NCBI GenBank assembly: GCA_002842345.1
Contig: PHCU01000001.1
Coordinates: 1-64,000 of the forward strand
Source: Betaproteobacteria bacterium HGW-Betaproteobacteria-12
Lineage (GTDB): Bacteria > Pseudomonadota > Gammaproteobacteria > Burkholderiales > Rhodocyclaceae
Length of the DNA stretch: 64,000 nt
Direction: 5' to 3'
Part shown: positions 1-64,000 of the stretch, one piece after another
Layout of the letters: each line of letters begins with the position of its first letter
How positions within the stretch are numbered: the stretch's first letter is position 1
Position numbers and translations under genes: made by a program
The notes under the pieces: generated by a model
Seen by the model: the letters and a program-made list of their open reading frames with translations, nothing else
The model's database searches: none
What the model was told of the DNA's origin: nothing

Positions 1-362
1 CTGGTGTTGAGCTTGCGCTCGCAGTTTTTCCACAGACGGCGGCACTTCTCGATCCAGGCGAATGAGCGCTCAACCACCCAACGCTGGGGCATGACGGTAA
101 AGGTGTGCAACTCGCTACGTTTGGCGATTTGAACCTCGGCCCCGAGCAGTTCCTCGACGGCTTGGGCAAATGGCTGACCGACATATCCACCATCGGCCAA
201 GAGGCGCTGAACGGCTTGCAAATCAGTCGCGCAACGGCCGAGAGCCAGCAATGCCCCCTTGCGATCTGTTACGTCGGCCGTCGTGACGGCGATGGCGTGG
301 GGCAAGCCTTGGGTATCCACCGCAATGTGGCGTTTGATTCCCGATACTTTCTTGCCGGGAGC
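1..362 (-). mobile_element. IS5-family transposase fragment (truncated by window edge and by the adjacent element)
   Basis: Reverse-strand translation reads APGKKVSGIKRHIAVDTQGLPHAIAVTTADVTDRKGALLAL...DGGYVGQPFAQAVEELLG...RWVVERSFAWIEKCRRLWKNCERKLNT, typical of an IS5-group DDE transposase C-terminal half; open frame ends abruptly at ~362. Confidence 0.85.
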
Positions 363-800
363 CTGTCAGAAATTTTGTGTGTGAGGCATAACATGTCGCC
401 AAGGAGCATGTATGCCAAGCAAGACGAGCAAGAAGAAACCGGCAGCGGCGCTGCCCAGCATTCCCAAGGAACTCATTGATCAGATGGTCAGTGGCCCGAT
501 GGACGCCGAGGCGGTGAACGCCGCCTCGATGGCGTTCAAGAAAGCGCTGATCGAACGCATCCTGGGGGCCGAACTCAGCCATCATCTGGGTTACCTGCCC
601 GGTGCCGAGAAACCCGGCGAGATCGGCAACCCCCGCAACGGCGCGACCAGCAAGACCGTGCTGACTGAAGACGGGCCGCTGCGCATCGACATCCCGCTGG
701 ACCGCCAGGGCAGCTTCGAACCCCTACTCATTCCCAAGCACGAGCGCCGCTTCACCGGTTTCGACGACAAGATCGTGGCCATGTACGCCAGGTGGCATCA
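363..800 (+). mobile_element. IS256-family transposase N-terminal remnant with upstream end sequence
   Basis: ORF from 412 reads MPSKTSKKKPAAALPSIPKELIDQMVSGPMDAEAVNAASMAFKKALIERILGAELSHHLGY...GSFEPLLIPKHERRFTGFDDKIVAMYAR (IS256-like N-terminus), then loses similarity at ~795 (WHQRSLSCGG...). Upstream 'ctgtcagaaattttgtgtgtgaggcataac' looks like an element end. Confidence 0.75.
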
Positions 801-831
801 GCGAAGCTTGTCCTGCGGGGGCTGGCCGCTC

Positions 832-1755
832 TTAATGGCTGTGTCGGTCTCTTGTCCAGGTGGATTCCCGCATCCGCTTGATATCTCGATTCGGGGGTTC
901 ACCGAATAGTCGGCTGTACTCCCGGCTGAACTGGGATGCGCTCTCATACCCGACACGCGTCGCCGCACTCCCTGCGTCCAGATTCTCATTGAGCATCAAC
1001 TGCCGGGCATCCAGCAGGCGCAGGTTCTTCAGGTACTGCAAGGGGCTCACGCCGACTACGGCACGAAAATGCTGCCGGAAGCTTGACGGACTCATGTGGG
1101 CTTTGGCCGCAAGATCATCCATCAGCACGTTCTCCGTGTAGTGCTGTTTCAGCCATGTCACCACCTTGGCAATTTGCTGGTTCGGCGAGCCGATCGCAAC
1201 GAGGCGGCGCAGGTTGGGGCCATGTCCTCCATTCAGCAGGCGGATGACGATCTCCTGCTGGATCAGGGGCGCGAGGAGGGGTATCAGCGACGGTTCGGCC
1301 AGCAGCCGGAGCAACCGGGTCAGCGCATCCTGCAGGCCAGCGTCCAGCGCCATGAGGGATATTCCCTGCATCGTGGAAGCGTGGAGTGGCGTCGCGAACT
1401 CCATTTCCGCCGCCAGCTGGGCGATGAGTCGCGCATCGAGTTCCAGCCACATCCCGAGGAAAGGTTCTGCAGCGCTGGCGCAAGTGACGTAGGCCACCAC
1501 GGGCATGTCCACGGTCGTGATAAGCGACTGTCCAGCCCCGTAGTCGAAGATCTCGTCGCCCCGTGTGATCCGCTTGCGGCCTTGCACGATCAGCACAAGG
1601 CCCAGGCCATAGATGCAAGGCTTCGGATCGGTGGTGGAACTGCAACGACGGAGCTTCAGTGCAGGAATCGGGGTGTCGTAGTCTCCGTCAGTTTGTGCAA
1701 TCTTGTCGATCAGGCTGACAAGCTCTCCGATGTCGGATCTTGCTGTAGAGATCAT
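832..1755 (-). CDS. AraC-family transcriptional regulator
   Basis: 307 aa; AraC_N-type N-terminus and C-terminal double HTH (DDLAAKAHMSPSSFRQHFRAVVGVSPLQYLKNLRL...ATRVGYESASQFSREYSRLFGEPP). Confidence 0.9.
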   Translation of the reverse strand: MISTARSDIGELVSLIDKIAQTDGDYDTPIPALKLRRCSSTTDPKPCIYGLGLVLIVQGRKRITRGDEIFDYGAGQSLITTVDMPVVAYVTCASAAEPFLGMWLELDARLIAQLAAEMEFATPLHASTMQGISLMALDAGLQDALTRLLRLLAEPSLIPLLAPLIQQEIVIRLLNGGHGPNLRRLVAIGSPNQQIAKVVTWLKQHYTENVLMDDLAAKAHMSPSSFRQHFRAVVGVSPLQYLKNLRLLDARQLMLNENLDAGSAATRVGYESASQFSREYSRLFGEPPNRDIKRMRESTWTRDRHSH

Positions 1756-1972
1756 TGAATACCCCCATTAAATTCGGTGTTTGCCTTCATTTTTCGTGCT
1801 TGAAGCTTAGCACTGGCGCAAGCGGATCAAACGGCTCGTTGATCGCGCCTTGTCATATCAGGCAAAAAACGCGACGGTTTTGGCAAACGACTCCAGTGCC
1901 TTCCGGGCCACACTGCGTGGCATCGGATCGCATCCGACCGGGCTCACTTTTCACCAACGGAGATTCAGTTCA

Positions 1973-3127
1973 ATGACCCAAACCAGTTCGAGGCTGTTTC
2001 AGCCCTTTGCATTCAAGAACGGCCTGACCTTGCGCAACCGCGCCGTGATGGCGCCGATGACGACGTGGTCGGCCAATCCGGATGGCAGCATTTCAGACCA
2101 GGAAGTGGCCTACTATCGCGCTCGCGTCCGTGGTGTCGGCATGGTGGTGACTGGCTGCACGCATGTGACGCCGGACGGCATCGGCTTCACCGACGAGTTT
2201 GCCAGCCATGACGATCGCTTCATTCCCAGCCTGCGTCGCCTTTCGGACGCGGCCAGGAGCGGCGGTGCGCCAGCCATCCTGCAGATTTTCCACGCCGGCA
2301 ACAAAGCCTTGCCACACCTCGTGCCGGATAGTCGTGTAGTCAGTGCCAGTGCGCTAAAGGTGCCGCCCAGCCCGTTCAATACTGCCGAAGTGACCAGTCA
2401 CGCCCTTACCGGGGTAGAAATTGAGGAGATCATCAAGGCTTTCGGCGAAGCCACTCGTCGCGCTATCGAGGCGGGCTTCGACGGTGTCGAGCTGCATGGC
2501 GCTCATGGCTTTCTCATCCAGAACTTCTTCTCGCCTCTGTTCAACCAGCGCGACGATGAATGGGGCGGCTCTCTCGAAAAGCGCATGCGCTTCCCGCTGG
2601 CCGTGGTGCGTGAAGCACAGCGGGTAATCGCCGAACACGCCAAGCGGCCTTTCCTGCTTGGCTACCGCATATCACCGGAAGAGTCTGACGAGGGGGCGCT
2701 GCGTATTGGTGATAGCTACGTGCTGATTGATCGGCTGATTGAAGCCGGCGTCGATTACCTTCATGCGTCGCTCTTTGACATTCCAAATGCCAGACCTGTG
2801 GGCTATAAGGGAGAGCGAACAACAGCTGAGTTGATCGTCGAGCACGTTTCCGACCGCGTCCCGCTGATTGCGGCGGGTCTTGTCAGGACGCCAGCAGGCT
2901 CCGAACAGGCCCTGCGCACCGGCCTGTCTCTGGTTGCAATCGGGCAGGGCCTGGTGATGAACCCGACATGGGTCGAACTCGCAGGCGAGGGCCGGGAAAC
3001 AGAGATTGCCACCGTACTCGATTCCGACCGCGTGCCGCAACTGGCGATCCCCGATAAGTTGTGGGGCGTAATTCAGGCGGCGAAGGGTTGGTTTCCACTC
3101 GTTGAGGCAACACCGCCTGCCGCTTGA
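1973..3127 (+). CDS. NADH:flavin oxidoreductase / Old Yellow Enzyme family
   Basis: OYE motifs LFQPFAFKNGLTLRNRAVMAPMTT, ATRRAIEAGFDGVELHGAHGFLIQNFFSPLFNQRDDEWGGSLEKRMRF. Start at internal ATG 1973 preferred over the longer ORF from 1850. Confidence 0.9.
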   Translation: MTQTSSRLFQPFAFKNGLTLRNRAVMAPMTTWSANPDGSISDQEVAYYRARVRGVGMVVTGCTHVTPDGIGFTDEFASHDDRFIPSLRRLSDAARSGGAPAILQIFHAGNKALPHLVPDSRVVSASALKVPPSPFNTAEVTSHALTGVEIEEIIKAFGEATRRAIEAGFDGVELHGAHGFLIQNFFSPLFNQRDDEWGGSLEKRMRFPLAVVREAQRVIAEHAKRPFLLGYRISPEESDEGALRIGDSYVLIDRLIEAGVDYLHASLFDIPNARPVGYKGERTTAELIVEHVSDRVPLIAAGLVRTPAGSEQALRTGLSLVAIGQGLVMNPTWVELAGEGRETEIATVLDSDRVPQLAIPDKLWGVIQAAKGWFPLVEATPPAA

Positions 3128-3150
3128 TGATTCCTGGATGCAACTGGACC

Positions 3151-3226
3151 CTCAGTCAGCCTACTTCCCACTACCTGTGGTCCATTTTTCAACGCCCGAC
3201 CTCGGTAGTTGGTCGGGCTGACTGAG
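3151..3226. terminator. Nested inverted repeats between convergent genes
   Basis: CTCAGTCAGCC (3151-3161) pairs with GGCTGACTGAG (3216-3226); inside, CCCGACC (3195-3201) pairs with GGTCGGG (3211-3217). Lies between convergent OYE and enoyl-CoA hydratase genes. Confidence 0.55.
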
Positions 3227-3336
3227 TTCTTCGGGTACCGTAATCGAGTGGGTCCGCCACGCAACAGTTAGATAAGCGGACGTTCAGGAACGTTTGAGCT
3301 TGGGGAGTTCAGTGCTCTCGGAACTGACCAGCTCGC

Positions 3337-4113
3337 TCATTGATTCTTGAATACAGGTGGACGTTTATTCAGAAACGCATTCATCCCCTCTTTATTGTCA
3401 TCAAGGGCGAAGATTGAATGAAAGCTACGTCGCTCAAACAGAATTCCCTCGTTGAGGCTGCTTTCAAACGACCTGTTAATCGACTCCTTGATCATCATCG
3501 CCACCGGCAATGAGAACTGCGCTATGGACTGCGCTGCCTTCAGCGTTTCACTAAGCAGTTCCGAAGCAGGATAGATACGAGCTACCAGGCCTGCACGCTC
3601 CGCTTCGTCAGCATCAATTAAGCGCCCGGAAAGGCACATGTCCATCGCCTTGGCTTTGCTGATGGCACGGGGCAGGCGTTGTGTTCCTCCCGCCCCTGGC
3701 ATCGTCCCCAGCTTGATTTCTGGCTGACCGAACTTTGCGGAATCTGCGGCAAATATCATGTCGCACATCATGGCAAGTTCGCAGCCTCCGCCGAGCGCAA
3801 AACCCGCGACGGCAGCAATCACGGGTTTGCGACACGTCTTGATCCGCTCCCAGTTTCGCGTGATGTAGTCCGCTTTGTAGGCATCCATGAAACCGAGGCC
3901 GCTCATGGCCCCAATATCGGCGCCCGCCGCAAACGCCTTGTCGGATCCGGTAATCACGATGCAACCAATACGCTCATCGCTCTCAAAACCGTCAAGCGCA
4001 CTGGATAACTCATCAACGAGCTGATCGTTCAGAGCATTGAGTTGTTTGGGACGATTCAATGTGATCAGCCCGACCCTGCCATGGGTTTCCGTAATGATGT
4101 TTTCAAAACTCAT
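3337..4113 (-). CDS. Enoyl-CoA hydratase/isomerase (crotonase family)
   Basis: 258 aa; AFAAGADIGAM, AVAGFALGGGCELAMMCDMIFAADSAKFGQPEIKLGTMPGAGGTQRLPR. Confidence 0.92.
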   Translation of the reverse strand: MSFENIITETHGRVGLITLNRPKQLNALNDQLVDELSSALDGFESDERIGCIVITGSDKAFAAGADIGAMSGLGFMDAYKADYITRNWERIKTCRKPVIAAVAGFALGGGCELAMMCDMIFAADSAKFGQPEIKLGTMPGAGGTQRLPRAISKAKAMDMCLSGRLIDADEAERAGLVARIYPASELLSETLKAAQSIAQFSLPVAMMIKESINRSFESSLNEGILFERRSFHSIFALDDNKEGMNAFLNKRPPVFKNQ

Positions 4114-4125
4114 TGGAACCTCGAC

Positions 4126-5319
4126 TCAAAGCATTTCAAGTGCGAGCGCCGTGGCTTCGCCGCCACCGATGCACAGCGAGGCGACACCACGCTTCTTGCC
4201 ATACTTCTTCAGCGCGCCGAGCAGCGTGACGACGATGCGGGCGCCGGAGGCGCCAATCGGGTGGCCCAGCGCACAGGCACCACCGTGGATGTTGACCTTG
4301 GCCGGATCGAGCTTGAGGTCGTGCAGCGCCGCCATGGTGACCACGGCGAAGGCTTCGTTGATCTCGTACAGATCGACCGATTCCGCGCTCCAGCCGGTCT
4401 TGGCGAACAGCTTCTGCATGGCGCCGACCGGGGCCGACGGAAACAGCGCCGGCATGCCGGCATTGGTGGTGTGGCCGACGATGCGGGCGAGCGGCTGCAG
4501 GCCCAGCTTGTCGGCCTGCGAGGCGCGCATCAGCACCAGCGCGGCGGCGCCGTCGGAAATCGACGAGGAATTGGCGGCGGTGACGGAGCCATCCTTCTTG
4601 AAGGCCGGCTTTAGGGTCGGGATCTTGTCCACATTGACGGCGAACGGGCCTTCGTCCTTGTCGATGACGACATCGCCCTTCCTGCCGGCGACGGTGACGG
4701 GGGCGATTTCCCAGGCGAAGCTGCCATTGTTGCTCGCTTCGATGGCGCGGGTAGTCGAGCGGACGGCGAATTCGTCCTGGGCTTCACGGGTGAAGCCGTA
4801 GGAGGAAGCGCACTCTTCGGCAAAGGTCCCCATCAGGCGGCCACGGGTTTCCTTGCCGTAGGCGTCTTCCAGGCCGTCGAGGAACATGTGGTCGAGGATC
4901 TGACCATGGCCGAGGCGGTAGCCGCCACGGGCCTTGGGCAGCAGGTAGGGAGCGTTGGTCATCGACTCCATGCCGCCGACTACGGCGACGCCGTAGGAGC
5001 CGGCGAGGATGCCGTCGTGGCCGAGCATGGTGGCCTTCATCGCCGAACCGCAGACCTTGTGGATGGTCGCGCAGCCGGCGGTGATCGGCAGGCCGGCCTG
5101 CAGCGCGGCCTGGCGGGCCGGGGCCTGACCCTGACCGGCTTGCAGCACGCAGCCCAGCAGCACTTCGTCGACCAGATTGGCATCGATGGCGGCGCGCTCG
5201 ATGGCGGCCTTGATGGCGACGGCGCCGAGATTGGCGGCGGTCAGGCTGGAAAAGCCACCCTGGAACGAGCCCATGGCGGTGCGGGCGGCGGAAACGATAA
5301 CGATCGGGTCTTGGGACAT
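4126..5319 (-). CDS. Acetyl-CoA C-acyltransferase (thiolase)
   Basis: Start MSQDPIVIVSAARTAMGSFQGGF; KVCGSAMKATMLG, NEAFAVVTMAALHDL, NIHGGACALGHPIGASGARI. Confidence 0.93.
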   Translation of the reverse strand: MSQDPIVIVSAARTAMGSFQGGFSSLTAANLGAVAIKAAIERAAIDANLVDEVLLGCVLQAGQGQAPARQAALQAGLPITAGCATIHKVCGSAMKATMLGHDGILAGSYGVAVVGGMESMTNAPYLLPKARGGYRLGHGQILDHMFLDGLEDAYGKETRGRLMGTFAEECASSYGFTREAQDEFAVRSTTRAIEASNNGSFAWEIAPVTVAGRKGDVVIDKDEGPFAVNVDKIPTLKPAFKKDGSVTAANSSSISDGAAALVLMRASQADKLGLQPLARIVGHTTNAGMPALFPSAPVGAMQKLFAKTGWSAESVDLYEINEAFAVVTMAALHDLKLDPAKVNIHGGACALGHPIGASGARIVVTLLGALKKYGKKRGVASLCIGGGEATALALEML

Positions 5320-5335
5320 TTCTGTTCTCCTGAAA

Positions 5336-6100
5336 TTACTTGGCCGCCATGCGGATCGCGCCATCCATGCGGATGACTTCACCGTTGAGGTATTGATTAC
5401 TGAAAATGTGCTCGACCAGCGCGGCGTATTCGGCTGGCTTGCCCATGCGTGACGGGAAAGGAACCATCTTGCCGAGCGCCTCCTGAACTTCCGGCGGCAT
5501 GCCCATCAGCATCGGGGTTTCCATGATGCCGGGGGCGATGGTCATGACACGGATGCCGGTGCGGGCGAGTTCGCGGGCGATCGGCAGGGTCATGGCGACC
5601 ACGCCGCCCTTGGATGCGGCGTAGGCAGCCTGGCCGAGCTGGCCGTCGAAGGCTGCGACCGAGGCGGTGCTGACGATGACGCCGCGCTCGCCGGTATCGT
5701 CCGCTTCGCTGGCGCTCATGATTTCAGCGGCCAGACGGATCATGTTGAAGCTGCCGACGAGGTTGATGGTGATGGTGCGGGCGAAGCTTTCCAGTTTGTG
5801 AGCGCCTTCCTTGCCAACCACCTTTTCAGCCGGCGCAACGCCCGCGCAATTCACGAGGCCGCGCAACTGCCCCATCGACTGGGCGATGGCGAAGGCGTTG
5901 CGGGCACTGTCGTCACTGGTGACATCGGTCTGCACGAAGCGGGTATTAGCGCCCAACTCGGCCTCGATCCGGGCTCCGGCCTCGGGATTAACGTCGGCCA
6001 GCACGACTTTGCCACCCCGCTCGACGATCATCCTGGCGGTGCCGGCGCCCAGTCCGGAGGCGCCGCCAGTCACCACGAAAACGTTGTTTTCAATTTTCAT
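5336..6100 (-). CDS. SDR-family 3-hydroxyacyl-CoA dehydrogenase (HSD17B10-like)
   Basis: [55 protein letters not shown]. Confidence 0.88.
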
Positions 6101-6118
6101 AAATCGATCTCCACTTGA

Positions 6119-7771
6119 TCAAACCGCAAGCTTGGTAATGGCTTCCTGACTCCCGGCCATTGCACGCAAGCGGAATTTTTGGATCTTGCCGGTTGCTGTT
6201 TTGGGCAACTCGACAAACACCACGCGGCGCGGGCACTTGAAATGCGCCAGGCTTCGACGACAGAAAGCGATGACATCGTCCTCGGAAATATTTGACGCAT
6301 CTGCCTTCAACTCGACAAATGCGCAGGGGGTTTCACCCCATTTCTCGTCAGGTTGAGCAACAACGGCGGCGTACAGGACACCAGGCATGCGATAGATGAC
6401 TTCCTCGACCTCGACGGAGGAGATGTTCTCGCCACCGGAAATGATGACGTCCTTGGAGCGATCGGTAATCTGCATATAGCCATCGGGATGGACAATCGCG
6501 ACATCTCCCGTATGGAACCAGCCGCCTTCGAAAGCCTTGGCAGTGGACGCGGGGTTCTTCAGATAGCCCATCATGACCGTATTGCCCCGGATCAGAATCT
6601 CGCCGGATGATTGAGCGTCCCTCGGGGTTGGTTCAAGCGTCACCGTATCGCCAACCATGAGATGCTCCAAAGCCGCTGCCCGTACCCCTTGGCGCGCTTT
6701 CAAACGCCCTTGCTGTTCGGCCGGCAACGCATCCCACTCGTCGTGCCAGGCACAACTGACCGGGGTGCCGGAGATTTCCGTAATCCCGAATACATGATCG
6801 ACATCGAATCCCATGGCGCCAACCGCCTCAAGTACGGCTGCCGGCGGTGGGGAACCTGCCGTCAGGACCCGTACCCGGCGCGGCAACGGCCGGCGTTCCG
6901 AAGCCGGGGTACTGGCAATACCGGACAGGATGATGGGCGCCGCGCAGAAGTGATCAACGCCATGCTCGAAGATCGCCGAGAAAACATTGGCCGCAGTGAC
7001 CTTGCGCAGGCAAACGTGCGTTCCGGCCGCCGCCGTGATAGCCCAGGTAAAACACCAGCCGTTGGCGTGGAACATGGGAAGCGTCCACAAATAAATCGGC
7101 GCACGCGGGAGCGGCCAGTTCGTCATTTGCAGCAGGCTCATCAGGTAGGTACCCCGATGGCTGGGCACGACCCCCTTCGGGTCGCCGGTGGTCCCGGATG
7201 TGTAGTTCAGGGCAATCGGTGACCATTCATCGGTCGGCCAATGGCCGGGGAATTGTGGATCGCCACTCGCCAACAACGACTCGTAGTCGGCTTCACCGAT
7301 CGAAGGGCCATCCGGGGCTTCATGATCGTTGATGTCGATGACTCGCGGTGGATTGGGTACCGCCAGTAGTGCCTTCTGAATAAGCGGCGCAAATTCCCGG
7401 TCCACCAGCAAAAGCTTGCATTCCCCATGACGCAGGATGAAGGCCACGCCTTCAGCATCCAGGCGGCAATTGATGGCATTCAGGACGGCACCCGACAGCG
7501 GAATACCAAAGTGCGCCTCCAGCATGGCAGGGGTGTTGGGCGCGATGATCGAGACCGTGTCGCCCGGAAGGATGCCCAGCTTGGTCAGCGCCGAAGCCAG
7601 GCGATAACAACGATCCCGCGTTTCTGCCCAGGATTGCTTGAGGGAGCCGTGAACGACGGCGGTGCGGCGCGGATAGACCTCTGCCGCACGATCGAGAAAC
7701 CCCAGCGGGGTCATTGGCACGAAATTGGCCGGAGTCTTCTCCAGGCCTTGAGAATAAGCATTTGCGCTCAT
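6119..7771 (-). CDS. AMP-dependent acyl-CoA synthetase (AlkK-like medium-chain type)
   Basis: 550 aa; YTSGTTGDPKGVVPSHRGTY, GEILIRGNTVMMGYLKN, WFHTGDVAIVHPDGYMQITDRSKDVIISGGENISSVEVEE. Confidence 0.92.
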   Translation of the reverse strand: MSANAYSQGLEKTPANFVPMTPLGFLDRAAEVYPRRTAVVHGSLKQSWAETRDRCYRLASALTKLGILPGDTVSIIAPNTPAMLEAHFGIPLSGAVLNAINCRLDAEGVAFILRHGECKLLLVDREFAPLIQKALLAVPNPPRVIDINDHEAPDGPSIGEADYESLLASGDPQFPGHWPTDEWSPIALNYTSGTTGDPKGVVPSHRGTYLMSLLQMTNWPLPRAPIYLWTLPMFHANGWCFTWAITAAAGTHVCLRKVTAANVFSAIFEHGVDHFCAAPIILSGIASTPASERRPLPRRVRVLTAGSPPPAAVLEAVGAMGFDVDHVFGITEISGTPVSCAWHDEWDALPAEQQGRLKARQGVRAAALEHLMVGDTVTLEPTPRDAQSSGEILIRGNTVMMGYLKNPASTAKAFEGGWFHTGDVAIVHPDGYMQITDRSKDVIISGGENISSVEVEEVIYRMPGVLYAAVVAQPDEKWGETPCAFVELKADASNISEDDVIAFCRRSLAHFKCPRRVVFVELPKTATGKIQKFRLRAMAGSQEAITKLAV

Positions 7772-7785
7772 GGTTTTGTCTCCTT

Positions 7786-8532
7786 TTATCGATCGTGATA
7801 GGTGGTGAAATCGACAACTGGAATGCGATCAGAGACCAGGCTGTTTTCGATACAGGTGTGATCGGCATACCCCAGGCTCATGCCGCAGACGAACATCTGG
7901 CTGTCGGGAATGGCGAGTTCGCGGGCAATGACCTTATGAAAGGCATTGAATGCAGCCTGGGGGCAGGTATCGAGTCCGCGACCACGGGCTGCGACCATGA
8001 TGCTTTGCAGGAACATGCCGTAATCAATCAGACTGCCTCGCCCCATGCCACGGTCGATGGTGAACATCAGGCCGACCGGCGCCCCGAAGAATGTGTAGTT
8101 CCTGCCGTGCTGGGCATGCATACGAACCTTGTCGGACTTTTCAATGCCCAGCAGGCTGTACAGATCCCAGCCCACTTTGCGCCGCCGGTCGATGAACGGG
8201 GAGACCCACTTTTGCGGGTAGTAGTCGTATGGCTCTTCCTGCTCAGCCATCAGGGACGGGTCGTTGAAGACGTGAAGAATGGCGTTGCTCAGCCTGTCTT
8301 TGGCCGCGCCGGTCACCACATGAACCTGCCAGGGCTGGGTATTCACGCCGGAGGCGCAGTAGCGCGCCACATTCAAAATCGCTTCGACTTCGCTCATGTC
8401 GACAGCGTTGGGGAGAAAGGCGCGTATTGAGCGACGCGAAGCCAGCGCCCAATCGACCGACTCTCGCAGCGCGTCAGTGGGGATATTTTCAGGAGGGGTA
8501 ACTCGTTTATTCATTTGGCTAATCTCAAACAA
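7786..8532 (-). CDS. Nitroreductase-family protein
   Basis: 248 aa; ALASRRSIRAFLPNAVDMSEVEAILNVARYCASGVNTQPWQVHVVTG, ARGRGLDTCPQAAFNAFHKVI. Confidence 0.88.
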   Translation of the reverse strand: MFEISQMNKRVTPPENIPTDALRESVDWALASRRSIRAFLPNAVDMSEVEAILNVARYCASGVNTQPWQVHVVTGAAKDRLSNAILHVFNDPSLMAEQEEPYDYYPQKWVSPFIDRRRKVGWDLYSLLGIEKSDKVRMHAQHGRNYTFFGAPVGLMFTIDRGMGRGSLIDYGMFLQSIMVAARGRGLDTCPQAAFNAFHKVIARELAIPDSQMFVCGMSLGYADHTCIENSLVSDRIPVVDFTTYHDR

Positions 8533-8620
8533 TGTCGCTGATTTACGGAGATGGCGAAGGGGTAAATCGTTCCCCTCGCCGCCCTGACTGGAGTGTCTGT
8601 AATGCGTTAGGAAAGACCGG

Positions 8621-10690
8621 TCACTGCATGTTGTTCGGCAGCCAGAGCACGATTTGCGGGAAGATCGCGATCAACAGCAGATTCAGCAGCAGGAGAATGA
8701 CAAAAGGCAGCGCCCCCATCACGATGTCCCGGAAGGGCACAGAGGCATTCAGGCCACGTAGGACGAACAGGATGATTCCCACCGGCGGCGTGATCAGGCC
8801 GATTTCCGCCACCATCATTAGGGCGATGCCAAACCAGATGGCGTCATAGCCGGCCAATGCAACTAGCGGGAAGGTGATGCTGACGGTCATCAGGATCATC
8901 GAAATCGGATCGATGAACATGCCCAGCACCACGTAGATTCCGACAATCCCGACCATTAGCAACCAGGGTGCCAAATCCAGGGCCTTGACGACCTCGACCA
9001 TCACTTGGGGAACGCGAGCGTAATCAACAACCCAGCCGAAAATGCCTGAACCAACGACGATAATGAGGACGGAGCTGGTCAGTACCGCGGTCTCGGCCAG
9101 GGACTCGGTGATCATCTTCCAGGTGAGTTGGCGGCGAAACGCCACAATCAGTGCCGAGATGGCCGCACCAACTGCTCCGGCCTCTGTCGGCGTGGCGATC
9201 CCGAGATAGAGGACGGAGAAAACGGACGTGATCAGAATCACGAAGGGCAACACCGGAATGAATGCGTCAAGCTTCTCTTTCCAGGTGTATCGGCGCGTTT
9301 CTCCAGCCGAACCCGGCACCAGAATCGACCATCCCAGGACCATGAGCATCATGCTGACCAACACGACCAGGCCGGGAATAATGCCCGCAGCAAACAGGAG
9401 GGTTACCGGTGCACCAACGGCTGCGCCGTAAATGATGAGAGGGATGCTCGGTGGAATCAGAATGCCCAGCGTGCCGCCGCCGGCAATAGCCCCCATGGTC
9501 ATACGTGGGCTGTAGCCGCGGGAAATCATTTCCTGTCCAGCGGTTTTCCCGATGGTCGCTGCCGTCGCGATGCTCGAGCCGGAGAATGCGGCAAAAATGC
9601 CACCGGCGCCGATGGTGGCGTGTGCCAGACCACCCGGCAAGCGTCCCATCCAGGCCGTCAATGCGTTAAAGAGACCAACGGTGATTCCTGAACGCATCAG
9701 GATGCTACCCATCAGGATAAACATCGGTACTGCTGAATACGTAAAGCTGTTTGCCCCATTCCAGAGGCGATCGGCAACCGCCGACAACTGCTGCAGGGGC
9801 AACAGGAAGGCCAGACCAAGAAGACCGGTCAGCCCCAAACCCAATGCCACTTCCATGCCCAAACCAAGAAAAACGATGAGGGCAACGAGTAACAGCAACC
9901 CGACCTCCAGGGAGCTGGCACCTGACGTTGCGGCATAGGCGAATGCCCCAACGGTCAGCGAAAGCGTTACGGAGAGAGCCATACGCCAGCCGTGATGAAG
10001 ACCTGCGCTAATGATGCATGCGCCGGCAATCACCACCAGACCTGAACTGACACGCGAACCAAGGAATTCGAAACTGTGATTGCCGATCAAGATGGCAAGC
10101 AGGCAACCCAAAATAACGGTCGAATGCGATATCCACTGCGCAGCCCGCCTTAACCCTGCCGAGTGGCGATCCATCCGGTTGAGCATCGCGATCAACAGAA
10201 CGGCCATGCCAAGGAGCACCATTGATTGCGGAATCCACAGCGGTACAGACAGCAAGCCCCAACTGCGAGAATCGATGGTGTACTCGGACCAAACGAAACG
10301 CACCAATTGCCAGACAGAGACTGCGACGAAAAAGACGCCCAGCCACTCGGCAAAATTCATCACCGGTTGCCTCAGTTTCGCGGGGAGCATATCCACTGCA
10401 AACTCAATGCGGATATGCTCCTTGCGCCGATAAGCCAGCCCCAGCGACAGGAAGACAATGCCGACTACCAGATAGGTCGAGAACTCGGTAACCCAATAGG
10501 TCGGTTCATTGAAAAAATACCGGGAAATCACCTCGTAGGCCACGATGACGAGCAGCAAGGCCACCATCAATGCTCCTATGCCGCCCGTCACCGAAGTAAG
10601 GTGTCGCACATCCAAGAGGTGCGGCCCAAATACCGGCCGCGACATGTCTGTCACCACCGGATTTTGCCGAGAATCAATGTATTCGGACAT
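8621..10690 (-). CDS. TRAP transporter fused DctQ-DctM permease
   Basis: 689 aa; N-terminal small-permease region (WVTEFSTYLVVGIVFLSLGLAYRRKEHIRIEF) followed by large permease (FTYSAVPMFILMGSILMRSGITVGLFNALTAWMGRLPGGLAHATIGAGGIFAAFSGSSIATAATIG). Confidence 0.92.
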   Translation of the reverse strand: MSEYIDSRQNPVVTDMSRPVFGPHLLDVRHLTSVTGGIGALMVALLLVIVAYEVISRYFFNEPTYWVTEFSTYLVVGIVFLSLGLAYRRKEHIRIEFAVDMLPAKLRQPVMNFAEWLGVFFVAVSVWQLVRFVWSEYTIDSRSWGLLSVPLWIPQSMVLLGMAVLLIAMLNRMDRHSAGLRRAAQWISHSTVILGCLLAILIGNHSFEFLGSRVSSGLVVIAGACIISAGLHHGWRMALSVTLSLTVGAFAYAATSGASSLEVGLLLLVALIVFLGLGMEVALGLGLTGLLGLAFLLPLQQLSAVADRLWNGANSFTYSAVPMFILMGSILMRSGITVGLFNALTAWMGRLPGGLAHATIGAGGIFAAFSGSSIATAATIGKTAGQEMISRGYSPRMTMGAIAGGGTLGILIPPSIPLIIYGAAVGAPVTLLFAAGIIPGLVVLVSMMLMVLGWSILVPGSAGETRRYTWKEKLDAFIPVLPFVILITSVFSVLYLGIATPTEAGAVGAAISALIVAFRRQLTWKMITESLAETAVLTSSVLIIVVGSGIFGWVVDYARVPQVMVEVVKALDLAPWLLMVGIVGIYVVLGMFIDPISMILMTVSITFPLVALAGYDAIWFGIALMMVAEIGLITPPVGIILFVLRGLNASVPFRDIVMGALPFVILLLLNLLLIAIFPQIVLWLPNNMQ

Positions 10691-10719
10691 GTCCTGTCTC
10701 TCCGCTGGGGTTGAGGTAA

Positions 10720-11745
10720 TTACTGCTGCGCAGTACGGGACGTTTCGCGCACCCGCTTGAGGATTGCGCTACCGTCGAACCCCTTTTCGTTGGCGCGGCG
10801 TACCCAGGCTTCAGTTACCGGATTAACCGCGGCGGGAGTGAAGATCGTGGCACGCTGGGTTTTGTCTGCGGCCCAGACGTTCGACCCCTTTTTACGCATG
10901 CCTTCGATGCACTCGCCAGAATTGCTCGCGTAGTCCTTCCACATCTTCTGCTCGATTTCCTTGCCAACCCGCGTCAGCGTGTTCTGGGCAGCCGGTGAAA
11001 GGCTTTTCCATACATCCTGGTTGATCAGCACCGCCCAGCCCTGGATAGGACCAATTCCCCAGTCCTGAACATTTGTGGCACTTCTCCAAAGCTCTTGGTG
11101 ATAGGCGTAACAAGCAGGCGTAAACAATCCATCAATAACGCGACGCTCCAGACCGGCGGCAATTTCGGCAGCATCGAGGGGAGTAGGACGTGCGCCGAGG
11201 GCCGCAATAAATTGTGCCGTCTCGGCGTTATGGACACGGATCTTCATTCCCTGAAAATCCTGGAGGGATTTCACGGGCTTCGTCGTCAGCAACAGGTGCG
11301 GCGACCAGGCCCCCTCCGCCAGAGGGATGGCATTCCAGTTCTTTTGCCAGATCCGGCGCAGATCTTCGCGCCAGAAACCCTCCAGGGCAGCCTGATATTC
11401 CGCCTGCGTTTGAATCACACCGGGGAGGCTCTGCACCCCCATGAGCGGCTCCGACCCCGAGATATACGGATGCACGCCGAGTACCAGATCGACTCGTCCC
11501 TCTCGAATCGCCGGCGATAGTTGCGCACCTTTGAGCAACGAGTCGTTTACGACGATCGTCACCCCTTCCGCCTTCAGTGCCTCATTGGCTTTTTCGGCGA
11601 AGCGCTTGGTCACGATATCGGCCGTTGTTCCTGGCACCGTCATCGTACCGAGGGTCAATTGACGGGCTTCTGCATGCAGGCTGGTGAGCGTCATGAGCGC
11701 CGCCGCGGCAATCCCTGTCCAGCCAAATTTCAGATTCTTGGTCAT
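10720..11745 (-). CDS. TRAP transporter substrate-binding protein (DctP family)
   Basis: 341 aa, signal peptide, QDFQGMKIRVHNAETAQFIAALGARPTPLDAAEIAAGLERRVIDGLFTPACYAYHQELW; adjacent to TRAP permease. Confidence 0.9.
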   Translation of the reverse strand: MTKNLKFGWTGIAAAALMTLTSLHAEARQLTLGTMTVPGTTADIVTKRFAEKANEALKAEGVTIVVNDSLLKGAQLSPAIREGRVDLVLGVHPYISGSEPLMGVQSLPGVIQTQAEYQAALEGFWREDLRRIWQKNWNAIPLAEGAWSPHLLLTTKPVKSLQDFQGMKIRVHNAETAQFIAALGARPTPLDAAEIAAGLERRVIDGLFTPACYAYHQELWRSATNVQDWGIGPIQGWAVLINQDVWKSLSPAAQNTLTRVGKEIEQKMWKDYASNSGECIEGMRKKGSNVWAADKTQRATIFTPAAVNPVTEAWVRRANEKGFDGSAILKRVRETSRTAQQ

Positions 11746-12145
11746 TTCCTTGTCTCCTAAATGTCGGTGAGAAGACCATCGGACCTGTGCCCGAAGATCT
11801 CGGGACTAAGTATTGCACGCAAAAACAGAAATGCGCAATAACGAAATTCACACTTATCGTTTGTGCACATTTGTGGGATTGCGATATGCTTGGAAGAAGC
11901 GGCGCGAGTAACGCAAACTGCGGCGCTCTTCATCGCGTCGCAAGGAGGAAGTAATCCGATTCGCCGAATGGATGCGACTAGCGCCTACTGCCTTCACCCA
12001 GCTGCTGCGCTTCGCATGTTTCGGAGCCACATTGAGATCGGCGAGCAGATATCACACAGTTGATTCAGTAAAATGCCCTTGAACCCGCCCTCATCAGGAC
12101 GGGGTGCTTGCACCACACTCACTGACCACACCGGAACATCAAGAA

Positions 12146-13021
12146 ATGCTGATGACAAAAGAAAACAGCCTTGCCGAAAATGCAAAAACCGAGGCGGTTG
12201 GCGGGCGCGTTAGCATCCATAGAAGGAAGAACAGTCGCTATTGGCAATGCCAATGCACTGTTAACGGCAAGACTCATCGTGTCAGTGCTCGAACCGGCGA
12301 TCTTGCTGAGGCGCAGCGCTTTGCAACGCTTTGGTACCTGCGCCTCTCGGAGGAACCGGGCGGCGAAACACAGGTCGTTCCAACAGAATCGGAAGCGCAA
12401 GCGAATGGCGGGCAATTGCCTCAAGGCATAGGCTCCACGAGCATTCATGGCAAAACGGACCGGATCATTTCGGCGGCGGTTGCCCTTATTTCGGATTTTG
12501 GGTTCCGCAATACCCAAATGAGCACCATCGCTGAGCATTCAGGGTTGGCACTCAGTACGCTTTACCGCCACTTTCATTCAAAGAACGATCTCATGGTGGC
12601 AGTCGTTGCCAAGGTATCTGGACACGAGGTTAACGTCGCAGCCGGTGCAGCGATGGCAGAGGGCTCTCCGCCCCACCGTCTTGAGATGGCGATCCGAACG
12701 TTTGCGCTTCGGGCAATTCGTGGCCGCAAGCGTGCCCACGCGTTGGTCGCTGAGCCTGTCGATGCCGAGATTGAAACAGAGCGTTTGCGTTACCGTCGCC
12801 GATTGATGCGTGTGTACGAAACGGTGATCCGTGAAGGTATTCAGGATGGGAGCATTAGAGAGCAAGACCCCGAGGTATCTGCTGGGTGTATTGTCGGGGC
12901 CATGTTTGAGGGCCTGGTTGGACCTCTAGCGCTACAAATCGAACTATCAGAAGACGAAAGAGTCAGCCGCGCGGAGCGAATCATTGCCTTCTGTATGCGA
13001 GGGGTGCTGGGGAGCAGTTGA
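12146..13021 (+). CDS. TetR/AcrR-family regulator with N-terminal integrase-arm/AP2-like segment
   Basis: TetR HTH: KTDRIISAAVALISDFGFRNTQMSTIAEHSGLALSTLYRHFHSKNDLM. N-terminal GGRVSIHRRKNSRYWQCQCTVNGKTHRVSARTGDLAEAQRFATLWYLRL resembles tyrosine-recombinase arm-binding domains. Confidence 0.85.
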   Translation: MLMTKENSLAENAKTEAVGGRVSIHRRKNSRYWQCQCTVNGKTHRVSARTGDLAEAQRFATLWYLRLSEEPGGETQVVPTESEAQANGGQLPQGIGSTSIHGKTDRIISAAVALISDFGFRNTQMSTIAEHSGLALSTLYRHFHSKNDLMVAVVAKVSGHEVNVAAGAAMAEGSPPHRLEMAIRTFALRAIRGRKRAHALVAEPVDAEIETERLRYRRRLMRVYETVIREGIQDGSIREQDPEVSAGCIVGAMFEGLVGPLALQIELSEDERVSRAERIIAFCMRGVLGSS

Positions 13022-13055
13022 ATCGCTTCTCAAGGCAATGAATAGAGGTCGTCAA

Positions 13056-13517
13056 ATGAAGAAAAATCCAATGCTCTCTTGGGAGGACTTCAGTGTTGGG
13101 CGCGCCTGGAGTCATGGATTCCACACAGTGACCGAAGCTGAAATCATTGCCTTTGCCAAACAGCACGACCCCCTGGCAATGCACCTTGGCCCTGAGCTCG
13201 CTTGTGATACACCGCTAGGTATATTTTGCGCTAGCGGTATTCATACGTTGGCAATTGCGCAGCGCTCGCTCTGTGATGCGCTGCTCAAATACACGCACGT
13301 AGTGGCTGGCAGTGGGATAGATAAGGTCAGGATGCGTGCACCTGTGGTGCCTGAAGATAAGCTTCAGGTACGGATACAAGTTGCCCACACTTGGTTGCAT
13401 CCGCAAAATCCCGCATACGGCTGGATCACGCTGTTGGTGGAGGTTCTTCGAGACAGCGATTTTATTGTTATGGACTATCAGCTAACTATCCTGGTGCTCA
13501 GAGCCAAACTCTTGTAA
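13056..13517 (+). CDS. MaoC-like (R)-enoyl-CoA hydratase/dehydratase
   Basis: Start MKKNPMLSWEDFSVGRAWSHGFHTVTEAEIIAFAKQHDPLAMHLGPELA; hot-dog MaoC pattern. Confidence 0.85.
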   Translation: MKKNPMLSWEDFSVGRAWSHGFHTVTEAEIIAFAKQHDPLAMHLGPELACDTPLGIFCASGIHTLAIAQRSLCDALLKYTHVVAGSGIDKVRMRAPVVPEDKLQVRIQVAHTWLHPQNPAYGWITLLVEVLRDSDFIVMDYQLTILVLRAKLL

Positions 13518-13552
13518 TAGTGGCAGCAAGTTTCACTTTGGCAGCAAGCTAC

Positions 13553-13577
13553 GGCGGGAGGCGAGTGCCATCCCGCC
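13553..13577. terminator. Hairpin between convergent genes
   Basis: GGCGGGA (13553-13559) / TCCCGCC (13571-13577), 11-nt loop, no clear T-run. Confidence 0.45.
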
Positions 13578-13584
13578 AGCTGAA

Positions 13585-14457
13585 TCAGGGCTGGTAGTAG
13601 CCGACGCCGATCATGTAGTCGCCGACGCGCAGCAGGAAGGTCCGCTTGCTCTCGATCTTGCCGGTTACCGGGTTACGCCACTGATAGTCGAGCGAGCCCT
13701 CGCCCTTGCTGGTGACGATGTCGATCATCTGGCGGATGATCGGCTTGCCGTTGGCGTCGGCCAGGTCGGAGACGTTCCTGCCGACCAGCCGGGGCATGGC
13801 GCCGTGCGCATGCATGCGCATATCCTTGATACCGACGACAAAGACATAGGTATCGTCCTGGACGAAGCCGCCGTTGATGTCATTGAAGCGCGGGAAAACC
13901 TGCGGCCCCAGGCGTTTGACCTCGTCCGCGGCCCGCCAGAGGATGGACTTCGCCTGTTCCGGCGTACCCCGCGGCATGTAGTAGCCGACGGCGACGATGC
14001 GCTCGCCGACCGCCTGATAGAAGGCCACCTTGCGTTCCACCGTGCCCCGCTGAAGGTTCAGCCAGCGATACTCGAGGGTGCCGCTACCCTTGCTCTTGGC
14101 CCCTTCGAGCAGTTCCTGGAATAGCTTCTTCCCATCGGGATCCTTGTAATCCAGCATGTTGCGCCCGATGAAATTGAACGAGGCGCCACCGCTGGCCAAC
14201 AGAACTCCGTCGCTACCGACCACATAGACGTACTGCTCACCGTCGGTAAATTCGCCGGTCCGGCTGAAAGCCGCATAGGCACGCTCGCCATTTTCCTTCA
14301 GGTGGGCCACGGCCTTGGCGAGCAAGGCTTTGGCCCTGACCTGGTCATCCGCAGCGGCAGCCGGCGCGACCGTAGCCCCCGGAGCGGCCGCCTGGGCCAG
14401 CGGCACGGCGATGGCCAGTGCCGCGATGGACAACAGAATCCTGGCTTGCTTGATCAT
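13585..14457 (-). CDS. Secreted tandem Cache-domain protein
   Basis: Signal peptide MIKQARILLSIAALAIAVPLAQA; two related segments (QYVYVVGSDGVLLASGGASFNFIGRNMLDYKDPDGKKLFQELLE... and TYVFVVGIKDMRMHAHGAMPRLVGRNVSDLADANGKPIIRQMID...). Confidence 0.82.
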   Translation of the reverse strand: MIKQARILLSIAALAIAVPLAQAAAPGATVAPAAAADDQVRAKALLAKAVAHLKENGERAYAAFSRTGEFTDGEQYVYVVGSDGVLLASGGASFNFIGRNMLDYKDPDGKKLFQELLEGAKSKGSGTLEYRWLNLQRGTVERKVAFYQAVGERIVAVGYYMPRGTPEQAKSILWRAADEVKRLGPQVFPRFNDINGGFVQDDTYVFVVGIKDMRMHAHGAMPRLVGRNVSDLADANGKPIIRQMIDIVTSKGEGSLDYQWRNPVTGKIESKRTFLLRVGDYMIGVGYYQP

Positions 14458-14585
14458 GGAAACCCCCAATTGGTAATGATACGTACAGTATACATCGATC
14501 CTGTTTTGCTGAAAGTTTCCATTCGCCAGCCGTCTCACTGCGCAAAATCAGGAAACCTTGCCCGCTGCCAGGAACCGCTTGGCAC

Positions 14586-15041
14586 TCAGGCAGTGCTTCG
14601 GCAGCGAATCATCCCGGTCGACTCGATCTCGGCAATCGACTGACCAAGCTGGTTGGTGATATCCCAATGCCAGTGCACCAGACCGACCTCCGGCCGGCTC
14701 TCGGAACGCCGCGCGCTGAGCACCAGGGCCCGAAGACTCAGCGAGTCGCCGGGACGCACGGGCTGCTTCCAGCGCACCTTGTCCACACCGGGCGAACCGA
14801 GGCCCGCCGTTTCCAGCATGAAACCATCGCAGACCAGGCGCATGGCCATGGCGCAGACATGCCACCCACTGGCGATCAACGAGCCGAAACGGGAATGCTT
14901 GGCGAGTTCGGCATCGATGTGAAAATCCTGGGGATCGAACTTCAGCGCGAAGTCGATGATTTCCTCTGCGCTCACCGTAACCGGACCGCAGAGCCGCTTG
15001 TCGCCGACGGGAAAGTCTTCCCAAAAATATTTCGCAGTCAC
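14586..15041 (-). CDS. MaoC-family dehydratase
   Basis: 151 aa; KYFWEDFPVGDKRLCGPVTVSAEEIIDFALKFDPQDFHIDAELAKHSRFGSLIASGWHVCAMAMRL. Confidence 0.88.
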   Translation of the reverse strand: MTAKYFWEDFPVGDKRLCGPVTVSAEEIIDFALKFDPQDFHIDAELAKHSRFGSLIASGWHVCAMAMRLVCDGFMLETAGLGSPGVDKVRWKQPVRPGDSLSLRALVLSARRSESRPEVGLVHWHWDITNQLGQSIAEIESTGMIRCRSTA

Positions 15042-15164
15042 GTTTTTCCCCTTTGAATTGTCGGATCAAGCCGGCAGGCCGAGGCCAGCAGCCATAGCAA
15101 CGAGCAGGATCAATGCGCCATGGCCGATCATCCGGCGCTGGAAGCTTGCGATCACCGCTCCCGC

Positions 15165-17155
15165 TCAGCTGGCCAATTCGGCACGGTTGCGGTACTGCTC
15201 CAGTGCCTCCGGATTGGCCAGGGCCTCGGTATTTTTGACCAACTCGCCATGGACGACCTGGCGCACGGCAATCTCGACGATCTTGCCGCTCTTGGTGCGC
15301 GGAATGTCGCCGACCTGGACGATCCGCGCCGGCACGTGCCGCGGCGTGGTGTTTTCCCGGATCGCCTGGCGGATACGGTCTTCGAGGGCCTTGTCGAGTT
15401 GCACTCCGTCGCGCAGCTTGACGAACAGCACGACCCGGACGTCGCCGGGGCAGTCGGCGGCCAGTTCTGACCGATGACGATGGACTCGACGACTTCGCCG
15501 ACACGATCGACCTGGCGATAGATCTCGGAGGTGCCGATACGTACCCCGCCGGGATTGAGCGTGGCATCCGAGCGCCCGTAGATTATGTAGCCGCCATGCG
15601 CGGTGATCTCGCAATAGTCGCCATGGCACCAGATGCCTTCGAAGCGCGCGAAATAGGCACTGTGGTACTTCTCGCCCTGCGGATCGTTCCAGAAATACAG
15701 CGGCTGGGTGGGGAACGGCCGCGTACACACCAGCTCCCCCTTCTGCTGGCGCACCGGCTGGCCACGGTCGTCAAGAACCTCAACCGCCATGCCCAGCAGC
15801 TTGCCCTGGATCTCGCCACGCCACAGCGGGGTCACCGGGTTGCCACCGACGAAGGAGCCGAGCAGATCGGTGCCGCCGGAGATGGAGGAGAGATGGACAT
15901 CCTTCTTGAAGCTGCCATAGACGTAGTCGTAGCCCTCAGCCAGCAAGGGGCTGCCCGTCGAATAGATGACTTCCACCGAGGCGAAGTCGTGGGTTGCGTT
16001 GGGTTTCATGCCGGCCTTCTCGCAGGCCTCGATAAACTTGGCCGAGGTGCCGAAATGGGTGAAACGCTCGGCCTGCATGTAGTCGAACAGGATGTTGTTG
16101 TTGGCAGCGAACGGGCTGCCGTCGTAAAGCATCAGCGCAGCGCCGGAAGCCAGCCCGGAGGTCAGCCAGTTCCACATCACCCAGCTGCAGGTGGCGAAGT
16201 AGAAGAGGCGGCTGCCCGGATTGATGCCGCCATGCAGTCGATGCTCCTTGAGATGCAGCAGCAGCGCGCCGCCCGCCCGGTGCACGATGCACTTGGGCAC
16301 GCCGGTGGTGCCGGAGGAGAAGACGATGTAGAGCGGATGATCGAAAGGCAGCTGGGCGAATTCGACCGTCGCGACATCGGCGAACGGTGCGACGAAATCG
16401 TCCAGCATCGAGGCTCCGCGAATACCGTCCAGATCCCAGCTCGATGCGATATAGGGACAAACCACCACCTGCTTGACCGACGGCAGCGCAGCAACGATCT
16501 CCCGCACCTTGGACAGTGATTCATGCTCCTTGCCGTTGTAGAAATAGCCATCGGCAACGAAGAGAACGACTGGCTCAATTTGCCCGAAGCGGTCGAGTAC
16601 GCCTTGAGGTCCGAAATCGGGTGACGCCGAACTGAAGATGGCGCCAATGCTGGACGCTGCCAGCATGGCGACGATCGTCTCCGGCATGTTGGGCATGTAG
16701 GCGGCGACACGGTCGCCCTCCTTGACACCGCTGGCACGGAGGGCTGCCGCCAGACGGGCGACCGCCAGGAACAGGTCATCGCGACTAAGGCGCCGTTTGA
16801 CGCGATCCTCGCCCCAGAACACGATGCCGTCTGCCGGACCACGCCGCCGCAGCAGGTTCTCGGCAAAGTTCAGGCGCGCATCGGGAAACCACTGCACCGC
16901 TTCCATGGTGCTGCCTTCGACCAGCACGCGCTCGCCACGCGAGGCCGCAACGACACCGCAGAAATCCCAGAGCGACGTCCAGAATTCGTCCAAATGCTCG
17001 ATCGACCACTGATGCATGTCGTCGAAGCTGGCGAATGAGCGCTGCCACTGTTTCTCGGCCGCCAGACAGAAGCGGGCCATGTTGCTGGCAGCGATGCCAT
17101 TCGCCGAGGGAACCCAGGTCGCTGTGGCTGAATCAAGATTGGTTGGGAGGGGCAT
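15165..17155 (-). pseudogene. Acetoacetate-CoA ligase, frameshifted near 15467
   Basis: N-terminal ~560 aa in ORF 15152-17155 (IVFSSGTTGVPKCIVHRAGG, ISGGTDLLGSFVGGNPVTPLWRGEIQ); C-terminus continues in another frame ([65 protein letters not shown]). One missing base restores the frame. Confidence 0.85.
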
Positions 17156-17233
17156 GGAACTACTCCACTGAATGGATTTGAAACAAAGACTGCGAAGTGC
17201 CTGGCCGGCTCAGGCATGGCTGCCTCACCGGAA

Positions 17234-17258
17234 AAGGGATACCGGATCGGTATCCCTT
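17234..17258. terminator. Strong hairpin
   Basis: AAGGGATACCG-GAT-CGGTATCCCTT, perfect 11-bp stem with 3-nt loop, just 3' of the acyl-CoA synthetase (minus strand). Confidence 0.7.
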
Positions 17259-17268
17259 CCGCTAGAAA

Positions 17269-18819
17269 CTAGCTGCCATATTGCGAACGAATCGAGGTCT
17301 TCTTGATCTTGCCGGTCGGCGTCATCGGCAACTGGTCGGCAAAGATGATTTTCTTCGGCACCTTGTAGCGGGAGATCAGGGTCCGGCAATGCTCGAACAG
17401 TTCTTCCTCGGTCACGGTCTCACCGTTGGCCAGGACGACCACCGCCGTCACCCGCTCGCCCCATTGCTCGTCCGGCACGCCGAAGACAGCCGTCATGGCC
17501 ACCGCCGGATGCTTGACCAGCGCCTGTTCGACCTCGGTCGAATAGATGTTCTCGCCACCGGAAACAATCATGTCCTTGGCGCGATCGACGATATAGAACA
17601 GGCCCTCGGCATCCTTGTAGCCGACGTCGCCCGAGCGGTACCAGCCATCCTGCAAGGCGGCCTCGGTGGCCTCGGGCTGCTTCCAGTAGCCCTTGAACAG
17701 GGAAGGTGCGCGCACCAGGAATTCGCCGACGCCCCCCTGCGCTACCTCTTCGTCGAATTGGTCGACGATGCGGATCTCGATCAGCGGCAAGGCCGTACCG
17801 CAGGATTTCAGCTTCTGTTCATCCTCGATCACATGCTGCTCGGGACGCAGCAGGGTCAGCGCCCCACAGCTCTCGGTGGCGCCATAGAACTGCATGAACT
17901 TGCACTTCATCTCGAGGATCGCCCGCTTGAGCACTTGCGAGGTAATCGACGAACCGGCGTACCAGACCATGCGCAGGGAGGAAAAATCGGTGTTTTTTGC
18001 CTCCGGATGATCGAGCAGCATCTGGATCGCCGTCGGCACCAGGCAACAAATGCTCGGCCGGTCCTCGGCGATGGTGCGCAGGACTTCCGGCACGACCAGC
18101 GCCGGCAGGATGGTAATGGTGACGCCGTTGTACAGCGCCTGGACCGTCAGGCCGGTGCCAACCAGATGGAAGTTCGGCATGACGAACATCATCACGTCCT
18201 CGGCTTCCCACTGATAGGCGGGTTCCAGATGCTCGCACAGGCGCATGTAGTTGAGTCCGCCCTGGGACATCTGCACGCCCTTGGGCTTGCCCGTGGTCCC
18301 CGAGGTATACATCAGCAGCGCCGTGTCCTCGGGATGAATCTCGATCTTCGGATCGCCATCCGGCACGCTGGCCAGCAGTTCCCGGAGCGGCGAGGCATCC
18401 GCCGAGGTCGAATCAAAGGGGATCACCGTGAAGCGTGTCGAGACTCGCGACTGTATGTCTTCCAGTAGGCCGGCATATTCCTTGTCGACGAAGACCAACG
18501 GCGTATTGGCGTCGTCAATGACAGCCGCCAGCTCGGCCGCCGAGGCACGCCAGTTCAGCGGCAGCATGGCGCAACCGGCCTTGTTGGCCCCGAACAGCAC
18601 TTCGAGGTATTCGATCGAGTTCTTGCCGAGGAAGGACACGTGCGACAGCCGGGGAATCCCCGTTTTGACGATGGCGTGGGCAACCCGATTGGTCGAGGCG
18701 TCGAGCTCCTGGAAAGTCAGGCTGCGACCATTTCCCTTGAGCGCCGTCTTGGTCGGCGACTTCTTCGCGTGGTAGCGGGGAATGTCAGCCAGCGACTTGA
18801 TGTCTGCATGTAGCCACAT
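17269..18819 (-). CDS. AMP-dependent fatty-acid/aromatic acyl-CoA synthetase
   Basis: 516 aa; LLMYTSGTTGKPKGVQMSQGG, GWYRSGDVGYKDAEGLFYIVDRAKDMIVSGGENIYSTEVEQAL, PMTPTGKIKKTSIR. Confidence 0.93.
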   Translation of the reverse strand: MWLHADIKSLADIPRYHAKKSPTKTALKGNGRSLTFQELDASTNRVAHAIVKTGIPRLSHVSFLGKNSIEYLEVLFGANKAGCAMLPLNWRASAAELAAVIDDANTPLVFVDKEYAGLLEDIQSRVSTRFTVIPFDSTSADASPLRELLASVPDGDPKIEIHPEDTALLMYTSGTTGKPKGVQMSQGGLNYMRLCEHLEPAYQWEAEDVMMFVMPNFHLVGTGLTVQALYNGVTITILPALVVPEVLRTIAEDRPSICCLVPTAIQMLLDHPEAKNTDFSSLRMVWYAGSSITSQVLKRAILEMKCKFMQFYGATESCGALTLLRPEQHVIEDEQKLKSCGTALPLIEIRIVDQFDEEVAQGGVGEFLVRAPSLFKGYWKQPEATEAALQDGWYRSGDVGYKDAEGLFYIVDRAKDMIVSGGENIYSTEVEQALVKHPAVAMTAVFGVPDEQWGERVTAVVVLANGETVTEEELFEHCRTLISRYKVPKKIIFADQLPMTPTGKIKKTSIRSQYGS

Positions 18820-18865
18820 AGCTCAAGCTCCTATATTCGATGGTGTGGTGGGGCGGTGTGGGGTT

Positions 18866-19654
18866 TTATTTGCCGCGGAAAACCGGCTTGCGCTTTTCGA
18901 CAAAGGACATGATTCCCTCGCGGGCATCGGCCGTACCGCCCATTCGGGCAAGGGATTGGGCCTCGTCCTCGAGTTGCGCCTCGAAGGGGCGGGCCATTGC
19001 ATTCCCGAACAGCTTGCGGATTTCACCATAGGCGCGGGTTGGCCCCTGGGCGAGCCGCCGGGCCATTTTTTCCGCTTCGGCCAGCAATGTCTCGTCATCG
19101 ACGACGAAATCGACCAGCCCGACCGCAGCAGCCTCCTCGGCCTTGAGCATCTCGGCGCACAGCACGAACCGCCGGGCGCGCGCCAAGCCCATACGGGACG
19201 AAAGAGTGAACGAGGAACCGGCATCGACGCTGTAGCCGATGCTCGAATAGGCCGACCCGAACGAGGCACTGCGTGCCGCATAGACCAAGTCACAGCCGGC
19301 AACCATGCCGACGGCGCCGCCCATCGCGGTCGCATGCACGGCGGCGACAATCGGCGCATCGAGGCGGGCGAAACGGGCCACCCCCATGTGCAACCCGACC
19401 GTCCATTGCTTGATCCTGGCCGGCAGGACATCCAGGTTGCGGGCGAACATCGCGATGTCGCCGCCGACGCTGAAAAATTTCCCCTTGCCCGAGATCAGCA
19501 CCGCACGAACATCGTTGCGGTCGGAAAGCTCGTTGGCGACTTCCGCCCATTCCCGGCAGAAGGCCTCGTTGAAGGGATTGCCGAGATCCGGCTGGTTGAG
19601 CACTACCCGGGCAAGGCCATCTTCGACTTGCAGTTCAATCGATTCGTAACTCAT
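18866..19654 (-). CDS. Enoyl-CoA hydratase/isomerase
   Basis: Start MSYESIELQVEDGLARVVLNQPDLGNPFNEAF; AAVHATAMGGAVGMVAGCDLVYAARSASFGSAYSSIGYSVDAGSSF. Confidence 0.9.
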   Translation of the reverse strand: MSYESIELQVEDGLARVVLNQPDLGNPFNEAFCREWAEVANELSDRNDVRAVLISGKGKFFSVGGDIAMFARNLDVLPARIKQWTVGLHMGVARFARLDAPIVAAVHATAMGGAVGMVAGCDLVYAARSASFGSAYSSIGYSVDAGSSFTLSSRMGLARARRFVLCAEMLKAEEAAAVGLVDFVVDDETLLAEAEKMARRLAQGPTRAYGEIRKLFGNAMARPFEAQLEDEAQSLARMGGTADAREGIMSFVEKRKPVFRGK

Positions 19655-19745
19655 GCGGCGTTTCCTGAAACACTGGTTTGGCACCCGGACGCCTGAGTGC
19701 GGCGCCCCGGGATCTGATTTCGGCCTAAAGGGCCGAACCGTACAT

Positions 19746-20690
19746 TCAAGCAGCGGCCTTTTCGGACAGGTAATCGATATAGGACTTCGGCCAGGACATT
19801 TCCACATGACCGACACCCTTGACACCATCGATCTCGATGCTCATCGAGCCCTCGTTGAGCGTGGCCAGGGGGCTGACCTTGAACTCGAACATGGCGTAGG
19901 TCTTCCCGGTCACCGTGGTCGTCCGCCCGGCGCTGTCAGTGACCACCATCCGGATGCTCTGGTGGAGCAAGCGCGGATCGTGCTCGTAAGAGGTATCGAC
20001 GGCGGTCACTTCGGCAATTTTGCCATCGCGCTGGACATAACCGTGCACCGTGTTCTTGCCCAGGGCGCTGCATTCGAAGACATGGACAGCGACGTCCGGC
20101 GCCGCCTGGGCCTCGAGCCACTTCCAGTGCTGGGCGATGCCCCAGTCGCGGGTACCCCAGGAATGATCGCGATGGCCAAAGGTATCGAAGGGAATTTCGC
20201 GGCCGGCAAAGCGCAGGACACCGCGCACGCGCCCGCTCTGCTCAAAGCGGTCGTTGGCAAACCACTGCGGGCAACCGCCGGCATTCGAGCCATAGTTATA
20301 GGCCGGATGCATGGCCTCGAAGTGGTATTCCAGGCTGCCGCCCTGGCCGATATAGGAGACATCGGCGACCTGCAGCGGCCCACCGTGCCGGACATGCACG
20401 CCGCCGACCCGCCAGTCGTCGAAGCCCTGCTCGCGGGGCACCGGAATGCCATCGACGACTTCGAAAATGGCCTGTTCGCCCACCGCCGGGCCATAAATGC
20501 AGAATGCCGCGCCGGCCTTGCTGTCACCGCTGACCCAGGTATAGACGAAAGCAGCGACGTCGTGCTCGGGCAACTGCAGCATGAACACCAGCGACTCGCG
20601 CGCATTCGGCTTGTCGCTCAGGGAGTGGCGGCGATCGTTGAGCGGATCGAGGAAAAAGGGTTTTGTTGCCGGGTTTGCAGTGTTGCTCAT
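19746..20690 (-). CDS. Lipocalin-like/CrtC-AttH-like protein of uncharacterised family (DUF7064-like)
   Basis: 314 aa; beta-rich, conserved-looking IPFDTFGHRDHSWGTRDWGIAQHWKWLEAQ. Family assignment from memory of the GHRDxSWGxRDW pattern. Confidence 0.6.
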   Translation of the reverse strand: MSNTANPATKPFFLDPLNDRRHSLSDKPNARESLVFMLQLPEHDVAAFVYTWVSGDSKAGAAFCIYGPAVGEQAIFEVVDGIPVPREQGFDDWRVGGVHVRHGGPLQVADVSYIGQGGSLEYHFEAMHPAYNYGSNAGGCPQWFANDRFEQSGRVRGVLRFAGREIPFDTFGHRDHSWGTRDWGIAQHWKWLEAQAAPDVAVHVFECSALGKNTVHGYVQRDGKIAEVTAVDTSYEHDPRLLHQSIRMVVTDSAGRTTTVTGKTYAMFEFKVSPLATLNEGSMSIEIDGVKGVGHVEMSWPKSYIDYLSEKAAA

Positions 20691-21141
20691 ACATCCTCTC
20701 TATCTGATGGGGCTCCGCAGCTACTGGCGGTTCGTCATACACCGACTTCATGCTGCGAATGACTCGGAAAAACACGATGCTCGGCAGTGCTGCCATTCCT
20801 GCCGGGCACCGGACGGAAAGGCGCCTCCCATTGCAGACTCTGGCGAGAACGATCGACGGGCGCCATACGCCAGCTGGGCAAGGAACGGGATTTAATCGCC
20901 GTGGAGCGCTCCGCCAGCCGGCCGGCCAGCAGCCACATGAGGGCGCCGATCAGCCAGCCACCGACGGCAAACAGGGCCGATGAAACAAGAGAAGAACCGG
21001 ACAGGAAGAGTTCAGGCATACCGCACCACCTCAGACGCTACAGGCGACGAGCCATGAACCGGCCTTACCGCTCATCGGCAAAATCACCGTATGCCATTGC
21101 GTTTGCAGATCCATGAGGCCTTCTCCTATCGCTCCACCCAA

Positions 21142-22317
21142 CTAGTACGCGGCGATCTTTTTGGTTTTCTTCTTGCCCTCGAACAAGCTACGGCCAATCA
21201 GGTATTTCATGATCTCGATCGAGCCGCCGGCAATCTTGACGATGCGTGCATCGGCATAGGCACGGGCGATCGGATATTCCCACATGTAGCCCCAGCCGCC
21301 GAACAACTGCAAACACTCATCGACGACCTTGCAGTGCAGGTTGGATAGCCACATCTTGGCCATGGCGGCATCCAGCGCATCCAGCTTGTTGTTCATGAAC
21401 AGCTCGATGCAGTGATCGGTAAACACCCGCCCGATGACCGCCTCGGTCTTTAGCTCGGCCAGCTTGAACTGGGTGTTCTGGAAATCGGAAATGGTCTTGC
21501 CGAAGGCTTCGCGCTCGGCGGTGTAATCCACCGTGTAGGCAATCACCTCCTCGGCCACGGCAGCGGAGCGGATGGCCTGGGCCAGGCGCTCCTGGGCCAG
21601 CTTGGTCATCATGATGGCGAAACCCTGCCCCTCCTTGCCGAGCATGCTGCTGGCCGGCACGCGCAGATCCTCGAAGAACAGTTCGGAGGTGTCCTGAGCC
21701 TTCAAGCCGAGCTTGTCCAGGTTCTTGCCGCGCTTGAAGCCCGGCAGGCTGGCATCGACCAGGAACAGGGTGATGCCCTTGGCCCCCGCCGCACTGTCGG
21801 TCTTGGTCGCCAGGACCAGCACATCGCACATCTGGCCATTGGAGATGAAGACCTTCTGGCCGTTGATGACGAAATCGTCGCCATCGCGCACGGCACGGGT
21901 ACGAATGTTCTTCAGATCGGAACCGGCATGCGGCTCGGTCATGCCGAGGGCGCCAATCGCCTCGCCGGAGACCATGCGCGGCAACCACTGACGTTTCTGC
22001 TCTTCGGTACCGAAGGACTTGATATAGGTCGCCACCAGATCGGTGTGGATGAGAAAGCCGGGACCGGTAAAGCCGCTCTTGGCCATTTCCTCGAAGACCA
22101 CCACGTCGAAGAGATATTCGAGACCGAGACCGCCGTATTCTTCGTCGATCGTGCAGCAGAGCAGCCCGGCCTCGCCGGCCTTGTGCCACAGATCGCGCGG
22201 CACGATCCCCTGCTCCTCCCACTGGTAGTGGTATGGCCGGATTTCCCGATCGATGAACTTCTTCACCGTATCGCGGAACATTTCATGTTCCTGTCCAAAC
22301 AATTTTCGTTCGATCAT
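21142..22317 (-). CDS. Acyl-CoA dehydrogenase
   Basis: 391 aa; GALGMTEPHAGSDLKNIRTRAVRDGDDFVINGQKVFISNGQMCD, LQLFGGWGYMWEYPIARAYADARIVKIAGGSIEIMK. Confidence 0.94.
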   Translation of the reverse strand: MIERKLFGQEHEMFRDTVKKFIDREIRPYHYQWEEQGIVPRDLWHKAGEAGLLCCTIDEEYGGLGLEYLFDVVVFEEMAKSGFTGPGFLIHTDLVATYIKSFGTEEQKRQWLPRMVSGEAIGALGMTEPHAGSDLKNIRTRAVRDGDDFVINGQKVFISNGQMCDVLVLATKTDSAAGAKGITLFLVDASLPGFKRGKNLDKLGLKAQDTSELFFEDLRVPASSMLGKEGQGFAIMMTKLAQERLAQAIRSAAVAEEVIAYTVDYTAEREAFGKTISDFQNTQFKLAELKTEAVIGRVFTDHCIELFMNNKLDALDAAMAKMWLSNLHCKVVDECLQLFGGWGYMWEYPIARAYADARIVKIAGGSIEIMKYLIGRSLFEGKKKTKKIAAY

Positions 22318-22398
22318 TGACGGTCTCTCAGTCAGGGTTGGTCATGCGAAAAGTCCGCACCGCGCTACGGCACGGGCCCGAACCACAATTCGTTGATC

Positions 22399-22412
22399 GT
22401 ATGGTAGCGGAC
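22399..22412. promoter_or_regulatory. Palindromic operator candidate, site 1 (GTATGGTAGCGGAC)
   Basis: Member of shared GTAYGCTAGCRNAC motif; upstream of acyl-CoA dehydrogenase start at 22317. Confidence 0.65.
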
Positions 22413-22650
22413 TTTATTCTAGTTTGCAATCGACTCGACGCACCTGACCTGCCGGCAAAATTCTTCCAAAAACAGAACGTAATTTATTGTTTACAAGATA
22501 ATTTCGATAGACAAAGCGCTGCGAACAAGCATGACCAATGGCAACGCCTCGCAACTTATTTGCAACGGAAACATAAAATAAGCATCCATCACTACCGTTG
22601 CGCTTACGCGCGGAGAACGAAGCAACGAAACCTTCGGGCGCCCTAATGCT

Positions 22651-23976
22651 TCAGCGCCCCATGCGGCGCAGGGCATCTGGCTGGAAATCGCTCATCCGCC
22701 CCTGGATGCCGAAACGCCAGGGCTGCTTGTAGCGATTGTCCAGACCGGTGGTCACGTAGGCGCCATTGCTCAGGTCGTGCCAGATTTCCAGGCGGTACCA
22801 GGGGACGCCGGCATCGTAGTACTGCACCAGGGCATGGACGCCGGTGCGCCACAGCATGCCCCGCGAATCGTAGGCATCGCTGAGCAGCACCGACCAGCTG
22901 TCCTCGTCGAGATAAAACACGCGCCGGGCGTAGACATGCGACTGGCCAGGCTTGAGCCGGGCCTCGACGACCCATACCCGGTGCAGTTCGTAACGCATCA
23001 GCTCGGGATTGACGGAACCCTTGTGGATGATCTGCTCGACCTCCAGTTTCTTGTCGCCGATGCGATAGCCGTTGTAGGCGACATACATCTCCTTCTTGCC
23101 GAGCAGGGTCCAGTCGTAGCGGTCGGGTGCTCCGTTGTAGCCGTCGTACTGATCGACGACGGCCAGACCGTCCGAGCCGTTCTGCACATTGTCGTAGGCC
23201 AGGTCGGGGGCGCGCCGGACCCGGCGCTGGCCGGCGTTGTAAATCCAGGCCTTGCGCGACTCGGCAACCTGGTCGACCGGTTCATGCACGAGATAGATGG
23301 TGCCGACGAAATCCGGTGGCGAGGTGAAGTAGCCGAGATAGGAAAACAGCCGGTTCGGCATCGACTCGTCGAAATTGGCGTCGTAGATGCGCCGGTCGTG
23401 AAAGCCGATGCGCATGTAGTCGCCATTGTGGCGCACCGAAAAGGCATCGAACGACCGCTCGACGCCACCGCCGAGGTAACGCAACAGGTGATTCCAGATT
23501 GCCTCCAGACCGTTCTTCGGCTGGGGAAAGGGAATGCTGGAGCCGCCGAGATTCTGCACCGCAGAACCGGCCAGCGTGACCTTGCCGGCCTGCGCCCGGC
23601 TGCGCTCGATGACTTCGTCGGGATAGGCGGCGCTGCGCCGTGTCGGGTACACCGGCAGGCGAAAATCGGGATATTTGGCGAGCAGGGCCTGCAGCCCTGG
23701 CGACAGGCGCTCCCGATACTTCTCGGCATTGGCCGCGGTGATGACGAACAGCGGGACATCGTCCGGGAAGGGATCGACATGCGGCATGCCGGCAGCCCAC
23801 CCTTTCGGGGGAGCAGACAACCCGCCCAGCCAGGGCGGGATCGTCCCTTCGGCATTGCCGGCCCGCTCGCCCCCCACCGGCGTCAGTTCGCCCATCTTGC
23901 CGCCGCCATCCGCAAAGGCGGCTGGCGAGAGCATCAAGGCCCAGCAGAGGAGCAGCGACTGCACCAGGCGGCGCAT
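22651..23976 (-). CDS. DUF1329 protein
   Basis: 441 aa, signal peptide; RAGNAEGTIPPWLGGLSAPPKGW, RKAWIYNAGQRRVRRAPDLAYDNVQNGSDGLAVVDQYDGYNGAPDRYDWTLLGKKEMYVAYN. Confidence 0.88.
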   Translation of the reverse strand: MRRLVQSLLLCWALMLSPAAFADGGGKMGELTPVGGERAGNAEGTIPPWLGGLSAPPKGWAAGMPHVDPFPDDVPLFVITAANAEKYRERLSPGLQALLAKYPDFRLPVYPTRRSAAYPDEVIERSRAQAGKVTLAGSAVQNLGGSSIPFPQPKNGLEAIWNHLLRYLGGGVERSFDAFSVRHNGDYMRIGFHDRRIYDANFDESMPNRLFSYLGYFTSPPDFVGTIYLVHEPVDQVAESRKAWIYNAGQRRVRRAPDLAYDNVQNGSDGLAVVDQYDGYNGAPDRYDWTLLGKKEMYVAYNGYRIGDKKLEVEQIIHKGSVNPELMRYELHRVWVVEARLKPGQSHVYARRVFYLDEDSWSVLLSDAYDSRGMLWRTGVHALVQYYDAGVPWYRLEIWHDLSNGAYVTTGLDNRYKQPWRFGIQGRMSDFQPDALRRMGR

Positions 23977-23987
23977 GGGTCGCCTCC

Positions 23988-26414
23988 CTACTTCTTTTCG
24001 CCGCTGCTGCCGGCGCGGAAGCGATCGCCGACGATGAAGGCGGCGAAGGCCGGCAGCAACAGGATGGCGCCGAAGACATTGACCAGGAACATGAAGGCCA
24101 GCAGGATGCCCATGTCAGCCTGGAACTTCAGGGTCGAGAACACCCAGGTCATCACCGACACCGTCATGGTCACCGCGGTAAAGAGCGAGGCGGTCCCACG
24201 CTGCTTCAACGCTTCGACGAAGGCTTCGCTGAGCGAATGATTGCGCTCCTTGATCTCGTGCGACATGCGTTCGAACAGGTAGATGCCGTAATCGACGCCG
24301 ACGCCGACACCAAGCGCGATGACCGGCAGCGTATTCACTTTCACGCCGATGCCGAGCCAGGCCATGATCGCGTTGCACAGCAACGTCACCAGCGCCAGCG
24401 GCAGGATGATGCACAGCGTGATGCGCAGCGAGCGGAAGGTCACCAGGCAGAGCAGGCCGACGGCAGCGAACAGGGTCACGTTGACCCACTTGTCGGACGA
24501 CTCCACCACCTCGTTGGTCGCCGCCATGACACCGACGTTGCCGGAGGCCAGGCGGAACTGCACCTTGTCATTGTCGTTCTCGGCCTTGAAGGCCTTTATC
24601 TGGCCGACGATATGGTTGATCGTCGTCGCTTGGTGGTCGGCCGTGTAGATGGAAATCGGGATCGCCGTGCACTTCGAGTTGCGATACTCGTTGCCCAGGC
24701 GGGTGGCAAAGCCAACCCCTTGGGCGATCTGCTCGACCGTTTCCGGCAACATCCGCCACTTGACCCAGCCTTCGGCGAAGTCCTGCGTCACGGCACTGAC
24801 GAAGCTGGCCAGGCTGCGCACGCTGGTCACCCCGTCGGTCTGGCGCATGGTGAAGTCGAACTTCTCGACCAGTTCCTCGATATCGCGCTGGACGCAGGGG
24901 GAGTCATCCCCCTTGGCCTCGGCGATGACCTGGATCACATCGACACCGATGGCGAAGTTGCTGGTCACCATGTCGACGTCCTGGTTGTAACGCGAACTGG
25001 CGTGCAGTTCCGGAACCCCCCGGCCGAGATCGCCGATCTTCAGATCGCGTGCCTGCCAGACGCCGACGGCGGTCAGGGTCGCAGCGATAGCCAGCGGCAA
25101 CAGCGCGCCGCGCTTGGTCGCCAGCGCGCCCATGCGTTCCCACAGGGCATAGCCGGCGGTTTCGTTACCGCGAAACTTGCTGGCCTCGGCGGAGGTGAAG
25201 CGCATGTAGGACAGCAGGATCGGCAGCAGCACCTTGTTGGTCAGGATCATGACGGTGACGCCGATGGTCGCCGTGATCGCCAGTTCGCGGACGATTTCGA
25301 TCTCGACCAGGCCGATCACCATGAAACCCAGGGCATTGGCCAGCAGGGCCGTGGCGCCGGGGATGAACAACTTGAGGAAACAGTTCCGCGAGGCGGTGAC
25401 GCCGTCGGCGCCGGCCAGGGTCTCCAGCTTCCAGGCATTGGTCATCTGCACCGCATGCGACACGCCGATGGCAAAGATGAGGAATGGCACCAGGATGGAC
25501 ATCGGATCGAGGCCCAGCCCGAACAGGGGCAGCAGGCCGAGCAGCCAGACCACCGGAATGATCGAGGCGACCAGCGCACACGCCGTCAGCATGAACGATC
25601 CCGAGTACCAGAGCAGCAGCGCAGCGGTGATCACGAAGGCCACCAGGAAGAAAATCACGACGCTGGATGCGCCCTTGGCGATATCCGAAGTCGACTTGGC
25701 AAAGCCGATGATGTGCACCGTCACCAGGCCGTTCTCGTACTTGTTGCGGATTTCTTCCAACTTGCCGCCGACGACACGCAGGTCGAGCCGCTCGCCGGCA
25801 TTGCTGCCGCTGTTCTGCAGCGTCGCCACGACCATCGTTGCGGTCATGTCGGCAGAGACGATGCGCCCCACCCAGTCAGACTTCAGAATGTTCAGGCGGA
25901 CCAGTTCCATTTCCTCCGGCTTGCCGGAGAAATCGGCCGGCACGAGATTGCCACTCTTGAAGCCCTCCTCGACCACCTCGTTGTAGCGCACATTGGGCGT
26001 AAACAGCGAAGTCAGCGAACTGCGCTCGACACCATCAACATAGAAGACGTCTTCGGTCACCTGCTTGACGACATCCATCACTTCCTTCTGGAAGATATCG
26101 CCCTTCTTGACCTTGATCGCCACCAGGACCTTGTCGGCCCCACCGAAATCCTCCTGATAGTCGAGGAAGGTCTTCATGTATTCGTGGTTCAGCGGGATCA
26201 TTTTGGTGAACCCGGCGGTGACCTGCAGTTGCATGGCGAAATAGCCAAGAACGACGGTCAGCAGGATGCCGCCGATCAGCAAGGCACGGCGCCAATGGAA
26301 TATCGCGTAGGCCACCTGTCCGATAAGGCCCCGGAACTCGTCGGGGCGAAACTCTCCGTGGATTTCCTGGTGTCCTGCGTCGGCCTTCCCGGCCTGGTTT
26401 TTATCTCGGGTCAA
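23988..26414 (-). CDS. RND/MMPL-superfamily transporter
   Basis: 808 aa with two repeats of TM helices and large loops; LGVGVGVDYGIYLFERMSHEIKERNHSLSEAFVEALKQRGTASLFTAVTMTVSVMTWVFS. Confidence 0.92.
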   Translation of the reverse strand: MTRDKNQAGKADAGHQEIHGEFRPDEFRGLIGQVAYAIFHWRRALLIGGILLTVVLGYFAMQLQVTAGFTKMIPLNHEYMKTFLDYQEDFGGADKVLVAIKVKKGDIFQKEVMDVVKQVTEDVFYVDGVERSSLTSLFTPNVRYNEVVEEGFKSGNLVPADFSGKPEEMELVRLNILKSDWVGRIVSADMTATMVVATLQNSGSNAGERLDLRVVGGKLEEIRNKYENGLVTVHIIGFAKSTSDIAKGASSVVIFFLVAFVITAALLLWYSGSFMLTACALVASIIPVVWLLGLLPLFGLGLDPMSILVPFLIFAIGVSHAVQMTNAWKLETLAGADGVTASRNCFLKLFIPGATALLANALGFMVIGLVEIEIVRELAITATIGVTVMILTNKVLLPILLSYMRFTSAEASKFRGNETAGYALWERMGALATKRGALLPLAIAATLTAVGVWQARDLKIGDLGRGVPELHASSRYNQDVDMVTSNFAIGVDVIQVIAEAKGDDSPCVQRDIEELVEKFDFTMRQTDGVTSVRSLASFVSAVTQDFAEGWVKWRMLPETVEQIAQGVGFATRLGNEYRNSKCTAIPISIYTADHQATTINHIVGQIKAFKAENDNDKVQFRLASGNVGVMAATNEVVESSDKWVNVTLFAAVGLLCLVTFRSLRITLCIILPLALVTLLCNAIMAWLGIGVKVNTLPVIALGVGVGVDYGIYLFERMSHEIKERNHSLSEAFVEALKQRGTASLFTAVTMTVSVMTWVFSTLKFQADMGILLAFMFLVNVFGAILLLPAFAAFIVGDRFRAGSSGEKK

Positions 26415-26473
26415 AGTCTTGATCCTTCCTGATACTCAGAGCGTAGCCGGACACGAATATCCGCTGTCGCCGT

Positions 26474-27490
26474 TCATTTTTCCTGCATCCGCAGGGTGCC
26501 GGTAGAGAGATAGCCCACGTACAGCACGCCACCGTCCTTGGTCAGGCGGCCGCGCGCCAGGGGCAAGCCTTCCGGCGCCTTGCCCAGGGTGAAGCTCTGG
26601 CCGTGATCCTTGCTGATGGCAATCAGGCCGTTGTTGCCGACGAGCACAACCCGCCCTGTCGGATCGACCCAGCCGCCATTGATGGCACTGGTCGAGGGAA
26701 TGACTACGCTCGTCCAGCTGGCTCCGCCATCCGTCGAACGAAAGATCTTGCCGCGCATGCCGAAAACCAGCAGCGAGCCGTCAGGTGGTGCCACGGCGCC
26801 AAAATACGAACCTTCGTAAGGCGAGGAAAGCTCACTCCATGTAGTCCCTTCATCAGAAGACATGGCCAGGGTTCCTGTTTCGCCGACGAGGAGCAATTTG
26901 TCGCCGAATTCGATGACCTGGGAAATATGGCGGTCGAAGTCCTCACGGATGACCGGCGTCTTCTGCCAGGTCTTGCCCGCATCGGAGGATTCCAGATACA
27001 TACCGAAGGCCCCCCAGGCGATGAGCTTGCCATTCTTGCGGGCCAGCAGGCCGAGGATGGCATCCGTACCGATTTCCGGTACCGGTACCATTTGCCAGGT
27101 CTGTCCGGCATCCTCGCTGCGCATCACTGTCCCGCCATGGCCGACGGCAACCGCCACGCTGGCCGAGTGGAAGGCCACCGAGGTCAGGGTGCGATTCGAC
27201 GGCGTACGCACCGCCGACCAACTTTGCCCTTCGTCGGAAGAATGCATGACAACGCCGCGCTCGCCGACCGCCACCATCTTGCCGCCCGCTTCGACAACAT
27301 CGAACAAGGCCGTCTTCTGCGCCTTGATCTGCAATGCGGTTTTGGCCGGCGTTGCCGCCAGGGAGGGCATGGCGGCGGAGGCAAATGAGATTGCCAGTGC
27401 CCCAAGCAGGGATTTGATCATCATGGACAGTCCGTGTGGAAGAGCGGATGGAAGCAGGAACTGCCTCCATTCTCGCAAAAGCTTATGCAT
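26474..27490 (-). CDS. YCF48/BNR-repeat beta-propeller protein (photosynthesis-assembly-factor-like)
   Basis: 338 aa; repeats VMHSSDEGQSWSAVRTPSNRTLTSVAF, VMRSEDAGQTWQMVPVPE, YLESSDAGKTWQKTPV, AMSSDEGTTWSEL, IFRSTDGGASWTSV. Confidence 0.87.
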   Translation of the reverse strand: MHKLLREWRQFLLPSALPHGLSMMIKSLLGALAISFASAAMPSLAATPAKTALQIKAQKTALFDVVEAGGKMVAVGERGVVMHSSDEGQSWSAVRTPSNRTLTSVAFHSASVAVAVGHGGTVMRSEDAGQTWQMVPVPEIGTDAILGLLARKNGKLIAWGAFGMYLESSDAGKTWQKTPVIREDFDRHISQVIEFGDKLLLVGETGTLAMSSDEGTTWSELSSPYEGSYFGAVAPPDGSLLVFGMRGKIFRSTDGGASWTSVVIPSTSAINGGWVDPTGRVVLVGNNGLIAISKDHGQSFTLGKAPEGLPLARGRLTKDGGVLYVGYLSTGTLRMQEK

Positions 27491-27511
27491 TGGCTGAACG
27501 GGCGTGATTTA

Positions 27512-27544
27512 GCTGATCCCGCGATCTAATACCGCGGGATCAGC
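27512..27544. terminator. Strong intercistronic hairpin
   Basis: GCTGATCCCGCG (27512-27523) / CGCGGGATCAGC (27533-27544), perfect 12-bp stem, 9-nt loop. Confidence 0.65.
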
Positions 27545-27549
27545 AGTGA

Positions 27550-28905
27550 TCAGCGCTGACCCCGGCGGCGGATGGCGTCCACCTGGAAATCAGCCTGCTT
27601 GCCCTTCTGGTTCCACTGATAGACCGGCGTCTTCCGTTCGTTGGAGACTGAGGTCACGATGAAGTTGCCGTTGACCAGATCGGTATTGATGAACGGCGCC
27701 TGGAACATCACGCCCGCATCATAGGCCTGGACCAGATGGTAGGCATACGAACGCCACAGGTTGCCACGGCCATCGTAGCCATCGGCCAGGGCAACTGTGT
27801 TGCTGTCCTCGTCGATGTAGAAGGTGCGCTTGGCCAGGACATGGGACATACCCGGCTTCAGCGTGGCCTCCACCACCCAGACCCGGTGCAGCTCATAGCG
27901 CTGCAGCTCCGACTTTACCGAGCCCTTGTCCAGCATATCTGCATACTTCAGCTTCGGATCCTGCAGCTTGTAGGCGTTGTAGGGAATGTAGATTTCCTTC
28001 TTGCCCAGCAGCTTCCAGTCATAACGGTCCTTGGCGCCCTGGAAACCCCAGTAGTCGTCGGTGGTCCGCATGCCTTCAGTGCCATCATCGACGTTGTCGT
28101 AGGCCAGGTCCGGCGCACGACGCACGCGGCGCTGGCCGGCGTTGTAGATGTGGGCGACGCGATTGGCGATGGTGTAGTCGACCGGATCCTTCACCAAGTA
28201 GATGGTACCGACCAGCGTCGCCGGCGCATCGTAGAGACCGAAGAAGGTGAACACGTTGTTCGGTTCACGCGGCTCCATGTTCTGCCCTTGCACCATGTCC
28301 TCGCAGAAGCCGACGCGATAGTAGTCGCCGTTGGCCCGGGTCGGCAGCCAGTCACGGCAGGCCTTGTAGCCGCCGAAGTATTTCGTGGTGTGGTTGTACA
28401 TGGCCTCGGCGCCTGTCTTCGGGTTCGGGAAGGGCACGCCGGGAACGTCGTAGTTCTTGATGCTCAGGCCTTCGAGCTTGGCCTTGCCGGCCTGCGCCTT
28501 GGTCGCATCATAGACAGCCTGCGGGTTGGCGAAGGTGCGGTGTGTCGGGTAGACATTGACGGAGAAGGTCGGAAACTTCTTGATCATCGCCACCGTGCCG
28601 GCGGAGAGCTTGTCCTTGTGCTGCTCGACGTTCTGGGCATTGATGGTGAGGATCGGCTTTTCATCCTTGAACGGATTGATGTAGCCCATTTCCGGCTTCC
28701 AGCCGGCTGGCGGCTGGGTCAGCCCGCCGGTCCAGGCCGGAATGGTGCCCTCCTTATTGCCAGCCTTCTCGGCACCCGACGGGGTCAGATCCTTGCCGAG
28801 ACGATCGAGTTCGGCCGCGGACATTTCCGCAATTGCCGGTGCGATGCCGGCGACCATGAATGCCATCGACGTAGCGGCGGCGAGTAACTTAAATCGTTTG
28901 TTCAT
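27550..28905 (-). CDS. DUF1329 protein (paralogue of 22651-23976)
   Basis: 451 aa, signal peptide; KAGNKEGTIPAWTGGLTQPPAGWKPEMGY, RVAHIYNAGQRRVRRAPDLAYDNVDDGTEGMRTTDDYWGFQGAKDRYDWKLLGKKEIYIPYN. Confidence 0.9.
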   Translation of the reverse strand: MNKRFKLLAAATSMAFMVAGIAPAIAEMSAAELDRLGKDLTPSGAEKAGNKEGTIPAWTGGLTQPPAGWKPEMGYINPFKDEKPILTINAQNVEQHKDKLSAGTVAMIKKFPTFSVNVYPTHRTFANPQAVYDATKAQAGKAKLEGLSIKNYDVPGVPFPNPKTGAEAMYNHTTKYFGGYKACRDWLPTRANGDYYRVGFCEDMVQGQNMEPREPNNVFTFFGLYDAPATLVGTIYLVKDPVDYTIANRVAHIYNAGQRRVRRAPDLAYDNVDDGTEGMRTTDDYWGFQGAKDRYDWKLLGKKEIYIPYNAYKLQDPKLKYADMLDKGSVKSELQRYELHRVWVVEATLKPGMSHVLAKRTFYIDEDSNTVALADGYDGRGNLWRSYAYHLVQAYDAGVMFQAPFINTDLVNGNFIVTSVSNERKTPVYQWNQKGKQADFQVDAIRRRGQR

Positions 28906-28929
28906 GTTTGTCTCCTTTATGGTGTTGTG

Positions 28930-30783
28930 TCAGAACGCGGCATTCAGGGTCACGTAATAGAAGCCACGGTCGCGCAGCGGATCGTATTTGGCATCCTTAT
29001 TGAAGAAGGTTGCCCCGACGTCCACCGTATATTTCTTCTGGTAGCTGAATTTCGCGCCCAGGCCGAGCGCCATGCGGTCCTCGAGGAACTGGCTGTCGGC
29101 CGAGTTGCCCTTGACGTCATGCGACCAGAAAACGCTCGGGGTCACCGAAACACCGGAGAACACGTCGTTGTAGGTCACATCCAGCTTGGCCCGGTAACCC
29201 CAGGCGAAGTTGGTCACGTAACCATCCGTATCGCAGCCTGCCGCAGTAGTGTTCAGGCCCGAGGTGCAGGTATTGCCGCCGTAGCGTGCATCGCTGCCGG
29301 GTCCGAAGATGAAGGCACGGTTGTAGCGCAAGTCATTGGCACCGCCGATAGACAGGTTGTTCCACTGAAAACCGGCTTCGGCGATAAAGATGAACTGATC
29401 ACCACCGAGCAACCTGTTGCCGGCCTTGACGGCATTGACCTGCAACTGGTGAATGTTGGCGCGCTCATAACCCGGCAGGTAGCCATTGCCGCCATTAAGG
29501 CCTGCCGAGCTGACGGCACCGTTACCGTAGGGGCCGAACGGAATGGAAACCCCCGGAGCAATGGCCCCGGCTGCACCCAGACCTGAGAGGAGAAGATCGT
29601 TGCCGTCAATTTGCACCGCCACATCGCGGCGGGTGCTCACCTCACCGGCAACGGACCAGCCCAGAATATTGGTCGATGCACTCACACCAAAGGCCTTGAT
29701 CGCCTCCGGATATTCCCACATCACATCGAACGGCATGCCATTTTGTGCCCTGCCATTGGCCAGATTGACGATCGAGACATTGGGGGTACGCGCGTGGTAA
29801 CGCATGCCGTAGATGCCGAACTCGGTATCCAGCGCATCGACGTTAAAGCGGTAGGCCAGACCGAATTGCCCGGAGTTACTCGGATCCTTGGCATCGATGG
29901 TATGAACGTAGGCGCCCAGCGGCGTGGCGACGTTCTGGCTTTGCCCGGGAACCAGGGTGATGGCGTTGTCGCAGGCGCCCGGATCGCGAGAAATATTGCC
30001 GACCGCGACGGACCAGTAACTGCCACAACCCAGATCGAGCGGCGAGTTTTCATACTTGAGCTGGTAGAAGAACTCCAGGCTGCCGGCGTCGCCCAGGCTC
30101 TGGTTGGCGTAGGCAATCGGCACCGGCAGGAAGACTTCCTTCAACTGCGCGCCCGGTTTGTGGAAGGACGGGACGTCGATCGGGTTGATCTGGTTCAGGC
30201 CCTGGACGAAGAGGCTCTCGCCCCAGTTCACCACCTGGTTGCCAAGACGGACCTGCAACGGCTTGCCGGCAATATCCCAGGTGTTATAGACATAGGCATC
30301 GAGGAGTGCGACGCCATCGTAGCGGGAGAGATTCTCAAAACCGCGGTCGGACAGCGGGGCGTTGCGGTAACCGTTGTTCTGGTTGCCATAATGTACGTCC
30401 TGGTGATTCAGGGTGTAGTCATACCAGGCCTTGGCACGGATCAGCGCCCCCATGCTCCCCTTCTGCACCTGGAGTTCGGTGAACCACTTGACCTGGGTGG
30501 TGAACTGATCGCCCTTCTTGTAGTTCACATTGCCTTCATCGACGGTATTCGGCGCCCGACCACCCGACAAACCGGCATGGGCGCCGCTGGCAGCTGAATA
30601 AAGATCCTTGTCCGGATTATTGGCGCGCCAGGCAGTACCCAGCGAAACCGAGTTTTGCCAACTCCCTGTCCAACCATCGCCAAACTCGAAATCCACCGCA
30701 TTTGCCTGGCCAGAAAAGGCCGCGGCCAATGCGGCAGCGACGCCACTGACCACCAGCCCCGTGCTACGTTTTTGAATATTCAT
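28930..30783 (-). CDS. DUF1302 outer-membrane-like protein
   Basis: Start MNIQKRSTGLVVSGVAAALAAAFSGQANAVDFEFGDGWTGSWQNSVSLGTAWRANNPD; QVRLGNQVVNWGESLFVQGLNQINPIDVPSFHKPGAQLKEVFLPV; C-terminal aromatic (YVTLNAAF). Confidence 0.88.
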   Translation of the reverse strand: MNIQKRSTGLVVSGVAAALAAAFSGQANAVDFEFGDGWTGSWQNSVSLGTAWRANNPDKDLYSAASGAHAGLSGGRAPNTVDEGNVNYKKGDQFTTQVKWFTELQVQKGSMGALIRAKAWYDYTLNHQDVHYGNQNNGYRNAPLSDRGFENLSRYDGVALLDAYVYNTWDIAGKPLQVRLGNQVVNWGESLFVQGLNQINPIDVPSFHKPGAQLKEVFLPVPIAYANQSLGDAGSLEFFYQLKYENSPLDLGCGSYWSVAVGNISRDPGACDNAITLVPGQSQNVATPLGAYVHTIDAKDPSNSGQFGLAYRFNVDALDTEFGIYGMRYHARTPNVSIVNLANGRAQNGMPFDVMWEYPEAIKAFGVSASTNILGWSVAGEVSTRRDVAVQIDGNDLLLSGLGAAGAIAPGVSIPFGPYGNGAVSSAGLNGGNGYLPGYERANIHQLQVNAVKAGNRLLGGDQFIFIAEAGFQWNNLSIGGANDLRYNRAFIFGPGSDARYGGNTCTSGLNTTAAGCDTDGYVTNFAWGYRAKLDVTYNDVFSGVSVTPSVFWSHDVKGNSADSQFLEDRMALGLGAKFSYQKKYTVDVGATFFNKDAKYDPLRDRGFYYVTLNAAF

Positions 30784-30860
30784 GTAACGTCTCCTCTCAG
30801 AATCATCTGTCAAGGCCGTGCCTGCTGGCGCAACCCCGCCCGAACCTCGGTGCAAAATAA

Positions 30861-30874
30861 GTATGCCTGCACAC
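30861..30874. promoter_or_regulatory. Palindromic operator candidate, site 2 (GTATGCCTGCACAC)
   Basis: Shared motif; upstream of DUF1302 start at 30783. Confidence 0.6.
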
Positions 30875-30947
30875 AATAAACATTGCTACCAATTTCTTGT
30901 TATTTCCCATCGAACAAGCGGCGGGGTGTGTTGCGTTTGCTGCGACT

Positions 30948-32114
30948 TCAATATGACTTGGGCAGATCGAGCACCTTCTCGGCGATAAAGCACATGATCA
31001 GTTGTTCGGTGATCGGCGCCAGGCGGGTCACGGTGACTTCGCGCAGCAGGCGTTCGACGTGGTATTCCTTGGCATAGCCGAACCCGCCGTGGGTCATCAC
31101 CGCCTGTAGCGCCGAGTCGTAGCCGGCCCGAGCACCGAGGAACTTGGCCGTATTGGCTTCCGCACCGCAAGGCTTGTCGTTGTCGTACAGCCAGGCGGCC
31201 TTCATCGCCATCAGCCAGGCGGCTTCTAGCGCCATCCAGCGTTCGGCCAGCGGATGCTGGATACCCTGGTTCTGGCCGATGGGCCTGTCGAAAACGGTCC
31301 GTTCCTTGGCATAGCGGGTCGCGCGGCGCAGGGCGTCCTGGCCGATGCCGATGGCTTCCACGGCGATCAGGATGCGCTCCGGGTTGAGGCTGTGCAGGAC
31401 ATACTTGAAGCCCTTGCCTTCCTCACCGACACGGTCGGACTCGGGAATGAACAGGTCATCGATGAAAATGGCGTTGGAGTCGACGGCCTTGCGTCCCATT
31501 TTCGGGATCTTCTTGACCTCGATCTTCGAACGATCCAGGTCGGTATAGAAAATGGTGATGCCGTCGGTCGGGCGCGCGCAATCCTCAAGCTTGGTCGTCC
31601 GGGTCAGCAACATGATCTTGTTGGCAACCTGGGCGGTCGAGGTCCAGACTTTCTGCCCACGTACGATGTAGCCGCCGGGAACACGCTCGGCAAAGGTCTT
31701 GATGGCGGTGGTGTTGAGGCCGGCATCCGGCTCGGTAAAGCCGAAGCAGCACTGGTCCTCGCCGCTGATCAGGCGCGGAATCCAGCGCTGCTTCTGCTCC
31801 GGCGTACCGAAGACAACGATCGGGTGCGGCCCGAACAGGTTGATGTGCACCGTCGAGGTAGCGGCCATGCCGCCGCCATGCGAAGCCACCTCGTGCATCA
31901 TCACCGCCGCCTCGGTCACCCCGAGGCCGGCGCCGCCATACTCGACCGGCATGGTGATGCCGAGCCAGCCGGCATCCGCCATGGCGCGATGGAACTCGCG
32001 GGGAAACTCCCCGTCTTCGTCGCGCTGCAGCCAGTAGTCGTCGCCAAAACTGCGCATGACTGCCGCCACGCCGTCGCGAATGGCTTCATGATCCGAATTG
32101 CTAGAAAAATCCAT
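30948..32114 (-). CDS. Acyl-CoA dehydrogenase
   Basis: 388 aa; CCFGFTEPDAGLNTTAIKTFAERVPGGYIVRGQKVWTSTAQVANKIMLLTRT, VMTHGGFGYAKEYHVERLLREVTVTRLAPI. Confidence 0.93.
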   Translation of the reverse strand: MDFSSNSDHEAIRDGVAAVMRSFGDDYWLQRDEDGEFPREFHRAMADAGWLGITMPVEYGGAGLGVTEAAVMMHEVASHGGGMAATSTVHINLFGPHPIVVFGTPEQKQRWIPRLISGEDQCCFGFTEPDAGLNTTAIKTFAERVPGGYIVRGQKVWTSTAQVANKIMLLTRTTKLEDCARPTDGITIFYTDLDRSKIEVKKIPKMGRKAVDSNAIFIDDLFIPESDRVGEEGKGFKYVLHSLNPERILIAVEAIGIGQDALRRATRYAKERTVFDRPIGQNQGIQHPLAERWMALEAAWLMAMKAAWLYDNDKPCGAEANTAKFLGARAGYDSALQAVMTHGGFGYAKEYHVERLLREVTVTRLAPITEQLIMCFIAEKVLDLPKSY

Positions 32115-32157
32115 GGTCTCTATTCCCTGCTTAGGTTTTGTCTGGGGCCACCAGCAC

Positions 32158-33033
32158 TCATGAAAGGCCGGCCTGGGCCAGGGTTTTCATCGCCTGCACC
32201 AGATGCGGACGGTCGTACATTTTTCCGTTGAGCCCCACCACGCCGGTTCCCGGCGCCTCGGCGAAGGCGGCGACGATTGCACGCGCGACGCCGATATCCT
32301 CTTCGCTCGGGGTGTAACAGCGATTGATGACATCGACCTGGTCGGGATGGATGGCAATGCGCCCGAGAAAGCCGCGCCGCCGGGACAGCAGGCAATCGCG
32401 CTCGAGGCCGGCGGCATCGCGGAAATCGCCGTACAGCGTATCGACCGCCTGGGCCTCGGCCGCGGCCGCGGCATACAGCGCACCGGAGCGCGCCTGCACG
32501 TAGGCGGCCGACAGTTCGCCGTCTTCCTCGCGGTTGCTGATCGAGCCGAGCGCCGCCGCCAGATCCTCGGCGCCCCAGGTTATCCCCACCAGGCGCGGTG
32601 GCTTGCTGGCATAGCTGTGCAGATTAAGCATGCCGGCGGCCGTTTCGGTGGCCACGACAACCACCTTGATCGACTGCGGCGACAGACCTGCCCGCACTTC
32701 CAGAACATCCAGGTAGTGGCTCAGGCGAAGCACGTCGGCGGCACCATCGGCCTTCGGCAGGACGATGCCGTCGAGGCCCTCGCCGACCACCTGCGCCAGA
32801 TCCGGCAAGGCATCGGCGGTGCTCAGCGGGTTGATCCGGACGAAGCCCTTCCAGCTCCGCTGCCCGCAGGTCGCCGCCAGATGCTCGGCGGCCATCCGGC
32901 GCGCCAGCGGACGACGGCTTTCGGCCACCGAGTCTTCAAGATCGAGGATCAGCGCATCGGCTGACGAGGCGACGGATTTCTGCAGCTTCTTCTCGCTGTC
33001 CGCCGGCACGAAAAGCATCGAACGTAGCTTCAT
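32158..33033 (-). CDS. HpcH/HpaI-CitE-like CoA ester lyase
   Basis: Start MKLRSMLFVPADSEKKLQKSVASSADALILDLEDSVAESRRPLARRMA; GFLGRIAIHPDQVDVINRCYTPSEEDI. Confidence 0.9.
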   Translation of the reverse strand: MKLRSMLFVPADSEKKLQKSVASSADALILDLEDSVAESRRPLARRMAAEHLAATCGQRSWKGFVRINPLSTADALPDLAQVVGEGLDGIVLPKADGAADVLRLSHYLDVLEVRAGLSPQSIKVVVVATETAAGMLNLHSYASKPPRLVGITWGAEDLAAALGSISNREEDGELSAAYVQARSGALYAAAAAEAQAVDTLYGDFRDAAGLERDCLLSRRRGFLGRIAIHPDQVDVINRCYTPSEEDIGVARAIVAAFAEAPGTGVVGLNGKMYDRPHLVQAMKTLAQAGLS

Positions 33034-33494
33034 GCCAGCGGCTTCCGCAGCATCAGCGCCTGACGAACACAGATGCACACCACTTCGTTGTGCTGGTTGA
33101 GCCCCTGGTGCCGGAAAGTGACAATCCCCTGCTCCGGGCGCGAGCGACTGTCGCGCTTGTCGACGACGGTCGTCACCGAGCGGATCGTGTCGCCGGCGAA
33201 CACCGGCTTGGGAAACAGCACTTCGCTCATGCCCAGATTCGCCACCGTCGTCCCCAGGGTCGTATCCTGAACCGTCAGCCCGATGACCAAACCAAGCGTG
33301 AAGATGCTGTTGAACAACGGACGACCGAACTCGGTCTGCTTGCAGTACTCCGCATCGATATGAATTTGCGCGGGGTTGTAGGTAGCGCCGCAGAACCAGA
33401 TGTTCTCCGCCTCAACCAGCGTGCGCCGGATCTCGTGCTCGAAGACTTGCCCTGCTTCCAACTGATCGTAAAATTTGCCAGCCATGCTTTGCAT
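33030..33494 (-). CDS. MaoC-family dehydratase
   Basis: 154 aa; KFYDQLEAGQVFEHEIRRTLVEAENIWFCGATYNPAQIHIDAEYCKQTEFGRPLFNSIFTLGLVIGLTVQDTT; start codon overlap with the lyase gene. Confidence 0.9.
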   Translation of the reverse strand: MQSMAGKFYDQLEAGQVFEHEIRRTLVEAENIWFCGATYNPAQIHIDAEYCKQTEFGRPLFNSIFTLGLVIGLTVQDTTLGTTVANLGMSEVLFPKPVFAGDTIRSVTTVVDKRDSRSRPEQGIVTFRHQGLNQHNEVVCICVRQALMLRKPLA

Positions 33495-33529
33495 CCCGTA
33501 GTTGTCAAAAACAATCCGCTTGTTGATTG

Positions 33530-33543
33530 TATGCTAGCAAACC
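33530..33543. promoter_or_regulatory. Palindromic operator candidate, site 3 (GTATGCTAGCAAAC)
   Basis: Shared motif, 36 bp upstream of MaoC start at 33494. Confidence 0.7.
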
Positions 33544-33547
33544 GAAT

Positions 33548-33582
33548 TGTTAATTGCAACCGCTGCAACGATAATTAACAAA
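33548..33582. repeat. Inverted repeat TTGTTAATT...AATTAACAA
   Basis: 9-bp perfect arms (33548-33556 / 33574-33582) next to site 3. Confidence 0.6.
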
Positions 33583-33661
33583 CCGACCGTTCCGTCTGTT
33601 TCTGATAGTAAACACTCGGCTCGCGCCCTGTCAATCGTGCTGCGGATTTTTCCTTGCCAGC

Positions 33662-34822
33662 TCAGCGCAGGATCCGGCCCTGGCTGTTCAGGATAGTGAT
33701 ATCGACGAACTGCGACCCTTGCCGAACGCCGGGCCGGTAAGCGACAAAGTAGCCGCCCAGATCGATCGGCGCCTGTTCCAGGGCCGTCACCAGATCGTCG
33801 GGCGCCGGATTCGCCCCTGAACGACGCAGCGCTTCGATGGTGATCCGCGCCGCAATGTAGCCCTCCAGACCGTAGTACGAAGGCTGCGCCTCGGGATTGA
33901 GCGCCTTTATCGCGCGCAGGTAGTCACCGGTAACCTTGACCGTGTCGTTCCACGGATAGGGCGTGACCTGGGAAATGATGACGCCCTTGGCCGCAGCGGC
34001 ACCGAGTTCAGCGACAAGGAGATCGGCGCCGACCAGGGAGACAGTGGCAAACTGCATTGCCGCATTGATCTTCTTCAGGGCGCGGATGGCTGCGGCGGCA
34101 GGCTTGTGCGTGGCGAGCACCAGCACGAGTTGCGGTGCCGCATCGGCAACCTGTTTGATGATGTCGGGCGTAACGCCCTTGGCCGGATCGAAGCCGACGC
34201 TCGCCACCGCTGAAAGCCGGTGCCGCTTCATGGCCTCGACAAATCCGTCCAGCCCGGCCCGACCAAACGAATCGTCCTGATAGACGACCCCGATCTTCGT
34301 CACCGCCAGCGGCACCGCGTGGTCGATGATGACCGCCACCTCCTTCTCCACCGAGGCGCGGGTACTGAAGGCGTAGCGCCCCGGTTGCAGATGAAGGGAA
34401 CTGGTGCCGGTAGACAGGCCGATCAGGGGGATGCCGGCCGTGCGGAGCGCTTGCATCGCCTCGACGGTACCGGGCGAACCGAAGAATCCGACCAGCGAGA
34501 GGACTTTCTCCTCATTGATCAGCCGGCGCGTATTGGCCAGCATGCGCTCGGTTTCGTAGCCATCGTCGAGGCTGACGACTTCGATTTTTCGGCCATGGAT
34601 ACCGCCTTCGGCATTGACCCGGGCAAAGCAGGCCAGGGCGCCTTCGCGCAAGGCCTTGCCGTAGGCCGCCACCGGCCCGCTCAACGGCAAGGACATACCC
34701 AGCCGGATCGCTGCGCTCCCGTCGCTGCCCGGCGCGGCATTGGCCCGCTCGGGATAGCTGCCGAGACCAATCGTCATCGCGACGAAAACGACGAACACCA
34801 GCTCACCCACCAATCTTCTCAT
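33662..34822 (-). CDS. Branched-chain-amino-acid-type ABC substrate-binding protein
   Basis: 386 aa, signal peptide; IRLGMSLPLSGPVAAYGKALREGALACFARVNAEGGIHGRKIEVVSLDDGYETERMLANTRRLI. Confidence 0.9.
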   Translation of the reverse strand: MRRLVGELVFVVFVAMTIGLGSYPERANAAPGSDGSAAIRLGMSLPLSGPVAAYGKALREGALACFARVNAEGGIHGRKIEVVSLDDGYETERMLANTRRLINEEKVLSLVGFFGSPGTVEAMQALRTAGIPLIGLSTGTSSLHLQPGRYAFSTRASVEKEVAVIIDHAVPLAVTKIGVVYQDDSFGRAGLDGFVEAMKRHRLSAVASVGFDPAKGVTPDIIKQVADAAPQLVLVLATHKPAAAAIRALKKINAAMQFATVSLVGADLLVAELGAAAAKGVIISQVTPYPWNDTVKVTGDYLRAIKALNPEAQPSYYGLEGYIAARITIEALRRSGANPAPDDLVTALEQAPIDLGGYFVAYRPGVRQGSQFVDITILNSQGRILR

Positions 34823-34905
34823 TTTGACTCTCGTTGTTTACCCCGACCCTGGCCGGCCCGGAGCTTGTCCTGAGCGGGCCGCAAGCAGCCTTTCGTCAAC
34901 CGCTT

Positions 34906-36159
34906 TTACAGGCCGGCCGCGATGCCCGCCCACTCGGCAGCAAGCCCTTCCCGGAACGGCGGGTCAGCCAGTTCGATCAGCTTCTCGGCACGCTGGTGCA
35001 ACGACAGTTTCGCCAGCTCGGCGCTGCCGTGCTCGGTGACCACGCGATCGAGCATGTAACGCGCCGCCCCGACCGCGCTGCCGGTGCCGAGTCGGGGAAC
35101 AATGCGGCTGATCGTCCCCTTGCCGGCCGTTGACGACAGGCAGAAGATTGCCCGCCCGCCGGGCGCCAGCCGCGCCCCGGTAACGAAGGGCGGCATGCCG
35201 CCGACGCCGGCGAGCAGCCGACCATCGAGGCAATCGCAATTGACCTGGCCGAAAAGATCGATCTCGACGGCGGCATTGATCGAAACGAAATTCGGAATCC
35301 GCGCGATGCTGCAGATATCGTGGGTTTCCCCGACGCTGCGGAAGGCGAAGGCATCGTCTTCGGCCAGTCGCCGATAGAAGCTTTCGTCGCCAAGCGCCAC
35401 GCCGGCGACGATCGAGCCGACACCCTGAATCGCCCCGGATTCGCGCAGGCCGAGAATCTCTTCGGTCACCATGCCGGAATGCAGGCGCAACTGGCGATGC
35501 TCGCGCAAGGAACGAACCACTGCACTCTGCATCTTGCCGATCCCCAGTTGCAGGGTATCGCCATCACGGACCATGGCGGCGACGTGGCGGCCGATGGCCA
35601 GCAGTTCCGGCCCCGGATCACCGCTCAGTTGCGTCACCAGCGGCGCGTCGATCTCACAGACGACATCGCAGTCGGCACGCGCGATGCTGAAGCTGCTTTG
35701 GGTACGCGGCATGCGCGGATTGACATGGGCCACGCGGATGGCCGCCCGCGCCCAGACTGCCGGCAGAAAGTCATGACAGACCCCGAGGCTCATTCGCCCC
35801 GCGGCATCCGGTGGACTGACCTGGGCCAGCGCCAGATCGATAGGCAAGGACTGCAGGTCCTGCCACACCCCGGTGTAATCGAGGGGTAGCAGGTCCACGC
35901 GCCCCTGGCGCATCGGCTCCCGCAAATTGGGCTGAATGAAGTAGGCGCGTTGCCGAGCCTGCGGATGCAGGCCGGGATAATCGCCGAAATTGATGCCGGG
36001 AAAATGCACGCCGACGAAGCGTACCCCGGCCGCCTTGTCGGGATGGCGACAGAGGGCCTCGAAAAAAGCCAGCGATTCGCCGGAAGTGCCGGGGATGAAG
36101 ACATTCATCCCCGGCCGCAGCATGGCGACAACCTGATCCAGGCACGCTTGCTTGTTCAT
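34906..36159 (-). CDS. Acetyl-CoA hydrolase/CoA-transferase family (4-hydroxybutyrate CoA-transferase-like)
   Basis: 417 aa; LQLGIGKMQSAVVRSLREHRQLRLHSGMVTEEILGL, FVSINAAVEIDLFGQVNCDCLDGRLLAGVGGMPPFVTGARLAPGGRAIFCLSST. Confidence 0.88.
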   Translation of the reverse strand: MNKQACLDQVVAMLRPGMNVFIPGTSGESLAFFEALCRHPDKAAGVRFVGVHFPGINFGDYPGLHPQARQRAYFIQPNLREPMRQGRVDLLPLDYTGVWQDLQSLPIDLALAQVSPPDAAGRMSLGVCHDFLPAVWARAAIRVAHVNPRMPRTQSSFSIARADCDVVCEIDAPLVTQLSGDPGPELLAIGRHVAAMVRDGDTLQLGIGKMQSAVVRSLREHRQLRLHSGMVTEEILGLRESGAIQGVGSIVAGVALGDESFYRRLAEDDAFAFRSVGETHDICSIARIPNFVSINAAVEIDLFGQVNCDCLDGRLLAGVGGMPPFVTGARLAPGGRAIFCLSSTAGKGTISRIVPRLGTGSAVGAARYMLDRVVTEHGSAELAKLSLHQRAEKLIELADPPFREGLAAEWAGIAAGL

Positions 36160-36198
36160 TCGGCAGATCTCCGTGGCATCGCTAGCTGATTCCGTGCC

Positions 36199-37401
36199 TC
36201 AGGCGCCGAGGCGGCCGATGATGGAGATGGCGCAGACATTCTGGTGCGGATGGCCGCCCAGATTCTGCGTCAGCCCGAGGTCGGCCTTGGCCAGCTGGCG
36301 TTCGCCGGCCCGGCCGAGCAACTGGAGGTAAACCTCGTAGACCATGCGCAGCCCCGAAGCGCCGATCGGATGGCCGAAGCACTTGAGCCCGCCGTCGATC
36401 TGGCAGGGAATGGCCCCGTCACGGTCGTAGCGGCCTTCGAGAATGTCGTAGGCGGCGCGGCCGGGACGGCTCAACTGCAGGCCCTCCATCAGCACCAGCT
36501 CGGTGATCGAAAAGCAGTCGTGCACTTCGATCAGGTCCAGCGCTGCCGTCGGGTCGGCAATGCCGGCTTCCTGGTAGGCACGGGCAGCGGCGACCTCGGC
36601 GGTACGGATCGAGGCACCGTCCCAGGTGCTGAACTGCGCCTCTTCGCCGTTGGACACCGACAACTGCAGCGACTTCACGGTGATCACATCCTTCTTGCCG
36701 AGCTTTTTGGCGATTTCCGGCGTCGTCACGATGGCGCAAGCCGCCCCGTCGCTGACCCCGGAGCAATCGAAGAGGCCGAGCGGCTCGGCGATGATCTTCG
36801 CCTTGAGCACGTCTTCCTCGGTGATCCGGTTACGCAGATGCGCCTTGGGATTCAGTACGGCGTTGTCGTGGCTTTTGACCGAGACGTGCGCCATCGCCCG
36901 TTTCAACTCCTCGGGCGGGATCCCGTACTTGCTCTGGTAAGCCGTTGCCAGCTGGGCAAAGGCGCCGGGGGCCGAACCGTTGGGCAGCCACAGGTCGGTG
37001 ACCGTGCCGCGGGTGCGGTGCGGCAGGCCGCCATAGCCGGTGTCCTTGAGCTTTTCGACGCCGAGGGCGAGCACGATGTCGTAAGCGCCGGAGGCGACTG
37101 CATAGACGGCGCCGCGCAAGGCCTCGGTCCCCGTCGCACAGGCATTCTCGACCCGGGTCACGGCGATGTTCTGCAGGCGCAGGGCCTGGGCCAGCGGCCC
37201 CGCCGTCTTGCCGACGTTGTTTTCTTCGAGGCAGACGCCCAGCCAGGCCGCTTCGATCTGCTTGCGCTCGATGCCGGCATCGGCGATGGCCTCGGTAAAG
37301 GCCTCGAGCATCAGATCCTCGGCATTGTCCGACCAGCGCTCGCCAAACTTCGAGCAGCCCATACCTACGATCGCGACGCGATCACGAATTCCGCTAGCCA
37401 T
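36199..37401 (-). CDS. SCP2-type thiolase (lipid-transfer/acetyl-CoA acetyltransferase family)
   Basis: Start MASGIRDRVAIVGMGCSKFGERWSDNAEDLM; VENACATGTEALRGAVYAVASGAYDIVLALGVEKL, GGLKCFGHPIGASGLRMVYEVYLQLLGRAGERQ. Confidence 0.9.
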   Translation of the reverse strand: MASGIRDRVAIVGMGCSKFGERWSDNAEDLMLEAFTEAIADAGIERKQIEAAWLGVCLEENNVGKTAGPLAQALRLQNIAVTRVENACATGTEALRGAVYAVASGAYDIVLALGVEKLKDTGYGGLPHRTRGTVTDLWLPNGSAPGAFAQLATAYQSKYGIPPEELKRAMAHVSVKSHDNAVLNPKAHLRNRITEEDVLKAKIIAEPLGLFDCSGVSDGAACAIVTTPEIAKKLGKKDVITVKSLQLSVSNGEEAQFSTWDGASIRTAEVAAARAYQEAGIADPTAALDLIEVHDCFSITELVLMEGLQLSRPGRAAYDILEGRYDRDGAIPCQIDGGLKCFGHPIGASGLRMVYEVYLQLLGRAGERQLAKADLGLTQNLGGHPHQNVCAISIIGRLGA

Positions 37402-37402
37402 T

Positions 37403-38854
37403 TCAGTTTTCCTTGTCCTGGGGCAGTACGGTCGCTTTCCAGAAGTACCGTTTGAAGCCCCGCTGAGAGTCCGCATCCTTGATCCGGAAGACCATGCGCA
37501 ACGGCACGCCGACCGCCAGTTCGTCCGGTTCGCAATCGGTGAATTCCATCATTACCCGCGCCCCGCTGGCGAATTCGACATGGCCGAAAAGGAAGGGCGG
37601 ACAGGGTTTGTACGACAGCCAGTCGCAGGTAAAGGAGCGCACCTTGGCCGCTTCGTCGAGCAGCACATGCGACTGCTGCGTATCGACGGCCGTGCATTCC
37701 GGGTTGACGCAGACCCGCGATTTCGGGAACTGCACCGTGCCGCAGGCCGAGCACTTGCCGCCGGCGAAGCGATTGACCATCTCCTCGCCGCGCCAGGCGG
37801 CGGAAAGCGCCGTCTTGTTATCCATTTCGGCGCGCATGCCCCACTCGAGCGCCAGCTGGTTGGTGAAGGAGAGATACTTGAAGTAGTTGCTTTCGACCCG
37901 GCCCGGCGTCAGCCACGGCGCCGGCGTTGCGGCCCGGCCCTGCCCGACCGTTTCCAGGACGATGACGTCGCAGCCGCTGCCGAACTGGACGAGCACGATC
38001 TTGCGCCCGGCCGGCGCGCTTTCCAGTTCGCGGGCCAGCATCAGCAGCGGATGGGCGGCGCCGGTATCGCCACAGGTTTCGAACAGCGTGTCGGCAACCG
38101 CCTCCGGCCGGATGCCGGCCTTCTTCGCCACCACCTGATTGACCTTCATCAGTGCTGCCGGCATCAGGAAGGCGTCGACCTGATCGGCCTGCAGCCCGGC
38201 TTCGGCGAGCGCGCGGCGAATCACCGGCGGCACCAGCTTCAGGAAGCCCTCTTCGCGGACCCAACGCTCTTCCCAGCCGTAATCGCCGTCACGCCCGGAG
38301 GCCCGGAAGTGATCGACAAAATCGATGGTTTCGCTGGCCGAGCCGCGCAGCACGGCAAGCGGCTCCCCGTGACCGACGGCGATGGCTGCCGCGCCATCAC
38401 CGGCCAGCAGTTCGCCAGTACTGGCCGGCGTCGGGATGCGGCGCTCGCTGGCGACGATCAGCGACGTCGCCCCGCTATCGCCACGCAGGGCGCGCAGCAG
38501 TGCGCTCGAGCCACAACGCAGGCTGCCAGCGGCATCCATGGACGACAGCTGCGCGTCCAGGCCAAGGGCGGCGGCGAGCACCGAAGCATTGAGCCGGTCG
38601 GCGAAGGGCAGCGTCGTCGAGGCCAGGGTCAGGTTGCCGACGCTGCCGACCGGGAAGCGACCGAGCACGCTGCGCCCGGCCTCGACCGCCATGGTCAGGA
38701 CATCCTCGTCCCAGTTGATCATCGACCGCGTGCCCTTGGCATTAGATTTCAGGCCCGGGGCCATCCAGCGGTGGGCCGCCGCAACGGCCGCCCGATCCAG
38801 GCGCAGGCGGGGCAGATAGCCCCCGACGCCAATGATTCCAAATCCTTGTTCCAT
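37403..38854 (-). CDS. HMG-CoA synthase/KAS III-like protein fused to DUF35-type zinc-ribbon/OB-fold
   Basis: Start MEQGFGIIGVGGYLPRLRLDRAAVAAAHRWMAPGL; C-terminal FAGGKCSACGTVQFPKSRVCVNPECTAVDTQQSHVLLDEAAKVRSFTCDWLSYKPCPPFLFGHVEFASGARVMMEFTDCEPDELAVGVPLRMVF. Confidence 0.88.
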   Translation of the reverse strand: MEQGFGIIGVGGYLPRLRLDRAAVAAAHRWMAPGLKSNAKGTRSMINWDEDVLTMAVEAGRSVLGRFPVGSVGNLTLASTTLPFADRLNASVLAAALGLDAQLSSMDAAGSLRCGSSALLRALRGDSGATSLIVASERRIPTPASTGELLAGDGAAAIAVGHGEPLAVLRGSASETIDFVDHFRASGRDGDYGWEERWVREEGFLKLVPPVIRRALAEAGLQADQVDAFLMPAALMKVNQVVAKKAGIRPEAVADTLFETCGDTGAAHPLLMLARELESAPAGRKIVLVQFGSGCDVIVLETVGQGRAATPAPWLTPGRVESNYFKYLSFTNQLALEWGMRAEMDNKTALSAAWRGEEMVNRFAGGKCSACGTVQFPKSRVCVNPECTAVDTQQSHVLLDEAAKVRSFTCDWLSYKPCPPFLFGHVEFASGARVMMEFTDCEPDELAVGVPLRMVFRIKDADSQRGFKRYFWKATVLPQDKEN

Positions 38855-38862
38855 ATATGTAG

Positions 38863-39966
38863 TCACTTCCCTAACGAAACGGATGGCCCCGACCAGTACT
38901 GCGGACTGCACAGCATGTACTGACTGGGGAAAGGCAGGTTGACGCCGAGCTGCCGGGCCGCCTTCAAGGCCCAGCGCGGGTCGTAGAGCATGGCGCGACC
39001 GATGGCCACGCCGTCGACATGGCCGGCGGCGACAGCTGCCTCGGCCATAACCGGGTCATCGAGCAAGCCGACAACCCGGGTAAGCAGACCGGTCTGCGCC
39101 CTGACTTGAGCGGCAAACTCGACGAGATATCCCGGTGCCGCCGGAATCCTGACCCCTTCGGCAATGGCACCGGCCGAGATGCAGACGAAATCAACGCCGG
39201 CGGCTTTCAGTGCCGCGCAGACAGCCAGCGTGTCGGCGAACTCGAGGCCGCCCTCATGCCAGTCGCGGCAATTTAGACGCACGCCCAGCGGCTTGTTCTC
39301 CGGCCAGGCAGCCCGCACCCGGGCGACGACTTCGAGCGGGAAACGCATCCGCTTGGCCAGCGAGCCGCCGAATTCATCGCTGCGCCGGTTGCTGACCGGC
39401 GACAGGAAGCTGTGCAGCAGATAGCCATGCGCCATGTGCAACTCAACATAGTCGAGGCCGGCGTGCCCCGCCCGCCGGGCGGCACTGGCGAAGGCCGCGG
39501 CAATGCGTTCCATGCCGGCGGTGTCGAGTTCCTGCGGCATTGCGCGGTTCTTGCCGAAAGCGATCGGCGACGGCCCGACGATATCCCAGCCGCCCGCATC
39601 ACTCGCCAGACCTTCGCCGCCGCGCCACGGCTCGTGACAGGAAGCCTTGCGGCCGCCGTGATTGAGTTGCAGACCGATCCTGATCGGACTCAGTCGCCGC
39701 AGATAGCCGACCATTACCGCCAAGGCCACCGTCTGCTCGTCGTCATACAGCCCCAGGCAACCGCGGGTGATACGCCCTTCCGGCAGGACTGCCGTCGACT
39801 CGATGGTGATCGCCCCGGCACCGCCGATCGCCAGCGCACCGAGATGCTGCCAGTGCCAATCACCGACCTTGCCGTCCACGCCGCTGTACTGGCACATCGG
39901 CGCGACGAAGACGCGATTGCTCAAATGCATTGACTTGATCTGCAGGGGAGAAAACAGCGTGCTCAT
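38863..39966 (-). CDS. NADH:flavin oxidoreductase (YqjM/XenA-like OYE)
   Basis: 367 aa; LFSPLQIKSMHLSNRVFVAPMCQYSGVDGKVGDWHWQHLGALAIGGAGAITIE, YVELHMAHGYLLHSFLSPVSNRRSDEFGGSLAKRMRF. Confidence 0.92.
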   Translation of the reverse strand: MSTLFSPLQIKSMHLSNRVFVAPMCQYSGVDGKVGDWHWQHLGALAIGGAGAITIESTAVLPEGRITRGCLGLYDDEQTVALAVMVGYLRRLSPIRIGLQLNHGGRKASCHEPWRGGEGLASDAGGWDIVGPSPIAFGKNRAMPQELDTAGMERIAAAFASAARRAGHAGLDYVELHMAHGYLLHSFLSPVSNRRSDEFGGSLAKRMRFPLEVVARVRAAWPENKPLGVRLNCRDWHEGGLEFADTLAVCAALKAAGVDFVCISAGAIAEGVRIPAAPGYLVEFAAQVRAQTGLLTRVVGLLDDPVMAEAAVAAGHVDGVAIGRAMLYDPRWALKAARQLGVNLPFPSQYMLCSPQYWSGPSVSLGK

Positions 39967-40026
39967 GCGAATCCGTTATCGAGGTTTCTCACGTTGATCG
40001 GCATCCCGGACCAATCCGGTTAATTT

Positions 40027-40040
40027 GTATGCTTGCGTAC
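40027..40040. promoter_or_regulatory. Palindromic operator candidate, site 4 (GTATGCTTGCGTAC)
   Basis: Shared motif in divergent intergenic region between OYE (39966, minus) and SDR (40208, plus). Confidence 0.7.
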
Positions 40041-40207
40041 GATACGTTAACGCCGTAACATAGTCAACGTAATTTACCGCCGCTATCAGGTTGTATCCCT
40101 TGATCTACCTGGATACCGCCAACTGGCACCGGCCAGATGGGGCACATTCGCATTCACCAATTCATATTGGCGCATATCAATAGGCGCATCAACGAGAGGA
40201 AGACTCC

Positions 40208-41137
40208 ATGAGCACACAAGGCAAATCGCAACTTCTCGCCGGCAAGGTCGCCCTGGTGACCGGCGCCGGTCGCGGCGTCGGTCGCGGCATCGCGCTGGAA
40301 CTGGCAGCCGCCGGTGCCCGGGTCGTCGTCAACGACGTCGGCACCTCGCCGACTGGCGAAGGCAGCGATCTCTCGCCGGCCAATGAGGTGGTCGCCGAAA
40401 TCCGGCGCAATGGCGGCGAGGCGGTGGCCGACTCGAACTCGGTCGCCGACTGGGATCAGGCCCATGCGATGGTGCAGAAGGCGATCGATGCCTTCGGCCG
40501 CATCGATATCGTCATCAACAACGCCGGCATCCTGCGCGACACGATCTTCCATCGCATGACCAAGGAAGACTTCGACTCCGTCATCAACGTCAATCTGGCC
40601 GGCGTCTTCTATGTCAGCCGGGCCGCGGCACCGCACTTCAAGGCCCAGAACAGCGGCTGCTTCGTGCATATCACCTCGAGTTCGGGACTGGTCGGCAATT
40701 TCGGGCAGGCCAACTACTGCGCCGCCAAGCTCGGCGTCGTCGCCTTGTCCAAGGCCATCGCCATGGACATGCAGCGCTTCAACATCCGATCCAACGCCGT
40801 CGCTCCCTGGGCCTGGACCCGCATGGTGAGCACCATCCCGGCCGAGACCGAGGCCGAGAAAAAGCGTGTCGAAGGCCTGCAGAAACTGGTCCCGGAAAAA
40901 ATCGCCCCGTTCATCGCCGCCCTCGCCAGCGACCAGGCCGCCGAGGTCAACGGCCAGGTATTCGGCGTGCGCAATAACGAGATCTACCTGTTCTCGCAGT
41001 CCCGCCCGATCCGCACCGCCCACACCGCCGATGGCTGGACGCCGGAAACGGTCATCGAACGGGTCTTCCCGATGTTCAAGAACGATTTCTATCCCCTGCA
41101 TCGCTCCGGCGATGTGTTCACCTGGGATCCGGTATAA
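40208..41137 (+). CDS. SDR-family 3-hydroxyacyl-CoA dehydrogenase (HSD17B4-like)
   Basis: 309 aa; VALVTGAGRGVGRGIALELAAAGARVVVNDVGTSPTGEG, NNAGILRDTIFHRMTKEDFDSVINVNLAGVF, YCAAKLGVVALSKAIAMDM. Confidence 0.9.
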   Translation: MSTQGKSQLLAGKVALVTGAGRGVGRGIALELAAAGARVVVNDVGTSPTGEGSDLSPANEVVAEIRRNGGEAVADSNSVADWDQAHAMVQKAIDAFGRIDIVINNAGILRDTIFHRMTKEDFDSVINVNLAGVFYVSRAAAPHFKAQNSGCFVHITSSSGLVGNFGQANYCAAKLGVVALSKAIAMDMQRFNIRSNAVAPWAWTRMVSTIPAETEAEKKRVEGLQKLVPEKIAPFIAALASDQAAEVNGQVFGVRNNEIYLFSQSRPIRTAHTADGWTPETVIERVFPMFKNDFYPLHRSGDVFTWDPV

Positions 41138-41154
41138 GTCCGGAGGCCGATCCC

Positions 41155-41943
41155 ATGTCCGCCACCACGCCGCTGCTGCAGGGTGCGCCGAACTTTCGCG
41201 ACTTTGGCGGCTACCGGGGAAGCGACGGCCGCCTAGTGCGTGGCGGCCGCCTGTTTCGTTCCGAGGCCCTGGCCCGGTTGACCGATGCCGACCTGCAGCA
41301 GCTGGCCGGCCTGGATATCCGCTTGCTCTACGACCTGCGCGCCGCCGACGAGCGGACACGCGACCCGAATCGCTGGCCAGCCTCCCTGATCACCGAGGCC
41401 GTGGCTGGCCTCGAGTCGGATGAACTGGCGGCGGTGCGCTTCTCCGGCTGGCGCCAACGCCTCGGCGACCCGAGCTTCGATGCCGCCGCCGCCCGCCAGT
41501 GGATCCTGCATGCCTATGGCGAAATGCCGGCGCTGTTTGCCGGCCTCATCGCCACGCTGTTGCTCCGCCTCGGCGCGCCTGCCGCCCCGGCCACCCTGAT
41601 CCATTGCACGGCTGGCAAGGATCGCACGGGTTTTGTCTGCGCCCTGCTGCTGGCTGCCCTCGGCGTCCATCGCGACGACATCTTCGCCAACTACCTGCTG
41701 ACGCGCCAGCGCCGTCCACCGGAGGACTTGCTGAAGGTGTTGCTCGGTGACGAGCTGGCTCACCAATCAGCCGCGACCCGCGCCGCCCTGATGGTCATGG
41801 CCGACGTCCGTGAAGACTATCTGGGCACGGCGCTGTCACGTATCGATGGGGATTTCGGCGGCATCGAACGCTACCTCGCCAAGGCCTGCCAGCTGGACGA
41901 CCAACGGCGCGACCAACTTTTCGCCGCCCTGCTTGCCGGCTGA
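41155..41943 (+). CDS. Tyrosine/dual-specificity-type protein phosphatase
   Basis: 262 aa; NFRDFGGYRGSDGRLVRGGRLFRSEALARLT, catalytic LIHCTAGKDRTGFVCALLLAALGV. Confidence 0.92.
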   Translation: MSATTPLLQGAPNFRDFGGYRGSDGRLVRGGRLFRSEALARLTDADLQQLAGLDIRLLYDLRAADERTRDPNRWPASLITEAVAGLESDELAAVRFSGWRQRLGDPSFDAAAARQWILHAYGEMPALFAGLIATLLLRLGAPAAPATLIHCTAGKDRTGFVCALLLAALGVHRDDIFANYLLTRQRRPPEDLLKVLLGDELAHQSAATRAALMVMADVREDYLGTALSRIDGDFGGIERYLAKACQLDDQRRDQLFAALLAG

Positions 41944-41989
41944 GCCGACGACGGCGCCACAACCTGCATCCCGACACGGAGAAGCAACG

Positions 41990-42700
41990 ATGAATGGCAA
42001 GAAAAAACCGCTGCCCCCGGGGCAGTTCGTCTATCCCAGCTTCGAGCGCTTCGGGCTGGGCTTGTTCGCCAAGCGCTTCCCGAACCAAACGGAGCGCATC
42101 GAGCTGAGCATCGGCGGCGATGTCGAGTCGACGCTGACCGTCGCCGGTGAGCTGAGCAGCTTGCCGCGCGTCGAGCAGGTTTCCGACTTCCACTGCGTCA
42201 CGACCTGGTCCTGCCTGGATGTCCGCTGGAGCGGCGTACGCTTCTCGGATTTCTACGAGCAGATCGTCGCGCCGCGCGTCAAGCCGCGGGATGACGCGAC
42301 CTTCGTCGTCTTTCGCGGCCAGGACGGCTACGCCTGCAGCATGCAGCTGGCCGACCTGCTGGCGCCGGACGTGTTGCTTGCCGACACCGTCGACGGCCAC
42401 GACCTGGGCATCGAGCACGGCGCCCCGTTGCGTCTGGTCGCCCCGGCCCACTATGGCTACAAGAACGTCAAGCACATCGCCGCGATCGAGTTCTGGCGCG
42501 ACCGCCGCGCCTACCGCTTCCCTTTTCCCTATCCGCAACTGATGGATCATCCGCGCGGCCGGGTGGCCTTCGAGGAACGCGCCCGCTATCTGCCGATATG
42601 GCTGGTCCGCCTGGTTTATCGCGCGCTGATGCCGGGCGCCCGCAGCAAGATGCGCAAGGCCCTGCTGGCCTATCGCAGCCGAGGCGGCAGCCGGGCCTGA
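41990..42700 (+). CDS. Sulfite-oxidase-like molybdopterin-dependent oxidoreductase domain protein
   Basis: Start MNGKKKPLPPGQFVYPSFERFGLGLFAKRFP; SDFHCVTTWSCLDVRWSGVRFSDF, YGYKNVKHIAAIEFW. Confidence 0.82.
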   Translation: MNGKKKPLPPGQFVYPSFERFGLGLFAKRFPNQTERIELSIGGDVESTLTVAGELSSLPRVEQVSDFHCVTTWSCLDVRWSGVRFSDFYEQIVAPRVKPRDDATFVVFRGQDGYACSMQLADLLAPDVLLADTVDGHDLGIEHGAPLRLVAPAHYGYKNVKHIAAIEFWRDRRAYRFPFPYPQLMDHPRGRVAFEERARYLPIWLVRLVYRALMPGARSKMRKALLAYRSRGGSRA

Positions 42701-42746
42701 GCCGGCCGTTCGCGCCACTCCCTTCTCTGAAAAACAAAGGCACATC

Positions 42747-43997
42747 ATGCGCACTGCCGCACTGACCAAGGCAATCCTGCTCCCGGCAATCCTCGCCCCG
42801 GGGCTGGCGCTGGCCACCAACGGCTACTTCTCCCATGGCTTTGGCGTCAAATCGCAGGGCATGGCCGGAGCCGGCATCGCCCTCCCCCAGGACGGGCTTG
42901 CGGCGGCGATCAATCCGGCGGGAACGGCTTTCGTCGGTAACCGGGTCGACTTGGGGATGGTTCTGGTTCGGCCGCAACGCAGCGCTGAAATCAGCGGCAA
43001 TCTGGCCGGCATGAACGGCGACTACGCCGGCAACGACACGCGGAATTTCCTGGTTCCGGAGATCGGCTACGTCGAACAACTGAGCCCACGGCTGGCCGCC
43101 GGGGTCGCCGTCTATGGCAATGGCGGCCTCAACACCGATTATGGGAACAATCCGTTCCGCGCCCTCGGGGCGACCGGCGCCGCCGGCGTCAATCTCGAAC
43201 AACTGTTCATTTCGCCCTCGCTGGCCTGGAAGCTGGCCGACGAGCACGCCGTCGGTCTGGCGCTCAATATCGCCTACCAGCGCTTCGAGGTGGAGGGCAT
43301 CGCCCCCTTTGCCGCCGCCTCGTCCTCACCGGGCAACTTCACCAATCGCGGGGTCGATAGCGCCCTCGGCTGGGGCATCCGCCTCGGCTATACCGGCAAA
43401 CTGAGCGACGACCTGACCCTGGGCCTGACCTGGGCCTCGAAGACGCGTAGTGGTGAACTGGACAAATACAAGGGCCTGTTCGCCGAACACGGCGGCTTCG
43501 ATATCCCGGCCAATTACGGCCTCGGCCTGTCCTGGGCGGCGACCCCGGCGCTGACGCTGGTTGCCGACGTCAAGCGCATCGAATACGGCGACGTCAAGGC
43601 GCTCGCCAACCCGATCGGCAACCTGTTCGCCGGCCATGCCTTCGGCAGCGCGAACGGCCCGGGGATGGGGTGGCGGGACATTACGGCGGTCAAGCTGGGC
43701 ATCCAGTATCGGCTCGCCGAGTGGACTCTGCGTGCCGGCTACAGCCACTCCTCGCAGCCGGTTCCGTCCGACCAAACCTTGCTCAACATCCTGACGCCCA
43801 GCGTCGTCAAGGACCATGTCAGCGTGGGCGCCACCTGGCAGTCGAGCCGGAGCGGCGAGTTGAGTCTGGCCTACACCTATGCCCTGAAGAACACCGTGCA
43901 CGGCCGCAATTCCATTCCCGGCGCCTTCGGCGGCGGCGAGGCCGATCTCACCCTGAAAGGCGACATCATCGGCATCGCCTACGGCTGGAAGTTCTGA
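42747..43997 (+). CDS. FadL/OmpP1-family outer-membrane transporter
   Basis: 416 aa, signal peptide; [43 protein letters not shown]-terminal GIAYGWKF. Confidence 0.92.
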
Positions 43998-44000
43998 CTA

Positions 44001-44017
44001 CCGGCCTCCGGGGCCGG
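44001..44017. terminator. GC hairpin between convergent FadL and etfA genes
   Basis: CCGGCC-TCCGG-GGCCGG. Confidence 0.45.
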
Positions 44018-44051
44018 CCGCAGCCCGCCCCGGAACCAGACAAACACCTCT

Positions 44052-44984
44052 TCAACCCAAGGTGTTCAGCAACTCCGGAACCGCCTCGAACAGATCGGCG
44101 ACCAGGCCATAGTCGGCGACCTGGAAGATCGGGGCGTCCGGATCCTTGTTGATGGCGACGATGACCTTCGACTCCTTCATGCCGGCCAGGTGCTGGATCG
44201 CCCCCGAGATACCAACCGCGATGTACAACTGCGGCGCGACGATCTTGCCGGTCTGGCCGACCTGGTAATCGTTCGGCACGAAGCCGGCATCGACGGCGGC
44301 ACGGGATGCGCCCATGGCGGCACCGAGCTTGTCGGCGAGCGGGTCGAGCACCCGGTGATAGTTCTCGCCACTGCCCAGGCCGCGACCACCGGAAACGATG
44401 ACCTTGGCCGCCCCCAGTTCCGGGCGGGCGCTCTTGGTCAGCTCGCGGCCGACAAAGGCTGACTTGCCGCTGGCCGCCGCGGCCTCGATGGTCAGCACCG
44501 GCGCATTGCCGGTGCAGCCGACCGCATCGAAGCCGGTCGTGCGAATGCTGATCACCTTGATCGGGTCCGCCGACTTGACGGTGGCCAGGGCATTGCCGGC
44601 GTAGATCGGACGGACGAAGGTATCGGGCGCCTCGACGGCGACGATCTCGGAGATCTGGGCGACATCGAGCAGCGCCGCGACGCGCGGCAGAAAGTTCTTG
44701 CCGAAGGTCGTCGCCGGAGCAAGGATGTGACTGTAGTCACCGGCAATCGAGACGACCAGGGCGGCAACATCCTCCGCCAGTTGTTCCTTGAGGTGCTCGG
44801 CGTCGGCATGGCGGACGGCAGTGACGCCGTCGATGCGGGCGGCCGCTTCGGCAACGCTGCGGCAGGCGCTGCCGGCGACGAGGACATGAATCTCGCCCCC
44901 CACCTTGCTGGCGGCAGCGACGGTGTTGAGCGTGGCGCTCTTGAGCGCGGTGTTGTCGTGTTCGGCGATGACAAGCAGGGTCAT
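44052..44984 (-). CDS. etfA: Electron transfer flavoprotein subunit alpha
   Basis: Start [100 protein letters not shown]. Confidence 0.96.
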
Positions 44985-44998
44985 GGCGTAATGCTCCT

Positions 44999-45748
44999 TC
45001 AAATGACTTTGGCTTCGTTCTTGAGCTTGGCGACCAGTTGCTGCACGTCGGCCACCATCACCCCGGCCTTGCGCGTCGCCGGTTCGACGACCCGCAGGGT
45101 GGTCAGGCGCGGCGTCACATCGACGGCCAGATCGGCCGGCTTGAGCGTATCGAGCGGCTTCTTCTTGGCTTTCATGATGTTCGGCAAGGTCGCGTAGCGC
45201 GGCTCGTTCAGGCGCAGGTCGGTGGTCACCACGGCCGGCAGCGCCAGCGACAGGGTTTCCAGGCCGCCATCGATTTCGCGCGTGACGTTGACGCGATCAC
45301 CGGCGACAGCCACCTTCGAGGCGAAAGTCGCCTGCCCCCAGCCGGCCAGCGCGGCCAGCATCTGGCCGGTCTGGTTGGCGTCGTCGTCGATCGCCTGCTT
45401 GCCGCAGATGACCAGCTGCGGCGCTTCCTTGTCACAGATCGCCTTGAGCAGCTTGGCAACGGCCAGCGGCTGCAACTCGACATCCGTCTCGACCAGGATG
45501 GCGCGGTCGGCACCGATGGCCAGCGCCGCACGCAGGGTTTCCTGGCAGGCGGCAACGCCGCAGGAGACGGCGATGACCTCGGTGGCGACACCGGCTTCCT
45601 TGAGGCGAACTGCTTCCTCGACCGCGATTTCGTCGAAGGGATTCATCGACATCTTGACGTTGGCGAGGTCCACGCCGGAACCATCCGCCTTGACGCGTGC
45701 CTTGACGTTGTAGTCGATGACACGCTTGACCGGTACGACGATTTTCAT
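44999..45748 (-). CDS. etfB: Electron transfer flavoprotein subunit beta
   Basis: Start [74 protein letters not shown]. The longer ORF to 46528 is an overlapping read-through. Confidence 0.96.
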
Positions 45749-45801
45749 TGCTCTTGCTCCATCATCTGGGTTGCCTGATTGGCGAAACGGCCTGCTGCGG
45801 C

Positions 45802-46986
45802 CTAGACGCGCTCGAAAATGGCGGCGATGCCCTGACCGCCCCCGATACACATGGTGACCAGCGCGTAGCGGCCGCCGGTCCGATGCAGTTCGTAGATCGC
45901 CTTGGTCGTGATGATCGCGCCGGTGGCGCCGACCGGATGACCGAGGGAAATCCCCGAACCATTGGGATTGACCTTGGCCGGATCGAAACCGAGCTCCTGG
46001 GCGACGGCACAGGCCTGGGCGGCAAAGGCTTCGTTCGACTCGATGACGTCGATGTCCTGGATCCGCAGGCCGGTCCGCTCCAGCACCCGGCGACAGGCGG
46101 GAATCGGGCCGATGCCCATGTATTCCGGTTCGACCCCGGCGTGAGCGTAGTCGACCAGGCGGGCCATCGGCTTCAGGCCGTGCCGCTGTACGGCGCCGGC
46201 GCCGGCGAGGACAACTGCGGCCGCCCCGTCGTTGAGGCCCGAGGCGTTGCCCGCTGTCACCACGCCGTCCTTCTTGAACACTGCCTTCATCTTGGCCAGC
46301 TGCTCGAGCGTGACATCGGCGCGCACATGCTCGTCGACAGCAAACTGGATCGTTCCCTTGCGCGACGGCACTTCGACCGGAACGATCTGCTCGGCGAAGC
46401 GCCCCTCGGCGATGGCCCGGGCCGCACGCTGCTGGCTTTCCAGCGCCAGGGCGTCCTGCATTTCGCGCGTGATGCCGTAGCGCGCCGCAACATTCTCGGC
46501 AGTAATGCCCATGTGGATCTTCTGCCACGGGTCATGCAGGATCCCGTTCATGTAATCGACGACGGCGGTATCACCCATGCGTGCGCCCCAGCGGGCGGCG
46601 GGCATGATGTACGGCCCGCGGCTCATCGACTCGGCACCGCCGCCAATGGCAATATCGGCATCACCGAGCATGATGGTCTGGGCCGCCGAAATAATCGCCT
46701 GCAAACCCGAACCACACAGGCGATTGACGTTGAATGCCGGAACCTCCTTGGGAACGCCGGCATCCATCGCCGCGACCCGACTCAGGTAGGCATCGCGCGG
46801 CTCGGTCGGGATGACGTTACCCATGACGACATGCCCGATCAGCTCCGGCGCGACGCGGCTACGCTCAAGCGCAGCCTTGACCGCGATGGTCGCCAGCTGG
46901 GTCATCAGGGTGTCCTTCAGGGTGCCACCATAAGTACCAATGGCCGTGCGCGCGGCACCGACAACAAAAATCTCGTTCGCAGTCAT
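45802..46986 (-). CDS. Acetyl-CoA acetyltransferase (thiolase)
   Basis: 394 aa; [81 protein letters not shown]. Confidence 0.94.
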
Positions 46987-47012
46987 TGCAGGTCCTCATC
47001 GAAAATGTGATG

Positions 47013-47026
47013 GTACGATACCATAC
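47013..47026. promoter_or_regulatory. Palindromic operator candidate, site 5 (GTACGATACCATAC)
   Basis: Shared motif in divergent region between thiolase (46986, minus) and aminoglycoside-phosphotransferase (APH)-fold kinase (47205, plus); also contains ATGGTA-CGA-TACCAT. Confidence 0.68.
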
Positions 47027-47204
47027 GATATTGCAAAGCAAAAGCATTGGTGGAAAATCGGCCCAGCCTTGCAACCGCTATAAATCGCCAAGTAAAGAAA
47101 CAGAGCAGCCTGGCGACGCTCAGAACATCTGCGCCAATGCATGAATATTTTACGCTTCAATACTATATACTCTTAGTACTACAAGCACCGATAAGGAGAC
47201 AAGG

Positions 47205-48404
47205 ATGCAAGGTATCGACAAGGATCGACCGTCCGCTGAATGGATCGCTTCGCTGCGCCAGCGTTTCGTCACGGAAAAGGAAATCGATCACATACTGACC
47301 CGCAAGCTGGCGCGCCGCGCCGGCCCCGGCTACTCACCGATTCCCCTGGAAAAGCTGGTCGCCGGCGTCAAGGCGCTGCTCCTCGCCGAAATCGGCGACA
47401 GCTTCGAGATCAAGGATGCACGCTGGCTCTCCGGCGGTGCTTCGAAGCTGCAGATGGCCTTTGCCCTCGAATGGCATCGCCCTGGTGTCGGTTTCGAGAA
47501 GACGGCGATGGTCCTGCGTATGGAGCCTTCGGAATCGATCGTCGAGACCAGCCGGCTGCGTGAATTCCAACTGATCAAAGCATTTGATGGAATCGTGCCG
47601 GTGCCGCCAGTGTTCTGGTGCGACGCCGACGGCAAATACCTGCCCTACCCGGCCCTGATCTACGGTTTCGCCCCCGGCGTGACCAAGCCGAGCGACGCCA
47701 GCAGTGGCGTCTCCGGCCTCGGCACCAAGCTGCCGCAGGCTGTCCGCGAACGTTTGGCCCCCCAATTCGTCGAGCATCTGGCGGCCATTCATCGGCGCGA
47801 TATCGGCAATGCCGGACTTACCGCCTTCGATGTCCCTGAAACCGGAACGACCCAGTGCGCCGAATGGGGCGTGAACTGGTGGGATCGCGTCTGGGAGGAA
47901 GATAGCGACGAGGATGTGCCGATGATTCGCGCTACCTCCGCCTGGCTGCACCGCAATCTGCCGGTGCTCGATCAGCCGTCGATCGTGCATTCCGATTACC
48001 GTACCGGCAATTTTCTGTACACCGAACACGATCTGCAAATATCCGCATGGCTGGACTGGGAGCTCGGCCGTATCGGTGACCGCCACCAGGATCTGGCCTG
48101 GACGACCAGCAGTGCCTTCGGCTCTTACGCCGAGGATGGCAAGACCTTGCTCGTCTGCGGCCTGATCCCGGAAGCGGAGTTTCTCGCCGCCTACGAGAAG
48201 GCATCGGGCCTCAAGGTCGATGCCCAGACCATGCACTGGTACAAGGTGTACAACAACTACAGCATCGCCGTGCTGATTCTCGCCACCGGCTACCGGGCAG
48301 CACGCAACGGAAAAACGCACCAGGACGTACTGGTAACCTGGCTGATCGGGATCGGCTACATGCTCCTCGACGAAATCCGCGGCTTGATCGAGAAAGGAAA
48401 CTGA
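47205..48404 (+). CDS. APH-fold phosphotransferase (LvaA/ACAD10-11 kinase-like)
   Basis: 399 aa; SGGASKLQMAFAL, IVHSDYRTGNFLYTEHDLQISAWLDWELGRIGDRHQDLAWTTSSAFG; tightly coupled to 48406-48957. Confidence 0.88.
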   Translation: MQGIDKDRPSAEWIASLRQRFVTEKEIDHILTRKLARRAGPGYSPIPLEKLVAGVKALLLAEIGDSFEIKDARWLSGGASKLQMAFALEWHRPGVGFEKTAMVLRMEPSESIVETSRLREFQLIKAFDGIVPVPPVFWCDADGKYLPYPALIYGFAPGVTKPSDASSGVSGLGTKLPQAVRERLAPQFVEHLAAIHRRDIGNAGLTAFDVPETGTTQCAEWGVNWWDRVWEEDSDEDVPMIRATSAWLHRNLPVLDQPSIVHSDYRTGNFLYTEHDLQISAWLDWELGRIGDRHQDLAWTTSSAFGSYAEDGKTLLVCGLIPEAEFLAAYEKASGLKVDAQTMHWYKVYNNYSIAVLILATGYRAARNGKTHQDVLVTWLIGIGYMLLDEIRGLIEKGN

Positions 48405-48405
48405 C

Positions 48406-48957
48406 ATGCAGATGCGCCCCGAAATCCAGATCACCAGCGTGATCAAGGCCGTCAAGGATGTGCTGATCCCGGCCATCGACCCGAACAACAAGCTGGCCGT
48501 CGAACAGGCACAACTGGTCGTCGGTCTGCTCAGCCTGCTGGCCAGCCAGTTGCCCGTGCAGTTCCGCTTCGACCGCGATGAACTGGCACGCCTGCTGGCA
48601 ACCGCCGAATCGCTCACCGCGATCCCGGCCGACGACACCAACCTGGCGACCGCCATCGGCGAACTTGCCGCCAGCCGGACAGCCGGCGCCAGCATCCTCG
48701 AGCATTGCCGGGTCGATCCTGCCATCCTGGTCAACAGCGTGCGCGAACTGCGCCAAAAAGTCGGCGCCGTGGTATCCGCAGCGGCGGGCACCAGCGATGT
48801 TGCGACGCAGTTGCGGATCGAGAAAATCATTCTCGACCTGTCGAAGGAGCAACTCCTGCGCGACCGCTCACTGATGAAACCGCAGGGCTGGGAACCTGAT
48901 CCAGCGGCCCTTCCTGCCATCGCGGAACTGCTCGCCGGGACACCTCGGGGAGCCTGA
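48406..48957 (+). CDS. Small hypothetical protein paired with APH kinase (LvaB/DUF6285-like by context)
   Basis: 183 aa; MQMRPEIQITSVIKAVKDVLIPAIDPNNKLAVEQAQLVVGLLSLLASQLP; starts 1 nt after the kinase stop codon. Confidence 0.65.
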   Translation: MQMRPEIQITSVIKAVKDVLIPAIDPNNKLAVEQAQLVVGLLSLLASQLPVQFRFDRDELARLLATAESLTAIPADDTNLATAIGELAASRTAGASILEHCRVDPAILVNSVRELRQKVGAVVSAAAGTSDVATQLRIEKIILDLSKEQLLRDRSLMKPQGWEPDPAALPAIAELLAGTPRGA

Positions 48958-48967
48958 TACGGCATGC

Positions 48968-49000
48968 GGCCGGAAAGCCCCTGCGGGGAGCGATCCGGCC
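48968..49000. terminator. Terminator-like hairpin after the APH operon
   Basis: GGCCGGA (48968-48974) / TCCGGCC (48994-49000) with an inner CCCC-TGC-GGGG. Confidence 0.5.
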
Positions 49001-49150
49001 CGCTGAATCGAAACGCCGAAGCGGCGATCAGTCGTCGCATGCCTCCAGCACCGAGGCCTCGACATTGGAATTCCGGCGCTTTCCCTGCAGTCCGGTCTGG
49101 TATAGCGCCTTGCGGAATCCAGACCCGGCCCCGGCGGGATCAGTTGGCAC

Positions 49151-49423
49151 TCAGAGTTTGCCGATATCGGAAAAATAGATCGCCAATAACACGCTCGTCA
49201 GGAGCACCAGCCATCCTTCCAGCAGCCGCCGCCAGACTGGCGGCGCATGGCGCATCTCCATGAAGTCGAGGACCACCAGTCGCCCCTTGATGTAACCGAT
49301 CACCAGCGTCAGGGCGCCTGCGTACAGACCGAAACCATGCTGGCCGCTGATACTGAAGGCGGCCACGGTAGCCACCAGCAGAATCCAGGCGCTGCGGTCG
49401 AACGCGTTCTTCAGAATATTCAT
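49151..49423 (-). CDS. Cytochrome c oxidase subunit IV-like (NorF-like) membrane protein
   Basis: Start MNILKNAFDRSAWILLVATVAAFSISGQHGFGLYAGALTLVIGYIKGRLVVLDFMEMRHAPPVWRRLLEGWLVLL; 3 predicted TM segments. Confidence 0.8.
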   Translation of the reverse strand: MNILKNAFDRSAWILLVATVAAFSISGQHGFGLYAGALTLVIGYIKGRLVVLDFMEMRHAPPVWRRLLEGWLVLLTSVLLAIYFSDIGKL

Positions 49424-49430
49424 CGCAGGT

Positions 49431-50021
49431 TTACCGCAGCAGATAAAACAGGGGAAACAGGAAGATCCAGAGCAGATCGACCATGTGCCAGAAGGAGGCC
49501 CCCGTCTCCAGGCCACGCAGGTTGCCGGCATGGTATTTACCCGCCCGGGCATTGCGCAGCAGCACGCTCAAAATGACCGTGCCACCGACCACGTGCGCCA
49601 GATGAATCATCGTCAGGCAAAAGTAGAACATGTAGAAATCGTTGCTGGTCAGCGTGATGCCGACAGCGAACTTGGCCGCATACTCGAAGTACTTGACCAC
49701 CATGAAGGCCAGGGCCAGGCCAATGGCGACACCGAGGTAGCTGACGATCTGCCTGCGGCGATTCGTCCGCGCCGCCGCAATGGCACGGACGACGCCCCAG
49801 GAGCTCAGGATCAGCAACAGCGTGTTGAGCACGCCGAGATTGCGATCCAGTGTCGCTTGGCCGCGGTTGAACAATTCGACATCGCCATTGCGGTAAAACA
49901 TGTAGGCGATGAAGAAGGCACTGAACGTCATCAACTCGGCCATGATGAAGATCCACACATCACGGTCGCCGGGCAAATGGCGACTGGCAGCTACAGGGAC
50001 GGTCAGGGAAACAGTGGCCAT
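49431..50021 (-). CDS. Cytochrome c oxidase subunit III-like (NorE-like) protein
   Basis: Start MATVSLTVPVAASRHLPGDRDVWIFIMAELMTFSAFFIAYMFYRNGDVELF; MIHLAHVVGGTVILSVLLRNARAG, FWHMVDLLWIFLFPLFYLL. Confidence 0.88.
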   Translation of the reverse strand: MATVSLTVPVAASRHLPGDRDVWIFIMAELMTFSAFFIAYMFYRNGDVELFNRGQATLDRNLGVLNTLLLILSSWGVVRAIAAARTNRRRQIVSYLGVAIGLALAFMVVKYFEYAAKFAVGITLTSNDFYMFYFCLTMIHLAHVVGGTVILSVLLRNARAGKYHAGNLRGLETGASFWHMVDLLWIFLFPLFYLLR

Positions 50022-50046
50022 GATCGGTTCGAATGCCGCCGGGCGC

Positions 50047-50778
50047 TCACGCCGGACACAAGGCTCCGGCTTCCACTTCCCGCATTCGCCGGCGAATGGC
50101 CTTGACCATATACAGCGAAGTAACCAGGCACCAGACCAGCCATGCGGCATATGGGATATAGAAGCTCAGCAAGCCGTTCCACGCAAACGGCCCAGTCTTC
50201 AGATACAGGGTCAGGCTGGCCGGCGCGAAACTCAGCCCGCACCAGATGCTCAGGAAGCAGACCCAGCGGGGAAAGAGCGGCGTCTCCCGCTTGTCGGCAA
50301 GGCCGATCAGCGCCATGGCCACCATCTGTACGGTAGTGATGCACCACTGCAGTTCCAGCGATTCCCAGCCAATATCGTGCAGGGTCTGGATAATCGCCGC
50401 ATCGCGCTCCGGACGGAAACAGGCGACCGCCCAGCACAGCATGCCGAAGCTGACGACAAACACGGTCAACGCCCCGGCGATCAATTGCAGATAGGTCATC
50501 AGGCGCGAGTGCTTCTCGATCTGCCGCATGTGTTCGCTGATCTGGGCAGACCAAGGCAGGTAGAGAGAGATGAAGATCAGACTGACCACCCAGCCGAGAC
50601 GCAAGTCGGATAGGTTTTCCCGATAGTAGGCCGCAATTTCCTCGGCCCCGAATGCAGGGGAAATCGGTCTCGGCAGGTTGTGCCCGTAGATACCGAATGT
50701 CACCAGGAAAATCAACACGAACAGCGGCCCGCACCAGGCGCTGATCAATTGATAGTTAAGATTGCTCCGCTCGTCCAT
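50047..50778 (-). CDS. Uncharacterised polytopic membrane protein
   Basis: 243 aa; MDERSNLNYQLISAWCGPLFVLIFLVTFGIYGHNLPRPISPAFGAEEIAAYYREN, several hydrophobic segments. Confidence 0.82.
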   Translation of the reverse strand: MDERSNLNYQLISAWCGPLFVLIFLVTFGIYGHNLPRPISPAFGAEEIAAYYRENLSDLRLGWVVSLIFISLYLPWSAQISEHMRQIEKHSRLMTYLQLIAGALTVFVVSFGMLCWAVACFRPERDAAIIQTLHDIGWESLELQWCITTVQMVAMALIGLADKRETPLFPRWVCFLSIWCGLSFAPASLTLYLKTGPFAWNGLLSFYIPYAAWLVWCLVTSLYMVKAIRRRMREVEAGALCPA

Positions 50779-50832
50779 CGCTAGTTCTCCTGTGATTTGC
50801 TTACGTGTTCGGGTACTGCTTGGGGTAATGGG

Positions 50833-51360
50833 CTATTCGTGCCCCGGCAACGGAAAATTGCCTTTATCCAGGGAAAGAATCGCTTTCTGCATCAGCCTCC
50901 CCAGACTCTCGAACTCCTCCGGGGTCAAGCCGGCAAAAGCCTGCTGCAACGGCCCCATCATCTTCGGCACGGTCGCACAGGCGACCTGCCGGCCATGCGG
51001 GGTGATCCGTATGACCAGACGCCGCGCGTCCATCGCATCGGCGGCTCGTGAAACCAGTTCTTCTCCGACCAATTGATCAAGGATCCGGGTCATGTTGGCC
51101 TTGCTGGTGCCGACCAGCCCGGTCAGTTCCCCGGGCGAAGCCTCGCCGTTCTCTGCCGCCATGAGCAGGCAGAGAACGTGAAAGATGTTTTCGCTCAAAC
51201 CGGCCTTGCGGAACACTGGCTCGAAATAGCCGGTCAGGTTGGCAGCGAGGATGCGTATCAGACGAACCATCACCGTTGGCGGCATAGGCAAATCCGGAAG
51301 CGCTTCCGCCATGGAAGGCGTGCTGCGGCTCACTGAAGCAAGTTTTTGGGCACCGATCAT
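50833..51360 (-). CDS. MarR-family transcriptional regulator
   Basis: 175 aa; LCLLMAAENGEASPGELTGLVGTSKANMTRILDQLVGEELVSRAADAMDARRLVIRITPHGRQ. Confidence 0.92.
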   Translation of the reverse strand: MIGAQKLASVSRSTPSMAEALPDLPMPPTVMVRLIRILAANLTGYFEPVFRKAGLSENIFHVLCLLMAAENGEASPGELTGLVGTSKANMTRILDQLVGEELVSRAADAMDARRLVIRITPHGRQVACATVPKMMGPLQQAFAGLTPEEFESLGRLMQKAILSLDKGNFPLPGHE

Positions 51361-51370
51361 AATATGTTCA

Positions 51371-51396
51371 CATATGGTTTATATGTAAACTATATG
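51371..51396. promoter_or_regulatory. Near-perfect 26-bp palindrome upstream of MarR (putative operator)
   Basis: CATATgGTTTAtatgTAAACtATATG, starts 11 bp upstream of the MarR start at 51360. Confidence 0.75.
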
Positions 51397-51614
51397 CCTT
51401 GATCCAAAAATGCAAGAAAAAAGTGGGAATGTATTGACCTGCCAATACAGACAGTTGCCTTGCCGAGGCTGTCAATGCTGTACACGCGATCGTCGTCAGC
51501 TCACCGACTTCCGTGCTCTAATTCCGTATGCCAACAAATCGCACACCCGTAGGCAGCGCAGCCACCCCCCACCCTGGCACGTGCTCCCTGTCTGCTACGA
51601 CCTTGCCCTGTGAC

Positions 51615-52163
51615 ATGCCAGACGCGGCTGTAAAGGATTTCACCGAAACCTGCCTGGAGGGGGAAGAGCTTTTCCGGGGCCGGCTACTGTCGCTACATCG
51701 AGACCGCGTACGACTACCGGATGGCGGTGAGGCAGTACGCGAATACGTGGTCCATCGCGATGCAGCAGTGGTCATCCCACTGCTGGACGAGCGGACGGTG
51801 CTGATGGTGCGCCAGTACCGCTACGCTGCCGGCAAACACACCCTGGAGTTTCCTGCGGGCAAGATCGACGACGGCGAAACGCCCGAGCAGGCGGCTCGTC
51901 GCGAACTGCTCGAGGAAACCGGCTACCGGTGCGACGGACTCAAGCAGCAATTCGCGTTGCGCTTGCCCGTCGCCTACGCCTCCGCCAGTGCCACGATCTT
52001 CCTGGCTACCGGCCTGCATTTCGCCGGCCACCCTGGCGAACCGGGGGAGTTCATTGAACCAATCCCGCTAGCCATAACCGACGCCCTGGAGAAGATTGCC
52101 ACCGGCGAGATCTGCGACATGAAGGACGTCATCGCTCTCTACGCCCTGACCTTCCGGCGCTAA
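51615..52163 (+). CDS. NUDIX hydrolase (ADP-ribose pyrophosphatase-like)
   Basis: GKIDDGETPEQAARRELLEETGYR Nudix box; start MPDAAVKDFTETCLEGEELF (upstream ATG 51528 possible). Confidence 0.92.
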   Translation: MPDAAVKDFTETCLEGEELFRGRLLSLHRDRVRLPDGGEAVREYVVHRDAAVVIPLLDERTVLMVRQYRYAAGKHTLEFPAGKIDDGETPEQAARRELLEETGYRCDGLKQQFALRLPVAYASASATIFLATGLHFAGHPGEPGEFIEPIPLAITDALEKIATGEICDMKDVIALYALTFRR

Positions 52164-52206
52164 GGCCGGAAGCTATGGCGGCAACGGGGCCAGGCATACC
52201 CCGGCA

Positions 52207-52377
52207 TCACCAACGCCAGAAGTTTCGGTCGCTCAGAACGACGACAAATGACCGCGCTGCCTCGCTATGCGCAGAGACCGACTGGCGATTGTGGTCTCCA
52301 CCGTCAGTGGTCAAGGAAATCTTCTCGGGTAGCAAGATCAACGTACCCAACAGCACCAGACAGGTTTTGATCATCAT
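52207..52377 (-). CDS. Small putative membrane/secreted protein (56 aa)
   Basis: Not in ORF track; MMIKTCLVLLGTLILLPEKISLTTDGGDHNRQSVSAHSEAARSFVVVLSDRNFWRW*, preceded by AAAGGAG. Confidence 0.4.
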   Translation of the reverse strand: MMIKTCLVLLGTLILLPEKISLTTDGGDHNRQSVSAHSEAARSFVVVLSDRNFWRW

Positions 52378-52480
52378 CGCAATCTCCTTTGGCGGATGTG
52401 ATGCCTCGGTTGTCTCTGAACTACGAACGGCATTCTTGAGTGCCGTTATTGTTTTACCTTCGTTCCCGTACCCTGTTCGT

Positions 52481-53362
52481 TCAGGCTTGCTTCGGACCTT
52501 CGGTCAGCAGCTTCGGCGGGCTATCCAGGTGGAAGCCGTTGAACGCCCGGGCTTTCTGGTGCGGCTTCAGTTCGATCCAGCAACTGCGGGCATTCGGCGC
52601 CCCGCCATCGACCCGGATGCAGGAGCCGGTAATGAACGACGCTCCCGGCGACAGCAGGAAGACAATCGCCGCCGAAACTTCGGAGACGGTGCCGTAGCGC
52701 TGCATCGGGATGGTCGGTGGAAACTTCAGGATTTCGCGCTGAGCTTCCGGTGTGTAGGTGTCGAATCCGCTGCTGGCGACGCCGCCGACAGCGACGGCAT
52801 TGATCCGGACGCCGGCCGGTGCCCATTCCGAGGCGGCGCTTTCGGTCAGATTCAGCATGCCGCCGCGCGAGGCGCCGGAATGCGCGTAGTTGGGCCAACC
52901 GTTCCAGATGTCGGCGGTAATGTTGACGATGTTGCCGCCATGCGCCTCCATCCAGCGGTTGTAGGTTTCGCGCATGAAGATGAAGCCGCCGGTCAGGTTG
53001 TTGCGCACCACCGCTTCGAATCCCTTGGTACTGATGTCCTTCAGGGCCTTGCGGTACTGCCCGCCAGCGTTGTTGACCAGCCCGTCGATCCGGCCATGGA
53101 CGGCTAGGACCGCATCAATGGTTGCGCAGACCTGCTCCTCCTCGCGGATATCACAGACATGGGTGCTGACCTTGCCGCCTTCGGCCTCGATCTCGCCCTT
53201 GACGGTAGCCAGCTTGTCCGGGTCGCGTCCGACGATGGCGACTGTGGCTCCAAGCGCCGACAGTTCGTGCGCCGTGCAACGGCCGATGCCGCTGCCGCCG
53301 CCGGTGATGATGACAACCTGGCCGGCGAACAGGCCATCCTTGAATACCGAGTTATAGGGCAC
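52481..53362 (-). CDS. SDR-family oxidoreductase (2,4-dienoyl-CoA reductase-like)
   Basis: FKDGLFAGQVVIITGGGSGIGRCTAHELSALGATVAIVGRDPDKL; GTG start at 53362 preceded by GGAGACGACA preferred over upstream ATGs. Confidence 0.85.
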   Translation of the reverse strand: MPYNSVFKDGLFAGQVVIITGGGSGIGRCTAHELSALGATVAIVGRDPDKLATVKGEIEAEGGKVSTHVCDIREEEQVCATIDAVLAVHGRIDGLVNNAGGQYRKALKDISTKGFEAVVRNNLTGGFIFMRETYNRWMEAHGGNIVNITADIWNGWPNYAHSGASRGGMLNLTESAASEWAPAGVRINAVAVGGVASSGFDTYTPEAQREILKFPPTIPMQRYGTVSEVSAAIVFLLSPGASFITGSCIRVDGGAPNARSCWIELKPHQKARAFNGFHLDSPPKLLTEGPKQA

Positions 53363-53416
53363 TGTCGTCTCCGTTGAATTATTGGTGCCGCTGCCTGGTA
53401 AATCACTGGGGTGGCA

Positions 53417-53443
53417 CATATAGTATCTTAACCATATCATATG
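53417..53443. promoter_or_regulatory. Second CATAT...ATATG box, possible MarR target
   Basis: CATATAGTATCTTAACCATATCATATG in the divergent SDR/GGDEF-EAL intergenic region, similar outer arms to 51371-51396. Confidence 0.4.
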
Positions 53444-53575
53444 CCTTTGCATCTATCCAGTGCATCAGTAAGTCACCGGAACAAAAGGTTCAATCCGGAT
53501 CGCGCAAAAGGCGTCAGGAGCGCTTGTTGCAGTGGTCTATACTCAAATCAAGTGCAGCTTCAGCCTGGAAAACCC

Positions 53576-55525
53576 ATGACTCCTCCTCGAGACAAGCGGG
53601 AAGATGACACCGACAGCCCCCCGTCGAGCGACGAGGAGGGGAGCCGGTCGCACTGTCTGATGCGCGCCCTGAGAACCCTGAGTGCCGGAAACCGGATGCT
53701 GTTGCGGGCAGCGGACGAACAGGAACTGCTTCGCGGCATGTGTCGGGTGATCGTTGATGAGGGCGGTTATTGCTCTTCCGCTGTCGGCTATGCCCGACAC
53801 GATGCGTCGAAATCCATGCCGGTGGTCGCCTATGCCCTGCCGAATGAGCACCATGAGGGGGAAGAGGCGTTTTTCGAGACGCTACAACTGACCTGGGCGG
53901 ATACCGCGCTCGGCCACAGCGCCATGGCGATCGCCATCCGCACCGGCCAGCCCTGCATCGGCCGCAACCTGCTGACTGACCCCGACCACGCGCCCTGGCG
54001 CGAAGACGCCTTGCGTTTCGGTTACGCCTCGCACACCGCCTTCCCGCTCCGCGTCGAAGACGAGGTGATCGGTGCGCTCGGCATCGCCGCGACGGAACCG
54101 GATGCCTTCGACGAAGCGGAAGTCAGGCTGTTGGGCGAGCTGGCCGACGACCTGGCCTACGGCATCGCCAACCTGCGGACGCGAATCAAGCATCGCGAGG
54201 CGGCGGCGACGGTCCAGCGCATGGCCTATTTCGATACGCTGACCGGCCTGGCCAATCGCAGCCTGCTGCGCGAGCAGATCCAGGCGGCGATCGCCGGCGC
54301 CCGCCAGCGGCAACATCCGTTGGGCTTGCTGGCCCTTTCCGTCAGCCATGTCCAGGAAATCAACGACACGCTGGGCTATCAGCAAGGCGACCAGCTGTTG
54401 CAGGCCTTCGGGGAACGCCTGCGCCTGGCGGTCAGCGAGTCCGAAACGGTGGCCCGGGTCGGTGACACCGAGTTTGCCGTGCTGTTGCCCAAAGGCGATG
54501 CCAACCACGCGATGCAAACGGCAAAGCGGCTGATCGCCGCACTCTACGAGCCGATCGAAGTTTCCGGATTACGCATTTACGCCCGCAGCACCATCGGTAT
54601 CAGCTTGTTTCCGGGACACGGCAGCGACGCCGATTCGCTGCTCCGCCGCGCCCGGGTGGCGATGGCCAATGCCAAACAGGGCGGGCACGCCTTCGGTGTG
54701 TTCACCGCCAGCCTGGACCAGGAATGCAGCCACCGCCTGGCGATGATGGGCGACCTGCGCGGGGCGATCGAACACAACGAACTGGTGCTGCATTACCAAC
54801 CCAAGGTCCATATCGCCTCCGCCCACCTCTGCGGCGCGGAAGCCTTGGTCCGCTGGCAGCACCCCGCCCAGGGCATGGTATCCACCAACGAATTCGTCAA
54901 GCTCGCCGAATCGTCCGGTCTGATCACCCCGCTCACCTACTGGGTACTCGAGACCGCCTTCCGGCAGCGCTACATCTGGCACGAAGCGGGACTGGAGCGC
55001 CCCTTGGCGGTCAATCTGTCGGCGCACGATCTGAAGGACCGCAAGCTGATCGGCAAGATCAAGGGGTTGTTCGACACCTGGGGAGCCCAGCCGGAGTGGA
55101 TCCAGTTCGAACTCACCGAAAGCGCGCTGATGGATGACCCCGTCGGTGCCCTGGAGATGCTCAAGCGCCTGAAAGAGCTGGGCGTCGCACTGTCCATCGA
55201 TGATTTCGGGACCGGCTATTCGAGCCTGAGTTACCTGCAGAAGTTGCCCGTCGATACGATCAAGATCGACCAGTCCTTCGTCAGCAGTATGGTGGACAGT
55301 GCCGATTCGGCGGTGATCGTGCGGTCGACCGTGGAATTGGGGCATAACCTGAATCTCGAAGTGGTCGCCGAAGGCGTCGATAGCCAGGCGGTGTGGGATC
55401 GTCTGGCGGACCTGGGTTGCGATATCGTCCAGGGTTATTACGTGGGCATGCCGATGTCGGCCGAGCAGTTCACCGAATGGCAGGGCAACTCGCCCTGGAC
55501 ATCCGGAATGACGACACCGCATTGA
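53576..55525 (+). CDS. GAF-GGDEF-EAL protein with degenerate GGDEF motif
   Basis: GAF-like region ~aa 60-190; GGDEF signature replaced by VGDTEF; EAL motifs EALVRWQHP, ELTES, IDDFGTGYSSLSYLQKLPVDTIKIDQSFV, EGVD, QGYY. Confidence 0.92.
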   Translation: MTPPRDKREDDTDSPPSSDEEGSRSHCLMRALRTLSAGNRMLLRAADEQELLRGMCRVIVDEGGYCSSAVGYARHDASKSMPVVAYALPNEHHEGEEAFFETLQLTWADTALGHSAMAIAIRTGQPCIGRNLLTDPDHAPWREDALRFGYASHTAFPLRVEDEVIGALGIAATEPDAFDEAEVRLLGELADDLAYGIANLRTRIKHREAAATVQRMAYFDTLTGLANRSLLREQIQAAIAGARQRQHPLGLLALSVSHVQEINDTLGYQQGDQLLQAFGERLRLAVSESETVARVGDTEFAVLLPKGDANHAMQTAKRLIAALYEPIEVSGLRIYARSTIGISLFPGHGSDADSLLRRARVAMANAKQGGHAFGVFTASLDQECSHRLAMMGDLRGAIEHNELVLHYQPKVHIASAHLCGAEALVRWQHPAQGMVSTNEFVKLAESSGLITPLTYWVLETAFRQRYIWHEAGLERPLAVNLSAHDLKDRKLIGKIKGLFDTWGAQPEWIQFELTESALMDDPVGALEMLKRLKELGVALSIDDFGTGYSSLSYLQKLPVDTIKIDQSFVSSMVDSADSAVIVRSTVELGHNLNLEVVAEGVDSQAVWDRLADLGCDIVQGYYVGMPMSAEQFTEWQGNSPWTSGMTTPH

Positions 55526-55563
55526 GCCGTTTTACCGGCAAGTCCGGCAGCTAGACAAAATAC

Positions 55564-55577
55564 GTCCGCTAGCGTAT
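55564..55577. promoter_or_regulatory. Palindromic operator candidate, site 6 (GTCCGCTAGCGTAT; reverse ATACGCTAGCGGAC)
   Basis: Shared motif upstream of acyl-CoA dehydrogenase at 55692. Confidence 0.6.
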
Positions 55578-55691
55578 TAATGTTGCCGGATCATAGCCGC
55601 GCCGCCGGGCTTTGCCCGGTCGGAGCAGCCCGCCCCCCGACCACGACAAACGGGAAGCATGGACTTCCCGCCTCCCAAAAATGGAGACTCA

Positions 55692-56837
55692 ATGCTGCCC
55701 CACCGCCCAATCTACGACCCGGAACACGCACTTTTTCGCGATACCGTGCGCCGCTTTGCGGCTGACGAAATTGCCCCCCATTTCCAACGCTGGGAGGCGG
55801 ATGGCATCGTCGACCGCAGCTACTGGGCCAAGGGCGGCGCCACCGGCCTGCTCTGCCCTCTCGTTCCCGAGGCCTACGGCGGCATCGGCGCCGACTTCCG
55901 CTTTAATGCCGTGATCCTGGAAGAGCTCTGGTACGCCGGCTTTGCCGGCCCGGCCGCCGACTTTTCGGTGCATAGCGACGTCTGTTGCGGTTATCTGCTG
56001 TCCTACGGCAGCGAGGAACAAAAGCAGAAATGGCTGCCGCGCATGGTTTCCGGCGAGACCATCTGCGCCATCGCCATGACCGAACCGGGTACTGGCAGCG
56101 ACCTGCGCGGCATCCGTACCAAGGCTTTGCGTGATGGCGACGAGTACGTCATCAACGGCCAGAAGACCTTCATCTCCAATGGCCAGATGTGCGACCTGGT
56201 CATCGTCGTCACCCGCACCGCCCGCGAGGAAGGCTCGCAAAGCTTTAGCCTGATTCTGGTCGAAACCGACCGCCCCGGCTTCCGCCGCGGCCGCAACCTC
56301 GACAAGCTGGGCCACCACTCGGCCGATACGTCGGAGATGTTTTTCGACGATGTACGCGTGCCGGTCGGCAATTTGCTCGGCACGGAAGGCCGGGCCATGG
56401 CCCAACTGATGAGCGAACTGTCGCAGGAACGGCTGACCATCGCCATCCAGTCGCTCGCCTCGGCGCAAAAGGCCTTCGACATTACCTGCGATTACGTCAA
56501 GGAACGCACGGCTTTCGGCAAGCCGATCGGCGACATGCAGAACACCCGCTTCAAGTTGGCCGACCTCAAGGCTGATCTGGCCGTCGGCTGGTCCTTCATC
56601 GACCAGTGCCTGGCCAAACACGTCGAAGGCAAGCTGGACAGCACCGATGCCTCGATCGCCAAACTGTGGATTACCGAGATGCATGGCCGCCTGGTCGACC
56701 AGTGCCTGCAGTTCTTCGGTGGCTACGGTTTCATGCGCGAGTACGAAATCTGTCGCCTCTTTGCCGACGCCCGGGTGCTGCGCATCTACGGCGGCACTTC
56801 GGAAATCATGCGCGAACTCGTCTCGCGCAGCCTCTGA
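55692..56837 (+). CDS. Acyl-CoA dehydrogenase
   Basis: ICAIAMTEPGTGSDLRGIRTKALRDGDEYVINGQKTFISNGQMCDLVIVVTRT, LQFFGGYGFMREYEICRLFADARVLRIYGGTSEIMRELVSRSL. Confidence 0.95.
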   Translation: MLPHRPIYDPEHALFRDTVRRFAADEIAPHFQRWEADGIVDRSYWAKGGATGLLCPLVPEAYGGIGADFRFNAVILEELWYAGFAGPAADFSVHSDVCCGYLLSYGSEEQKQKWLPRMVSGETICAIAMTEPGTGSDLRGIRTKALRDGDEYVINGQKTFISNGQMCDLVIVVTRTAREEGSQSFSLILVETDRPGFRRGRNLDKLGHHSADTSEMFFDDVRVPVGNLLGTEGRAMAQLMSELSQERLTIAIQSLASAQKAFDITCDYVKERTAFGKPIGDMQNTRFKLADLKADLAVGWSFIDQCLAKHVEGKLDSTDASIAKLWITEMHGRLVDQCLQFFGGYGFMREYEICRLFADARVLRIYGGTSEIMRELVSRSL

Positions 56838-56855
56838 AGCCGGGCCTCTACCGGG

Positions 56856-57461
56856 CTAATCCTGCTGCTGGAAACGTTGCGGATTGCTGCGCACGATCTC
56901 GCCATCGCTGCGCAGCGCGTGGCAACCGTCGACCGGCGACGGAGTCTTCAGGCTGGCGGCAAAGCGGCCATCCCTGCCCTTGGCCAGGGGATCGCCCCAC
57001 AGTGCCTGATAGGCCGTGGTAGCAATCGGAGACAGCAATTCGGTCAGGTGCGAACAACCGGCAACGCCGCGGAACAGCGACTTGACGTGACGCACGAAGC
57101 CGCGGCCGATCTGCAGGCCAATCAGCTGCCGGTAGCTGTCGCCGATGGCGCCGCAGATGCCGTACGGCGCATGCATCGTCCGGGCGCGCACATCCCGGAT
57201 CGTCAGGCCGCGATCGACCGTCAGGCACAGGAGCATTTCATGGATCGCCGCGCCGGGCGCCAGCGCCCCACGCTCCGACAACTCCAGCGGAAACGGCTTG
57301 CTATCGACCAGATGGCCTTCGATATCGAGCAGGCCGTCCGCACGTTCATAGGCGGTGCAACTGATGTGGCGCGTATGCACCAGGCGCCGGTTGCCAACGG
57401 GCAGGCCGGCGTTCATGGCAAAACCGGAAAGCGGCGCCCCGATTCGGCCGCGATACGGCAA
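56856..57461 (-). CDS. DUF2889 protein
   Basis: 201 aa; LVHTRHISCTAYERADGLLDIEGHLVDSKPFPL...MHAPYGICGAIGDSYRQLIGLQIGRGFVRHVKSLFRGVAGCSHLTELLSPIATTAYQAL. Confidence 0.78.
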   Translation of the reverse strand: MPYRGRIGAPLSGFAMNAGLPVGNRRLVHTRHISCTAYERADGLLDIEGHLVDSKPFPLELSERGALAPGAAIHEMLLCLTVDRGLTIRDVRARTMHAPYGICGAIGDSYRQLIGLQIGRGFVRHVKSLFRGVAGCSHLTELLSPIATTAYQALWGDPLAKGRDGRFAASLKTPSPVDGCHALRSDGEIVRSNPQRFQQQD

Positions 57462-57571
57462 GCGAGCAGTGCGTTATGGATCATTACAGTATCTCCTGCC
57501 TGATGGGTGTCGGTTAAGCCGGACAGGAGCTTCGTGACCCCGAGGCGCCGGGACGGCAAACACGACATTCC

Positions 57572-57585
57572 GTATGCTAGCACAC
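57572..57585. promoter_or_regulatory. Palindromic operator candidate, site 7 (GTATGCTAGCACAC)
   Basis: Shared motif between DUF2889 gene start (57461, minus) and the 3' end of the MalT-like regulator. Confidence 0.68.
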
Positions 57586-57605
57586 CACAAACAGCCGGCA
57601 TCCGT

Positions 57606-60395
57606 TCAGGGCAACAGGTTCAGCACCCGCGCCCTGGCCAGTGCCGCCGAACGGCTCGACACCCCCAGCTTGGCGTAGAGCTTCTGCAAATGCCCCTTGA
57701 CGGTAGTTAGCGTGACATTGATGCGGTCGGCCAGCTGCTGGTTGGTCAAGCCTGCGGCGAGCAAGCCGAGCAGCTCCATTTGCCGCGCGGTCAGCGTTTC
57801 GAGCAATTGCGAGTCCATGTTCAGAGCGACCAGTTTTTCTTGCAGCTGCGGATTGCTAATCGGCAGCTCGCGGCAGATGCTGGCGAAAAATTTTCGCTCG
57901 ACCTCCAGGGCAAACCCCCAGGCCGACGGCTTGGTGTCCTCGACCAGGTCGGCAATCGCCCCGGCACGGTCGCGGAACGGGCGGACGATGCCGCGGCGTG
58001 CGGCAAGGTTCACGGCCCGGGTCAGATGGCGATTGGCGGCCGCTACGTTGTGCGCCTGACCGGCAATCACCGCTTCGCTCAGCGCCAGTTCGACCAGCCG
58101 TGCGGCACGGCCGTCGGCCTTGGCCAGCCGGGTTTCCTGGGCGATCAGTTGGTCGGCGCGCTTGTGCCGTCCGAGAGCAATGCACAACTCGATTTCGGTG
58201 GCCGCAAACAGATCGCGACAGCGGGCAACGTCGGCCCATTCGGGCAGGCTTCCCAGCCGCTCCAGCTCGTCGGCACTCAATCCGAGGCGCGCCGCCTCCA
58301 TCTCCGCCTCGTCGAGCCGGCCAAGCCGGATCAGGCGCTGGACCAGATAGCAGTTGAGCATGAACGACAGGCGGGGCGGGTAGCAGGCGGCGAAATCTCG
58401 CAACTCGCGCAGGGAAATCGCATCGCCATCCTGCCCGTTCCACAGCTTGATCGCGGCATCGAGGCCGCAGGCTGCCGCATCGACGAAACCGTGAAACTTG
58501 GATAGGCGCAATGCGGGCACCAGCAGCCGCTCGGCTTCCTGATCAAGCCCCATGTCGACGGCGGCAGCGGCGGCGATCAGGGCGATGGTTCCGCCAATAC
58601 CGGCGTTCTCACCCAAGGCCTGGCGGGCCGCGGCCTGGGCCGTCATCAGTTCCTGATAGACGCTGGCCGAGTCCCCCTCAAGCAACGTAATCAGTCCATT
58701 GAGTGCGGCAATCCAGCCATCGGTATAGGCCCCCTTGATCTGGAAGGCCGCTCCCTGGGCCCCTTGCAGGGCCAGCCGGGCATCGCGCAACTGGTAAGCA
58801 CTGATATGGTAAATGCCCTTGGTACAGTCTGCCGCCGTGGCATTGAACGGGTCATCCGCGCCGCCGCAGGCCAGCCAGTGGCTGGCATTGCGGAAGGCCT
58901 CTTCAAGGTGATCGGTAAAGATGCCGACGCAGGCACTGATAATGTCCACCCGGCGCTGAAAGTCCTCGATCCGCGCCGGATCTTCCTTGCCTCGACCCAA
59001 GCGGACCCATTCCGCCAGCCGCTCGTTCTGCTGCCGGCCCTGCTCGTAACGGCGGTTGAGCACCAGCGCCCAGGTGTACCAGTACTCCGCCTCCCAATCG
59101 AGATGCAGTCCGCGGGCATGCAGCGCCTCGACCCAGTCGATGTACTGCATCAGGTCGCCGCGGTCGCCGACGAAGGTCTGCGCCGTGTGTTCGAGAATCT
59201 TCGCCGCCGTCGCGATGTCACCGGAAGCGATGGCGTAATCGATGGCATCGCGCCAATAGCCACCTTGTTCGCACCACGCCGCGGCCCGTTGCAGGACCGC
59301 TTGCTGGCGGGCGGGATCGAGCGAAAACCGGGATTCGCCGAGCAGAAACTCGCGAAATAGACCATGCAGGCGATACCAGGTCCGATTGCGATCGAGCGGA
59401 ATGATGAACACGTTGCGGCGCAGCAGCAGGCCCAGATACTGTTCCGCCTCGGCATTGCCGGTCGCATGACGGCAAAGCTCGCTGCTGAAGGTACGCAGAT
59501 GGGCGATGCTCAGCAGGAATTGCCGGATCTCGTAGGGAAAACCGGACAGCACCTGCTGATTGAGCAGCGCCGCGATATCCTCGTCCGATCCGGAGAAGCG
59601 CTCCAGCGCCTCGAGCGGCCGGTCAGTCGCCGAGAGGATGATCTGGGCCATGCGCACCGCCGCCGGCCAGCCTTCGGTCTGCCGCTGCACTGACTCGATG
59701 CCGGCAGTACCGATGGCGGCAGACAGGTCGGCGCCGAGCATTTCGCCGACTTCGCCGACATCGAGGCTCAGTTCGCGGTAGCCGACCTGGCGAACCAGCC
59801 CGGCCAGCTTGGCGCGCGCCAGACTGAACGGCAACTCCGCCATGCTGGAAAAAACGAAGCGAGCCGTCAGCGGCGTCTTGAAGACCAGGGCTTCCAGGAA
59901 TTCGCCAACAGCTGGGTCGGTACAGTAATTCAGGTTGTCGATGAAGACCGTGAAGGGCGCACCGAAATCCACCGCCGCCTTGATCAGGGCCTCGATCCGG
60001 CCATAGACGGGCTGGTCGCCGCGCAACAGGGCCTGCGTCGGATGCAGGCCGACACTCGGCCCGTAGGCCATTTCCTCAAGCAGGCCAAGCAGGCGCTCGA
60101 GACTGCTGTCGCGTTCGTCCAGGGCGGCCCAGAAACATTGCTCGCCGCCGGCCTGCAGTTGAGCGCACAGGCTGGCCATCAGCACGGTCTTGCCATAGCC
60201 GACCGGCGCGACAACGCTGACCAGTTTGTGGCGGATGCCTCCCCCGCCGAGCAGGTCATCCAGCACCGGCGTCCGCACTGGCTGGAACATGAATTCCGGC
60301 GGATCGGTGTTGCGGACGCTGCGCTGCTGAATCTTGGCGGCCGGCATGGCCATCATTGCGTAGTTCACCAGCCGCCCCCGTGCCTGTCGTAACAA
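57606..60395 (-). CDS. MalT/AlkS-like LuxR-family ATP-dependent transcriptional activator (LAL type)
   Basis: 929 aa; P-loop VAPVGYGKTVLMASLC; C-terminal LTARQMELLGLLAAGLTNQQLADRINVTLTTVKGHLQKLYAKLGVSSRSAALARARVL. Confidence 0.92.
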   Translation of the reverse strand: MLRQARGRLVNYAMMAMPAAKIQQRSVRNTDPPEFMFQPVRTPVLDDLLGGGGIRHKLVSVVAPVGYGKTVLMASLCAQLQAGGEQCFWAALDERDSSLERLLGLLEEMAYGPSVGLHPTQALLRGDQPVYGRIEALIKAAVDFGAPFTVFIDNLNYCTDPAVGEFLEALVFKTPLTARFVFSSMAELPFSLARAKLAGLVRQVGYRELSLDVGEVGEMLGADLSAAIGTAGIESVQRQTEGWPAAVRMAQIILSATDRPLEALERFSGSDEDIAALLNQQVLSGFPYEIRQFLLSIAHLRTFSSELCRHATGNAEAEQYLGLLLRRNVFIIPLDRNRTWYRLHGLFREFLLGESRFSLDPARQQAVLQRAAAWCEQGGYWRDAIDYAIASGDIATAAKILEHTAQTFVGDRGDLMQYIDWVEALHARGLHLDWEAEYWYTWALVLNRRYEQGRQQNERLAEWVRLGRGKEDPARIEDFQRRVDIISACVGIFTDHLEEAFRNASHWLACGGADDPFNATAADCTKGIYHISAYQLRDARLALQGAQGAAFQIKGAYTDGWIAALNGLITLLEGDSASVYQELMTAQAAARQALGENAGIGGTIALIAAAAAVDMGLDQEAERLLVPALRLSKFHGFVDAAACGLDAAIKLWNGQDGDAISLRELRDFAACYPPRLSFMLNCYLVQRLIRLGRLDEAEMEAARLGLSADELERLGSLPEWADVARCRDLFAATEIELCIALGRHKRADQLIAQETRLAKADGRAARLVELALSEAVIAGQAHNVAAANRHLTRAVNLAARRGIVRPFRDRAGAIADLVEDTKPSAWGFALEVERKFFASICRELPISNPQLQEKLVALNMDSQLLETLTARQMELLGLLAAGLTNQQLADRINVTLTTVKGHLQKLYAKLGVSSRSAALARARVLNLLP

Positions 60396-60527
60396 CCCGA
60401 AACGCTCAGCAACTCTGCTCCTTCAAATGACCCACGGCTTGCAACCGCAACAACTGCGAGCCTGCCGAGGGCAAACGGAACAAGCCATCGGCACTAGCTG
60501 CAGCGGCCTGTCAGATTGCCGCAAAAC

Positions 60528-60541
60528 AGTACTTTAGTACT
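60528..60541. repeat. AGTACT-TT-AGTACT tandem palindromic half-sites upstream of P450 operon
   Basis: Read directly in the regulator/P450 divergent intergenic region. Confidence 0.55.
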
Positions 60542-60667
60542 ACTTAATGGCAAATGCAGCTACCTATACTCGATTCCCAGAGAGTCGACGGCATCCGCCT
60601 GTCGCTTTCGCCAGCCTCACCTGAAGGCCGGACTGGCGCATAGACCATTATTAAAAGGAGACGTTTC

Positions 60668-61951
60668 ATGAGTGATCTCAAAATCCCCACAGAGCTGGTT
60701 GCCCCCATCTTCAATCCTGCCAGCTACGCCGATCGCCAGCGGATGGAGAAAATGCTCGCCAACCTGCGCCACAACTACCCCCTGTCGCAGGCGGAAGTCC
60801 CCGGCTACGACCCGCACTGGATCGTCACCAAGTACAAGGATGTCCGCGAAATCACCCGCCAGGACAACATCTTCCACAGCGGCGATCGCTCCAAGACGCC
60901 GGCCTCCCTGATCGCCGAGCAGATGATGCGCGACTACAGCGGCGGCAAACCCCACATCTTCCGCACCCTGGTGCACATGGACCCGCCGGACCATACGGCG
61001 CACCGCGACCTGGTCAAGGATGCCTTCATGCCGCAGAACATCGCGGCACTCGAGACCTCGATCCGCGAGATGGCCCGCCGCTATGTCGACCAGATGGCCG
61101 GCATGGACTCCACCTGCGATTTCGCCGGCGACATCGCCATGAACTACCCCCTGGAAGTGGTATGCACGCTGATTGGCCTACCCAAGGAAGACCACGCGAT
61201 CATGCTGCGCCTGACCCAGTGGTTCCTCAGCTACGCCGACCCCGATCTGTGCCGCCCCGGCTCGGTGCTGAGCGACCCCGAGGAACAGATCAAGACCTGG
61301 CAGATCGTCTATGACGAGTTCAAGAGCTACTACAGCTCGGTGATCAAGGATCGCCAGGCCTGTCCGCGCCACGACCTGGCCAGCACCATCTCCAACGGCA
61401 AGGTCAACGGCTGCCCGATGGACGAACGCTCGATGATTTCCTATTTCGTCATCGCCTCCACCGCCGGTCACGACACGACTGCCGCCACCATCGCCAACTC
61501 GATGTGGACGCTGGCCACCAAGCCCGAACTGCTGGCCCGCCTCAAGGCCGAACCGGCGCTGATTCCCAATTTCGTCGAGGAAGCCATCCGGTGGACGACG
61601 CCGGCCATGTGCTTCATCCGCTCCGCCGCCGAGGATTACGAGTTGTCCGGCCGTCAGATCAAGAAGGGTGACCTGCTCTACATCTCCTATCTCTCGGCCA
61701 ACCGTGATGAGGAAATGTTCGAGGACCCCTATGAGTTCCGGCTCGACCGCACGCCGAACCGCCACATCGGCTTCGGCTATGGCGCTCATATCTGTGTCGG
61801 CCAGCATCTTGCCCGCCTCGAAATGCGCCTGCTCTGGGAGGAACTGATCCCCCGCCTCGAATCGGTCGAGATGGCCGGTGAAGGCAAATGGCAAGAGTCC
61901 GAGTTCGTCTGCGGGCCGAAGTACGTGCCCATCCGCTTCAAGATGAAGTGA
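60668..61951 (+). CDS. Cytochrome P450 (CYP108/P450terp-like)
   Basis: 427 aa; I-helix ASTAGHDTTAATIANSMW, ExxR region, heme loop GFGYGAHICVGQHLARLEMRLLWEELIPRLESVE, C-terminus GPKYVPIRFKMK; RBS AAAAGGAG. Confidence 0.95.
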   Translation: MSDLKIPTELVAPIFNPASYADRQRMEKMLANLRHNYPLSQAEVPGYDPHWIVTKYKDVREITRQDNIFHSGDRSKTPASLIAEQMMRDYSGGKPHIFRTLVHMDPPDHTAHRDLVKDAFMPQNIAALETSIREMARRYVDQMAGMDSTCDFAGDIAMNYPLEVVCTLIGLPKEDHAIMLRLTQWFLSYADPDLCRPGSVLSDPEEQIKTWQIVYDEFKSYYSSVIKDRQACPRHDLASTISNGKVNGCPMDERSMISYFVIASTAGHDTTAATIANSMWTLATKPELLARLKAEPALIPNFVEEAIRWTTPAMCFIRSAAEDYELSGRQIKKGDLLYISYLSANRDEEMFEDPYEFRLDRTPNRHIGFGYGAHICVGQHLARLEMRLLWEELIPRLESVEMAGEGKWQESEFVCGPKYVPIRFKMK

Positions 61952-61964
61952 AGAGGAAATTCAT

Positions 61965-62144
61965 ATGAGCACAACCCCCTACCGCAAGTGGCAATGCCTG
62001 GCCTGTGGCGACATCTACGACGAGGCCCTGGGCAGTCCGCCGGACGGCATCCCGGCCGGCACCCGCTTCGAGGCGTTGCCGGATGACTGGCTGTGTCCCA
62101 ACTGCGGCGCCCTGAAGGCCTCCTTCGTACCGATGGATGACTGA
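61965..62144 (+). CDS. Rubredoxin
   Basis: Not in ORF track (59 aa): MSTTPYRKWQCLACGDIYDEALGSPPDGIPAGTRFEALPDDWLCPNCGALKASFVPMDD; two CxxC knuckles. Confidence 0.96.
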   Translation: MSTTPYRKWQCLACGDIYDEALGSPPDGIPAGTRFEALPDDWLCPNCGALKASFVPMDD

Positions 62145-62229
62145 CCGCCAGGCGACGACGGCACGAGCGACAGCCTTTTCGCCAGCCCGCACCGTCATCG
62201 CCAATCTACCCCCCGGAGAACAACACCCC

Positions 62230-63459
62230 ATGAATCAACAGAACCGCGAACACGTGGTCGTCATCGGCGCCGGTCACGGCGGCGGCCTGACCGTCGCCTT
62301 CCTGCGCCAATACGGCTTTGCCGGCGACATCACCCTGATCGGCGATGAAACCGTCCTGCCCTACCAGCGACCGCCGCTATCGAAGGCCTGGCTGAAGGGC
62401 GAGGTCACTCAGGAAAGCCTGGCCCTGCGCCCCCCTGCCTTCTACCTTGAACAGAATATTGACCTGCATCTCGGCGTCCGCGCCGAACGCATCGATGTCG
62501 ATGCCGGTCACGTCGTCCTCGCCAGCGGTCAGGAAATTCCCTACGACCATCTGGTCCTGGCCACCGGTGCGCACGCCCGCACCCTGCCCATCCCTGGCGT
62601 GCACTTCACCAACGTGATGACGCTGCGTACCCTGGTCGATGCAGAACACATCCGTGGCGCCCTCGGACCGAGCAAGAAACTGGTCATCATCGGCGGCGGC
62701 TACGTCGGCCTCGAATGCGCCGCCACGGCACGCGCCCTGGGCGCCGAAGTCACCGTGCTCGAACGCGCACCGCGACTGCTCGAACGCGTCGCCAGCGCCC
62801 CGGTTTCCGCCTTTCTGCAGCGCTTTCACGAAAGCCAGGGCGTTGCCTTCCGGCTCAACGCCGGCATCGAGGCCATTCTCGGCAACACCCACGCCGAGTC
62901 GGTGCTGCTCAACGATGGCACCGAGTTGTCATGCGATGCGGTACTGGTCGGCGTCGGCGCCATGCCGACCGCCTCGATGGCCCAGGCGATCGGCCTGCGC
63001 TGCGACGACGGCATTCTGGTCGATGCCGATTGCCGCAGCTCCGATCCGCACATCTTCGCCATCGGCGACGTCGCCAAGCGGCCTCATCCGCTGTACGACC
63101 GCGTGCTGCGCCTGGAAAGCGTGCCGAGTTGCATGGAACAGGCCAAGCGGGTGGCCGCTTGCATTACCGGGCGCGAACCGGCGGCGGCCGAAGTGCCGTG
63201 GTTCTGGTCGGACCAGTACGATCTCAAGCTGCAGATCGCCGGACTACCCTTCGCGGTCGACGAAACCGTCGTGCGCGGCAACCCGGATGAAGCCAAGTTC
63301 GCCGTTTTCCACCTAAGCGCCGGCAGGGTCGTCACCGTCGAGGCGATCAACGCCCCGCCCGAGTTCTTTGCCGGCAAAAAGCTGATCGCCTCCGGAAAGC
63401 CGGTCCCGCGCGAAAAGCTCGCCGATACGGCCATTCCCCTCAACGAGCTGGCGGCATAG
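62230..63459 (+). CDS. FAD-dependent ferredoxin/rubredoxin reductase
   Basis: Start MNQQNREHVVVIGAGHGGGLTVAFLRQYGFAGDITLIGDE; KKLVIIGGGYVGLECAATARALGAEVTVLERAPRLLERV, IFAIGDVAKRPHPLY. Confidence 0.95.
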   Translation: MNQQNREHVVVIGAGHGGGLTVAFLRQYGFAGDITLIGDETVLPYQRPPLSKAWLKGEVTQESLALRPPAFYLEQNIDLHLGVRAERIDVDAGHVVLASGQEIPYDHLVLATGAHARTLPIPGVHFTNVMTLRTLVDAEHIRGALGPSKKLVIIGGGYVGLECAATARALGAEVTVLERAPRLLERVASAPVSAFLQRFHESQGVAFRLNAGIEAILGNTHAESVLLNDGTELSCDAVLVGVGAMPTASMAQAIGLRCDDGILVDADCRSSDPHIFAIGDVAKRPHPLYDRVLRLESVPSCMEQAKRVAACITGREPAAAEVPWFWSDQYDLKLQIAGLPFAVDETVVRGNPDEAKFAVFHLSAGRVVTVEAINAPPEFFAGKKLIASGKPVPREKLADTAIPLNELAA

Positions 63460-63487
63460 GCCAGCCATTCACCCCACCGAGGCTCTC

Positions 63488-63808
63488 ATGATCAAGATCA
63501 CCTTCATCGAACATGGCGGCACGCCCCACACCATCGACATTCCGGAAGGGATGTCGCTGATGCAGGCGGCGGTCAATCACAACATTCCGGGCATCGATGC
63601 CGACTGCGGCGGCTCCATGACCTGCGGCACCTGCCGCGTCTGCATTCCGCCCGACGCCCAGGGAATAGCCGGGGAACAGTCCTCACTGGAACAGCAGATG
63701 CTGGAATTTTCCGGGCTGGGCGGGGGTGGCATCCGGTTGAGCTGCCAACTCATTGCCAAAGCGGAATTCAACGGTCTGCAACTGCAAATTCCGGAAGCGC
63801 AGCTTTAA
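63488..63808 (+). CDS. [2Fe-2S] ferredoxin (adrenodoxin/terpredoxin type)
   Basis: 106 aa; DADCGGSMTCGTCRVCIPP...GGGGIRLSCQLI. Confidence 0.95.
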   Translation: MIKITFIEHGGTPHTIDIPEGMSLMQAAVNHNIPGIDADCGGSMTCGTCRVCIPPDAQGIAGEQSSLEQQMLEFSGLGGGGIRLSCQLIAKAEFNGLQLQIPEAQL

Positions 63809-63903
63809 CGTCCACGAATATTCAACGATCACATAGCCTTGCCATTTAAATCGTCTGCATCAATAATATATTCGTTACGAACGATTACGGAATTGATTGA
63901 TCA

Positions 63904-64000
63904 ATGTACAAACATATTCTTGTCCCTACCGATGGATCCAGTCGCTCGGAGCGTGCCACCAAGGCCGGCGTAGAACTTGCCAAGGCTTTGGGAGCCCGGA
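63904..64000 (+). CDS. Universal stress protein (UspA family), truncated by window end
   Basis: MYKHILVPTDGSSRSERATKAGVELAKALGAR. Confidence 0.88.
   Translation, partial: MYKHILVPTDGSSRSERATKAGVELAKALGAR

Follow-up and report, generated by a model that had tools for sequence, protein, structure and literature searches.

Five genes occupy positions 22651-30783 of the minus strand of the window, by which we mean the whole stretch of 64,000 nucleotides analysed here from Betaproteobacteria bacterium HGW-Betaproteobacteria-12. Together they probably encode an AmeABCD-type trans-envelope transporter of apolar hydrophobes, situated in an island for the degradation of monoterpenes or monoterpene-like compounds. 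Little is understood of how bacteria transport apolar hydrocarbons and terpenes across their two membranes, and the locus gives the DUF1302/DUF1329/YCF48/RND module, which is widespread but has hardly been studied, one catabolic context. The present analysis adds to the published description of this system its placement in a monoterpene-type island, a variant with two candidate carriers, a predicted LolA-type fold with the shuttle model that it suggests, and an altered TM4 site in the pump. The predicted carrier fold, the altered ion-coupling site and the presence of two carriers per pump are testable, and two Pfam families of "unknown function" could receive a better annotation from existing work.

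An AmeABCD-type cassette with a second DUF1329 gene

The five open reading frames are intact and arranged head to tail, with gaps of 24, 59, 74 and 11 bp from the DUF1302 gene to the last gene of the row. The DUF1302 gene (28930..30783, minus strand; PF06980, E 3.1e-145) encodes a 617-residue outer-membrane β-barrel protein homologous to AmeA, and is followed by the gene of a periplasmic DUF1329 protein, the AmeB homolog with a predicted LolA/LolB-like fold, hereafter B1 (27550..28905, minus strand; PF07044, E 5e-124). The third product is a periplasmic YCF48/BNR-type β-propeller homologous to AmeC (26474..27490, minus strand; PF14870, PSII_BNR, E 3.3e-17; Sortilin-Vps10, 1.5e-17) and the fourth an HAE3-like RND/MMPL transporter homologous to AmeD (23988..26414, minus strand; PF03176, MMPL, 1.8e-18, with sterol-sensing and Patched matches). 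Beyond the last gap, 11 bp past the pump gene, lies the gene of a second DUF1329 protein, B2 (22651..23976, minus strand; PF07044, E 4.8e-136). Judged by eye, all four non-pump proteins begin with a Sec-type signal sequence, and the C-terminal residue of the DUF1302 protein is a phenylalanine, typical of outer-membrane barrels. Together with the MMPL/RND match, these features agree with the envelope location proposed in the first-pass annotation, whose gene identities, order, strand and coordinates are borne out by the reading frames and the Pfam matches. A scan for promoters and terminators gave matches no more numerous than in shuffled sequence.

The first-pass annotation knew of no mechanism for such a module, a statement that has to be withdrawn, since the module is already described as AmeABCD, the "apolar monoterpene efflux" system of Castellaniella defragrans 65Phen, which was reported in 2018 together with its deletion (PMC6394551); it has also been noted for an anaerobic benzene degrader (PMC13101534). 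AmeA is a DUF1302 protein, AmeB a DUF1329 protein, AmeC a member of COG4447 and AmeD an HAE3 RND protein (PMC6394551). By its sequence the window cassette is an ortholog of AmeABCD and belongs to this described system: the four families and their order are identical, and the identities to the C. defragrans proteins lie between 49% and 72% (DUF1302 52%, B1 70%, propeller 49%, pump 72%). The pump is 77% identical to its Thauera terpenica counterpart, and in the pump tree it falls in a clade of eight sequences (SH-aLRT 100) that holds, among others, those of Denitromonas ohlonensis (locus L001), T. terpenica 58Eu (L005) and C. defragrans (L006). The D. ohlonensis and T. terpenica loci resemble the window in cassette and flanks, with pumps 75-77% identical to ours, but are devoid of a second DUF1329 gene after the pump gene; that of D. 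ohlonensis has a distant one on the opposite strand. The best NCBIfam match of the pump is the HAE3 model TIGR00921 (E 2.4e-45), with a score of 154.8 bits that lies under the cut-off of 351.9. AmeD was placed in a distinct branch within HAE3 (PMC6394551).

A second relative is found in Pseudomonas putida, whose genes PP_0765, PP_0766, PP_2018 and PP_2019 likewise encode a DUF1302 protein, a DUF1329 protein, a periplasmic protein and an RND pump, show correlated fitness, and growth on Tween 20 depends on them; unlike in the window, they are split into two separate pairs, and the context is a surfactant ester instead of a terpene (PMC10866462). DUF1329 by itself has been linked to growth on phenanthrene in Delftia, as cited in the benzene-degrader study (PMC13101534).

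The order of the genes is conserved well beyond these relatives. A scan for the pump alone, with one genome per species, yielded 80 loci; in 72 of them the pump gene is preceded by a YCF48-like gene, and the contiguous same-strand row DUF1302-DUF1329-YCF48-RND is present in 28, many of the contigs being truncated. When 75 genomes of the class were sampled independently with DUF1329 as the starting point, each of the nine top-scoring DUF1329 genes, all from different genomes, was preceded by DUF1302 and followed by YCF48 and RND genes. Weak DUF1329 matches of about 265 residues, which occur in many genomes with no cassette around them, probably represent LolA-like relatives and were excluded. 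The co-occurrence analysis thus refutes a random association, and the idea that unrelated envelope genes became neighbours by chance retains a practically negligible probability. Several such systems coexist within one genome: two more complete but diverged sets, in the order YCF48-RND-DUF1302-DUF1329 and with pumps 28-29% identical to that of the window, and one partial set at a contig end are present in the same assembly (L124, L125 and L123, on contigs C130, C237 and C215).

The second DUF1329 gene sets the window apart. Among the 80 loci, only that of an uncultured Burkholderiales (L004) has a complete cassette whose pump gene is immediately followed by a second DUF1329 gene; in the tree B2 is the sister of this second protein (support 100/100), and B1 groups with the first DUF1329 protein of the same locus (99/91). 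A recent tandem duplication was rejected, B1 and B2 being just 48% identical and belonging to different clades. This divergence, and the conservation in B2 of all 31 family-invariant alignment columns, designate it as an old, functional-looking second copy, which would probably serve as a diverged second carrier adding capacity or substrate range. PF17131 exceeds its cut-off in B2 alone, not in B1. Further DUF1329 copies are found near the cassettes of two other loci (L020 and L132).

The monoterpene-type island around the cassette

The association with terpenoid catabolism that had been suggested for such gene sets is sustained by the neighbourhood: ten genes, in a nearly kept order, are common to the window and to the monoterpene islands of C. 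defragrans, T. terpenica and Denitromonas. This shared run corresponds to CDM25256 to CDM25265 of C. defragrans (PMC4109377, Table 1). It lies on the minus strand of the window and begins with the genes of a MaoC-like hydratase (33030..33494; PF01575; 72-73% identical in the three reference loci), an HpcH/HpaI citrate-lyase-like protein (32158..33078; PF03328; 59-62%) and, upstream of the cassette, an acyl-CoA dehydrogenase that occupies the same place in all three (30948..32114; 88-90%). Beyond the cassette it continues with an enoyl-CoA hydratase (18866..19828, minus strand; PF00378; 60-65%), an acyl-CoA ligase homologous to the perillate-CoA ligase GeoC (17269..18819, minus strand; 56% to L006:15203-16765, the place of GeoC according to PMC4109377, Table 1) and an acetoacetyl-CoA synthetase-like protein (15152..17155, minus strand; PF00501 and ACAS_N; 72-74%). 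The window thus has MaoC, HpcH, acyl-CoA dehydrogenase, acetoacetyl-CoA synthetase, enoyl-CoA hydratase and GeoC-like genes in common with the flanks of the C. defragrans locus.

It differs from this locus by three insertions after the pump gene, namely the second DUF1329 gene, an MrcB-like dehydrogenase gene and a DUF7064/DUF7065 gene, and by the relocation to the end of the run of the acetoacetyl-CoA synthetase gene, which directly follows the pump gene in the three reference loci. The MrcB-like acyl-CoA dehydrogenase (21142..22317, minus strand) is 87% identical to L006:94-1266 and 79% to L002:4328-5530, and the position and annotation of its gene match those of MrcB, CDM25254 (PMC4109377). 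The DUF7064/DUF7065 protein is encoded inside the run (19746-20690, minus strand), and a relative (42% identical) is found beside the cassette of L004 as well.

Other genes of the window give clues to the probable growth substrate. The closest solved structure to a cytochrome P450 encoded at 60668-61951 (plus strand) is P450terp (E 1.6e-114), the α-terpineol hydroxylase. The P450 gene is followed by those of a ferredoxin reductase and of a ferredoxin close to terpredoxin and putidaredoxin (63488-63808), and the whole set (60668-63808, plus strand) is likely to form a complete terpene-hydroxylating P450 system. An outer-membrane protein of the FadL/TodX family (42747-43997, plus strand; Toluene_X, E 2.3e-31) is a probable hydrophobe uptake channel in the island. 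Near 40-44 kb lie genes for a tyrosine phosphatase and a molybdopterin-binding oxidoreductase, both of types that are also recorded for the C. defragrans island (PMC4109377). Elsewhere in the genome, contig C209 (L122, 30000-41844) carries genes for a GeoA homolog (64% identical), an aldehyde dehydrogenase, BadH-like and BadI-like proteins, a crotonase, a MaoC protein and an MFS transporter; this group resembles the geo/mrc set of C. defragrans and may represent a second piece of a ring-cleavage pathway. Its link to the window is likely, not certain, because the genome is a draft with an estimated contamination of 6.9%. A search of the genome for ldi, carried out without a positive control, gave no match. 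The P450terp-like set, the FadL/TodX protein and the mrc/geo-like genes elsewhere in the genome support the placement of the cassette in an island for the degradation of a monoterpene or monoterpene-like substrate.

Two gene pairs accompany the island. An APH-type phosphotransferase and a small protein with no Pfam match (47205-48957, plus strand) recur as a pair beside the Ame cassettes of L002, which has two APH copies, and of L004. A COX3-like protein and its partner of an unknown family (49431-50778, minus strand) are 40% and 27% identical to the products of adjacent C. defragrans island genes (L006:18058-19517).

A shuttle model for transport across the envelope

The model we propose for this system starts from the predicted folds of its carrier and barrel. 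The AlphaFold model of B1 (pLDDT 91.4) matches in Foldseek LolA3 (E 6.6e-15) and the DUF1329-family structure 4z48 (E 3.4e-14), as well as 3bk5 and LolA structures, with 14% identity in the structural alignment to LolA3; DUF1329 is therefore predicted to have a carrier fold of the LolA/LolB type. It differs from LolA and LolB in its length (about 450 residues versus 180-240) and in being paired with an RND protein, with no LolCDE-type partner. The DUF1302 model (mean pLDDT 86.7) matches porin, Occ and AlgE barrels, the best being OccAB1 (E 9e-11), and a porin-type barrel is predicted. Profiles and folds were needed to establish these kinships: when DUF1329, the pump and DUF1302 were each compared with the PDB as single sequences, no match was returned.

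From these folds, the orthology and the island, we infer cargo binding, direction and energy coupling as follows. The RND protein would take the hydrophobe from the inner membrane or the periplasm, using the proton gradient, and the propeller would dock on the pump or organise it. The LolA-like DUF1329 proteins would then ferry the hydrophobe through the periplasm inside a protected cavity to the DUF1302 barrel, which would pass it through the outer membrane, so that a soluble carrier would stand in for the fusion protein and TolC. The most likely role would be export, keeping the membrane level of a toxic growth substrate tolerable.

A mechanical alternative is the one proposed by the AmeABCD authors, a continuous, HAE1-like conduit with DUF1329 and YCF48 in the place of the membrane fusion protein. 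The four-part make-up and the co-expression of the genes in C. defragrans speak for it (PMC6394551). We consider it very improbable, and favour a soluble shuttle between pump and barrel, because the predicted folds liken DUF1329 to soluble carriers and DUF1302 to porin barrels rather than to a tunnel, and because neither a membrane fusion protein nor a TolC-type outer-membrane factor, the parts of an HAE1 tripartite pump, was found among the neighbours scanned. For the P. putida proteins, published co-folding predicts weak contacts of DUF1329 with the pump and with the barrel, and a strong contact of the pump with the periplasmic PP_2018 (PMC10866462).

Concerning direction, a strain deleted for ameABCD grew less well on unfunctionalised monoterpenes, its growth on perillyl alcohol not being lowered, and its CCCP-treated, limonene-grown cells accumulated more Nile Red (PMC6394551). 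The lower tolerance of the mutant and its accumulation of Nile Red favour export over import, but not decisively: the efflux of Nile Red followed in real time did not distinguish the mutant from the wild type (PMC6394551), and a failed uptake would also reduce growth on hydrocarbons. Import, in which the barrel would admit the apolar substrate, DUF1329 would carry it inward and the RND protein would unload or energise the carrier, draws some credit from the bond between the cassette and catabolic genes for hydrophobes. It would also account for a mutant that fails on hydrocarbons and grows on the polar alcohol or aldehyde (PMC6394551), and for the requirement of the P. putida homologs on Tween 20 (PMC10866462). 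We nevertheless hold it to be unlikely: the higher Nile Red content of the mutant disagrees with it, as does the restoration of growth by acetate up to 5 mM limonene, not above, which is a tolerance phenotype (PMC6394551), and the FadL/TodX-family channel already offers a route of uptake through the outer membrane.

Known RND proteins with a defined direction are mostly exporters, which again argues against import. Since Tween 20, benzene and other contexts also involve this set, its cargo may extend beyond monoterpenes or may be a lipid. If it were an endogenous lipid or lipoprotein, the module would remodel the envelope under solvent stress instead of moving hydrocarbons. The predicted LolA-type fold of DUF1329 is compatible with this, as are the matches of the pump to sterol-sensing, Patched and MMPL models and, more weakly, to the hopanoid transporter HpnN. 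Like HpnN and MmpL3, HAE3/MMPL lipid transporters, the pump is a single inner-membrane protein of the RND superfamily with a presumed hydrophobic cargo, and HpnN aligns with the pump profile; neither HpnN nor MmpL3 is known to have DUF1302, DUF1329 or YCF48 partners. The chemical unrelatedness of the growth substrates served points the same way (PMC13101534, PMC10866462). The shared run consists of acyl-CoA catabolism throughout and holds no lipid biosynthesis gene, and we regard a lipid cargo as quite unlikely. The transport of hydrophobes with DUF1329 as carrier and the RND protein as energiser, as first put forward, thus stays the best model in view of the LolA-like fold, and what has changed is that the published evidence favours tolerance to, and efflux of, apolar monoterpenes over uptake or lipid transport.

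The TM4/TM10 site of the pump

The aspartate of TM4 is conserved as Asp256 in MmpL3, Asp344 in HpnN and Asp407 in AcrB (PMC10466384). In the profile alignment to HpnN and AcrB-type pumps, the motif GVSHAVQ falls on the TM4 motifs GVDF and VVDDA, and the aspartate at this position is absent, with a serine in all 45 aligned rows; HpnN and MmpL3 keep the residue, whereas the Ame lineage has Ser there. A Ser-His pair in TM4 and an Asp-Tyr pair in TM10 are invariant in the 45 pumps of the alignment, and both motifs are present in each of the 77 complete pumps of the loci. In the window pump the two sites lie at codons 314-319 and 703-704, counted from 26399. A hydropathy scan of this pump, set against the 12 transmembrane helices and two periplasmic loops of HAE3 proteins, gives overlapping peaks. 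The alignment suggests a lineage-wide loss of the TM4 aspartate, which the papers cited here do not mention. Proton coupling stays conditional in our model because the aspartate usual for it is missing; ion coupling in the Ame lineage may rest on TM10 alone or on a His-Asp pair.

Tentatively, and with less than even confidence, we suggest that the Ame lineage forms a distinct RND class, which would lack the TM4 aspartate, have Ser-His facing the Asp-Tyr of TM10, and rely on a diffusible LolA-like shuttle and a porin-type barrel in place of fusion protein and TolC, with two diverged shuttles per pump in the present case. More distant pump copies have Ser-His or Ser-Asn at the TM4 site, and the Ser-Asn of two paralogs from the same genome weakens a simple His-Asp proton relay as a mechanism for all such pumps.
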